This document shows, piece after piece, positions 1 through 36,949 of a DNA stretch of 36,949 nt (positions are counted from its first letter, which is position 1; each line of letters opens with the position of its first letter). This stretch comes from a virus. The stretch spans positions 1-36,949 of the IMG/VR virus record IMGVR_UViG_3300037486_000319. One strand, given 5' to 3'. The notes below the pieces were generated by a model. That model had not been told where the DNA came from. It did not search any database and saw only the letters and a list, made by a program, of their open reading frames with translations. Made by a program: the position numbers and the translations under genes.

Positions 1-756
1 AACCCTCGTATGGTCTGAAGCGCTAACTGGAGCTGCAACGATAGCGCATCAAGCAAATGAATCAGCTTGCAAGTTCTCAACCTCTGCTGCAAATGGAGAT
101 AAGGCGACACGCTCCAGCAAAAAGCTATCTCTCTATACACCTGGAACTTCTATATTAGGGTTCTTCACTGGGATCATGGGTGTAGGAGCTGCCAATTCGA
201 GCCAACGGATAGGTCTATTCAGCGCCAATGATGGGGTATTTTTTGAGCAAAAAAACAAGGTAATGGGTATTGTTATTCGTACCTCTGTAACGGGATCTGT
301 CGTCAATAACAGGGTTGATATATCAGGATGGAATATCGACTGTTTCGATGGTGCCGGACCATCTGGAGTTCTGCTTGATTTTACCAAAACTCAGATATTC
401 TGGATCGACCTTGAATGGCTCGGTGTAGGTCGAGTTCGCTTTGGTTTCGTGCATGAAGGAAAGATCTACGTTGCTCATGAGTGCTATCATAATAATCAGC
501 TAACAACTGTATACATGAAATCACCTATACTGCCCGTAACCTACGAAGTCGAAAATACTGCTGCGAGCACTGCGCTAACAGACTTCCGGCAGATATGTTG
601 CTCCGTGATAGTTGAGGGAAGCGAAACCACTTCAAGGATCCCTCGCACGATAAGCAATGGAGGTACTGCAAGGGCAACGACTACAACGACTGGTATTCCC
701 CTCATCTCGCTGAAGCTTCAGACAGCAAATATTGGCACCGCTATGCTGAAACCTAT
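1..756 (+). other. Dangling left arm of the contig (foreign or variant sequence)
   Basis: This stretch has no counterpart at the right end, although the following 118 bases do. It encodes only part of a phage structural protein, open at the left edge and cut at 756. In a closed circle it would be excluded. It may come from a related phage in the sample or from a real alternative arrangement. It is translated in the same frame as the synthase downstream. Confidence 0.6.
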
Positions 757-1549
757 TAGAAATATTCGTTCTACCAATAAACCCTATATGCAAAGGAATA
801 TTGTGCAGTTTATAGCAGACCTATCGTTAAATTGGCAAGGGTTAGATCAGATAAAAGACATGATCCAACTGCTCGATGCGCATATTGTAAAATTTCAGCT
901 CTACAGCGAGTATGATTTATACGGTTCAGGCAGCAGGGAAAGCAAGTTCAGGACTGAATGGCTCCCACAGATATACGAGTTCTGCAAGCTGCATAAAAAG
1001 AAGATGATGGTCACGGTTTTTAACCCTGATATGATCAAGGTTGTAGAGCCGTATGTACCAATGTTTAAAATAGCATCGAGCGAGATCACGGACCGAGAAC
1101 TGATCAACAAAATAAAAACATACAAAAAGCCTGTCATGATCTCGTGTGGGGGAGCAACCCGAGCGCAGATCGGTACTGCAGTTACAGTGCTCAATGAGTT
1201 GCAGATCGTGCTTATGGCTTGCAATGTAGAGTACCCGAGCAAGCGTCATAACGTGAGAAAGATGCTTCATCTTAGGAACGAATTTAAGCAGTGCTCGCAC
1301 GGTTATTCTGATCATTCTCTGGATATCGAGTGCATGCCTATTCTGTGCGAATGGTACGGTGCCAAGTTCCTAGAAAAACATGTTAAGCCGAATGAAGATA
1401 ACAGCGAATATGAGGCTCATGCGCTCACGGTTTCAGAGTTCAATGAAATGGTCGATGCCGTGAATGGTGTCGTTATGCCTGAAAAGAAAAACCCTCATCA
1501 ACGGTTCTATAATGACGAACTAAAGCGATGGGTGAGACCACGTGTCTGA
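2..1549 (+). CDS. Apparent in-frame fusion: phage structural protein fragment joined to NeuB-like nonulosonic acid synthase (left-partial)
   Basis: The frame is open to the left edge; the first ATG is at 176 but homology-like sequence starts upstream of it, so the true start is missing. Residues encoded by about 130-756 resemble a conserved phage tail/virion protein (motifs FFEQ, TKTQIFWIDLEWLGVGRVRFGF, VYMKSPILP). From 757 on the frame is a NeuB/PseI/LegI-type synthase, which condenses phosphoenolpyruvate with a six-carbon amino sugar to give a nine-carbon acid. Visible motifs are IVKFQ, KIASSEI, PVMISCGGAT, CNVEYPS, GYSDHS and EKHVKP; the last two carry the histidines that bind metal in NeuB. 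The C-terminal SAF (antifreeze-like) domain is absent. The structural part is cut mid-domain at 756, and an alternative, more natural start for the synthase lies at 36719. The fusion is therefore probably a contig artefact or strain variant. The synthase half is firm. Confidence 0.75.
   Translation, partial: TLVWSEALTGAATIAHQANESACKFSTSAANGDKATRSSKKLSLYTPGTSILGFFTGIMGVGAANSSQRIGLFSANDGVFFEQKNKVMGIVIRTSVTGSVVNNRVDISGWNIDCFDGAGPSGVLLDFTKTQIFWIDLEWLGVGRVRFGFVHEGKIYVAHECYHNNQLTTVYMKSPILPVTYEVENTAASTALTDFRQICCSVIVEGSETTSRIPRTISNGGTARATTTTTGIPLISLKLQTANIGTAMLKPIRNIRSTNKPYMQRNIVQFIADLSLNWQGLDQIKDMIQLLDAHIVKFQLYSEYDLYGSGSRESKFRTEWLPQIYEFCKLHKKKMMVTVFNPDMIKVVEPYVPMFKIASSEITDRELINKIKTYKKPVMISCGGATRAQIGTAVTVLNELQIVLMACNVEYPSKRHNVRKMLHLRNEFKQCSHGYSDHSLDIECMPILCEWYGAKFLEKHVKPNEDNSEYEAHALTVSEFNEMVDAVNGVVMPEKKNPHQRFYNDELKRWVRPRV
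757..874. repeat. 118-bp direct repeat, left copy (contig overlap)
   Basis: By eye it is identical over 118 bases to 36832-36949. The base before each copy differs (T at 756, C at 36831). The repeat lies inside the coding region for the N-terminus of the NeuB-like protein and marks the closure point of a circular or circularly permuted genome. Confidence 0.9.
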
Positions 1550-2879
1550 TTTCATTTTCGAAACCCACAGTCAAAAGCAGGATGACGTTTTTACCAGTGA
1601 AAAACCGATCACGATTGCCGCTACTGGTATTCAGTGGGGTAAAACTTCAATTGGAGTTATGCGTCTCAAGGTTGCAATGCATGAGTTTCGCCACCCTACA
1701 GATAACTTCATAGTGACATCTCCGACTTATAAGATCCTTTATCAGTCAACAATTCCACCATTTCTGCACTTCAACAAAGGTTTAGGACGATATGACAGAA
1801 AGAATGAATGTTTTGAAATCAAGGGTGGTGGTCGAGTGTGGTTCCGAACCGGAACGGATCCAGATTCGGTGGTCGGTATTACCAATGTACGACATATTCT
1901 CTGCGATGAGGCTGGACTTTACAGCTTATACTTTTGGGAGAACATCCAGGCTCGAGCATCATTTAAAGAAGCTCCCATCACCATCGTTACATCTCCGTAT
2001 TCGTTAAACTGGCTCTATCGAGATTACATAAGAAAGTTTAGAGCAGGAGATCCATACACTCTGCAGGAGGCTCATCTCTGCCAAGCACGATCCGATGAGA
2101 ACCCTTACTTTCCCAAAGCTGAATACGAGCGCAAGCGTCATACCATGGAGCCACGTCGATTCAACATGGTTTATGGTGGTAATTTCGATAAAGCGCAGGG
2201 CTTGGTTTATGGATGCTGGGAAGCAAGCAAATATTGGATCGATCCGATTAATTTACCAGACGGTACACGCTACATTGGCGGCATAGACTGGGGTTATACC
2301 CACCCGTTCGTGATCGTGGTAAGAGCTATTACTCCTCTCGGGATCCACTATCAAGTTGCTGAGTTCTATGCAACGCAGCTCCGCATTGCTCAAAAGATCG
2401 ATGCTGCTCATCGCCTTCGCTCAATGTACCCAATTGAGAAGTTTTATGCCGATCCAGCTAACCCCGACGACATCGACGACATGAATCGAGCAGGTCTTAG
2501 AGTCATCCCTGCAAATAACGATATAAAAGCTGGTATCGAGGCTCAATGGGAACTCATAAATGACGGCAGATTTTTCATGTTCAGAGGCAATAATTCCAAA
2601 ACTGCTGATGAGTTTGAAATGTATCACTATCCCGAACAAAAAGCGCTGCGTCCTGATCAAGCTGAATCAGATTTGAGTGAGCTTCCAGTCGATAAAGACA
2701 ATCACTGTATGGATGCAAATCGATACGTTACAAATGCGACATTTACATGTAGCAAAAAACCGAATAAAATAATACAGTCTGACAATACACCTATTATCCC
2801 TATGCGGATTGCATCAAATTATGACCTAAACCGTGAGAAGATTCTCAAGAAAAAGAAGTCGGGAAGTCATATTTTGTAG
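1542..2879 (+). CDS. terL: Terminase large subunit (TerL)
   Basis: This is the ATPase-nuclease motor that packages phage DNA through the portal; 445 residues. The Walker A region is GIQWGKTS (residues 29-36), the GIQxGKT variant found in many terminases. Walker B is HILCDE (118-123). The RuvC-like nuclease half begins near residue 245 with IGGIDWGYTHP, whose aspartate is the expected metal ligand, followed by FYADPANPDD. The GTG start overlaps the last 8 bases of the NeuB-like gene and has a purine-rich GGGTGAG upstream, suggesting coupled translation. After circular closure the order is terS, neuB, terL. The family is certain; the packaging type (headful or site-specific) cannot be told from sequence alone. 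Confidence 0.95.
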   Translation: MSDFIFETHSQKQDDVFTSEKPITIAATGIQWGKTSIGVMRLKVAMHEFRHPTDNFIVTSPTYKILYQSTIPPFLHFNKGLGRYDRKNECFEIKGGGRVWFRTGTDPDSVVGITNVRHILCDEAGLYSLYFWENIQARASFKEAPITIVTSPYSLNWLYRDYIRKFRAGDPYTLQEAHLCQARSDENPYFPKAEYERKRHTMEPRRFNMVYGGNFDKAQGLVYGCWEASKYWIDPINLPDGTRYIGGIDWGYTHPFVIVVRAITPLGIHYQVAEFYATQLRIAQKIDAAHRLRSMYPIEKFYADPANPDDIDDMNRAGLRVIPANNDIKAGIEAQWELINDGRFFMFRGNNSKTADEFEMYHYPEQKALRPDQAESDLSELPVDKDNHCMDANRYVTNATFTCSKKPNKIIQSDNTPIIPMRIASNYDLNREKILKKKKSGSHIL

Positions 2880-2890
2880 GATGATCATTC

Positions 2891-3262
2891 GTGCCTATAT
2901 ACGATTATAAGTGCAAGCACTGCGAAGACACCTTTGAAGTAACAAAGCGCATAGCCGATGCCGATATGATCGAGTCATGTCCGCACTGCTCGACTGCTTG
3001 CGATAAAACGTGTCGTATTATTCATTCGCACGAGTTCTACGGTGAAAAACCTGAGGAACCCTTTTACTCTGCCGCACTTGGAAAGATGGTAAAAGGAAAA
3101 AATGATCTAAGAAAAAAAGCAAAAGAAAAAGGTTGGGTTGAGATCGGAAACGAGGACATCAACAAAACCCATGATAGCTATGAACGAGATCGCAAAAAGA
3201 GCGAAAATGAGCGCTATCGTGAAATATATGATCCCGGTGCATACCGGGTGAGGAGCGTATAA
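2891..3262 (+). CDS. FmdB-type zinc-ribbon protein
   Basis: This is a 123-residue protein with a GTG start 11 bases after terL. The N-terminus (PIYDYKC, then CxxC motifs CKHC and CPHC) is the FmdB/CxxC regulatory zinc-ribbon domain, which bacteria use in small putative regulators. The C-terminal half is highly charged (many Lys and Glu) and looks helical. Its position between terminase and portal, with a 2-base gap to the portal gene, suggests a packaging or head role, or a DNA/RNA-binding accessory. Function is unknown; the zinc-ribbon assignment is from motif spacing. Confidence 0.8.
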   Translation: MPIYDYKCKHCEDTFEVTKRIADADMIESCPHCSTACDKTCRIIHSHEFYGEKPEEPFYSAALGKMVKGKNDLRKKAKEKGWVEIGNEDINKTHDSYERDRKKSENERYREIYDPGAYRVRSV

Positions 3263-3264
3263 TC

Positions 3265-5091
3265 GTGCTCGAAACACTTAATCAAACTGGAAGCGATAAC
3301 TCTGGAACGAACCCTGAGGTTTCACCCGAAGAACAGGCAATCGTTCGTGGTGTCATGAAGAAATTTTACCAGTGGAAAAAAGTTCGTGATAACGCATCAA
3401 AAAACTGGATCAGCTTTTATAAGCTATTTCGTGGCGTACAGTGGAATACCCAACGACCAAGTTGGAAAAATAGCGAGATCGTAAACTTCATTTGGCAAGT
3501 AATTCAAAGCCAAGTTCCACTACAGACAGATGCCCGTCCAAAGTTTACATTTTTGGCAAATGAACCAACGGATGTACCATTTGCCGAATTGATAAACAAA
3601 ATATGCGACGCCGAATGGGATAGATACAACTGGATGATGACTGTTCAAGAGGTAATTCTTGACGGTTATATTACCGGATCAGGTATCAGTTCAACCAACT
3701 TTGATCAGAAGCTGCAATATGGTCTTGGTGCTCCTGTTTATGTGAGCGAAGAACCTCTATATTGCTACCCTGATCCTGAGTGCAACGACATCAATGATGA
3801 GAAATCTGAGGGATTTTTCAAGGCATATCCAACTCCAACGGATAGGCTTAAGCAGAAATATCCACAGCGTGCTCACTTAATAAAATCTGATATCTCATCT
3901 GATAGAACTCAAAAAGATAAGTATGATCTTCAGAGACGATATTTAACTGAACATATGTCATCTAATGCCAATATGCCTGAGATGACATTCGAGGCAGATA
4001 GAGTTGATGATAGTACTATTCAAAAGACTATGGTTTTTGAATGCCATTTAAAGCCTATGGATGTTGAAGAACTCGTCGAGCAGCAGGGTGAAGATAAGAT
4101 CTACACGATCAAAAAGAAATTCCCGAATGGTCGATATCTCGTGATCGCCAACGGAATGATCCTGGAAGATGGTCCCCTGCAATATGAAGATGGACTTATT
4201 CCATTTTCTAAATATGTAAACTACGTCGATCCTAGAAATTTTTGGGGTATCTCAGAAGTTGAGCAGCTTGCATCTCCACAGATAATTATTAACAAGATAT
4301 TGTCGTATACAATTGACGTACTGTTATATACCAGCAATCCGATTTGGATCGTGGATAACTCTGCTGATATCGATACAGATAACCTAAATAATATTCCCGG
4401 TACTGTGGTCGAGAAATCTCCGGGTTCTGAAGTAAGGCGTGAGAATGGTCCTCCGCTTAATCCTGGGTTTATGCAGGTTCTGCAACAACTCACGGGATGG
4501 TTCAATGAAGTCGCTGGAACGAGTGATTTTTCAAGGGGTGAAGCACCCGGTGGTGTTACTGCTGCCTCTGCAATCGAGCAGCTTATTTCAGCATCAAGAA
4601 CAAGAATCAGACAGCGTATGCGAAACCTTGACTGTTATCTTAGAACTGCTGGTAAACTGTGGCTCAATAGAGTGCTTGAGAACTACACGGCTCCTCGGGT
4701 TTATCGCATGACGAATCAGGATGGGAGCCAGTATTTTTTGAAGTTTCATATGGACAAGGTTCCCGATCCAAAAACTGGTGAAATTAAAAATGAGGCAACA
4801 TTCCACAAATATCAGACTAACGATCAGGGTATAGTGGATGAAATAGCAGTGGGTAAATTAATACTTCAAGGCGAACTAGATCTAAAGATCTCTGCTGGCA
4901 GTGATTTACCATTTGAGGCAGCAGATAAAGAGCGCAGGGCACTGGCTCTATTTGATCGTCAAATAATTGATGCCGAGGAAGTTCTTAATCAACTACAATA
5001 TCCAGATAAAGAAAAACTATTGCAGAGGTTAGCTGAAAGGCAGCAAGTAATGCAGCAGCAGCAAGCAATGCAGCAACAACAAGGAGCATAA
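3265..5091 (+). CDS. Portal protein
   Basis: A 608-residue protein with a GTG start 2 bases after the zinc-ribbon gene. Its size and place just after TerL fit the dodecameric portal of podoviruses (P22 gp1/T7 gp8-like), the channel for DNA packaging and ejection. Residues 20-130 hold the conserved-looking portal start (VRDNASKNWISFYKLFRG, then an IVNFIWQVIQSQVP helix and the phrase TDARPKFTF). A central helical part near residues 340-440 (EVEQLASPQIIINK, TAASAIEQL) matches the stem region typical of portals. The C-terminus is a glutamine-rich coiled tail (MQQQQAMQQQQ), reminiscent of the barrel extension. Confidence rests on size, order and motif pattern. Confidence 0.9.
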   Translation: MLETLNQTGSDNSGTNPEVSPEEQAIVRGVMKKFYQWKKVRDNASKNWISFYKLFRGVQWNTQRPSWKNSEIVNFIWQVIQSQVPLQTDARPKFTFLANEPTDVPFAELINKICDAEWDRYNWMMTVQEVILDGYITGSGISSTNFDQKLQYGLGAPVYVSEEPLYCYPDPECNDINDEKSEGFFKAYPTPTDRLKQKYPQRAHLIKSDISSDRTQKDKYDLQRRYLTEHMSSNANMPEMTFEADRVDDSTIQKTMVFECHLKPMDVEELVEQQGEDKIYTIKKKFPNGRYLVIANGMILEDGPLQYEDGLIPFSKYVNYVDPRNFWGISEVEQLASPQIIINKILSYTIDVLLYTSNPIWIVDNSADIDTDNLNNIPGTVVEKSPGSEVRRENGPPLNPGFMQVLQQLTGWFNEVAGTSDFSRGEAPGGVTAASAIEQLISASRTRIRQRMRNLDCYLRTAGKLWLNRVLENYTAPRVYRMTNQDGSQYFLKFHMDKVPDPKTGEIKNEATFHKYQTNDQGIVDEIAVGKLILQGELDLKISAGSDLPFEAADKERRALALFDRQIIDAEEVLNQLQYPDKEKLLQRLAERQQVMQQQQAMQQQQGA

Positions 5092-5092
5092 A

Positions 5093-5368
5093 ATGGAACC
5101 TCAAGATCAAGGGCAAGAAGGTGGCGCACCAAGTCCAGAAGAAATTGTTAAAAATGTTGCTGAAACTATTGGAGCACTCGCTCAAGCTGCTGCACAACAG
5201 CAAATGCCTGATGTTGCAAAGCAGCTTCAGCAAATCCAGCAGCAGTTTATGCAAGTCATGAGCGCAGCGATGAAACAAGCAGGTGGAGGCGGTGGACCCC
5301 AAGGACAATCTCAAGCTATGCCAGATCGTTCTCAGGGAATGCCAGTCGGACCACAGGGAGCTATGTAA
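5093..5368 (+). CDS. Small Gln/Gly-rich head-region protein
   Basis: A 91-residue protein starting 1 base after the portal stop, with a GGAG ribosome site in the last portal codons. The middle is a helical Ala/Gln-rich stretch (QAAAQQQMPDVAKQLQQIQQQF); the ends are Gly/Pro/Gln-rich and probably disordered. No family is recognised. Its low-complexity style matches the portal C-terminus just upstream. It could be a scaffold accessory or a split-off portal tail. Confidence 0.75.
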   Translation: MEPQDQGQEGGAPSPEEIVKNVAETIGALAQAAAQQQMPDVAKQLQQIQQQFMQVMSAAMKQAGGGGGPQGQSQAMPDRSQGMPVGPQGAM

Positions 5369-5371
5369 AAT

Positions 5372-6256
5372 ATGGTAGATTTTAATCTCGATCAAATTGC
5401 AAGCGAAATTGACTCAGGAACATTCGACTCTGGTAATGGCGGATCACCAGCACCAATGGAGAATACTACTCAAAGTCAGCAAGCATTTGATCCCAACTTG
5501 GTGATCCCATACAAAGCACGAGGGAAGGATATTTCCGAACCGCTTTCAACGGTGATCCAAAGAGCCTCAATGGGCTATGACTATGCTCAACTTATGCAGC
5601 AGCATAAGCAGCGTGAGGCCGAAATTGAGGCACGTGCTCACCAGATTTCCGAGCTTGAACAGCGGTGGAAACCCTACGATGAGTATGCATCGACCAACCC
5701 TCAATGGGCTGATCATGTAAAGCAGTCATGGGAAAACAGGTTCTCTTTTGGCCAGCAAAGCCAGAATCAAGAACCACGGTTCGAAAGCAATGCTCAGAAT
5801 AGCGCATTGCCACCAGAAGTCGCTGCCAAGATCGAAAAAATGGAAAGTTTTATAGGTCAATATGAATCTGAGAAGCAGATGCGTGTGCAAGCAGAGCAGG
5901 ATGCAGCGCTTGCGACAGAGATTAACTCGATACAATCCGAGTATCCTGACATTGATTTGCGAGCTACAGATCCAATGACCGGTGAATCAGCGGAGCAGCA
6001 GATAATCAGACATGCTCAGGCTCATGGAATAAGCAACTTTCGAGCTGCCTTTCGTGACTACATGTTCGACAAACTGCTTGCTCGTGGACAGACACAAGCA
6101 AAAGAGGTGGTTGCAAAGCAAATGCAATCGCAAGTTAAAAATGGAGTCATCGGGCAAAGCAATTCGCCTATGCTCCAACCTCAAGTTCAGGGCAATATGC
6201 GTGGACAGAGTTATCACTCACTCATGGATATTGCTGCAAAAGAGTTAGGTTTTTAA
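5372..6256 (+). CDS. Putative scaffolding / capsid assembly protein
   Basis: A 294-residue protein between portal and major capsid protein, the usual place of the scaffold. It is rich in Gln and Glu, with long predicted helices around residues 70-100 (AQLMQQHKQREAEIEAR) and 150-190, and a disordered N-terminus. Such Gln-rich, helical proteins guide procapsid assembly and leave the head afterwards. The ribosome site AGGGAG lies within the end of the preceding gene. No protease motif is seen, so a scaffold-protease fusion is unlikely. Confidence 0.8.
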   Translation: MVDFNLDQIASEIDSGTFDSGNGGSPAPMENTTQSQQAFDPNLVIPYKARGKDISEPLSTVIQRASMGYDYAQLMQQHKQREAEIEARAHQISELEQRWKPYDEYASTNPQWADHVKQSWENRFSFGQQSQNQEPRFESNAQNSALPPEVAAKIEKMESFIGQYESEKQMRVQAEQDAALATEINSIQSEYPDIDLRATDPMTGESAEQQIIRHAQAHGISNFRAAFRDYMFDKLLARGQTQAKEVVAKQMQSQVKNGVIGQSNSPMLQPQVQGNMRGQSYHSLMDIAAKELGF

Positions 6257-6286
6257 TAACAAGTTTTAATATCAAGGAGCGATATT

Positions 6287-7210
6287 ATGGCAGTTTCAGT
6301 AGATCAGCTAACAGCGATCACTCAGCGTTTCATCATGCCTAAAATGTATGATGCAATTTTCGATACCAACCCACTTCTGAAGCGACTTCTTGCATCAGGT
6401 CAGTACAAGTCCGTGAGCGGTGGAACGTCAATTGATATTCCACTCAACTATGCACAAGTGACAGCAAGCGGCTGGTACTCTGGTGCAGATAGTCTTGATA
6501 CTTCTGAGAATGATACGATTTCTTGCGCACAGTATGCTTGGAAATCTCTGTTCGCAGGGATCACGATCACCGAGGAAGATGAACTCAAAAACGGTGGTTC
6601 TGCAGGGGTTTTGAAGCTTCTCGCTTCTAAAGCACAGATCGCAGAAAAAACAATTAAAGATCAGCTCGGCACTGGACTGTTCAGCGACGGTACAACTGCA
6701 AAGTCGATCATCGGCCTTCGTGATATTGTTGCAGTAGATCAAACCGTAGGTGGAATTTCTCAGTCAACGAACAGCTGGTGGAGTGGTATCGTCGATAGTA
6801 CAACTACGACTCAGACCATTTCAGCAATGAATGCAGTGTATGAAAATGCCAGCGTTGATAACGAAAAACCAACTGTGGGTATTGGTACAAGAACCGTTTA
6901 CACTCGCTATTACAATTTACTTCAGCCAATGCAACGATTCAGTGACAGCGATACTGCAAAAGGAGGTTTCCAGAACCTTATGTTCAATGGAATACCGATT
7001 CTTTCTGACTCACACTGTCCTGCGAATCATCTGTTTTTCTTAAACGAGAAGCATTTGTGGCTGTGCTACCACCCTGAAAGAAACTTTGCTGCTGAGCCTT
7101 TCCAAAAGCCTCTTAACCAGCAAGTAAAAGTTTCGAGAATTCTGTGGATGGGTGCTTTCGGTTCATCCAACAACAGACTTCATGGCAAGCTTTCCGGACT
7201 AACAGCTTAA
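6287..7210 (+). CDS. Major capsid protein
   Basis: A 307-residue protein with a strong ribosome site (AAGGAGCG) before ATG 6287, placed directly after the scaffold. Features resemble phage major capsid proteins of the HK97 fold: an N-terminal helix (QRFIMPKMYDAIFDTNPLL), the segment SGGTSIDIPLNYA, a central helical spine (ITEEDELKNGGSAGVLKLLASKA) and a C-terminal domain with FNGIPILSD and a LNEKHLWLCYHP strand pair. It is followed at once by a strong terminator, as expected for the most abundant product. The specific family was not verified. Confidence 0.88.
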   Translation: MAVSVDQLTAITQRFIMPKMYDAIFDTNPLLKRLLASGQYKSVSGGTSIDIPLNYAQVTASGWYSGADSLDTSENDTISCAQYAWKSLFAGITITEEDELKNGGSAGVLKLLASKAQIAEKTIKDQLGTGLFSDGTTAKSIIGLRDIVAVDQTVGGISQSTNSWWSGIVDSTTTTQTISAMNAVYENASVDNEKPTVGIGTRTVYTRYYNLLQPMQRFSDSDTAKGGFQNLMFNGIPILSDSHCPANHLFFLNEKHLWLCYHPERNFAAEPFQKPLNQQVKVSRILWMGAFGSSNNRLHGKLSGLTA

Positions 7211-7230
7211 TTGCTGTTAGGGCCTTTTTG
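7199..7230 (+). terminator. Rho-independent terminator after the major capsid gene
   Basis: A perfect 8-bp stem, CTAACAGC/GCTGTTAG, with a 6-base loop TTAATT, followed by GGCCTTTTTG. The stop codon of the capsid gene (7208-7210) lies in the loop. Ribosomes reaching the stop codon would disturb the stem, so termination may be partial, giving high capsid and lower downstream expression. Confidence 0.8.
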
Positions 7231-7267
7231 TGTAGTTTTGGTTTAACAAATTTGAAAGGAGACACGG

Positions 7268-7732
7268 ATGTCTTTTTACTCTAATACTCCAGTGATGTTC
7301 TCAGGCGTATCAGCTACGACTCTTACCCCCGGTTCTAAAGATCCAGAACTTGGCACTAGGGTCAACTATGCTGGTAATGAATATGTTTATGCATACAACG
7401 CATCCAGCGACAGTGCAATGTATCCCGGAATGGTTGGAACACCAGTTACAGGTGGTTCATCCTACAGTTTCACGATCTCGACAGCAGCGGGACTAGAAGC
7501 ACCTATGGGTGTTTGCAAAAACGCAACTTTCGCAACTGGTGCCTACGGATTCTTGCTCGTTCGGGGATATGGTACAGCATATGTCTCAGCAGCAGTTGCG
7601 GCAGGAGTAGTTCTGCAAGTTGCAGCTAACGGTATTTTTACTACAGCGGTGACATTTCCAGTAACCGCAAAGCTTATGGCTGCGACTTCAGCAGCAACCA
7701 ACGTTACAGGTTCAGCATTTTTCAGCTTTTAA
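7268..7732 (+). CDS. Putative capsid decoration protein
   Basis: A 154-residue protein with a strong ribosome site (AAAGGAG) before ATG 7268. It is rich in Ala, Gly, Ser, Thr and Val and has few charged residues, suggesting a beta-rich surface protein. The segment YNASSDSAMYPGMVGTPV is the most structured-looking part. Its place directly after the capsid terminator fits a decoration or head-stabilising protein. The many Ser/Thr residues and the neighbouring Maf-like transferase make it a candidate glycan acceptor, which is inference only. Confidence 0.7.
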   Translation: MSFYSNTPVMFSGVSATTLTPGSKDPELGTRVNYAGNEYVYAYNASSDSAMYPGMVGTPVTGGSSYSFTISTAAGLEAPMGVCKNATFATGAYGFLLVRGYGTAYVSAAVAAGVVLQVAANGIFTTAVTFPVTAKLMAATSAATNVTGSAFFSF

Positions 7733-7748
7733 TTGAAAGGAATTCTGG

Positions 7749-8780
7749 GTGGTAAAGACAGCAAATATTCAACTTGAACTACAACCTTATATAGCAGCTC
7801 CTCCGATCACGCTGCAACAGATGTACGGAAGTGCATGCAGCTCGGATGGTGCCACGATATCGGCTTGGAAACCAAAGTGGATAGGAAATATCACTCAGAA
7901 TACTAAGAATTTCGGATCATTTGCAGCGATGGGGATAGGTCAACTATTCCAGAGTTGGCTCGGTAAACCCGTGATCATAGCAGGATCAGGACCGAGCCTC
8001 GTTCATAACATTGGAAAGTTAAAAAACAGACCAAAGTGCCTAGGACTAGTGAGCTGTTTACATAACTTTCATGCTATGGAAGATAACGATGCAGAAGTAG
8101 ACTACTACGTTACATTAGATGCAGGTCCGATTACGGTTCATGAGGTTTCTGAAGGTGGATCAAAAACACCAGACGAATATTGGACGCTCACAGCTAAGAG
8201 AAAGCTGATTGCATTCATTGGTTCTGACCCTGAGTTGCTAACGAAATGGAGGGGTGAGATCTATTTCTTTAACGCTCCGGTTCCTGATGAGAGCTACATG
8301 AAAGAGATAGCGGCAATTAACCCGATGCATCAGTACATTAGTAACGGTGGAAATGTATTGGGTGCTTGCCTATATTTCGCAAAAGGCTGGCTCGGAGCTG
8401 TGACGACAATATTCATTGGTGCTGATTTCTCTTTCAGCAATCGTGAGAAGATCAAATTTCATTATTGGGATAGCCAGTATGATGCTTCGATAGGTGAGAC
8501 TATTAGAGTGGTCGATATCTATGGAAATAGTATTCGCACATGGGGTTCCTATTACAATTTTAAGTTATGGTTTGATTATGTAACCATGGTATGCCCTGGT
8601 CACTATATCAATGCTACCGAAGGCGGCTGCTTTGGTGCGTATCGAGAAGGCAATATAATGTCGGTTCTCCAGATGGAGTTAGACAGAGTATTTGAGATGT
8701 TTAGCATCAGTGGTAAACTGCATTATAGGGCTGAAAATCCAACAGAGGCAGCATCAAATAAAGACGTTATTCTTTTTTAA
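7749..8780 (+). CDS. Maf/DUF115 (MptE-like) glycosyltransferase-like protein
   Basis: A 343-residue protein with a GTG start and ribosome site GAAAGGAA six bases upstream. It carries the DUF115/Maf signature: a Rossmann-like strand and loop PVIIAGSGPSL (residues 74-84), VDYYVTLDAGP, NGGNVLGACLYFAKGWLG (about 199-216), FIGADFSFS and INATEGG (about 286-291). Bacterial Maf proteins transfer nonulosonic acids such as pseudaminic or legionaminic acid onto flagellin Ser/Thr. The archaeal relative MptE is a pterin pyrophosphokinase, so the fold alone does not prove sugar transfer. It sits between capsid-associated genes and the same genome encodes NulO biosynthesis genes, so a virion-protein glycosyltransferase is the favoured reading. 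Confidence 0.8.
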   Translation: MVKTANIQLELQPYIAAPPITLQQMYGSACSSDGATISAWKPKWIGNITQNTKNFGSFAAMGIGQLFQSWLGKPVIIAGSGPSLVHNIGKLKNRPKCLGLVSCLHNFHAMEDNDAEVDYYVTLDAGPITVHEVSEGGSKTPDEYWTLTAKRKLIAFIGSDPELLTKWRGEIYFFNAPVPDESYMKEIAAINPMHQYISNGGNVLGACLYFAKGWLGAVTTIFIGADFSFSNREKIKFHYWDSQYDASIGETIRVVDIYGNSIRTWGSYYNFKLWFDYVTMVCPGHYINATEGGCFGAYREGNIMSVLQMELDRVFEMFSISGKLHYRAENPTEAASNKDVILF

Positions 8781-8793
8781 GGATGAACATAAA

Positions 8794-9036
8794 ATGGCTT
8801 ATACAGTAACACAAACTAAAACAGGTTTTGGAGATCAAAAGGTAGCTATTTGCAACGTAACTGCCGATGCGGCAAGCGGCACTATTCCTACAGGACTTAC
8901 CGTCATCACAGGGTATTCCGTTGGCCCGATTTCTATGGCAACAGCATCTCCCCTGATGAAAGCAAGCGCTGGAACAGTAACCGTGAGCGCAGCAGCTAAC
9001 GGGGATAATTTCTATCTCATCGTCTACGGTCGTTGA
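8794..9036 (+). CDS. Small virion-associated protein
   Basis: An 80-residue protein. ATG 8794 is preferred because AAGGATG precedes it; a longer reading starting inside the upstream gene lacks such a site. It is Thr/Ala-rich and beta-prone (TADAASGTIPTGLTVITGY, ASAGTVTVSAA). Spacing to the next gene is one base. Style and location suggest a small head or decoration protein; no family is recognised. Confidence 0.7.
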   Translation: MAYTVTQTKTGFGDQKVAICNVTADAASGTIPTGLTVITGYSVGPISMATASPLMKASAGTVTVSAAANGDNFYLIVYGR

Positions 9037-9037
9037 G

Positions 9038-9385
9038 ATGAGTACAATCGGACCTGTCAAGGTCTTTATTAAAACCATGGCTTCCAATGCAACGGTGGCA
9101 TCTTTTAATGTCGGTGGAAGCTATAAGTCCTATCAAGTGGGAATTCCCTCAATGGCATCAGGTGGTGATGTTCGGTTTGGAGTTTCGACTAACGAGGGGA
9201 CCTCGTATCGAACTCTTTATCATGCTCCAACGGTAGCGACTGCATCTCCAACTGTGGTTAATATTCCTTCGAGCGTTTCTAACGCTATGATTGGAGTTCC
9301 ACCACTTGGTCAGCATTTTCAAATCACAGTAACAACTGCAGCGACTGCGACTGCATATGAATTTTCAGTTATATGTTATGCATAA
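9038..9385 (+). CDS. Small beta-rich virion-associated protein
   Basis: A 115-residue protein beginning one base after the preceding stop. Alternating hydrophobic and Thr/Ser residues (VASFNVGGSYKSYQVGIPS, HFQITVTTAATATAYEFSV) indicate a small beta-sandwich, in the manner of head or neck decoration proteins. No catalytic motif is seen and the family is not recognised. Confidence 0.7.
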   Translation: MSTIGPVKVFIKTMASNATVASFNVGGSYKSYQVGIPSMASGGDVRFGVSTNEGTSYRTLYHAPTVATASPTVVNIPSSVSNAMIGVPPLGQHFQITVTTAATATAYEFSVICYA

Positions 9386-9395
9386 GGAATGTTTC

Positions 9396-9803
9396 ATGCT
9401 CGATTCTTTAGTTAAAGTTCATAATAAGAACAGTTATGATTATAAAGAGAACTTTAAGGGTAAAGAGATTTTTATCCCTGCTGGTAAGTCTATTAAAATG
9501 GACTATGAAGAAGCGCATAGATTTCTCGGTCAGATGCCAGAATTTAAGAGAACTAAAGATGGTATGCAAGATCCTATTTCCTACAAATGGCTGGAAATGG
9601 ACAAGGATGACAGAAGGAGAGTTGAACTTGCTCTTAGAAATGAGACAGAAGAAAAAGCTGCTAAGGTTTTTTGCTGTCATGCGTGCGGAGAAGATTTTGA
9701 TGACAAAAAGTCTCTTTTTAAGCACGTAAAGAAAGAGCACTACGGTCAACTTGATAAAGATTCACGGAAAGAACTAGAAGAAAAAGGTGATCATGAAACT
9801 TGA
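9396..9803 (+). CDS. C2H2 zinc-finger protein in the head region
   Basis: A 135-residue protein. ATG 9396 is chosen because AAGGAA lies 7 bases upstream; a longer frame starts inside the upstream gene without one. The C-terminal third has a C2H2-type zinc finger, CHACGEDFDDKKSLFKHVKKEH, followed by an acidic/basic tail. The first half is charged. Small C2H2 fingers occur in phage head-completion or regulatory proteins. Here the position among virion genes suggests a structural metal-stabilised module, but nucleic-acid binding is possible. Confidence 0.75.
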   Translation: MLDSLVKVHNKNSYDYKENFKGKEIFIPAGKSIKMDYEEAHRFLGQMPEFKRTKDGMQDPISYKWLEMDKDDRRRVELALRNETEEKAAKVFCCHACGEDFDDKKSLFKHVKKEHYGQLDKDSRKELEEKGDHET

Positions 9804-10233
9804 AGGCAAATGGTGGATCACCCTCTATGGTGCTCCAAATGAAGTAAAATGCGCAACTCACGGTAAGAATGTAATTGTCACTACTGGACAGAACTATCTT
9901 GCTGACTTTTTGGCAAGTGCAGCAGCAGCAGCCAGCACTTTTACAATGCGCTATGTTGCAATCGGCAGCGATTCAACGGGTGAGGCGGCAGCAAATACAG
10001 CATTAGGAACAGAACTCGCACGAGTATCTGGTATTGTATCAAGCGCAACGGCAATCTATCGCATCACTGCGACATTCGCTTCGGGCGTGGGCACAGGAAA
10101 TATATACGAGTATGGATTATTTTCTACGATCACGACAGCAGCAGGAACGATGTTTAGCAGAGATACCGAGGGACTTATTACAAAAGGTTCCAATGATCAA
10201 TTAGTCGTGACAACGGAAGTATCCATCTCCTAA
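9793..10233 (+). CDS. Putative virion protein (beta-rich)
   Basis: A 146-residue protein. ATG 9793 follows AAAAAGGTG; an in-frame GTG at 9787 is less well placed. It overlaps the end of the zinc-finger gene by 11 bases. Sequence such as GQNYLADFLASAAAAAS, MRYVAIGSDST and YEYGLFST resembles small phage structural proteins that annotate as tail or head fibre-associated. The AIGSD...E..ANTALGTEL pattern is frequent in such proteins. Function is not established. Confidence 0.72.
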   Translation: MKLEGKWWITLYGAPNEVKCATHGKNVIVTTGQNYLADFLASAAAAASTFTMRYVAIGSDSTGEAAANTALGTELARVSGIVSSATAIYRITATFASGVGTGNIYEYGLFSTITTAAGTMFSRDTEGLITKGSNDQLVVTTEVSIS

Positions 10234-10247
10234 ACTGGAGATGAATT

Positions 10248-10673
10248 TTGGCAAATCTCACTAAAACTATCACCAATAGGCTCAACGTCTATTCCAGTGA
10301 GCCAACAACTAAGTGGAATGCATTCGTGTGGGGAACCGGACTTTGGGGTTGGCGTGATGTCGAATGGACATTCGATAAAATGTTAACTAACTCCGCAACA
10401 TTTACCACAGTGCAATCAAAAAACGTGTGGCATCTTATCTCCGAGACAGCAGCAATAGGAATAACTATTTCAAGAGAATGGAGCTATCAGATTTTTGAAT
10501 CTGTGGGTCTATCAAGTTCTATTGCTTCGGTTTATCTAATAAATAACGGGTGGAAAGTTACAAAAGGTGGAATTGATAATGCCGTAAACTGGCCACGGGA
10601 TACCTTTGTAAAACAAAGCAATCCGACAACAAATTGGGTGGAAACACCTTCACCAACAACATCGTGGGTGTAA
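10248..10673 (+). CDS. Trp-rich putative virion protein
   Basis: A 141-residue protein with a TTG start and GGAG six to eight bases before it; the nearby ATG 10241 is out of frame and stops at once. It has many tryptophans (FVWGTGLWGWRDVEW) and a repetitive C-terminal tail with NPTTNWVETPSPTTSWV, a Thr/Pro-rich stretch typical of linker or surface-exposed ends. No family is recognised. It is co-transcribed with flanking virion genes. Confidence 0.7.
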   Translation: MANLTKTITNRLNVYSSEPTTKWNAFVWGTGLWGWRDVEWTFDKMLTNSATFTTVQSKNVWHLISETAAIGITISREWSYQIFESVGLSSSIASVYLINNGWKVTKGGIDNAVNWPRDTFVKQSNPTTNWVETPSPTTSWV

Positions 10674-10674
10674 C

Positions 10675-11334
10675 ATGACTATGACGCTATCTAGTCTCAC
10701 TGACTTCATTAGGTCTGCTTATAATAGTGCTGAAGGGGATAACTTTTTTGGATCATTATGGATGATTAACCAAGTATGGGCTGCTGAAACTCAGCTTGCT
10801 AACGAGGGTTGGGTAATTGAAAATACCTATACAAATACAAGTGTGGCAGGAACTCGGACATTAGCCTGGCCAGCAGGAGCGCTTGCAATAAAAGAGGTAC
10901 GATACAAGGGAAATAAACTTCTCAAGATAGATATCGAGTCGGATCCAAAAAACGACGATAATAATCCGAGTGGAACTCCTGGTGCTTATGCAATATGGGA
11001 TAAAGAAATTATTCTTATTCCTACTCCTGATACAACTAGGGATACCATACAAATTAGGACATTCCAAACAGCAGCACAGCTTTCAGATGCGACAGATCCA
11101 CTTAATGTTCCTGATGAGTATCAGATTTGTGTTGCGGATTTTGTGATTTCTGAAATGGCGATGAAAGACCAAAACCTGCCTCTTAGTGCCGCATATGGTG
11201 CAAAATGGGCAAGGTGCGTAGAGAAGGCTCGCCAAAATCAGAGGAAACAAAAAAGATCTGATAAGCCAGCACGAACGAAAGATTACTATTTCGGAAGTGA
11301 TCCCATTTCGAACAGATTTTCCACTAACTATTGA
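10675..11334 (+). CDS. Head-tail adaptor protein (P22 gp4-like)
   Basis: A 219-residue protein. The layout fits phage adaptor proteins that bind the portal and connect it to the tail: an N-terminal helical segment (SLTDFIRSAYNSA), a beta insertion with EVRYKGNKLLKID, then GTPGAYAIWDKEIILIPTPD, and a C-terminal helical segment with PDEYQICVADFVISEMAM. The basic C-terminus may contact DNA. It is placed just before the large tail-hub gene, as in P22-like and related podoviruses. No clear ribosome site precedes ATG 10675; ATG 10681 is possible. Confidence 0.75.
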   Translation: MTMTLSSLTDFIRSAYNSAEGDNFFGSLWMINQVWAAETQLANEGWVIENTYTNTSVAGTRTLAWPAGALAIKEVRYKGNKLLKIDIESDPKNDDNNPSGTPGAYAIWDKEIILIPTPDTTRDTIQIRTFQTAAQLSDATDPLNVPDEYQICVADFVISEMAMKDQNLPLSAAYGAKWARCVEKARQNQRKQKRSDKPARTKDYYFGSDPISNRFSTNY

Positions 11335-11342
11335 GGCGGATC

Positions 11343-13265
11343 ATGGCAAATTTTTTTAACATAGCATATCCACCAAATGAAGATTATATACGCTTCAATG
11401 GTGGTAAAAACAGCAAGATCCAGAAAAATATAATCCTCGATAACCAAAGTCCTGATTGCTTGAATGTTATTATTGATGACGATGCCGTGGCAACAAGACC
11501 AGGGACTTTAGTTTTTAACACCTCATCAGTGGGATCATTTGCATGCGATGGTTTCTACACTCGTCACGAGCGCAACTCAACTGCAGAAACAATGTGCGCA
11601 TGGTTTGGTGGTTCGTTGCACGCAATCACAGGCACGAGCACTTTTACAACTATAGCAAGCGCACAGTCTATCTACACGGGTGGCACCAAGGTTTTTGCAG
11701 TCGAATATCAAAATAATATATTTTTCGGAGCAGGATCTGCAAATATTCCCTCTAAATGGAATGGAACTGATTTTACTCGTCACGGTATCTATGCTCCTAC
11801 GACCACGATGAGTGTGGCTTCAGCAGCAGGATCCAACCTTTCTGGTCTTTATAGATGGGCTGTCGCCTATGTCAATTCAGCAATGGTGGAGGGTAATTTA
11901 TCACCCTTCACGGTCACGTTTTCTGCTGCTGCGACTGGAGTTCAGCTTTCTTCTGTACCTGTAGCTCCTCAGAGTTATGGAGTTGCATCAAGAAATATTT
12001 ATAGGACTACTGCTTCAGGAACGGTGCTTTATTATGCAGGGAGTATTGCAAATAATACTTCAACAACGTACGTAGACAATACATCAGATGCCGGGTTGGG
12101 TGATGAGGCTGTTACCGATAACAATGAGCCTCCGAACTATCATGCTTGCATTTATCATCAGGATAGAATTTTCATGATTGGCAGATATCCCGGTGATAAT
12201 AACGATCAAGTTTATTATACGGATGTAGGAAATCCATATGTCGTGTTATCGAGCAACTTCATTTCAATAGGAGATGCCACGAGCGATACTCCTCAAGCAT
12301 TAGGATTATGGGATAACTATCTTATCGTCACTGGAGCACGTGGATCGACTTGGATGGTTTACATGCCTACGTCTGATGATACCAATTGGTCGATATTAAG
12401 ATTGCGCAGCGGATATGGATCTAAATCACCTCTCGGTATGTTCGAGGCACTTAATTTTCTGATTTTTCCTGCCGTTGAAAGAGACAAGTTCGTTGGTTTT
12501 GGAGCGCTTTCAGCGAGTGGTATTGAAGCAACCGCTGCAACCACTGACGTCGGAGCCGTGGGAAGTGATCTTGTTTCAAATGTGATTGAAGATGAAATGT
12601 TTGCTGCAAATGAAACATACCTATCCAACATTGCATCGATAGTATTTAAAAACAAAGCATACATCACCATGACAACTGGAAACTCTACTTTTAATAATAG
12701 AGTTTTTGTTTTTGATTTCTCTACTAACGGTCTGCAAAAATCACAGAAATATACTTGGATCCCGTGGACGGGTATTAATGCTGCTCAATTTACTGTTTAT
12801 GGTGGTAATCTCTATTACGCTTGCAGCAATGCGGTTGGTCATGTCTATAGAGCACTTAATGCGAGTTATAGCGATTCTGGAACTGCAATAAACAGTTATT
12901 TTTGGACTAAAGAGTTTGCCGGTCAGCCTCAGCACTCGACATGGTACAAGGATTGGAGATTTGCGAACTTGCTTTATGAGTTAGCTGGTAATTTCAATAT
13001 GGGTTTAACGATTCGAACCGACTCTGATCGTGGTGAAGGTATACGGTACGATCTCGACTGTAGTCCTGGATCAAGCGTATGGGGAAGCATGGTTTTTGGA
13101 ACAGATAATTGGGAACCCGGAAGGGATTTAAAAGATCTAAAATACCCACTAGGACAATTTCGAGGGAAAAGGGTTCAATTCAAATTTTCAAATAACAACA
13201 CAGCAAATCAAAATTTCAAAGTCGTAGGATTAAACCTCACCTATAACCTTAAGGGGAGAAGATAA
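11343..13265 (+). CDS. Tail nozzle/stabilisation protein (P22 gp10-like, putative propeller)
   Basis: A 640-residue protein. ATG 11343 with GAGG upstream is preferred over an in-frame TTG at 11331. It opens with a phrase common in this class (NIILDNQSPDCLNVIIDDDAVATRPGT) and then shows repeated beta segments such as FAVEYQNNIFFGAG, GLYRWAVAYVN, IYHQDRIFMIG and ALGLWDNYLIVTGARGS, consistent with a beta-propeller. Such proteins form the nozzle or plug under the adaptor ring and hold packaged DNA. Size and order after the adaptor support this. The exact homologue is not verified. Confidence 0.78.
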   Translation: MANFFNIAYPPNEDYIRFNGGKNSKIQKNIILDNQSPDCLNVIIDDDAVATRPGTLVFNTSSVGSFACDGFYTRHERNSTAETMCAWFGGSLHAITGTSTFTTIASAQSIYTGGTKVFAVEYQNNIFFGAGSANIPSKWNGTDFTRHGIYAPTTTMSVASAAGSNLSGLYRWAVAYVNSAMVEGNLSPFTVTFSAAATGVQLSSVPVAPQSYGVASRNIYRTTASGTVLYYAGSIANNTSTTYVDNTSDAGLGDEAVTDNNEPPNYHACIYHQDRIFMIGRYPGDNNDQVYYTDVGNPYVVLSSNFISIGDATSDTPQALGLWDNYLIVTGARGSTWMVYMPTSDDTNWSILRLRSGYGSKSPLGMFEALNFLIFPAVERDKFVGFGALSASGIEATAATTDVGAVGSDLVSNVIEDEMFAANETYLSNIASIVFKNKAYITMTTGNSTFNNRVFVFDFSTNGLQKSQKYTWIPWTGINAAQFTVYGGNLYYACSNAVGHVYRALNASYSDSGTAINSYFWTKEFAGQPQHSTWYKDWRFANLLYELAGNFNMGLTIRTDSDRGEGIRYDLDCSPGSSVWGSMVFGTDNWEPGRDLKDLKYPLGQFRGKRVQFKFSNNNTANQNFKVVGLNLTYNLKGRR

Positions 13266-13267
13266 AT

Positions 13268-14215
13268 ATGGCATGGTATAATAGTGCTAAGGATTTGAAA
13301 AAATCAGTGTCAGTTAATAATGCTAAGAAAGTTGCAGGTGATGTTTACAGTGCAACAACAAAACAGCCAACAAATGCTATCTATGAGTCAATAAAGCAGG
13401 GATCGATAAAACCTGCGCAGCAGTATGCCGGTGATGTCTGGAGTCAGACGGTAAAGCAGCCAACAAATGCTCTCGGAAATCTCGCCACTGGTGCAGCAAA
13501 ATCGTCTGGTATTACTGGTTGGCTTGAGGAATTAATGGGTAAATCCAAAGGCACTATGGGAGGATCGTCATCTTCTCCAGCATCTCCCAACTCAGTTGAG
13601 GCATTAAAAGGTTTAGCATTCTCAGGTGGAGACGGGACTAATTTCACAGAAAACTATGCTAGTTCAATTGGAGCTAATGAAGATCCTAACGCTGTAAAAT
13701 CATCGATAGCCAATAAGTATTCAGCTCTCGGAGAACTTAATAAACTCAGAGAAGGATCTCAAGCAAGGGGTGAAAATAGCGCTATGAGCAGACGCCTTGC
13801 ATCAAGCGGCATGCTTGGATCTGGTGCTGGTATTAGAATGCAAAATCAAGTTCAACAAGAATCTGGACGCAGAATGGCGCAGGCAAACCTAGGTCTCGCA
13901 GCAGAGCAAGCAGGAATGGAGCAGACTGCTTCTGATACAGCTAACGCTCGCAACATCCAGCGAGAAGGCATGCGAGTTGGCGCTGCAGAGTCTGCCGCAA
14001 CACGTGGGCTGCAAAATGCAACTTTCCAAGCCGATAAAGAGTTCAAAACTCAGCAGTTCGAGATGGATAAAGCTACGACACTTGAAAATCAAAAAACAGC
14101 TCGTGAGATTCAGCGCTATAACGAACGAGGTCTTATCGGCCAGTTATTTGGTGATTTGTTTGGCGGTGGGTCTGGAGTTTCAACTAAATATCCATTTGGA
14201 AATTTAATGGGGTAA
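13268..14215 (+). CDS. Internal virion (ejection-type) protein 1
   Basis: A 315-residue protein, Gln/Ala/Ser-rich. The N-terminus has two imperfect repeats built on QPTNAIYES / QPTNALGNL, with AGDVYSATTK / AGDVWSQTVK. The centre is Gly/Ser-rich. The C-terminal half is a long helix with arginine-rich segments (SQARGENSAMSRRLASSGML, IQREGMRVGAAESAATRG). This composition and the position after the tail hub match podoviral internal proteins ejected with the DNA to form a trans-envelope channel. No enzymatic motif is seen. Confidence 0.7.
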   Translation: MAWYNSAKDLKKSVSVNNAKKVAGDVYSATTKQPTNAIYESIKQGSIKPAQQYAGDVWSQTVKQPTNALGNLATGAAKSSGITGWLEELMGKSKGTMGGSSSSPASPNSVEALKGLAFSGGDGTNFTENYASSIGANEDPNAVKSSIANKYSALGELNKLREGSQARGENSAMSRRLASSGMLGSGAGIRMQNQVQQESGRRMAQANLGLAAEQAGMEQTASDTANARNIQREGMRVGAAESAATRGLQNATFQADKEFKTQQFEMDKATTLENQKTAREIQRYNERGLIGQLFGDLFGGGSGVSTKYPFGNLMG

Positions 14216-14219
14216 GAAT

Positions 14220-14882
14220 ATGGGTACAGAAGTATTGATACCAGAACAGAGAAATATGCTCCAAAAAGGTTTCGGCATGATCGGTTCCCTCAGCCAAATC
14301 AATTTTGGAAACCTGTCTCAGGGATGGGGAATGGCCAAGGAAGGTTTCGGTAAATTATTCAGCGCTGGCAGTGCAGGTGCAACTGGAGGCAGTGGGGGGG
14401 GGAGTGCTGCTGCAGTGACAGGAGGAATAAATCCAACGGCAATGGAAACTGTTGGTGAATATGCACCCTACGCTGCTCCCGTGGCAGCGGCAGCAGGGTA
14501 CTACGCTGATAGCAAGTCCTCGAACGGTGCTCATACAGCTCCGCCATTAGGGCAAGGCGGCAGTGGGCAGCAGCAAATGAATACCGTGGGCAAGGTGCAG
14601 AAAGCAGCTCCAACGATCCTCAGTGGGGGTTTAAATCAAATAAAAGGGCTTGGCCTTACTGAGAACCCATCCGACCCTGCAGCGGACGGTATGAGCGCTA
14701 TGGAGCGCAGGTACACGACACAGCAGACAGCCATGACGGATCTGGAGGATGCACAGAAAGAACTAGGCAATGCTGGCTTACCTTTAGAAGAAAAACGCAG
14801 GATAAACCAAAAGCTCGAGCTCGCTCGACAGCAAATAGGAGCACCAAGGAATGGTCGAACTAATTATTCCGCAAAAGCGTAG
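14220..14882 (+). CDS. Internal virion (ejection-type) protein 2
   Basis: A 220-residue protein with GGGGTAAG before ATG 14220. It is Gly/Ala-rich with a hydrophobic alanine stretch (YAPYAAPVAAAAGYYAD, about residues 80-97) that could insert in a membrane, and a charged helical C-terminus (TDLEDAQKELGNAGLPLEEK). The gene overlaps the next by 32 bases. Properties fit a small ejection protein (like P22 gp7) but the family is not proven. Confidence 0.68.
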   Translation: MGTEVLIPEQRNMLQKGFGMIGSLSQINFGNLSQGWGMAKEGFGKLFSAGSAGATGGSGGGSAAAVTGGINPTAMETVGEYAPYAAPVAAAAGYYADSKSSNGAHTAPPLGQGGSGQQQMNTVGKVQKAAPTILSGGLNQIKGLGLTENPSDPAADGMSAMERRYTTQQTAMTDLEDAQKELGNAGLPLEEKRRINQKLELARQQIGAPRNGRTNYSAKA

Positions 14883-16230
14883 TGCTATTGATAAAATTAT
14901 GCAGGGATTGCAGGTGGCTCAAGCAATAGGCGGCATCAAATCTGATTATGAAAAAGGTAAACTTGCACAGCTTCAGCAAGAACAGGCTAAGAAAGATTTA
15001 GAGGCTCAAAAAAAACTTGAATCTGGAATATTCACTCCCTCGCAGGCCAAAAGCCTTTACGAGGCATCGGCTGATGATAAAAGAGCACAGCTTGGTAAAA
15101 TCGAGGAAAAAGGTGCAGACGGTCAATCTACGTATAAAGATTTTTGGTATATAACTCCCGAGCGTTTAAAGCAAGAATCTTCAGTTGCAAATCTTAACGA
15201 GACGGAACAAAAAACACGTTTAGAAAGCCAGTATGCTCAAGGGCGAGTGAGACCTGCAGATTGGGATCATAATATTGCCGTTTATGGCAGCAAAAATCCT
15301 GGAGGTGGATTTCGGCAAGCATGGGATATCATCCAAAATCCTGATGGGACAACAAAAAGAGTTGATGTTTGGCTTAAGCCACTAAGAAGGCAGACGCTCG
15401 AAGATAGTATGGGAGTAGGAAGTGGAAGTGGATTTTTACCTACGACTGGACCTGGTGGAGTAAAGCTCCCTCTTATAACTATGAAAGACCTTAAAACTCC
15501 CGAGGAGAAGGCTGGATACCGTAATGCTGTTCAGAAACTTGCTGAAAAGGGAATTCCTCAAAATGAGATTCCTTACCGAATTTCGATTGAAGATGTTTAT
15601 GCTTATAACCCTAAAAAACTTGAGGCTGACAGGAAAGATATTTCTAACAAATTGAAATCCTATAATGAACTTATGCCAGCTATTAAAAACGTGGACAAAT
15701 TAATAGGCGGTATCGATGGTGATAAACCCATTAAGGGATCGGCTGATTTACGGAGCGCTTTGAAAGTAGGGATGTTCGGAAGTCTTGCAAGTAGGGTAGG
15801 CATTACCGATGTTGAGAAGCTTAAGCAAGCCGCAATCAGCAAAACACCGTCAGAATCAAAAAGTTTATGGACTGCGTTATCAGGTCTTAAGTCCGACTTT
15901 AATAGATTGAAATCTGGTCTAAGTTTAACAGCAAGCGAACTTGCGGCAGCAGAGAATGCTCTTGGTGTTAGTGAATGGGCAGACGATGCTCAGTTGCGAC
16001 AAGGTATAAAAACTTTTCTATCAGCAATAAAAAGCGGAATGCAAAATGTTGAAGCTGGTTATCACGATGCATCAATAGATAACTATGTAAAAAATAGCAA
16101 ATCAGTTACGACAAAAGATCCTATTTTCGAAAGATTAAACGGAAATCCTCGTTTTGTCGGGAATCCTGGACCAGGATCAAAAGACGGAGATAAACGAGAC
16201 GCAGCAATTAACTTTACAGAAGGCGGTTGA
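14851..16230 (+). CDS. Internal virion (ejection-type) protein 3
   Basis: A 459-residue protein whose ATG lies inside the previous gene, with GGAGCACCAAGGA upstream. The N-terminus is a strong coiled coil (AQLQQEQAKKDLEAQKKLE, residues 39-57), with more helices in the C-terminal half (LKSYNELMPAIKNVDKLIGG; SGLSLTASELAAAENALGVS). The second phrase recalls internal proteins with an SGxAVTxxE-like motif near their ends. Its neighbours and composition fit the ejection cluster. No transglycosylase motif is seen. Confidence 0.72.
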   Translation: MVELIIPQKRSAIDKIMQGLQVAQAIGGIKSDYEKGKLAQLQQEQAKKDLEAQKKLESGIFTPSQAKSLYEASADDKRAQLGKIEEKGADGQSTYKDFWYITPERLKQESSVANLNETEQKTRLESQYAQGRVRPADWDHNIAVYGSKNPGGGFRQAWDIIQNPDGTTKRVDVWLKPLRRQTLEDSMGVGSGSGFLPTTGPGGVKLPLITMKDLKTPEEKAGYRNAVQKLAEKGIPQNEIPYRISIEDVYAYNPKKLEADRKDISNKLKSYNELMPAIKNVDKLIGGIDGDKPIKGSADLRSALKVGMFGSLASRVGITDVEKLKQAAISKTPSESKSLWTALSGLKSDFNRLKSGLSLTASELAAAENALGVSEWADDAQLRQGIKTFLSAIKSGMQNVEAGYHDASIDNYVKNSKSVTTKDPIFERLNGNPRFVGNPGPGSKDGDKRDAAINFTEGG

Positions 16231-16231
16231 A

Positions 16232-18445
16232 ATGGCAGATGAAAAGACCGTTCAAAATTACTCTCTCAGGCAGCTTAAAGACTCGCTTGATTATGCGATA
16301 AACAATTATGATAACCCTGATCCTAAGGAACAGGATATAGCGCATAAAACCCTGATTAAAATGAATCTAGGTCAAGCTGATGCTAACTCGATGAGGTGGG
16401 CGCAACAGCGACTTGAGCAGGATCCAGGGGATGAGGATGCTATCGATACCAGAAACAAAGTTTTTTCCAAGGTAGCATCTAAATATTCAGCAATGCCATC
16501 CGAGGGAGATGAGGGAGCTTCTAATTGGCATAGATTTGTTGCAAAGTCGATACCTGATGAAGATCAGGTTCGTTATCTAACAGCAAAGGGTTATGAATCT
16601 TATAAAATGCCAACTGGTTCTGTAAGGGTTAAAAAACCGGGTGATCTAACCTACACTTATCTCGATCCCTATGGTTTTGATCTAATGGATATGGTCGATA
16701 TCATCCCTGATGCAATCGAGACGGGACTTTCTTTTGCCGCTGAAGGTGGTCTTACAAAGGTAGCTCGAAATATTCCCTTGATAGGTAAATATCTATCAGC
16801 TCCAGGAGCTGCAACGGCAGCAGCAATCGGAGCAGGTGGAGATGTCGTTCGGCAAGGAATATCGATCGCAGCAGGGGGACGAGATAATTATGATCCTGTT
16901 AGATCGTTACAGCAGGGAGCTATTGCAGGGGGAGTTACAGGAACTATTGGCGGTCTTGGAAGACTACTTCCCACGGTTAAGAGTGCGCAGGGTGAAGCGA
17001 ATGCGCTTGTATCTTCACAGATAAAACCTAATGCTAAAGAGATTCAATCAGCAGCAAAACTTATTGGAGCAGAGGCGACTCCTGGAACATTAACGACGAG
17101 TGTTTATCGGCAAAATCTTGAGGATGCTGCAGTAAGATCTCCTAATACTCTCGTGGGTACTCTTACCGGTGAAAGTAAACTTAAAAAGCAGGTAGCAAAA
17201 AACTATGAGGCTATCAATAAATCGGGTGAAAAACTTATCAATGAGATGTCTTATACATCACTGGGAGTTCCAGCCGAGGTGCTCGCAGTTAAAGAGTTAG
17301 CTCAGGATATAGCCAAAGCAGGAGATATCGCCAAAAAGGCAATCTATAGTAAGATAAAACTAAAGGTGGATGATGCAAGCAAACTCTACAATGAATTAGA
17401 AACTGTTCTTGACCGACCAGGATATAAAATCACTCAGACTCCAACGCAGGAGAAAATAACGCAGTTGATGTCTGATTATGAGTTTGATGATCCGGCTCAA
17501 GCATATCTTAAAAAACAGCAAGAAAAACTTCAGAATGTTATTACCCTATCAGATCTTAAAAAGTATAGGACCACGATACTTGCTGATGCCAAGCGTTTTA
17601 AAGAAGATCCGGCGCTATCTAGAGCGACCGCTATGATCTCTGGATCTCTCGATGAGACAAGGGATAAGACATTTGCGGATCTGATCGAATCAAATCTTGC
17701 CAAGTCGCAGGCAAATTTCGTCAAGAATTCTGCTAAGGGTATTCTGCCAAAACAGCAGAGTACAACTGCCGCCATTTTTGTTAAAGAGCAGCAGGATAAA
17801 CTCGCTAAAGCATCGAGTCTATGGAGACAGGCAAATGAGGAACTTGCAAGCGTGATTAAGCGACCTAACGAGCAGCTTAAGGGTGGCGTTAATTATAACC
17901 TTGATAAGCTTGTTAAAGAGTCTCCCGAGAAGGCATTTAAGCAAGTTCTATCATCAGGTGATACAGAAAAAGCTGCATATCTTTTCAAGAAATATCCAGA
18001 TCAGTACATCAATGTATTAAAGACTTCTAAGAGCGAAAAGATTCAGAAGATTATTAAGGATCTTGAGTATAATCAGCAGCGCAGTAAGGCCCCTGGATTT
18101 GCAACTATTGCCGCTATGAAGTCTTTATCTAATGAGGATAAGAATCTTCTTTTAGGTGCTGAATCTCAAAAGATTCACGATGCAATATTGACTTTATATA
18201 GAGAGCAGCCAAGACTTGTCAATGCTTCAGGTACATCTATAAACGAATCTATTATTAAGGGTGAATTTGCGAAAATGAATGCTGAGGCATTTGGAAGATT
18301 TCTGCAGAGGAAATGGTTTGATTGGGGTGGATCTACAGGTGGAACACTCGATAAGATACTCAATAATTTAAATACTAAGACTGGACGAGCTGCAATTCAA
18401 GCTGCGAAACCCAATAAAGATTACATTAGAAAAGAAGGAGAATAG
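16232..18445 (+). CDS. Large internal virion (ejection-type) protein 4
   Basis: A 737-residue protein, the largest in the window. ATG 16232 with AGGCGG before it is chosen; a frame extension to 16154 runs inside the preceding gene. Residues about 175-265 are hydrophobic and Gly/Ala-rich (SAPGAATAAAIGAGGDVVRQ, GAIAGGVTGTIGGLGRLLP), suggesting a membrane-inserting glycine-zipper region. The rest is helical and lysine-rich. Podoviral ejection proteins such as T7 gp15/gp16 or P22 gp16/gp20 have this style. No peptidoglycan hydrolase motif could be recognised. Confidence 0.72.
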   Translation: MADEKTVQNYSLRQLKDSLDYAINNYDNPDPKEQDIAHKTLIKMNLGQADANSMRWAQQRLEQDPGDEDAIDTRNKVFSKVASKYSAMPSEGDEGASNWHRFVAKSIPDEDQVRYLTAKGYESYKMPTGSVRVKKPGDLTYTYLDPYGFDLMDMVDIIPDAIETGLSFAAEGGLTKVARNIPLIGKYLSAPGAATAAAIGAGGDVVRQGISIAAGGRDNYDPVRSLQQGAIAGGVTGTIGGLGRLLPTVKSAQGEANALVSSQIKPNAKEIQSAAKLIGAEATPGTLTTSVYRQNLEDAAVRSPNTLVGTLTGESKLKKQVAKNYEAINKSGEKLINEMSYTSLGVPAEVLAVKELAQDIAKAGDIAKKAIYSKIKLKVDDASKLYNELETVLDRPGYKITQTPTQEKITQLMSDYEFDDPAQAYLKKQQEKLQNVITLSDLKKYRTTILADAKRFKEDPALSRATAMISGSLDETRDKTFADLIESNLAKSQANFVKNSAKGILPKQQSTTAAIFVKEQQDKLAKASSLWRQANEELASVIKRPNEQLKGGVNYNLDKLVKESPEKAFKQVLSSGDTEKAAYLFKKYPDQYINVLKTSKSEKIQKIIKDLEYNQQRSKAPGFATIAAMKSLSNEDKNLLLGAESQKIHDAILTLYREQPRLVNASGTSINESIIKGEFAKMNAEAFGRFLQRKWFDWGGSTGGTLDKILNNLNTKTGRAAIQAAKPNKDYIRKEGE

Positions 18446-18447
18446 TA

Positions 18448-19581
18448 ATGGCATCACCAAGTGTAACTTATGTTTTTGTAAACGGTACAACTGCAGATGC
18501 GAACGCTGTAAATCAAAATTTCACAGACCTTATTTCAGCTATGACGGATGCCAGCAAGTCATTTTCTATTGATGCTCTCACCGTGGCAGGAGCATTAACT
18601 GCTAACGGTAATGTAACTCTCGGTAATGCAACGTCTGATTCTATCGGAGTAGTTGGATCTTTTGTTTTCAATGATGCTGGATCTGACGTAGATGCTCGAT
18701 TTGAGGGAGATACTGATGCAAATCTAATTTATGTAGATGCAAGTACTGATCGTATTGGTATTGGCACTGATACTCCAGCTACAAAATTACATATTAAAAA
18801 TGCTTCTTCTAGTGGAATTGCAACAAGAACAGAATGTATCGATGCTGCTGGTTTTGCAGCTTTTCAAGTGTACGGTAATGCTAACGTTAGTGGATTTGGA
18901 CAATTGAATAGTAGTAATTCCACCTATGGTGCGGGTTTTCAAGGATGGAGTTATTTAGGTCCAGTTACAAACACTGGATTATTATTTTTAAGAAATAATG
19001 CTGTAACAGGTTTAATAAATACATCAGATAACTGGTCATTTGGAGCAGGTTCTGGAGAATCAAATACCAAGATGTCTATTTATCAGAGTGGATCAAACTC
19101 AGGTATTCAAATAGCTCATTATGCTTCAACTAGTTCAGCAACTTTACTTTATCTAAATGCAGGTCTTGCAAGTGGAGCTTTATCATCAGGGAATTTCATT
19201 TATTGTGCTGATGGTGGAGGTGCTCAATTCAAAGTGACTGGTCAGGGCATAATTTATGCACAAAATACTACAGTTCAATCTATTTCAGATATTACGACAA
19301 AAGAAAATATCAGGGATTTAGATAAAGGACTTGATACAATTCTTGCTTTGAGACCTCGTCGTTTTGATTTTAAACCAGGATGGGGAGCTAGTCGGAAAAA
19401 TGTTATGGGTTTTATAGCTCAAGAAGCAGAAAAATTTGTTCCAGAGATCGTCGACGAGACTGAATTTAATAAAGAAACTGGTGAGAAGAAAAAAACAATT
19501 GGTACAACTGATTTAATACCTGTTGTAGTTAAAGCTATTCAAGAACTGAAAAAAGAGATTGATATTTTAAAGGCTCGTTAA
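18448..19581 (+). CDS. Tail fibre/spike with C-terminal S74 chaperone domain
   Basis: A 377-residue protein with a strong site (AGAAGGAGAATA) before ATG 18448. The N-terminus begins as many phage fibres do (SVTYVFVNGTTADANAVNQN, which binds or trimerises). The middle is a repetitive Asn/Gly/Ser-rich beta region with TLGNATSDS and DRIGIGTDTPATKLHI, typical of trimeric fibres. The end, from about residue 279, is the intramolecular chaperone autoprocessing domain (SDITTKENIRDLDKGLD, GFIAQEAEKFVPEIV, TTDLIPVVVKAIQELK). The Ser and Asp of QSISD are expected at the self-cleavage site. It is the likely host-recognition protein and the last virion gene before the sugar cassette. Confidence 0.9.
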   Translation: MASPSVTYVFVNGTTADANAVNQNFTDLISAMTDASKSFSIDALTVAGALTANGNVTLGNATSDSIGVVGSFVFNDAGSDVDARFEGDTDANLIYVDASTDRIGIGTDTPATKLHIKNASSSGIATRTECIDAAGFAAFQVYGNANVSGFGQLNSSNSTYGAGFQGWSYLGPVTNTGLLFLRNNAVTGLINTSDNWSFGAGSGESNTKMSIYQSGSNSGIQIAHYASTSSATLLYLNAGLASGALSSGNFIYCADGGGAQFKVTGQGIIYAQNTTVQSISDITTKENIRDLDKGLDTILALRPRRFDFKPGWGASRKNVMGFIAQEAEKFVPEIVDETEFNKETGEKKKTIGTTDLIPVVVKAIQELKKEIDILKAR

Positions 19582-19594
19582 TATGATGAGCCTT
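19570..19594 (+). terminator. Possible terminator or attenuator between fibre and sugar cassette
   Basis: A 7-bp stem, AAGGCTC/GAGCCTT, with an 11-base loop that spans the fibre stop codon. Only a weak T-run (TATATT) follows, so termination may be partial. It separates virion genes from the sugar biosynthesis genes. Confidence 0.4.
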
Positions 19595-19627
19595 ATATTC
19601 CACGAATTATTGTTTAGGATATTTTAA

Positions 19628-20512
19628 ATGCAGAAAATTGTTGTTATCACGGGTGCTACCGGCACCCTTGGCTCCCGTCTCATGGCTTATCACGCTGCGC
19701 AGGGTGATATTATTTTTGCACTGTCTCGCTGCGATCATAAAATAAGCATGTGGCAGAAGACATTTCCACGAGTGAATTGGTGTTTAGGAGATATTAGAAA
19801 TGACCTGAACGGAGTAATTCCACCCATTGCTAATATCGTCTATCATTGCGCAGCTCTAAAACATGTTGATAAAGGTGAGATGTACCCCAACCAGTATCAT
19901 GCTGTAAACTATGAAGGTACTCTTAACGTTTTCCACCATATTAAAACTGATAAGTTTGTGTATTTTTCTACAGATAAAGCAGTGCTACCCATAAACTTCT
20001 ATGGTATGAGTAAAGGTATTGCTGAGAAACATCTTTTATCTATTAAGAAAGCTTCTAATAAGAATATCTACATATTTAGATGGGGGAATATAATTGGATC
20101 ACAGGGTTCCGCTATCCATGGATTTGTCGATTCAATTATGAATGATCGTCCAGTTTCAATAACTAATCCTAATATGACAAGATTTTGGCTTAAAATTGAA
20201 GATGCAATCAAGTTTGTTACCGACACTGTAGACAATGAAATAAGAAATAGTGTTATTAATGATGTACTGATTCATCCTCACATAAAATCTGCTCATGTAC
20301 TCGATCTCATTGCATGCATATCAAATATTTTAGGCAGAGAATATAAGTACGAAATTACTGGTGTTCGTCCAGGTGAGAAGATCCACGAGCATCTTAAAAG
20401 TGATCATGATAGCTGCCTCAGCAGTGATCAAGCTGAAAAATATACAATGGAAGAACTAAGAGAACTTATCGAGCCTACGGTTATCAAAATAGTTTCGGAG
20501 TATAAAATATGA
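19628..20512 (+). CDS. PseB-like UDP-GlcNAc 4,6-dehydratase (extended SDR)
   Basis: A 294-residue extended short-chain dehydrogenase. The NAD(P) loop is TGATGTLG (8-15). HCAALKHVD (73-81), with the downstream YEGTLNV, is the signature of the CapD/FlaA1/PseB group. STDKAVLP (114-121) and Y125GMSK129 give the catalytic Asp, Lys and Tyr. The C-terminus has GVRPGEKIHEHL, another hallmark. PseB converts UDP-GlcNAc to a 4-keto-6-deoxy sugar, the first step to pseudaminic acid; FlaA1-type paralogues serve other sugars, so the exact product is inferred. AGGA precedes the start. The stop overlaps the next gene by ATGA. Confidence 0.88.
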   Translation: MQKIVVITGATGTLGSRLMAYHAAQGDIIFALSRCDHKISMWQKTFPRVNWCLGDIRNDLNGVIPPIANIVYHCAALKHVDKGEMYPNQYHAVNYEGTLNVFHHIKTDKFVYFSTDKAVLPINFYGMSKGIAEKHLLSIKKASNKNIYIFRWGNIIGSQGSAIHGFVDSIMNDRPVSITNPNMTRFWLKIEDAIKFVTDTVDNEIRNSVINDVLIHPHIKSAHVLDLIACISNILGREYKYEITGVRPGEKIHEHLKSDHDSCLSSDQAEKYTMEELRELIEPTVIKIVSEYKI

Positions 20513-20802
20513 TTATCTTAGAAGCTGTTATCCTTGTTTTATTCATTGTCTATGTAGTGCTTTCCTTTGGTCTTTTGGTTCATTTAAATAAAAAAATTAG
20601 GTTAGCTGAAGATGACCTACAGTATTGGAAAGAGCATGCATATAAATATTTATCTGAAAGAGACGAGGCTCTAAAAAAGATTAAACATTCTGGAAATGTA
20701 ATTGAAATTCTCAGAGATATTCAACAAGGCGGTGCAGTTTTAGAAGTCATCAGGGTAGATAAGAATGACATATTTTTTCACAATGGGAGCGTGAATAGAT
20801 GA
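20509..20802 (+). CDS. Small single-pass membrane protein with coiled coil
   Basis: A 97-residue protein whose ATG overlaps the preceding stop (ATGA) and whose stop overlaps the next start (ATGA). Residues 2-25 form a membrane helix (ILEAVILVLFIVYVVLSFGL); residues 30-70 are a charged coiled coil (KIRLAEDDLQYWKEHAYKYL). No family is recognised. Tight coupling within the sugar cassette suggests a role there, for example as membrane anchor or scaffold for the enzymes, but a lysis role cannot be excluded. Confidence 0.75.
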   Translation: MIILEAVILVLFIVYVVLSFGLLVHLNKKIRLAEDDLQYWKEHAYKYLSERDEALKKIKHSGNVIEILRDIQQGGAVLEVIRVDKNDIFFHNGSVNR

Positions 20803-21395
20803 AAAAAGTCGCTGTGGTTGGTGCCAGTGGAAATATGGGACGACGCTATGCTCTTATTCTTGAGCAGCATTGCAATATTGAGGTGGTGCGAATCGAACTT
20901 GATGCCTATAAAGATCCGAAAGAATGCGATGGGATCATAATAGCTACTCCTACACCAAATCATGTTGAGATGATCAATTTTTATAGACGGTTTAATAAGC
21001 CTATTTTATGCGAAAAACCTATCTGTAAACACCTAAAAACTTTGGAAGCTATTTTGTCGATACCAGATTTAGATCTATCGATGATAAATCAGTATGAATT
21101 TCTTAATTTAGAGGATCTAGAAGGTGATACTTATTACAACTATTATAAGACAGGAAACGATAGTCTGCTGTGGGATTGCATAAACATTATTGGTTTGGCA
21201 AGGGGAAACTATAAGATAGAAAATAATTCTGTCATTTGGAGATGCGTATTAAATGGAAGATCGCTTGATCAAAGGGATATCGATTTTGCATATATTAAAA
21301 ATATCTCGGAATGGGTATGTGGCTGGAGAAATAAAGACTATATTTTAGGCGCTCATAAAAAAGTAATGGAGGTTCTTGATGGTAAAGCGAGTTAG
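20799..21395 (+). CDS. Compact Gfo/Idh/MocA-type oxidoreductase
   Basis: A 198-residue protein, clearly shorter than the 330 or more residues usual for this family. The N-terminus is a Rossmann fold (KKVAVVGASGNMGRR), then GIIIATPTPNHVEMI and the family motif CEKPI (EKP), which carries the catalytic lysine region. The C-terminal substrate domain is reduced to about 100 residues (WDCINIIGLARGN, DYILGAHKKVMEVL). Enzymes of this type occur in bacterial NulO and flagellin-glycan loci, reducing or oxidising sugar intermediates. The step here is unknown. The reading frame is intact, so it is a compact form rather than a broken gene. Confidence 0.8.
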   Translation: MKKVAVVGASGNMGRRYALILEQHCNIEVVRIELDAYKDPKECDGIIIATPTPNHVEMINFYRRFNKPILCEKPICKHLKTLEAILSIPDLDLSMINQYEFLNLEDLEGDTYYNYYKTGNDSLLWDCINIIGLARGNYKIENNSVIWRCVLNGRSLDQRDIDFAYIKNISEWVCGWRNKDYILGAHKKVMEVLDGKAS

Positions 21396-22116
21396 AAAGC
21401 GTGTTGCTATTGCTATTCAGGCTCGACTTGCATCCACTAGATTTCCTGAGAAGTCTGTAAAACCCATTTCTGAAACAGGGATGTCAAGCGTAACGAGCCT
21501 CATCCAAAATTGTAGGATTTGCGCAGATCATGTCGGGGTTAAAAGAGATCCTAATACTGATGTATCAGTCGATGTATGGGTTCTAGTTCCCGAGAATGAA
21601 CTTGAGTTCTGGAGCGAGTTTCTTGCTCATAAGCATGTACGTGTGCATGGTGGCTCGCCAACTAACGTTTTATCGAGATACACAGATCTTATGCAATATC
21701 GGTATGACTACATTATGAGGCTCACTGCAGATTGTCCTAATGTTCCAAATCTCGCTATGAATAAAGCGATCTGGACTGCAATTTATCACGATCTAGATTA
21801 TTGCTCTAACGTCTGGGAAGACTATAGAACTTGTCCGGACGGGCACGATATCGAAGTTATGTCATTTAAAGCCATGGCGTGGCTGAGTGAGAATTCTGAT
21901 CTCGATAAATACAAGGAGCATGTGACGCTCGCACTTCGTGAGATGCTGCCAAAAACTCTGCAAAAAGGATGTTTAGTTACCAAGGAAGATTTGAGCCATA
22001 TTAAACTTTGTATTGATACTGAAGATGAATACAAGCAAGCTTGCGAACGCTTTGGCTCGGCATATAAAAAACGCAAGGGAGCTATAGATAAAGGGTTATA
22101 CGTCTATGAATACTAA
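21379..22116 (+). CDS. SpsF/PseF-like cytidylyltransferase
   Basis: A 245-residue nucleotidyltransferase. ATG 21379 follows ATGGAGG (21366-21372); an in-frame TTG sits one codon upstream. Motifs of the CMP-Kdo/CMP-NeuAc synthetase (SpsF) group are visible: IAIQARLASTRFPEKSVKP at the nucleotide-binding start, HGGSPTNVLSRY, MRLTADCPNVPN, CPDGHDIEVMS and KEHVTLALRE. Such enzymes activate a nonulosonic acid as its CMP-sugar. The substrate is inferred from the NeuB-like and PseB-like genes in the same genome. It overlaps the oxidoreductase gene by 17 bases. Confidence 0.85.
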   Translation: MVKRVRKRVAIAIQARLASTRFPEKSVKPISETGMSSVTSLIQNCRICADHVGVKRDPNTDVSVDVWVLVPENELEFWSEFLAHKHVRVHGGSPTNVLSRYTDLMQYRYDYIMRLTADCPNVPNLAMNKAIWTAIYHDLDYCSNVWEDYRTCPDGHDIEVMSFKAMAWLSENSDLDKYKEHVTLALREMLPKTLQKGCLVTKEDLSHIKLCIDTEDEYKQACERFGSAYKKRKGAIDKGLYVYEY

Positions 22117-23338
22117 ATCGTGGTATGATCGGTCTCGGCAATGCATTGCGCAGGGAGCGCTAACGAACTCAAAACATCCATCTACTGATGTTTTAGGTGT
22201 ATTTCCAACTCACTTTGAAAGGGGTTATGGACCTTACCTCTATGTTGATGATAGCCATAGATATCTTGATTTTGTGGCTGGTCTTGGAGCGATTAATCTA
22301 GGTTATGGAAACGAGCAGCTTGAAACTGAAGTTGCAAAAGTGCAGCGAAATGGTGGATGCATATCTGGTAATACGCAGCAAGAAATAATTACTGCAGAGA
22401 AAGTTAAATCAGTTTTTCACTGGTGCGATAGAGTTAAATTCTTAAACGATGGGACCGAGGCATGTATGGCAGCTATTCGCATGGCTCGGGCTTTTACTGG
22501 TAAAAAGTGGGTTCTGTGGGAAGGATATCACGGTTGGTATGATGAGGCGACAGCATGGAATTCTAATGCTGTAGGAACTCCGCTTGGGCACTATTTTTTA
22601 AATCTAAATGAGTGGTTGAATAATAAAGAGTCAGATCCATGTGTATTTGATATTAGCGATATTGCAGCAATCATAGTTGAGCCAGTGATGATCGATGACT
22701 CTCGTGAAAGAATCGATTTTCTAAAAAGACTGCGTGAATTTTGCGATAGTAACAATATCATCCTCATTTTTGATGAAGTCGTCACTGGCATGCGCTATCC
22801 GTCTCTTTCAGTCGCAAAGCATTGGTCGATATATCCCGATCTGATCTGTCTCGGCAAAGCGTGTGCAAATGGGTATAAAATAGGCATGGTCGCTGGCAGG
22901 GCTGATATTCTCGACAGCAATTACTTTGTTTCTGGAACTTATTTCGGGCATATTCCCACGCTCAAAGCGACTGAAGTTTGCATGCATCTTAGCAAGCACG
23001 ATTCGAAATATAATGTCACTGATCTCAATGAAACTGCGCTTGGAATGAAAGATCGCTTTAATCTAATGGAGCCAGATATAATTAAAATGGTCGGGTGGGG
23101 AGCCAGGATGAATTTCGAAGGCTCGTGGGAGAATATCGCACTGTTTCGGCAAATCATGATCGAGGCAAGAATCTTCACAAAAACAACTTTCTTTATGAAC
23201 CATGCCACAAAGCACCATACTGAAGATTTTATCCTCGTAGCTTCATATGCGCTGCAGTCGATCAAACACGGAACGATTAAGCTGAAGGGTTCATTACCCA
23301 ATAAACCCGTCGCACAGATTGCAAGGGAGCGCTCATGA
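22106..23338 (+). CDS. Class III PLP-dependent aminotransferase (GSA aminomutase-like)
   Basis: A 410-residue full-length fold-type I enzyme. Seen: YVDDSHRYLDFVAGLGAINLGY at the start, FLNDGTEACMAAIRMARAFTG, EGYHGWYDE, AAIIVEPVM, IFDEVVTGMRY and LGKACANG, with K251 as the expected Schiff-base lysine. Homology is to glutamate-1-semialdehyde aminomutase-type enzymes, which in sugar loci act as amino transferases. Canonical pseudaminic acid synthesis uses the DegT-type PseC, so this is an unusual replacement if it serves the same step. It overlaps the cytidylyltransferase gene by 11 bases and the acetyltransferase by 4 (ATGA). Confidence 0.88.
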   Translation: MNTKSWYDRSRQCIAQGALTNSKHPSTDVLGVFPTHFERGYGPYLYVDDSHRYLDFVAGLGAINLGYGNEQLETEVAKVQRNGGCISGNTQQEIITAEKVKSVFHWCDRVKFLNDGTEACMAAIRMARAFTGKKWVLWEGYHGWYDEATAWNSNAVGTPLGHYFLNLNEWLNNKESDPCVFDISDIAAIIVEPVMIDDSRERIDFLKRLREFCDSNNIILIFDEVVTGMRYPSLSVAKHWSIYPDLICLGKACANGYKIGMVAGRADILDSNYFVSGTYFGHIPTLKATEVCMHLSKHDSKYNVTDLNETALGMKDRFNLMEPDIIKMVGWGARMNFEGSWENIALFRQIMIEARIFTKTTFFMNHATKHHTEDFILVASYALQSIKHGTIKLKGSLPNKPVAQIARERS

Positions 23339-23883
23339 TCGATTTTGGACATATGATCACTCTGGATACGCTCAACTATCCTATTACACCAATTATCAGG
23401 GAGTGGAGAAACAACTATAATATCTGGAAGTGGTGTCGGCAGAACGATCTTATCAGTCAAGATAGCCATCAAAAATGGAGCGAATCACTGAGAGACAGAA
23501 GTGATGTTAAAATGTATGCAATTAAAAACAATATAACGGTCGTTGGCGTCTGTGGTCTGACAGATATCGATAGAATCAACCAGCGAGCAGAATTCTCGCT
23601 CTATATTAATTCTGATCATCAAGGGCAGGGCTACGGCAAGTCAGCACTAAAAACACTCATTGCTCACGGTTTTATGAGTCAGAATCTAAATGTGATATGG
23701 GGTGAAACATTTGAGGGAAACCCTGCCTACGATATGTTTTTAAAACTTGGTATGAAACACGAGGGGACTCGCAGACAGTTCTATTATAAAGAAGGAAATT
23801 TCATTGACGCTCATTTGGTTTCTATAACAAAGCAAGAATATAGGGAGCAAAATTGGATAAAAACACAATGCTTGGAGCCATAA
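23335..23883 (+). CDS. GNAT N-acetyltransferase (PseH/RimJ-like)
   Basis: A 182-residue GNAT enzyme. The acetyl-CoA loop motif is HQGQGYGKSAL (Q/RxxGxG/A type), preceded by AEFSLYIN and followed by GETFEGNPAYDMFLKLGMKHEG, the end of the fold. PseH acetylates the 4-amino group of the pseudaminic precursor; RimJ-type relatives act on proteins. Clustering with the aminotransferase argues for an amino-sugar substrate. The ATG overlaps the aminotransferase stop. Confidence 0.85.
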   Translation: MIDFGHMITLDTLNYPITPIIREWRNNYNIWKWCRQNDLISQDSHQKWSESLRDRSDVKMYAIKNNITVVGVCGLTDIDRINQRAEFSLYINSDHQGQGYGKSALKTLIAHGFMSQNLNVIWGETFEGNPAYDMFLKLGMKHEGTRRQFYYKEGNFIDAHLVSITKQEYREQNWIKTQCLEP

Positions 23884-24116
23884 TTGTAGCTTATTTAATA
23901 GGGCTACCTTTCTATCTGTGGTACTGCATCTATCAAGTTAATAAAATGTTTTGGAGTAAAAGAAATATTGATAAAAGTATCCCTATTGTAAAAACTGCCA
24001 AAATCACTCCAATAAAAGAAGCTAAGTACGAGCCTCGTGCAGGTGGAAAAATTAAATTTAAACCCGTCGTAAAGACCGACGCTAATTTGTATGAACTTGA
24101 AAATAACCCTCAATAA
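23853..24116 (+). CDS. Small single-pass membrane protein
   Basis: An 87-residue protein with a TTG start preceded by AGGGAG; ATG 23868 is an alternative. Residues 6-25 form a membrane helix (MLGAIIVAYLIGLPFYLWYC). The rest is lysine-rich and cytoplasmic or periplasmic. It overlaps the acetyltransferase gene by 31 bases. A holin or spanin-like role is possible, given the two following small genes; no family is recognised. Confidence 0.65.
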   Translation: MDKNTMLGAIIVAYLIGLPFYLWYCIYQVNKMFWSKRNIDKSIPIVKTAKITPIKEAKYEPRAGGKIKFKPVVKTDANLYELENNPQ

Positions 24117-24175
24117 CGTTAGAATCATAACGAGCTAACAATCGGTACACTCCTAGATCATTTGAGGCGGCAGCT

Positions 24176-24427
24176 ATGGAAATCCCACTTCCAGAAGTTC
24201 TAAGCGCTGGAAGCGCTGTAGTTGCCACCTCGATTGCATTTTCTCGTATGTTCTTTACTCGCATAGCTCACCTTGAAAATATCCTGTCTGTTTCAATTCA
24301 AAAACTCAACGACACGGTCGTCGAACTTGATAAAAGACTTGCAGTAAATAGCTGCATTATAGATAAATTTTTAGAGGAAGGATGCCATGGAACTAAACGA
24401 AACAAAGCATCTCATCGATGCGATTAA
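24176..24427 (+). CDS. Putative holin-like small membrane protein
   Basis: An 83-residue protein with a membrane helix (VLSAGSAVVATSIAFSRMFF, residues 8-27) followed by a coiled coil (ENILSVSIQKLNDTVVELDK) and a Cys-containing tail. Single-helix plus coiled-coil architecture occurs in XhlA-type and other holin partners. GAGGCGG precedes the ATG. It is the most holin-like gene, but the amidase is located elsewhere (29581-30009), so a lysis role is inferred weakly. Confidence 0.6.
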   Translation: MEIPLPEVLSAGSAVVATSIAFSRMFFTRIAHLENILSVSIQKLNDTVVELDKRLAVNSCIIDKFLEEGCHGTKRNKASHRCD

Positions 24428-24608
24428 GAACGACATTATTGAGCTGCTTTCTATTGATTACGAGCAGGTATCAGCCGAGCTTTCTGATCTCGATGCAGAG
24501 GAGAAAAAAGAACTTCTGATACTTGTAGGTGGAGGGATTATTGATATTCTTGCAAGCGTAAAACTAGGGCCGTTAGCGATAGTTAAAATGCTTGGTGCTT
24601 TCAAGTAG
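24387..24608 (+). CDS. Small hypothetical protein, end of rightward operon
   Basis: A 73-residue protein with a strong site (GAGGAAGGATGCC) before ATG 24387, overlapping the upstream gene by 41 bases. The N-terminal two thirds are acidic and helical (VSAELSDLDAEEKKELLILV). The end is moderately hydrophobic (GGIIDILASVKLGPLAIVKML) and could associate with the membrane. No family is recognised. It overlaps the last leftward gene by 36 bases. Confidence 0.6.
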   Translation: MELNETKHLIDAIKNDIIELLSIDYEQVSAELSDLDAEEKKELLILVGGGIIDILASVKLGPLAIVKMLGAFK

Positions 24609-24821
24609 TGTGTTAGCGATATTTAGATCAACTTCATCGCAGGTATGCTTTACCTGCAAATTAGTACCTTTTTTTAAGGTTATTTCACATAGAAATTGGC
24701 CACTAGGTTCTGCTGGAAAAACATCAGTGTAATATGAAATATCCTCTACGTTGATCCGGTAAATCATATCTTGATAACTCAAAAGTCTTATAAAAATAAT
24801 CATCGTCAATGCTATTTTCAT
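24573..24821 (-). CDS. Small exported or membrane-anchored protein
   Basis: An 82-residue protein. The ATG at 24821 overlaps the preceding stop (ATGA) and has GGAAGGA upstream; a longer frame beginning at 24884 lies within the HTH gene and is rejected. Residues 1-16 are hydrophobic (MKIALTMIIFIRLLSY), a short signal or anchor. The rest, with FLCEITLKKGTNLQVKH, has no recognised family. It partly resembles the segment FCEITAKDGVEVQAIH in the zinc protein of the same operon, hinting at a shared small domain. Confidence 0.6.
   Translation of the reverse strand: MKIALTMIIFIRLLSYQDMIYRINVEDISYYTDVFPAEPSGQFLCEITLKKGTNLQVKHTCDEVDLNIANTLLESTKHFNYR
24639..24675 (+). terminator. Possible terminator at the convergence of the two operons
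   Basis: A perfect 7-bp stem GCAGGTA/TACCTGC with a 5-base loop. A run of seven or more T follows, but only after 11 bases. It lies just beyond the last rightward gene, inside the end of the leftward membrane-protein gene. The gap before the T-run makes it uncertain. Confidence 0.4.
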
Positions 24822-25078
24822 GGGATTTTTTTCCTTCCATTTTTGCCAGGTGGTACTTTTATATCCATGGTTTCTGAGATCCAATGCCTCAAGGTTCTCA
24901 CACTAACCCCGAGATCTCGTGCAGCGTGAGTTCGATTTCCATTATTTCTAACCAATATCATCTCAACAAACATGATCTCAATATCCCAAAGGGTAACTGT
25001 AGGCATTCGAGCAATTAATCTGCGAACTCTGATAAGATTCTGTTCGTGTTTTGAACTTGCTCGAAGCTTTACATTCAC
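24818..25078 (-). CDS. Fis-type helix-turn-helix DNA-binding protein A
   Basis: An 86-residue protein with a GTG start and GAGGAA upstream, in the end of the preceding gene. The centre carries a Fis/NtrC-type HTH: VEMILVRNNGNRTHAARDLG, then VSVRTLRHWI, with the GNRTxAAxxLGVSxRTL pattern. The C-terminus is basic. Such stand-alone domains bind DNA and regulate transcription or shape DNA. It is a paralogue of the next gene. In this early operon it is a candidate late-gene activator. Confidence 0.82.
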   Translation of the reverse strand: MNVKLRASSKHEQNLIRVRRLIARMPTVTLWDIEIMFVEMILVRNNGNRTHAARDLGVSVRTLRHWISETMDIKVPPGKNGRKKIP

Positions 25079-25080
25079 TT

Positions 25081-25389
25081 TTATTCCTCTAAGATTGCCT
25101 TATGCTTTCGAGGTCTTCCCCTGCCAACGTGTACCTCAACTTTGCCTTCACCTCTTAGAAATGTCGTTAGAGTTGAGTAGTTTACTGCGAGTTCCTGAGC
25201 TGTCTGAGTTCTGTTGCCTTCATTCGAATCCAGGACATGCTCAATAAAACATACTCTGATCTGATCTAAAGTAACGCCACGAGGCACGTATTTAAGCGCA
25301 TCTCGTGTCGCTATGATGCGAGCATTGGTAAGCTTAAGCTGATTCTCTTTAATCGTATCATCAAATGTTTTAACTACTCTACGACGCAT
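25081..25389 (-). CDS. Fis-type helix-turn-helix DNA-binding protein B with AT-hook-like tail
   Basis: A 102-residue protein, paralogous to the neighbouring 24818-25078 gene: IRVCFIEHVLDSNEGNRTQ and AQELAVNYSTLTTFLRGEG align with its HTH. The C-terminus VGRGRPRKHK matches an AT-hook core (GRP flanked by basic residues), suggesting minor-groove binding. AAGGAAG precedes the ATG, which overlaps the zinc-protein gene by 16 bases. It is probably regulatory; the target is unknown. Confidence 0.82.
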   Translation of the reverse strand: MRRRVVKTFDDTIKENQLKLTNARIIATRDALKYVPRGVTLDQIRVCFIEHVLDSNEGNRTQTAQELAVNYSTLTTFLRGEGKVEVHVGRGRPRKHKAILEE

Positions 25390-25775
25390 GGTTCTTCCTT
25401 ATTTACATATGCAACGATTCTTCTGAATTTACCCATTTCATAATCAATAATCATTTCACTCTCTACAATATACTGCGCATCAGGGAAAAACGAGGCATAG
25501 GTGCTTTCTTCCCTTTGTAGGAATATCGGTCCTTTCCTCATGGCTTTGCTCGATTTCATACCTTTGCAAAGCTGGACAATATCATCAAGCGTGGGATGAA
25601 TGGCTTGAACCTCAACACCATCTTTTGCCGTGATCTCACAGAAATTAGCTCCAGCGAAATGCATGTCAAGAAAATCCATTTCTTTAATTGATCGTGAAAC
25701 TTTATTTCCGCATACGTGGCAGATCTGTCTGCCTTGGCATATATCGCACTGCATACTCGTATAGTCTCGCATCAT
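25374..25775 (-). CDS. Zinc-binding early protein of unknown function
   Basis: A 133-residue protein. The N-terminus has a cluster CDICQGRQICHVCGNKV that would bind zinc. Later come FCEITAKDGVEVQAIHPT and a C-terminal beta-rich segment. The start overlaps the ERF stop by ATGA, so it is coupled to recombination. The position suggests a partner of the annealing protein or an early regulator. No named family is recognised. Confidence 0.72.
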   Translation of the reverse strand: MMRDYTSMQCDICQGRQICHVCGNKVSRSIKEMDFLDMHFAGANFCEITAKDGVEVQAIHPTLDDIVQLCKGMKSSKAMRKGPIFLQREESTYASFFPDAQYIVESEMIIDYEMGKFRRIVAYVNKEEPCVVE

Positions 25776-26524
25776 GAGAGTGCTCTTTCCATGTGTGAGT
25801 ACATATTTTTAATCGTTTCTAGATTTGTTTCATGGGATATTTTATCGAACATATACTTATTGTCCATCTTCATTTTCAGAAAAAATGCTGCTGGTGCCGT
25901 TTCCAGTATTGCGAACATCTCCCCTCGGAGATCCTCGATATCTCGTTCTGGTTTCGGCTCGGGAGCCTTTGCTGCTGGATATGACTTTGTAGTGGTCTTA
26001 ACTGGCTGGAAAGGTGGTCGCTGGTTTTCTTGCTGCTGCTGCTGATAGGGTGATTCCTTATCAGGATCATCATTTTCAACGGTAGGTATCATGAAGATCT
26101 GAAACAAAGCATATTTATGAGCGATACTCATACACTTGTTAGTTACTTTATCTCCTCCGAATTCAACAGCTTCCCCCCAAACAATCGCTTCAACAAATGA
26201 TCCATCTTCTGCGAAGAACTTGTATGAGATCTCAAGAATCTGGTGCCATCCATCAACACCCTTTGCAGACACTACATGATCTCTAACTATTATTTTTCTA
26301 ATCTCTGGAATACAGAAAATACCATGTTTTTTCACAGCCTGATTAACTACGTTGTAAACATCGTCAATACCACGAAATTTATATCCCTGTACACGGTTTT
26401 GCTGATCTTTACCCACGGCACCGATATCCCTTAAAACATCGGCCATTTTCTTGTAAATCATTGGGTTTTGCGACAGCATTCTAACTGTATTTGGCATTAC
26501 GTCCTGTAGTTTAATTTCTTCCAT
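25772..26524 (-). CDS. ERF-family single-strand annealing protein
   Basis: A 250-residue phage recombinase of the ERF superfamily (P22 Erf type), which anneals complementary single strands during replication and genome circularisation. Core motifs: YKFRGIDDVYNVVNQAVKKH (about residues 48-67), GEAVEFGGDKVTNKCMSIAHKYALFQIFMIPT, where the KxxSxAxKYAL phrase and final PT are diagnostic. After it come a Gln run (YQQQQQEN) and a Pro/Lys linker. The C-terminus is a helical tail. The ribosome site TAAGGAG is good. It is the first gene of the leftward early operon. Confidence 0.92.
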   Translation of the reverse strand: MEEIKLQDVMPNTVRMLSQNPMIYKKMADVLRDIGAVGKDQQNRVQGYKFRGIDDVYNVVNQAVKKHGIFCIPEIRKIIVRDHVVSAKGVDGWHQILEISYKFFAEDGSFVEAIVWGEAVEFGGDKVTNKCMSIAHKYALFQIFMIPTVENDDPDKESPYQQQQQENQRPPFQPVKTTTKSYPAAKAPEPKPERDIEDLRGEMFAILETAPAAFFLKMKMDNKYMFDKISHETNLETIKNMYSHMERALS

Positions 26525-26880
26525 TTTTAACTCCTTATAATTAGTTTTTTAGTGGTTTTACTAATACAAAAAAACCAGTGTTTAATCAACTAATTTGTAG
26601 ACCAGACAACATAAATAAATGCACCTATGAATAAAAAGCGCATGGAGATTTTTACTCAAGGGAATTCAAAGTTGCTCGGATAAACTGTCAGGCTGAGACG
26701 CTATCCCTAGTTCGTTCAATAAACATCCGTTTAATGAAGATTGTATGGTTGTCTGAGGAGTCATACAAAGCGGTTTTTATGCCATGGGTGCCGTTGAAAT
26801 GGCAATGAGTGATCCTATGGATACTGTTTTTTAAAAAGCAGTGTTACAGCTTAATTTTAACATTATAAACGAGGTGAAAT
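26525..26880. other. Divergent intergenic regulatory region
   Basis: A 356-base gap between the leftward ERF operon and the rightward zinc-ribbon gene. It holds the candidate leftward promoter and possibly a rightward -10 TATAAA near 26867-26872. Several short overlapping open stretches are seen (an 18-codon ORF from ATG 26626, then unmarked open frames to about 26832), none with a good start, which may be a decayed small gene. No tRNA or strong hairpin is seen. Confidence 0.45.
26561..26589 (-). promoter_or_regulatory. Candidate sigma70-type promoter for the leftward early operon
   Basis: On the minus strand TTGATT is separated by 17 bases from TATTAG (each 4 of 6 matches to TTGACA and TATAAT). 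It lies 37 bases upstream of the ERF start and is followed by its ribosome site. It is plausible by spacing and place only. Confidence 0.45.
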
Positions 26881-27243
26881 ATGGATCGACCTAGAAAAAA
26901 TAAAGAAGGTAATACAGCAGACAGACCTAAATATAATACGACTGCTGTAAAATGCCCTTACTGCGATGTTATCAGCGAGCAGCGAACTCGCTTCGCATTC
27001 GGGCAAGCTATCCCAAATCTAATCGAGTGCTCGGAATGTAAAAATCATTTTATTCTGCTGCAAAAAGTTGAGATCGTGAATACCGTTGTAGACATCCAGC
27101 ACGAGTTAGATAAAGGGCTGCATCCTGAGATTCAAGCGACAACGGAAACCACGGGAGAAGCTGGTATGCGTGAGCCAGAAGCAAAAGAGCCTAGAAAGGG
27201 AAGAGCTGCAAAAACTGCGACTGATGAATATACTCCGACTTAA
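26881..27243 (+). CDS. Zinc-ribbon protein of unknown function
   Basis: A 120-residue protein with a strong ribosome site (GAGGTGA). Two CxxC pairs (CPYC near residue 25 and CSEC near residue 52) form a zinc ribbon. A helical stretch and an acidic/basic disordered tail with TETTGEAGMREPEAKEP follow. It is isolated between two leftward operons and its stop overlaps the end of the replication gene on the other strand by 4 bases. It could be an early regulator. Confidence 0.72.
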   Translation: MDRPRKNKEGNTADRPKYNTTAVKCPYCDVISEQRTRFAFGQAIPNLIECSECKNHFILLQKVEIVNTVVDIQHELDKGLHPEIQATTETTGEAGMREPEAKEPRKGRAAKTATDEYTPT

Positions 27244-28451
27244 TCAGATCTATACTCTGATTTATTTTTTTTGATTTCTTCCATTCTTCGCATTTCTTCT
27301 TCGAACATTGCGTTTGTATCGATGTACTGCGGTTCTTCTGGTTGCTCCTCAAGCAAAGGCTTTCCAATTGTAGCGAGCATATGACGCTCGACAGTATTGG
27401 GATTCCAGTTCCATACTCCGATTTCTTTCCTTTCTTTTAGGCAATCATAAAGCAACTGGAAATCAGCCAGAGAATATTTCGGCCAGAGATCATCAAATGC
27501 TTTATCCATTTGCGCATTCGTATTGCCTTTGACGAAGATACCTCTATCCCATTCCCAATCCTGCTTGATGCGACGATATGACTCCCTAAATAATCCAAGA
27601 GCCTTTTTCCTGAGAGAATTTTCCTTTGTCTTTGGATTGGGGTTTTTGGCAATTCTGGTCGATTTTATCTTAACAGGGGTATCTTTACCCTCTGTTTCAT
27701 CCTCAAGCGCTATTAAGGGGGTTATTTCGTTCCTCAGGGGGATGGAGTCAGCCGTAGGAATCTCACCGAAAATAAGATCGATTTCCCCTAACTCATCAGA
27801 ATCAGGTATGCCAATATCTATATCAGGAGCAGACGGTACGTCTGCGCTCGCCAATATATTTGTATTTAATTTATTTTTAGGGAGTTCATTAGGGAGTTGC
27901 CCGGTAACCATTACCGGAGCCTCCGGTAACCAGTACCGGACCCCTGTAAAATAGGCGCTGTAATTTTGATCGGGCTCCGGTAACCATTGCCGGACCCCTG
28001 CCAATAACGATACGGCATTACAGCAGGGCTCCGGTAATGAATGCCGGTGCCATGGGATATTGGCTGAGTTCTGCGGTATATCGTAATTGTAATAGGTATA
28101 GGACCATATTTCACTTTGCTTATCGGCATCTGAAAGGGAGTCCCAATACTCAGTAAAAACTTTGGGGGTCATTCTGTAATAGTCGGACTCTTGATTAATA
28201 TTGGAGCCTTTTTTCTTCTCTAAATATCCCTGCTCTACTAGCCAGGTAAGATTTGCCCGAACTGCCTTATCACATCTACCAGATCGCTTAACAAGACGAT
28301 GAATTGGGTAATATCTCCATTCTTGGAAATGACCCTTAAAATTGCATTCATTGCCTATAATTAATAAAATGAATTTTTGGGTTGTAGGTATGCCAGATTC
28401 GAGCACTGCGTTGAGGCATCTGCCTCCTGAATATTTTATCTTTCTACTCAT
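27240..28451 (-). CDS. Putative replication initiator with winged-helix domain (lambda O-like organisation)
   Basis: A 403-residue protein with GAGGTAA before its ATG. Residues 1-85 look like a winged helix (IPTTQKFILLIIGNECN, YYPIHRLVKRSGRCDKAV, LVEQGYLEKKKG). Residues about 115-185 form three 18-residue imperfect repeats (RHSLPEP, RQWLPEP, RYWLPEA), and the DNA encoding them holds four dyad iterons. The C-terminal region (RKKALGLFRESYRRIKQDWE to NTVERHMLATIGKPL) is helical and may recruit a host helicase or loader. The arrangement (DNA-binding domain, iterons in the linker, AT-rich tract beside them) parallels lambda O/ori. The function is inferred from architecture. Confidence 0.7.
   Translation of the reverse strand: MSRKIKYSGGRCLNAVLESGIPTTQKFILLIIGNECNFKGHFQEWRYYPIHRLVKRSGRCDKAVRANLTWLVEQGYLEKKKGSNINQESDYYRMTPKVFTEYWDSLSDADKQSEIWSYTYYNYDIPQNSANIPWHRHSLPEPCCNAVSLLAGVRQWLPEPDQNYSAYFTGVRYWLPEAPVMVTGQLPNELPKNKLNTNILASADVPSAPDIDIGIPDSDELGEIDLIFGEIPTADSIPLRNEITPLIALEDETEGKDTPVKIKSTRIAKNPNPKTKENSLRKKALGLFRESYRRIKQDWEWDRGIFVKGNTNAQMDKAFDDLWPKYSLADFQLLYDCLKERKEIGVWNWNPNTVERHMLATIGKPLLEEQPEEPQYIDTNAMFEEEMRRMEEIKKNKSEYRSD
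27853..28047. other. Candidate replication origin: four dyad iterons beside an AT-rich tract
   Basis: Four 17-bp sites of form CCGGTAAnnAnTrCCGG lie at 27901, 27923, 27977 and 28031. Each has near-perfect dyad symmetry (CCGGTAA/TTACCGG). Sites 2, 3 and 4 are spaced 54 bp apart, the period of the 18-residue protein repeat. Next to site 1, bases 27853-27879 are almost pure A+T, a candidate unwinding element, followed by two direct AGGGAGTT copies. It lies inside the initiator gene, as in lambda. Confidence 0.7.
27901..28047. repeat. Iteron set (4 x 17 bp, CCGGTAAnnAnTrCCGG)
   Basis: Copies: 27901-27917, 27923-27939, 27977-27993 and 28031-28047. Flanking sequence is partly conserved too (GGGCTCCGG before copies 3 and 4, GACCCCTG after copies 2 and 3). 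Copy 1 is followed at once by copy 2. Confidence 0.85.
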
Positions 28452-28464
28452 ATTTACCTCATAA

Positions 28465-28508
28465 AACCCGTTGCAAATTAATCTTGCATGACATAATTTG
28501 AACGGGTT
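28465..28508 (-). promoter_or_regulatory. Long imperfect inverted repeat in the leader of the replication gene
   Basis: Left arm 28465-28480 (AACCCGTTGCAAATTA) and right arm 28494-28508 (TAATTTGAACGGGTT) pair fully except for one bulged base, with a 13-base loop. It ends 14 bases upstream of the start codon at 28451. It could be an autoregulatory operator or an RNA hairpin near the ribosome site. Confidence 0.6.
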
Positions 28509-28520
28509 CGGTGGTTATCC

Positions 28521-28580
28521 GAGTTGCCGTTCTGGGTTACTGTTGAGTTACCGTTCTTTGGTTTAGTAAATTTCCGTTCA
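28521..28580. repeat. Three spaced CCGTTC direct repeats
   Basis: GAGTTGCCGTTCT (28521-28533) and GAGTTACCGTTCT (28545-28557) differ at one base; a weaker third copy TTTCCGTTCA is at 28571-28580. The CCGTTC cores are 24 and 23 bases apart, about two helical turns, a pattern typical of operator or protein-loading sites. Confidence 0.6.
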
Positions 28581-28622
28581 AAGTATTTTCTAAACCCCAT
28601 AAATTAGTTTTTAGTTCTAAAA

Positions 28623-28650
28623 AGAGGTTCCATCAAGGGATCTCTTTTTT
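28623..28650. terminator. Bidirectional rho-independent terminator
   Basis: Stem AGAGGTTCC/GGGATCTCT (9 pairs including two G-T) with loop ATCAA, flanked by A-run on the left and six T on the right. It can end transcription in both directions, isolating the replication operon from the resolvase/lysis operon. Confidence 0.75.
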
Positions 28651-28831
28651 ATTTATACCTATTATTTTTAATGCATGTATTAACTGATCTGCAACCATGT
28701 CTCCGAATATAAAAAAAATCAAGTAAAATCCCCCACTGCCAAAAAAAAATAAACATAGTTAAATAACTGAGGATATTTCTGTAAACGGAGTTTATATTCA
28801 TTTTACATAACTAAAAATATGGGGTTTTTAA

Positions 28832-29338
28832 ATGAAAAGCGTAGGTATCGATTCAGGTTCTAAAGGCTGTATTTGCGTGCTCGATACACAGGAAAAAACA
28901 GCCAAATATTTGTATTTGCCGTACAGGAAAGATGACGTTTTAAACGGCAGACTTATTGACATCACTTTCGAGTGTTTTTCGGGTGTAGATCGGATGACGC
29001 TTGAGAAGGTGCAGGGACGAGGTGGCGGAGATACAAAGTGGGGAGCAACTCAGACTTTTGGTTTTGGTCGCAATTATGGAATGATATTGATGTACCTGAG
29101 CTACTACCCACACCATTTAGTTGTACCACAAGTGTGGCAAAAGGCAGCTCATAAACTGGCTCACGGCATTACTGCGAAAGAAAAAACACAGTCAGCATTT
29201 GATCGGTTAAATCCGAGCTATGGCGGCATTGCAACAAGCGAGAACGGGCTTGCGGATGCGTTTTTTATTGCTCGATATGGGCTGGATCAGCTCGGCTGTC
29301 ACTACACAGATGACTGGAACTTTTTTAACATGAAATGA
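28832..29338 (+). CDS. RuvC-like Holliday-junction resolvase
   Basis: A 168-residue protein of the RuvC/RNase H fold. GIDSGSKGCICVLD at residues 5-18 provides the first catalytic Asp (D7), TLEKVQG a glutamate, and LADAFFIARYGLDQL the C-terminal Asp, in the usual order. Phage versions cut branched DNA before packaging or support recombination with ERF. A weak site (TGGGG) precedes the ATG. It opens the rightward operon after the terminator. Confidence 0.85.
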   Translation: MKSVGIDSGSKGCICVLDTQEKTAKYLYLPYRKDDVLNGRLIDITFECFSGVDRMTLEKVQGRGGGDTKWGATQTFGFGRNYGMILMYLSYYPHHLVVPQVWQKAAHKLAHGITAKEKTQSAFDRLNPSYGGIATSENGLADAFFIARYGLDQLGCHYTDDWNFFNMK

Positions 29339-29345
29339 GGATTAA

Positions 29346-29579
29346 ATGAATCTAGGTCAGAAAGAACTTTTAACTAAAAAGATCGTGCAGATTACAACTC
29401 ACATTCAAAGGCAGCTCGAGGAAAGAAACACCCTTGTTGGCGGATATAATCGTGAGATCAAGGACAGCAAAGCAAGGGCACTTTGTTTTGCAAAAGCCGT
29501 TGAAACAGATTCATTGGATCCTTTGCAGGAAATCATGGGTGAGTTCGAGCTTGCAGAGTTCGAGAAAGTTGGACGATAA
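29346..29579 (+). CDS. Small helical hypothetical protein
   Basis: A 77-residue charged, helical protein (KKIVQITTHIQRQLEERNTL) 7 bases after the resolvase stop, with TGAGGAT as ribosome site. No family is recognised. It is followed one base later by the amidase gene. Confidence 0.7.
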   Translation: MNLGQKELLTKKIVQITTHIQRQLEERNTLVGGYNREIKDSKARALCFAKAVETDSLDPLQEIMGEFELAEFEKVGR

Positions 29580-29580
29580 C

Positions 29581-30009
29581 ATGGTTGCTATGCATCGAGA
29601 TCTCAGCAAAATTAAGAAGATCATACTCCATTGCAGCGATTCGGACCTTGCTGAATTTGACAACATTGAGACGATAGAGAAGTGGCATCGACTCAAGGGA
29701 TGGTCTTCGATAGGATATCAATATTACATTGATCGCAAGGGTATTGTTTATCCGGGTAGGCCGATGGATCAAGCTGGATCCCATTGCTCGGGACATAATT
29801 TAGAGTCAATAGGAATCTGCATTGGCGGCAAGAAAGTGTTCTATGATGCACAGTTCTCAGCTCTTTGGTTTCTTATCAAGGATCTTATGATTAAGTTCAA
29901 GCTGAAAAAATCAGATGTCTATCCCCATCACTATTTCAACTGCGACAAAACTTGCCCGAATTTCGAATTATCTAAAATATGGAAATATGACAATAACGAG
30001 TATAGTTGA
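29581..30009 (+). CDS. N-acetylmuramoyl-L-alanine amidase (T7 lysozyme-like endolysin)
   Basis: A 142-residue Amidase_2/PGRP-type zinc enzyme that cuts the amide bond between muramic acid and the peptide in peptidoglycan. H17 (IILHCSDS), H116 or H117 (VYPHHYFN) and C125 (KTCPN) are the expected zinc ligands, with K123 near the active site; this spacing closely parallels T7 lysozyme H17/H122/C130. IGYQYYIDRKGIVYPGRP and HNLESIGICIGG are further family blocks. ATG 29581 is preferred; a frame extension to 29434 overlaps the previous gene. No signal peptide, so a holin would be needed. Confidence 0.92.
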   Translation: MVAMHRDLSKIKKIILHCSDSDLAEFDNIETIEKWHRLKGWSSIGYQYYIDRKGIVYPGRPMDQAGSHCSGHNLESIGICIGGKKVFYDAQFSALWFLIKDLMIKFKLKKSDVYPHHYFNCDKTCPNFELSKIWKYDNNEYS

Positions 30010-30046
30010 TATAATAACAATGGCACTCTATAAAAAAGGAGGTTTT

Positions 30047-31249
30047 ATGAGCAAGCTATTCTCGTTTTTGTTTCCGTTTTTAACAGTTTTTTTATTTTCA
30101 TGTTCTCACGTCGATCCTAAAGAAATTCCTGTCATCTCTACTAACCCAATTCCGATGAATGCCGTCATTTCATCATCAGGTAAATTGTTTTACACAGGTC
30201 TTAAAATACCCCAAGGTTTTAAGCCTAAAAATGTCAGACCAGCTTATGTTAAAGGTGAAGAACTTCCAGCAGCTTTCGACTGGCGTGATAAAGTTGAACT
30301 CATGCCAATTAGGTCGCAAGGAAGTTGTGGCTCCTGTTGGAGTTTTAGTACAGTGGCCACATTCGAGGATTCACGCAGAATTCAAGGCGAGAAAGAAGAT
30401 CTTAGCGAGCAGTATTTGGTGTCATGCAACAATGAAGGTTGGTCGTGTAACGGTGGGTTTTTTGCTTATGACTATATGATGGCACCAAAGGGTGGGATAT
30501 CAGAGGCGAGTTATCCTTATACTGCGACTGATTCAGCATGTAAAGGAGGTTTAAACTACGGTGCAAAAATTAAATCGTGGGCTTATCTTCCCGGTGGAGA
30601 TAACGCAGGAGATAACATAAATGAGATGAAAGCAGCTATTTTTAAGTATGGTCCTATAGGCGTGGGAGTCGCTGTAGATTCAAATTTTTCAAATTATTCA
30701 GGTGGTATTTTTAAAGATACTGGATATCGATCACTCAACCATGCAGTCAATATTGTTGGATGGAATGATGCAGAAGGTGGTTACTGGATAATGCGAAATT
30801 CGTGGGGAAATTGGGGCGAAAATGGCTTCATGAGGATTGCCTACAAAGCTAACGGCATCGGTGCGTGGAGCAATTATGTCGTGTATGAAAAAGATCCTAA
30901 TCCTAATCCAGATCCAACTCCAGATCCGAAACCAAATCCAGATCCACAACCTTGTTCTCCAAAACCTTATGCTGATACTGGTTATGGCGACTCTATTACA
31001 GTGAAAAATGGTGCAAGTATTTTGATGGGAACTAAGCCTCGTGCCGGTCATCGTTATTACTGGACAGCATCTCCAGCTTTCGATAACGGAGCGGTTCCTC
31101 AAGAAGCGCAGATCAAGTACAAACCTCGTGTTACAAAACGCTTAACAGTTCATGCTGTAACTCAGTGCGGAGAAGCGACAGATTCAGTTACCGTTAAACT
31201 ACTATCTGGATATTTAGATAGCAGTAAAGTGGTTCCTGAGTTAGATTAA
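30047..31249 (+). CDS. Papain-like (C1A) cysteine protease lipoprotein
   Basis: A 400-residue protein with a very strong ribosome site (AAAAAAGGAGG). Residues 1-18 are a signal peptide; LFSC at 16-19 is a lipobox-like end, so Cys19 may be lipid-modified. The C1A core is intact: LPAAFDWR, Q91 and nucleophile C97 in SQGSCGSCWSF, then CNGGF, His232 in LNHAVNIVGW and Asn251 in RNSWGNWGENG. A Pro-Asp/Asn linker follows, then a roughly 85-residue beta-rich domain. There is little propeptide. Such enzymes are rare in phages. It could degrade host or prey periplasmic proteins or act in lysis. An upstream frame extension from 29915 is rejected. Confidence 0.9.
   Translation: MSKLFSFLFPFLTVFLFSCSHVDPKEIPVISTNPIPMNAVISSSGKLFYTGLKIPQGFKPKNVRPAYVKGEELPAAFDWRDKVELMPIRSQGSCGSCWSFSTVATFEDSRRIQGEKEDLSEQYLVSCNNEGWSCNGGFFAYDYMMAPKGGISEASYPYTATDSACKGGLNYGAKIKSWAYLPGGDNAGDNINEMKAAIFKYGPIGVGVAVDSNFSNYSGGIFKDTGYRSLNHAVNIVGWNDAEGGYWIMRNSWGNWGENGFMRIAYKANGIGAWSNYVVYEKDPNPNPDPTPDPKPNPDPQPCSPKPYADTGYGDSITVKNGASILMGTKPRAGHRYYWTASPAFDNGAVPQEAQIKYKPRVTKRLTVHAVTQCGEATDSVTVKLLSGYLDSSKVVPELD
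30893..30951 (+). repeat. Pro-Asx linker repeat in the papain-like gene
   Basis: Tandem imperfect AATCCA/GATCC units encode alternating Pro with Asn, Asp, Thr or Lys, a flexible linker between catalytic and C-terminal domains. Such short repeats can change length by slippage. Confidence 0.8.
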
Positions 31250-31279
31250 ATTAATCATAAATTCCTTTATTAGTATCGA

Positions 31280-31312
31280 AACCCCGGCTAAAATAAACTT
31301 TTAACCGGGGTT
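31280..31312 (+). terminator. Strong hairpin (terminator-like) between papain-like and metallopeptidase genes
   Basis: 14-bp stem AACCCCGGCTAAAA/TTTTAACCGGGGTT with one mismatch and a 5-base loop. The following T-run is interrupted (TTATTTATT). Its right arm ends 7 bases before ATG 31320, so the GGGG that might serve as ribosome site is buried in the stem; it may limit expression of the next gene. Confidence 0.65.
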
Positions 31313-31319
31313 ATTTATT

Positions 31320-32123
31320 ATGCAGAAATATATTTTAGCAGCAGTTATTTTACTCTACTCATTCAACTCAATGGCTAACATGCCTGAGAACTCACTTCCA
31401 GATGATAACCCGGGACTTTCTAACATCACTGAAAAACAGTTTCACGAGATTATTCAGTCGGTAAATGATATTTATCAACCAATTTTTAAAGCGCTCAATG
31501 TTAATTTTTGGTTCGAGCGGCATTGGGAAAGTAAAGTATCAAATCTTTATGTCTATAAGTTCGATTCGCAGTGGGCAAAAAATTGGAAAATCGAAGTAAA
31601 TGGTGCGCTCGCAAGACGTGTCGAGATAACTAAAGAAGGTTTCACTTTGGCGCTATGCCATGAGATAGGTCATTTTCTAGGCGGATTTCCAATGCGTGAC
31701 TACGTCGGTTTATCGACGGAAGGCCAAGCAGATTATTATGCTGCTCATGTATGCGCTCGCAAGATTTTTGGTAAAATTGCAAAAAAAACAAAACTAATAA
31801 AAAAGCTGAAAGTTAGCGTTGGAATATGTGATAACAAATTCGATTCTCAGATAGAGAAAGACATATGCTATTACACAATTTTTGGAGCAAAAAGTTTGGC
31901 TGATTTTTTCTATATTGCTGCTCAGGAACGGAGAACTCCAGAAATCGATACTAAAGATTTATTTCAGATCAAAACCACTCAGCAGCTACACTCCCCTGCT
32001 CAGTGTCGCCTTGACACATTTGTTAGTGGGACTTTGTGCGATAAGCAGTGGGATGATAAACTGATCCCCACAGATAAGAAAAACAAAACGTGCGATCGAC
32101 CGAGGTGCTGGTTTGCTTATTAA
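31320..32123 (+). CDS. Exported zinc metallopeptidase (HExxH)
   Basis: A 267-residue protein with a signal peptide (KYILAAVILLYSFNSMA). H114-E-I-G-H118 is the zinc site in LCHEIGHFLGG, and E134 in STEGQADYYAAHVC is the probable third ligand. Several cysteines suggest disulfides in the periplasm. Metallopeptidases with the phrase EGQADY are frequent in predatory Bdellovibrionota, a comparison from memory. No ordinary ribosome site is visible; a GGGG lies within the upstream hairpin. The role could be cell-envelope degradation. Confidence 0.85.
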   Translation: MQKYILAAVILLYSFNSMANMPENSLPDDNPGLSNITEKQFHEIIQSVNDIYQPIFKALNVNFWFERHWESKVSNLYVYKFDSQWAKNWKIEVNGALARRVEITKEGFTLALCHEIGHFLGGFPMRDYVGLSTEGQADYYAAHVCARKIFGKIAKKTKLIKKLKVSVGICDNKFDSQIEKDICYYTIFGAKSLADFFYIAAQERRTPEIDTKDLFQIKTTQQLHSPAQCRLDTFVSGTLCDKQWDDKLIPTDKKNKTCDRPRCWFAY

Positions 32124-33009
32124 AAAAATGATGTCCTTAGCGTTAATGTTATCCAGTGTAGCTTTCTCTGAAAATAACTGGCTCCATTCTCACGATGGCA
32201 GTCTACTTAAACAGTCAGATGGTACGATAGAATGGACTCCAAAAAAGCCTCATACTATTCTTTTGAATCTTGAAAAACCTCTGAATCTTTCGAGTATCGG
32301 AGATAAAGCAGAGTTCAATTATAAATTTAAATCAGTGGGAGATTCCTTTATCAATGGATGCATGGATAAAAAACCTGAGCCTTGCCGCACTGGATGCAAG
32401 GAATGTCCATCAAAAGGGAGTGAGAATCGGTGCCATGCAATAGGGTGCAATTTCGATGATGATGTCGGGTGCCTTGCTGGAACTGGAGATTTCAGGTTCG
32501 GCATGTTCGATAGCAATGGCAAGGGATATGTCAAAGGAGATAAATTCGGCACAGGGAAACCGAGGGGTTCAAGCAATAAAATATTCAAGGGGTATCTTGG
32601 ATACCAGTGGAGATTTCACCCACATATTTGCGATACTAAAAGGTTCATCGAGGTTAAGAAAGATTGCTCAACTGAGCCTCATAGCAATGTTGCTTCGTGG
32701 AAGCGAGAATTTCCGACTATTAAGCCTTGTTCTGAGGAGCTATTAGGTGACTGCGATCCAAGGAGCTGGAAGCGAATATTTGATCCCACAGCGGCATGCT
32801 TTAACCTTGCGCAGGATACTTTTGGAGATTTAAAAGTAAGTATAGAAGTGGTCGCAAAAAACCAATTGAAAGTGAGATTTTTGCTCAACGGTGTGGCCGT
32901 GGAATATGTAGATAAAGATAGGAGCAATCAGCCGAAAAAAATCGATGTCATATCGCTGCATATGTCAAATGCAAGACCTTACAAATCGGTAACTTTAAAA
33001 AGGGATTAA
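32113..33009 (+). CDS. Exported Cys-rich protein of unknown function
   Basis: A 298-residue protein with a TTG start overlapping the previous gene by 11 bases; ATG 32128 is an alternative. A signal peptide (MMSLALMLSSVAFS) is clear. The mature part has many cysteines in pairs (INGCMDKKPEPCRTGCKECP, CHAIGCNFDDDVGC), and an end rich in beta strands (LKVSIEVVAKNQLKVRFLLN) that resembles a jelly-roll carbohydrate-binding fold. No catalytic motif is seen. Its place after the two exported proteases suggests a related cargo role. Confidence 0.72.
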   Translation: MLIKKMMSLALMLSSVAFSENNWLHSHDGSLLKQSDGTIEWTPKKPHTILLNLEKPLNLSSIGDKAEFNYKFKSVGDSFINGCMDKKPEPCRTGCKECPSKGSENRCHAIGCNFDDDVGCLAGTGDFRFGMFDSNGKGYVKGDKFGTGKPRGSSNKIFKGYLGYQWRFHPHICDTKRFIEVKKDCSTEPHSNVASWKREFPTIKPCSEELLGDCDPRSWKRIFDPTAACFNLAQDTFGDLKVSIEVVAKNQLKVRFLLNGVAVEYVDKDRSNQPKKIDVISLHMSNARPYKSVTLKRD

Positions 33010-33011
33010 TA

Positions 33012-33347
33012 ATGCTACATAGTGCAAAAGTTACCAGGGTTATTGACGGAGATACTTTTCTCGCAACTGTCGATCTTGATTTTGCGATATCGATAAATAT
33101 CACCATAAGGCTCATGGGAGTCGATGCGTGGGAGCTACACGGCAACGAAAAGCAAAAGGGTATGGAAGCTAAGGAGTTCGTCGAAACGCTCATTGGCGGC
33201 AATAGTATAACGCTCAATCCTTATAAGCGAGATTCTTTCGGAAGATGGTTATGCGATGTTTATGTAAAAGGTGAGTTTTTGGCAGATATTCTTGATGATA
33301 GAGGCTATCTGAAAGGAGTTGCCGTAGGTTCCTGCTCGCTGGAGTGA
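33012..33347 (+). CDS. Staphylococcal nuclease-like (SNase) protein
   Basis: A 111-residue SNase-fold nuclease: RVIDGDTF (9-16), IRLMGVDAWE with R33 and E41 in the positions of the catalytic Arg35/Glu43 of the staphylococcal enzyme, and KRDSFGRWL with R78 for Arg87. There is no signal peptide, so unlike its neighbours it should act in the cytoplasm unless released. It may degrade host DNA or RNA. Two bases separate it from the preceding gene, so they are likely co-expressed. Confidence 0.9.
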   Translation: MLHSAKVTRVIDGDTFLATVDLDFAISINITIRLMGVDAWELHGNEKQKGMEAKEFVETLIGGNSITLNPYKRDSFGRWLCDVYVKGEFLADILDDRGYLKGVAVGSCSLE

Positions 33348-33469
33348 TCATATGGGGGGATTGGGTCATCCTGTGCGTATTTATCGATAAGAGCAGATAT
33401 GATCAGGATCAGAATTACCCCGATAGAGTTTGTAATAATTATAAATTTTAAATCTTTTTTATTAATCAT
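33305..33469 (-). CDS. Small single-pass membrane protein (short gene)
   Basis: A 54-residue open frame whose ATG overlaps the stop of the upstream gene as ATGA (33466-33469), a strong sign of coupled translation. After a lysine-rich start (MINKKDLK) comes a membrane helix (FIIITNSIGVILILIISALI) and a charged, Pro-rich outer tail. Its 3' end runs 43 bases into the SNase gene on the opposite strand. A lysis (holin/antiholin-like) or envelope role is conceivable; the family is unknown. Confidence 0.7.
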   Translation of the reverse strand: MINKKDLKFIIITNSIGVILILIISALIDKYAQDDPIPPYDHSSEQEPTATPFR

Positions 33470-34023
33470 AATCGCTCCACTTCCACTTGAACTCCTAATT
33501 CTTTCAGAGAATCTAAATCTTTCTGAGTTACCGTTTTACGTCCAGTTAGAGCGCTGATAGAGATCTGATCAGCTTCGTCCTTAACGTATATATACATTTT
33601 TCCGTATTGACGCCTTTCAAAAAATCGAACTATTTTTACTGGTTTTGATTCTGAGGGTTCTTCGCCAAAATACATATGAAGCTGCAACCATCCCTTGAAT
33701 GCATCCAAAAATTCGGATCCCACGGTCTTACTTACTGCTATTGAAAAACTTACCTCATCTCCGCTTTCACGGAAATCTTTTACAGAAGGAAGATCGATCT
33801 CATACAAGCATGTCTGCTTCCAATCATAAACCTTGATAGTTGTCTCAGTTTCAAAGTCAAAAAATGTCCACTCCCCTGATACCTTATATTCGTCTGCCAT
33901 TTGAGGCTCTCCAAAGGCATGAGCCAAGTGCTTATAGCTGCAAGTGATCCTTCCGAGCAGGGAAGTTGATACGTGGGTTTTACCGCCATGCAAAAGCTGA
34001 AATTGATAATCTTGTTTTTTCAT
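33466..34023 (-). CDS. Hypothetical phage protein, conserved-looking
   Basis: A 185-residue protein. ATG 34023 has AAAGGA upstream; a longer frame from 34062 lacks a site. The middle (AFGEPQMADEYKVSGEWTFF, then IKVYDWK) matches a small family I recall from phage and bacterial genomes without known role. The end is basic (RFFERRQYGK). It is first of a two-gene leftward unit with the small membrane protein. Confidence 0.72.
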   Translation of the reverse strand: MKKQDYQFQLLHGGKTHVSTSLLGRITCSYKHLAHAFGEPQMADEYKVSGEWTFFDFETETTIKVYDWKQTCLYEIDLPSVKDFRESGDEVSFSIAVSKTVGSEFLDAFKGWLQLHMYFGEEPSESKPVKIVRFFERRQYGKMYIYVKDEADQISISALTGRKTVTQKDLDSLKELGVQVEVERL

Positions 34024-34048
34024 ATAAATTCCTTTCTTTTTTAGTTCT

Positions 34049-34087
34049 GAAGCCTGATACATGAGTCATGCTTCATATATCAGACTC
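34049..34087 (-). promoter_or_regulatory. Three interleaved inverted repeats in the leader of a leftward gene
   Basis: GAAGC/GCTTC (34049-34053, 34070-34074), CTGATA/TATCAG (34054-34059, 34078-34083) and GAGTC/GACTC (34063-34067, 34083-34087) cannot all pair at once, so the leader RNA could adopt alternative folds or a pseudoknot. The element may equally be an operator or chance. Confidence 0.35.
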
Positions 34088-34143
34088 ATCGACTATTTCA
34101 TAAAAAACTATAGATTATTTTATAAGTATTGAATTATACAAAG

Positions 34144-34171
34144 AAAAAGCCTACCCCGGAAGGATAGGCTT
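34144..34171 (-). terminator. Rho-independent terminator of the leftward lipoprotein gene
   Basis: 7-bp stem AAGCCTA/TAGGCTT, extended by CC/GG across one mismatch; on the minus strand it is followed by TTTTTCTT. It lies 40 bases downstream of the lipoprotein stop. Confidence 0.75.
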
Positions 34172-34210
34172 GCTCGTAAAGTAGTAGGAGTTACGATTGA
34201 TAGGAACTTG

Positions 34211-34816
34211 CTATGGTACGCAAGGCATTTCTGTAAGGCGGCTATTGTAGGTGCCCGTGGTGGCATCAGGGTTTTCAGATGGCTGAGTCGGCCAGAACCA
34301 AAAGAGGTTTAAACTTGAGCCATGCGCATCATGCAATATTGGCTCGATTTCAGTGATCGCACTATCGCAAGAGCGCTGGTATCTCACGTTAGAAAATTTG
34401 CTCGTATTTTTAACGATGCAGTAATACCCTTTGCGATTGTAAAATTGGAACATGACGTTGCTCATTTCAGATCGAATATGCACCACATTTAGGATCGGAA
34501 TAATGCTCGTTTCAAGGTCGGATATTGCAATACCCTCAGATTTATAACTATGCGCATCAAGGGTTCTCGCAACCGTATCTGGTGGCAGCGCTATTCCCTT
34601 TCTTAGGAAAGCATCAACGCAGAGGTTGGCGTCCGGGGTATCTAAGAATGTATAGCTATCAGGAATGCCTGATACTGATACAATTGGAGTAACCTCATCA
34701 GCGATAGTATTATCAGTAAGAGCGACCGGATTTTTAACCGTTTTTTTACTCTTAACTTCTGCTCCGCACGAGATTAAAATCATACTTAAAATTCCATAAA
34801 CAATAGCAATTCTCAT
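34211..34816 (-). CDS. Putative surface lipoprotein (moron-like)
   Basis: A 201-residue protein; ATG 34816 with AAAGGAA upstream is chosen over the longer frame. Residues 1-17 are a lipoprotein signal with ISCG as lipobox. The mature part starts with a disordered segment, then contains NLCVDAFLRKGIALPPDTVA and a Cys pair later. No family is recognised. It stands alone between two other units with its own terminator, which is typical of a lysogenic-conversion or superinfection-exclusion gene, but that is inference. Confidence 0.75.
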   Translation of the reverse strand: MRIAIVYGILSMILISCGAEVKSKKTVKNPVALTDNTIADEVTPIVSVSGIPDSYTFLDTPDANLCVDAFLRKGIALPPDTVARTLDAHSYKSEGIAISDLETSIIPILNVVHIRSEMSNVMFQFYNRKGYYCIVKNTSKFSNVRYQRSCDSAITEIEPILHDAHGSSLNLFWFWPTQPSENPDATTGTYNSRLTEMPCVP

Positions 34817-34990
34817 AACAATTCCTTTCAATTCAGATTCAGCTTGAGCGATATGCTCGCAGACGCTAATGCAAAAGTTGGTACATTATTAAGCTATTGA
34901 TTTTATTATAATAGGCATGTAAATCTATTAATCAGATGCATAAAATTATTACAACTCGCTTGTATCCTATACTTTATCGTTGGATACTAA

Positions 34991-35569
34991 ATGGATATCA
35001 TCTCGGTGAAGATTCAAGATCTCAATGAAGATCCTTCTAATGCTCGCAAACATCCCGATAAAAACCTAAGAGCTATCAAAGGATCCCTTGCGAAATTCGG
35101 ACAGCAAAAACCTATCGTGATCGATAGCAGGAATATCGTTATCGCTGGTAATGGGACGCTGCAAGCTGCTCGGGATCTCGGCTGGAAAGTGATCGATTGT
35201 GTGGTTACTGAACTTGATGATCTCGGTAAAATGGCATTCGCACTTGCTGACAATAAAACTGCCGAGCTTGCAGAGTGGGACGATGATATTTTACAGGAGC
35301 AACTTGATTGGCTCAACGATCAAGATTTAGATGTTAAATCATTAGGTTTTCTCGACAATGATGCAAAGGAAATGGATCTCCCAGATCTCAACAGCGGTGA
35401 TAAAGACCCGTTCGAATCGATGACTTTTATTATTGGTACTAATCAGGCTACAATAATACGAGATGCCATAGCTGAAGCGATAAAAGCAGGACTATCAAGT
35501 TCTGATGAGAATGAAAATAAAAACGGGAACGCTCTGTTCCATATATGCCAGAGGTTTTTAAATGGGTAG
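34991..35569 (+). CDS. ParB/Srx-fold nuclease-like protein
   Basis: A 192-residue protein with the ParB N-terminal fold: LNEDPSNARKHPDKNLRAIK, SLAKFGQQKPIVID, then IVIAGNGTLQAARDLGW, whose AGNGT loop matches the ParB GxRR-like site. MAFALADNKTAELAEWDDD follows. Phage copies often precede DNA-modification or terminase genes. It overlaps the Mom-like gene by 8 bases, so the two are probably functionally linked, for example in placing or controlling the modification. Confidence 0.85.
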   Translation: MDIISVKIQDLNEDPSNARKHPDKNLRAIKGSLAKFGQQKPIVIDSRNIVIAGNGTLQAARDLGWKVIDCVVTELDDLGKMAFALADNKTAELAEWDDDILQEQLDWLNDQDLDVKSLGFLDNDAKEMDLPDLNSGDKDPFESMTFIIGTNQATIIRDAIAEAIKAGLSSSDENENKNGNALFHICQRFLNG

Positions 35570-36323
35570 AGCTAAGGATATTAAAGTCGCTCCAATATCG
35601 TATAAAGATGCAAGCAGTCTCGTTAAAAGAGTTCATTATTCAGGGAAAGTTGTAAGTAACTCTTGTCTACATTTCGGAGTATTCATTGATGGTTCCCTTG
35701 AGGGAGCGCTCCAGTTTGGGTCTTCGATGGATAAGAAAAAAACATTGAATCTTATTAAAAATACAGGGTGGAATGATTTCCTAGAATTAAACAGAATGGC
35801 ATTCTCGGCAAGGCTCCCCCGAAATAGCGAGTCAAGGGCTTTATCCATCGCTCTTAGGATTATTAAAAAGAACTATCCTCATATAAAATGGGTGATATCT
35901 TTTGCAGATGCCACGCAATGCGGTGATGGGACTATATACCGAGCCTCTGGATTTGTGCTCACGGGAATTAAAAAAAATAAGACTATTCTAAAGATGCCGA
36001 ACGGAACAATTATTGCAGATAAAACCCTGAACGATAAGAACTATGCTCGGAAGGGCATGAATGCAGGAATTGCCAAAAAAAATGGAGCTACACCATTAGA
36101 GGGGTTTCAACTTAGATATGTCTATTTCTTAGATAAGGAATACGTCAAAAACCTGACCGTTCCAATAATACCGTTTGACAAAATAAAAGAGGTTGGTGCA
36201 TCAATGTATAGAGGGAAAAAACCTTGCGTTGAAAGTGTAGATATCGACACGCTAACCCACCAGGTTAGAGAGGACGGTGAAACTCCGATCTCAACGCTCC
36301 ATTCGGAGGATTCGGATGGCTAA
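35562..36323 (+). CDS. Mom-like DNA adenine modification enzyme (GNAT fold)
   Basis: A 253-residue protein matching phage Mom-like proteins: VHYSGKVVSNSCLHFGVFID, LEGALQFGSS, LELNRMAFSARLPRNSESRAL, KWVISFADATQCGDGTIYRA and SGFVLTGIKKNK. Mu Mom converts adenine to a carbamoylmethyl derivative and protects the genome from host restriction. Here it lies between ParB-like and TerS genes, so it would act on DNA before packaging. The family assignment is from these motifs; the exact modification is not known. Confidence 0.85.
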   Translation: MGRAKDIKVAPISYKDASSLVKRVHYSGKVVSNSCLHFGVFIDGSLEGALQFGSSMDKKKTLNLIKNTGWNDFLELNRMAFSARLPRNSESRALSIALRIIKKNYPHIKWVISFADATQCGDGTIYRASGFVLTGIKKNKTILKMPNGTIIADKTLNDKNYARKGMNAGIAKKNGATPLEGFQLRYVYFLDKEYVKNLTVPIIPFDKIKEVGASMYRGKKPCVESVDIDTLTHQVREDGETPISTLHSEDSDG

Positions 36324-36747
36324 GAAAGGACCCCCAAAGGGTGAAGGTGGTAGACCGCTTAAGCCTATCGACTGGGATCTTGCCGAACGAATGGCAAAAA
36401 TCCAGTGCACTGCTTTAGAGATTTCTTCAATTCTAAAAATAAATCAGGATACCCTTGCAGATCGATGCAAAAAAGATCATGGGGACACTTTTTCCGAATG
36501 GTATAAAAAGCATTCTGAAGACGGTAAAAGTAGTCTAAGAAGGGCTATGTTTAAAGCTGCTATTGGCGGCAATGTAACCATGATGATATGGCTATCAAAG
36601 CAGTATCTCGGGATGCGTGATAGACTGGATGAGATCGTAGATCAAAGGCCGCTCATAATTAAAACAAAAAGCGGTGCTCAAATAACATTGGGTACTACAA
36701 AAAAAGAGGATGACAATAATGGCAGTAACTCCAGCGACGATAGCTGA
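36316..36747 (+). CDS. terS: Terminase small subunit (TerS)
   Basis: A 143-residue protein with GGAGGA six bases before ATG 36316; a longer frame from 36277 is rejected. A basic, Gly/Pro-rich start (KKGPPKGEGGRPLKP) precedes an HTH (QCTALEISSILKINQDTLAD) and a helical oligomerisation region (LRRAMFKAAIGGNVTMMIWL). It recognises the packaging site and presents DNA to TerL. The acidic, Asn/Ser-rich tail overlaps the next start. It is the last complete gene before the closure point. Confidence 0.9.
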   Translation: MAKKGPPKGEGGRPLKPIDWDLAERMAKIQCTALEISSILKINQDTLADRCKKDHGDTFSEWYKKHSEDGKSSLRRAMFKAAIGGNVTMMIWLSKQYLGMRDRLDEIVDQRPLIIKTKSGAQITLGTTKKEDDNNGSNSSDDS

Positions 36748-36949
36748 TCGTCAGTACAATAGCTATGATGAGACATCTCGTGGTGATGAACTCAAGAATA
36801 GCCTTGTCTTGGGACGAGGCTATTCGTTTACTAGAAATATTCGTTCTACCAATAAACCCTATATGCAAAGGAATATTGTGCAGTTTATAGCAGACCTATC
36901 GTTAAATTGGCAAGGGTTAGATCAGATAAAAGACATGATCCAACTGCTC
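36719..36949 (+). CDS. NeuB-like nonulosonic acid synthase, N-terminal part (continues at 875 on circular closure)
   Basis: ATG 36719 follows AAGAGGATGA and overlaps terS by 29 bases in another frame. The first 38 residues (MAVTPATIADRQYNS...) are not found at the left end; from residue 39 (RNIRSTNKPYMQRN) the sequence is the same as in the 2-1549 frame. Joined through the 118-bp overlap, the protein would have about 301 residues with all NeuB motifs and no SAF domain. This is the likelier natural form. Right-partial in this window. Confidence 0.85.
   Translation, partial: MAVTPATIADRQYNSYDETSRGDELKNSLVLGRGYSFTRNIRSTNKPYMQRNIVQFIADLSLNWQGLDQIKDMIQLL
36832..36949. repeat. 118-bp direct repeat, right copy (contig overlap)
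   Basis: Identical by eye to 757-874. It ends exactly at the window edge, as an assembly overlap would. Together they indicate a circular map of 36,075 bp (757-36831). Confidence 0.9.

Follow-up and report, generated by a model that had tools for sequence, protein, structure and literature searches.

Known systems and the present locus

Glycosylation with nonulosonic acids is known from bacterial flagellin, capsule, LPS, and spores, and in Bacillus subtilis the SpsC aminotransferase is of the DegT type. To our knowledge, neither a phage-made nonulosonic acid nor a Maf-type enzyme has been reported in the virion glycosylation of mycobacteriophages. In those phages, glycans are carried by capsid and tail-tube proteins (Freeman 2023, cited in PMC12619734). 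The Maf proteins known so far attach nonulosonic acids to flagellin by O-glycosylation and can use several CMP-sugars, and the PF01973 domain of Maf resembles the sialyltransferase Cst-II (PMC11339370). The known Maf enzymes modify protein, not LPS, and do so before export (PMC4065374, PMC11339370). A literature search that covered few subscription papers returned no account of a phage group like the one described here.

The window analyzed in this study is a DNA of 36,949 nucleotides from an uncultured virus (IMG/VR record IMGVR_UViG_3300037486_000319). It carries a nonulosonic acid cassette, a separate synthase gene, and a Maf-like gene beside the capsid gene. We put at roughly 0.5 the probability that the phage makes a CMP-activated nonulosonic acid, most likely of pseudaminic type, and that the Maf-like transferase attaches it to proteins of the virion. 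The enzyme families, their catalytic motifs, and the co-inheritance of the genes are observed directly; the pathway class is well supported and the exact sugar, whose identity we infer, less so.

Organization and enzymes of the cassette

The original prediction had described a phage-borne cassette of nonulosonic acid type with five enzyme genes in an overlapping operon. The ORFs lie at the coordinates then given, 19628–23883; all five genes are real, each family assignment holds by profile, solved-structure, or fold search, and these matches support the nonulosonic type. The operon is borne out by ATGA-type overlaps of 4 nt at 20509, 20799, and 23335 and by GGAG-type ribosome sites upstream of several starts. 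A small additional ORF with a hydrophobic N-terminal segment had been omitted. The components are as follows.

19628..20512, + strand: PseB/FlaA1-type UDP-GlcNAc 4,6-dehydratase (short, inverting type); PF02719, 1.8e-51
20509..20802, + strand: small ORF, 97 aa, hydrophobic N-terminal segment; in 20/25 contigs
20799..21395, + strand: short Gfo/Idh/MocA oxidoreductase, 198 aa; PF01408, 6.4e-9
21376..22116, + strand: SpsF-type cytidylyltransferase, predicted CMP-sugar synthetase; solved structures and fold
22106..23338, + strand: class III (GSA-like) PLP aminotransferase of a NeuB/SpsF-linked family; PF00202, 3e-31
23335..23883, + strand: GNAT acetyltransferase, PseH-like; NCBIfam TIGR03585 PseH, 2.9e-21

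Dozens of related contigs share this gene order, so the arrangement is not due to chance. A promoter scan of the cassette gave no more matches than shuffled sequence, and a PHROGs search returned no family for the Maf-like, SpsF-like, or Gfo proteins or for the small ORF. In most clade members the small ORF stands ahead of the enzymes; it has no match in Pfam or PHROG.

The assignment of the dehydratase to the PseB/FlaA1 type is confirmed by its closest solved structure, FlaA1/PseB (2gn4 FlaA1 against the clade profile, 7.8e-80); its best NCBIfam match is PseB at 144 bits, under the PseB cut-off. It is a short form with TDK and Tyr-x3-Lys motifs, and residues T115-D116-K117 and Y125..K129 are invariant among 19 homologues. 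A short inverting dehydratase of this PseB/FlaA1 type makes a legionaminic or sialic product less likely. In the Gfo protein a C-E-K-P motif is invariant in 11 aligned homologues. The gene is absent from two of the closest relatives (G001 and G002); it is dispensable and probably contributes an accessory tailoring step.

The SpsF-like protein is weak in Pfam (2.5e-4) and firm by solved structures and fold: 6oew matches it at 3e-12, and at 2e-22 when a profile of 4 homologues is used, and all 19 homologues match PF02348. Its AF2 model (pLDDT 95) retrieves 6oew and CMP-KDO, CMP-NeuAc, and CMP-Pse synthetases with Foldseek. These fold relatives agree with the family originally proposed and are those expected of a CMP-sugar synthetase, its predicted function. 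In the aminotransferase, Lys251 is invariant among 16 homologues. The GNAT protein has PseH as its best NCBIfam match, but at 76 bits against a curated equivalog cut-off of 93; TIGR03585 matches 17 of 17 homologues, and among solved structures spermidine acetyltransferases outscore PseH.

Missing steps and the aminotransferase family

The claim that nearly all steps to the activated acid are encoded proved too strong, since neither a DegT-type PseC nor a PseG homologue was found in the 25 related phage contigs, and the enzyme set is chemically incomplete. The PseG search gave weak matches to GNAT ORFs, and these trace to a longer PseG query which on its own hits the GNAT profile. A class III aminotransferase is present instead of PseC and probably replaces it; the order PseB, aminotransferase, GNAT parallels PseB, PseC, PseH.

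A GTDB scan built on four phage aminotransferases detected no relatives; these emerged only after cellular sequences had joined the alignment. Among 80 cellular relatives so obtained, NeuB lies within 8 kb in 66 and SpsF within 8 kb in 65; this class III family is linked to nonulosonic acid genes in cells. Cellular pseudaminic clusters with a related aminotransferase also hold PseC (L322, L332, L364, L189), and there the aminotransferase beside PseC may perform another reaction. We know of no reaction assigned to the aminotransferases and SpsF proteins that stand beside NeuB in many environmental bacteria.

The synthase gene at the contig ends

755..1549, + strand: NeuB/PseI-type nonulosonate synthase without SAF domain; PF03102, 3e-37
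36829..36949, + strand: contig-end repeat of 754–874 (upstream end and start of NeuB), 99.2% over 121 bp

The NeuB-like protein belongs to the nonulosonic acid family, as predicted: the solved structures that match it best are synthases of pseudaminic and sialic acid (clade profile against the pseudaminic acid synthase 8h2c, 1e-57; NCBIfam PseI, 1.4e-30). The catalytic residues of a NeuB/PseI-type synthase, K46-x-Q48, K105, S-D-H187, and E207-K-H209, are conserved in an alignment of 22 homologues, with K46, K105, S-D-H187, E207, and H209 invariant. The subclade of the window protein lacks the SAF domain and retains a terminal Arg-Pro, and in the N-terminal AE motif of the window protein Asp replaces the glutamate found in most clade members.

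Bases 1–753 of the window are part of a phrog_1645 head-structure gene, and the true 5′ end of NeuB lies within the contig-end repeat. An ORF at 176–1549, which would read as a fusion of NeuB to a structural protein, was rejected as a contig-end artefact, given the repeat and the separate gene in relatives. In those relatives the phrog_1645 gene stands intact between terS and NeuB, which gives the order terS, structural gene, NeuB, terL; the NeuB first described between the two terminase genes is real but not directly behind terS.

Distribution in the phage clade

The cassette counts among the core traits of a clade of uncultured phages of ~34–40 kb. It or a remnant is found in all 20 related contigs that reach the locus, nearly always downstream of the tail-fibre gene; NeuB is present in 23 of 25 contigs, adjoining terL in most, and PseB in nearly all members. 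In one contig (G023) the PseB gene adjoins NeuB, and another (G002) has no NeuB. In a third (G022), NeuB, PseB, Gfo, SpsF, and GNAT have all been lost together; what remains of the set is a degenerate aminotransferase that lacks its catalytic lysine, and the Maf-like gene there looks intact. Divergence of the cassette genes tracks that of core phage genes (Mantel r 0.40–0.82), and the phage aminotransferases form one clade with 100% SH-aLRT; both fit long vertical residence. A recently acquired accessory island was rejected on the grounds of this co-divergence and of the cassette or remnant in every contig covering the locus.

The biosynthetic part recurs in other viral contigs that seem to represent at least two further lineages. 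In another viral lineage, 11 contigs carry NeuB-PseB-AT3-GNAT-SpsF together in that order, which ties NeuB to the cassette; no DegT gene was found in these contig fragments. Among cultured phages no record held a Maf-like or SpsF-like protein and a single remote NeuB match was obtained, so that isolates offer no host or phenotype. A tRNA search for a clue to the host found none.

A Maf-like protein beside the capsid gene

6287..7210, + strand: major capsid protein, candidate acceptor; NF033394, 9e-78, above cut-off
7268..7732, + strand: putative decoration protein, candidate acceptor; conserved in 25/25 contigs; 23% Ser+Thr
7749..8780, + strand: Maf/MptE-like protein, predicted nonulosonic acid glycosyltransferase; PF01973, 6e-18
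18448..19581, + strand: tail fibre with S74 chaperone domain, candidate acceptor; PF13884, 1.1e-12; PHROG tail fibre, 2e-22

The gene at 7749–8780, absent from the original prediction, lies directly behind the capsid and putative decoration genes, and it stands behind the major capsid gene in all 76 contigs in which this could be checked. The putative decoration gene, between the capsid and Maf-like genes, has no PHROG match. The tail-fibre gene is the upstream neighbour of the cassette across the clade.

The Maf-like protein combines PF01973, present in 22 of 22 homologues, with a Maf/sialyltransferase-like fold: its AF2 model (pLDDT 91) has the Maf 5mu5 as best Foldseek match at 2.6e-9, followed by an archaeal HPPK (8sd5, 2.8e-4) and ST8SiaIII (5e-4). 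The flanking N- and C-terminal domains of bacterial Maf were not found; the protein is 343 aa long, 5mu5 has 632 residues, and the match spans 290 alignment columns. The resemblance to archaeal HPPK and to MptE (6-hydroxymethylpterin diphosphokinase) speaks against the Maf reading; that fold match is weaker than the one to Maf (2.8e-4 versus 2.6e-9), with modest TM-scores for both.

Proposed pathway and alternatives

In the proposed pathway, the dehydratase, GNAT, NeuB, and SpsF-like proteins are assigned the reactions known for their families. A PseB-like dehydratase would convert host UDP-GlcNAc to the 4-keto-6-deoxy-L sugar, which the class III aminotransferase may aminate as a substitute for PseC and the PseH-like GNAT would acetylate. 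UDP might then be removed by a host PseG-like enzyme, proposed because none is phage-encoded. NeuB would join the hexose to PEP and the SpsF-like enzyme would activate the nine-carbon acid with CTP, after which the Maf-like protein could transfer the sugar onto Ser/Thr residues of proteins of the capsid, decoration, or fibre. Besides the family and fold matches, points in favour are the PseB gene beside NeuB in G023, the joint gene loss in G022, the link of the aminotransferase family to nonulosonic acid genes in cells, the constant place of the Maf-like gene behind the capsid gene, and the signs of long vertical residence. The lack of PseG and PseC, the presence of the related aminotransferase beside PseC in cellular clusters, the Maf-like gene without a cassette in G022, the absence of NeuB from G002, the GNAT and PseB scores below cut-off, and the SAF-less NeuB with its Asp in the AE motif all count against it.

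The virion as target is suggested by gene position only: with the Maf-like protein encoded next to the capsid gene, the virion is favoured over the host surface. The same sugar could be destined for host LPS, capsule, or flagellin, where it would block superinfection or receptor rebinding during infection. Phage nonulosonate enzymes that act on the host surface are known, since prophage epaA/epaB alter pseudaminic acid in the Acinetobacter host capsule (PMC12053666), and the late-gene position of the Maf gene could merely set its time of expression. We nevertheless consider the host surface a less probable destination: the transferase lies inside the head-gene block in every one of the 76 contigs, no transferase of O-antigen type lies next to it, the part of the ORFs that was searched held no recognizable integrase or repressor, and Maf enzymes, as noted above, act on protein before export and not on LPS. 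Slightly less probable again is a tailoring module, in which the oxidoreductase, aminotransferase, GNAT, and SpsF would modify and activate a host-made nonulosonic acid, for example by side-chain carbon amination and acylation, without de novo synthesis. The missing PseC and PseG would fit such a module, as would the four cellular clusters named above, which carry PseC and an aldo-keto reductase beside the related aminotransferase, and EpaA, a CTP_transf_3 cytidylyltransferase-type domain fused to an aldo-keto reductase that, like EpaB, acts at C8 of pseudaminic acid (PMC12053666). PseB (the first step) and NeuB (the condensation) would be pointless for tailoring alone, yet nearly all members have them, and G001 and G002 keep the aminotransferase without Gfo.

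The NeuB-like, SpsF-like, and MptE-like proteins might instead make a different CMP-keto sugar or modify DNA or a cofactor, but a product of that kind seems improbable. The MptE-like fold is common to HPPK and the window holds a Mom-like DNA modification gene, but the latter (family g35562) was not detected elsewhere among the 25 contigs, and the best profiles and structures for NeuB are those of synthases for pseudaminic or sialic acid, with DAHP synthases far behind.

For the clade as a whole, we rate at slightly under even odds that its core genes comprise a pseudaminic-type pathway, with the class III aminotransferase for PseC, and a capsid-side Maf-like transferase, the particles being coated with a self-made nonulosonic acid. 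If this is correct, synthesis genes and a Maf-like transferase as core late genes would join nonulosonic glycosylation with glycosylated phage particles and offer a testable reason for it, namely shielding from antibodies, lectins, proteases, or host receptors. It would also provide a new protein glycosylation tool with a non-flagellin acceptor and help to assign a role to the class III aminotransferase and SpsF families beside NeuB in environmental bacteria.

Comparison with known systems

The Acinetobacter prophage proteins EpaA and EpaB (PMC12053666) resemble the present set in that a phage-borne cytidylyltransferase domain occurs with oxidoreductases, and they act on pseudaminic acid; they differ in being accessory to the prophage and in tailoring the capsule of the host, come without NeuB, PseB, or aminotransferase, and are not a core phage trait. 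The Maf (Maf_flag10, PF01973) flagellin glycosyltransferases, such as 5mu5 and CbMaf, share with the phage protein PF01973, the best fold match, and a co-occurring nonulosonic acid cassette. Unlike them, the phage protein is a 343-aa form without flanking domains (5mu5 has 632 residues in the fold library and 666 in sequence), its gene adjoins a capsid gene with no flagellin, and one clade member has the gene without the cassette. The B. subtilis sps operon, for legionaminic acid on spores (PMC7439481), likewise holds SpsE (NeuB) and SpsF homologues in one pathway but has SpsG and a legionaminic product. The PseB-PseC-PseH-PseG-PseI-PseF pathway of Campylobacter, Helicobacter, and Aeromonas differs from the phage set, which has a class III rather than a DegT aminotransferase, no PseG, SpsF rather than PseF, often an extra Gfo/Idh, and a division between two loci; in common with that pathway, a PseB/FlaA1-type dehydratase, a PseH-like GNAT, a NeuB/PseI-type synthase, and a CMP-sugar synthetase are inherited together.

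Biosynthetic Enzymes of the Phage

The favored explanation for these genes, which builds on the observed enzyme families, motifs, folds and co-inheritance, is that the phage makes a CMP-activated pseudaminic-type sugar that would be transferred to virion proteins by a Maf-like enzyme. The main features of the window, an IMG/VR record, are:

176–1549, ORF containing the NeuB synthase
7749–8780, Maf-like gene
19628–23883, cassette of six tightly overlapping ORFs, several with GGAG-type ribosome sites before their starts
20509–20802, small cassette ORF
22106–23338, class III PLP aminotransferase (AT3)

The cassette encodes a PseB-like dehydratase (PF02719, 1.8e-51), a Gfo/Idh/MocA oxidoreductase (Gfo; PF01408, 6e-9), a cytidylyltransferase (SpsF), AT3 (PF00202, 3e-31) and an acetyltransferase of the GNAT/PseH-like family. 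The Pfam match of the window's SpsF is weak; its profile matches the solved structure 6oew at 2e-22, PF02348 is matched by 19/19 homologues, and the AlphaFold model (pLDDT 95) has 6oew and the CMP-KDO, CMP-NeuAc and CMP-Pse synthetases as nearest folds. The cytidylyltransferase assignment is firm by profile, homologues and predicted fold. The dehydratase is of the short FlaA1/PseB form (top solved match 2gn4), which is moderate evidence that the product would be pseudaminic rather than legionaminic. The small ORF, with a hydrophobic N terminus and a conserved C-terminal motif GGA...DIFFHNG, stands ahead of the cassette enzymes in most clade members.

The original prediction of a NeuB between terS and terL was borne out for the enzyme (3e-37); the gene order needs amendment, as terS of the relatives is followed by three separate consecutive genes, encoding a structural protein of about 420 aa, NeuB and terL. 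A structural-NeuB fusion in the window was rejected because the first ~198 residues of ORF 176–1549 match the head-structure family PHROG 1645, bases 36829–36949 repeat 754–874, and the genes are separate in relatives. Both window ends join pieces of apparently one structural gene to one point upstream of NeuB, and regions 1–753 and 36829–36949 represent a contig-end artifact or a strain mixture. NeuB of the window subclade lacks the C-terminal SAF domain retained by most clade members; in the alignment it keeps the active-site lysines, SDH, EKH and a terminal Arg-Pro. An SAF arginine is known from NeuB, and we read the terminal Arg as its probable counterpart.

Conservation and Linkage of the Cassette

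All genomes are metagenomic, and 25 contigs were annotated with profiles built up from the window's proteins. The typical order is NeuB-terL-portal-scaffold-MCP (major capsid protein)-decoration-Maf-...-adaptor-...-S74 fiber-small ORF-PseB-Gfo-SpsF-AT3-GNAT. NeuB is present in 23/25 contigs and AT3 in all 20 that span the cassette locus. The AT3 of one of these, contig G022, is degenerate and has lost the PLP lysine, and NeuB, PseB, Gfo, SpsF and GNAT are all gone from this contig. Thirteen further long contigs contain AT3 (11/13) and NeuB (9/13), and an AT3-based search gave 43 contigs with the same cassette type (SpsF 43, GNAT 40, Gfo 37, PseB 35). Four core genes served for comparison, and the distances of the cassette genes track theirs (Mantel r 0.40–0.82). 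In a tree with 34 further, mostly cellular rows, the phage AT3 sequences group as a single clade (SH-aLRT 100%). Together with the clade-wide presence, this sequence evidence indicates that the cassette is a long-term resident; acquisition as a recent island was rejected on the same grounds.

In the window, NeuB and the cassette are about 18 kb apart. They are tied together by their joint loss in G022, by the adjacency of PseB and NeuB in a related contig (G023), and by a NeuB-PseB-AT3-GNAT-SpsF cluster in another viral lineage (11 contigs with this order, several with portal and MCP nearby), which in L419 lies downstream of an SU10-type adaptor gene. The cluster was noted in L406, L408, L410, L411, L416, L419, L421, L425 and L430 of this second lineage. 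Larger phages have PseB-AT3 together with NeuB, SpsF and formyltransferase-type genes. Contig LSSJ01000028.1 (L287), binned in a euryarchaeal MAG and viral in appearance, has a glycosyltransferase-like gene, Gfo, SpsF, PseB, AT3, a dTDP-glucose-dehydratase-like gene and a final ORF resembling, by eye, a phage head-tail adaptor.

Role of the Aminotransferase

The chemistry of PseB, PseH, NeuB and CMP-synthetase is established. Single-sequence searches of the window's clade found neither a DegT aminotransferase (PseC type) nor PseG. Because the former was not found in the clade and the AT3 gene occupies the position expected for PseC, we think that AT3 replaces PseC and would act on its substrate; the PseG step would be supplied by the host.

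Among the best 80 cellular AT3 relatives, NeuB lies within 8 kb in 66 and SpsF in 65. These occur in (i) pseudaminic clusters that include pseB, pseC, aldo-keto reductase, SpsF, AT3, pseG and pseI (AT3 is fused in that of Pseudosulfitobacter) and (ii) SpsF-transketolase N-transketolase C-AT3-SDR-NeuB-HAD phosphatase clusters (Bacteroidota, Ignavibacteriota and others; L288–L366), probably an uncharacterized nonulosonate-like pathway. On one plasmid from a haloarchaeon, Gfo, SpsF and AT3 are arranged as in the phage. A tailoring role is a less probable alternative, in keeping with the presence of AT3 alongside PseC in cellular clusters. Tailoring has a precedent in the prophage enzymes EpaA/EpaB, whose action alters C8 of pseudaminic acid (PMC12053666).

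Maf-like Transferase

The window's capsid protein belongs to the podovirus-type family NF033394, its best isolate match being only about 30% identical. Directly behind it and a small Ser/Thr-rich protein gene is gene 7749–8780, absent from the original prediction. PF01973 is found in this protein and in 22/22 aligned homologues. The top fold match of its model (pLDDT 91) is the Magnetospirillum Maf glycosyltransferase (2.6e-9, TM 0.50), followed by archaeal HPPK (2.8e-4) and human ST8SiaIII (5e-4). Maf enzymes of known function take nonulosonic acids from CMP and attach them to Ser/Thr of flagellin; PF01973 is a domain with similarity to the sialyltransferase Cst-II (PMC11339370). The gene is present in 76/76 contigs that were picked by MCP alone and reach far enough. 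Its position suggests virion proteins as the target. Because G022 keeps the gene without the cassette, the protein may use a host-made donor or serve another role.

Other Genes

Positions 34991–36323 encode a ParB-N-domain protein and then a Mom-like DNA-modification protein (phrog_1384, 8e-52), the latter in none of the remaining contigs among the 25. A papain-family (C1) cysteine protease (29915–31249, 2e-50) is shared with G001, G002, G005 and G031. To judge by its sequence, it probably carries a lipoprotein-type signal; it is unusual in a small phage and possibly has a role in lysis or release. The window's terL is uninterrupted, unlike the terL ORFs of G001 (26869–29154) and G006 (31072–33348), which are about 760 aa with an extra intein-like internal segment.

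Comparison with Known Systems

The literature covered, which is incomplete, yielded no description of a phage clade that has a nonulosonic-acid pathway among its core genes and, next to the capsid gene, one for a Maf-like transferase. BFVD holds other MptE-like models from uncultured phages, so the domain itself is not new to phages, and every element of the system has a known relative.
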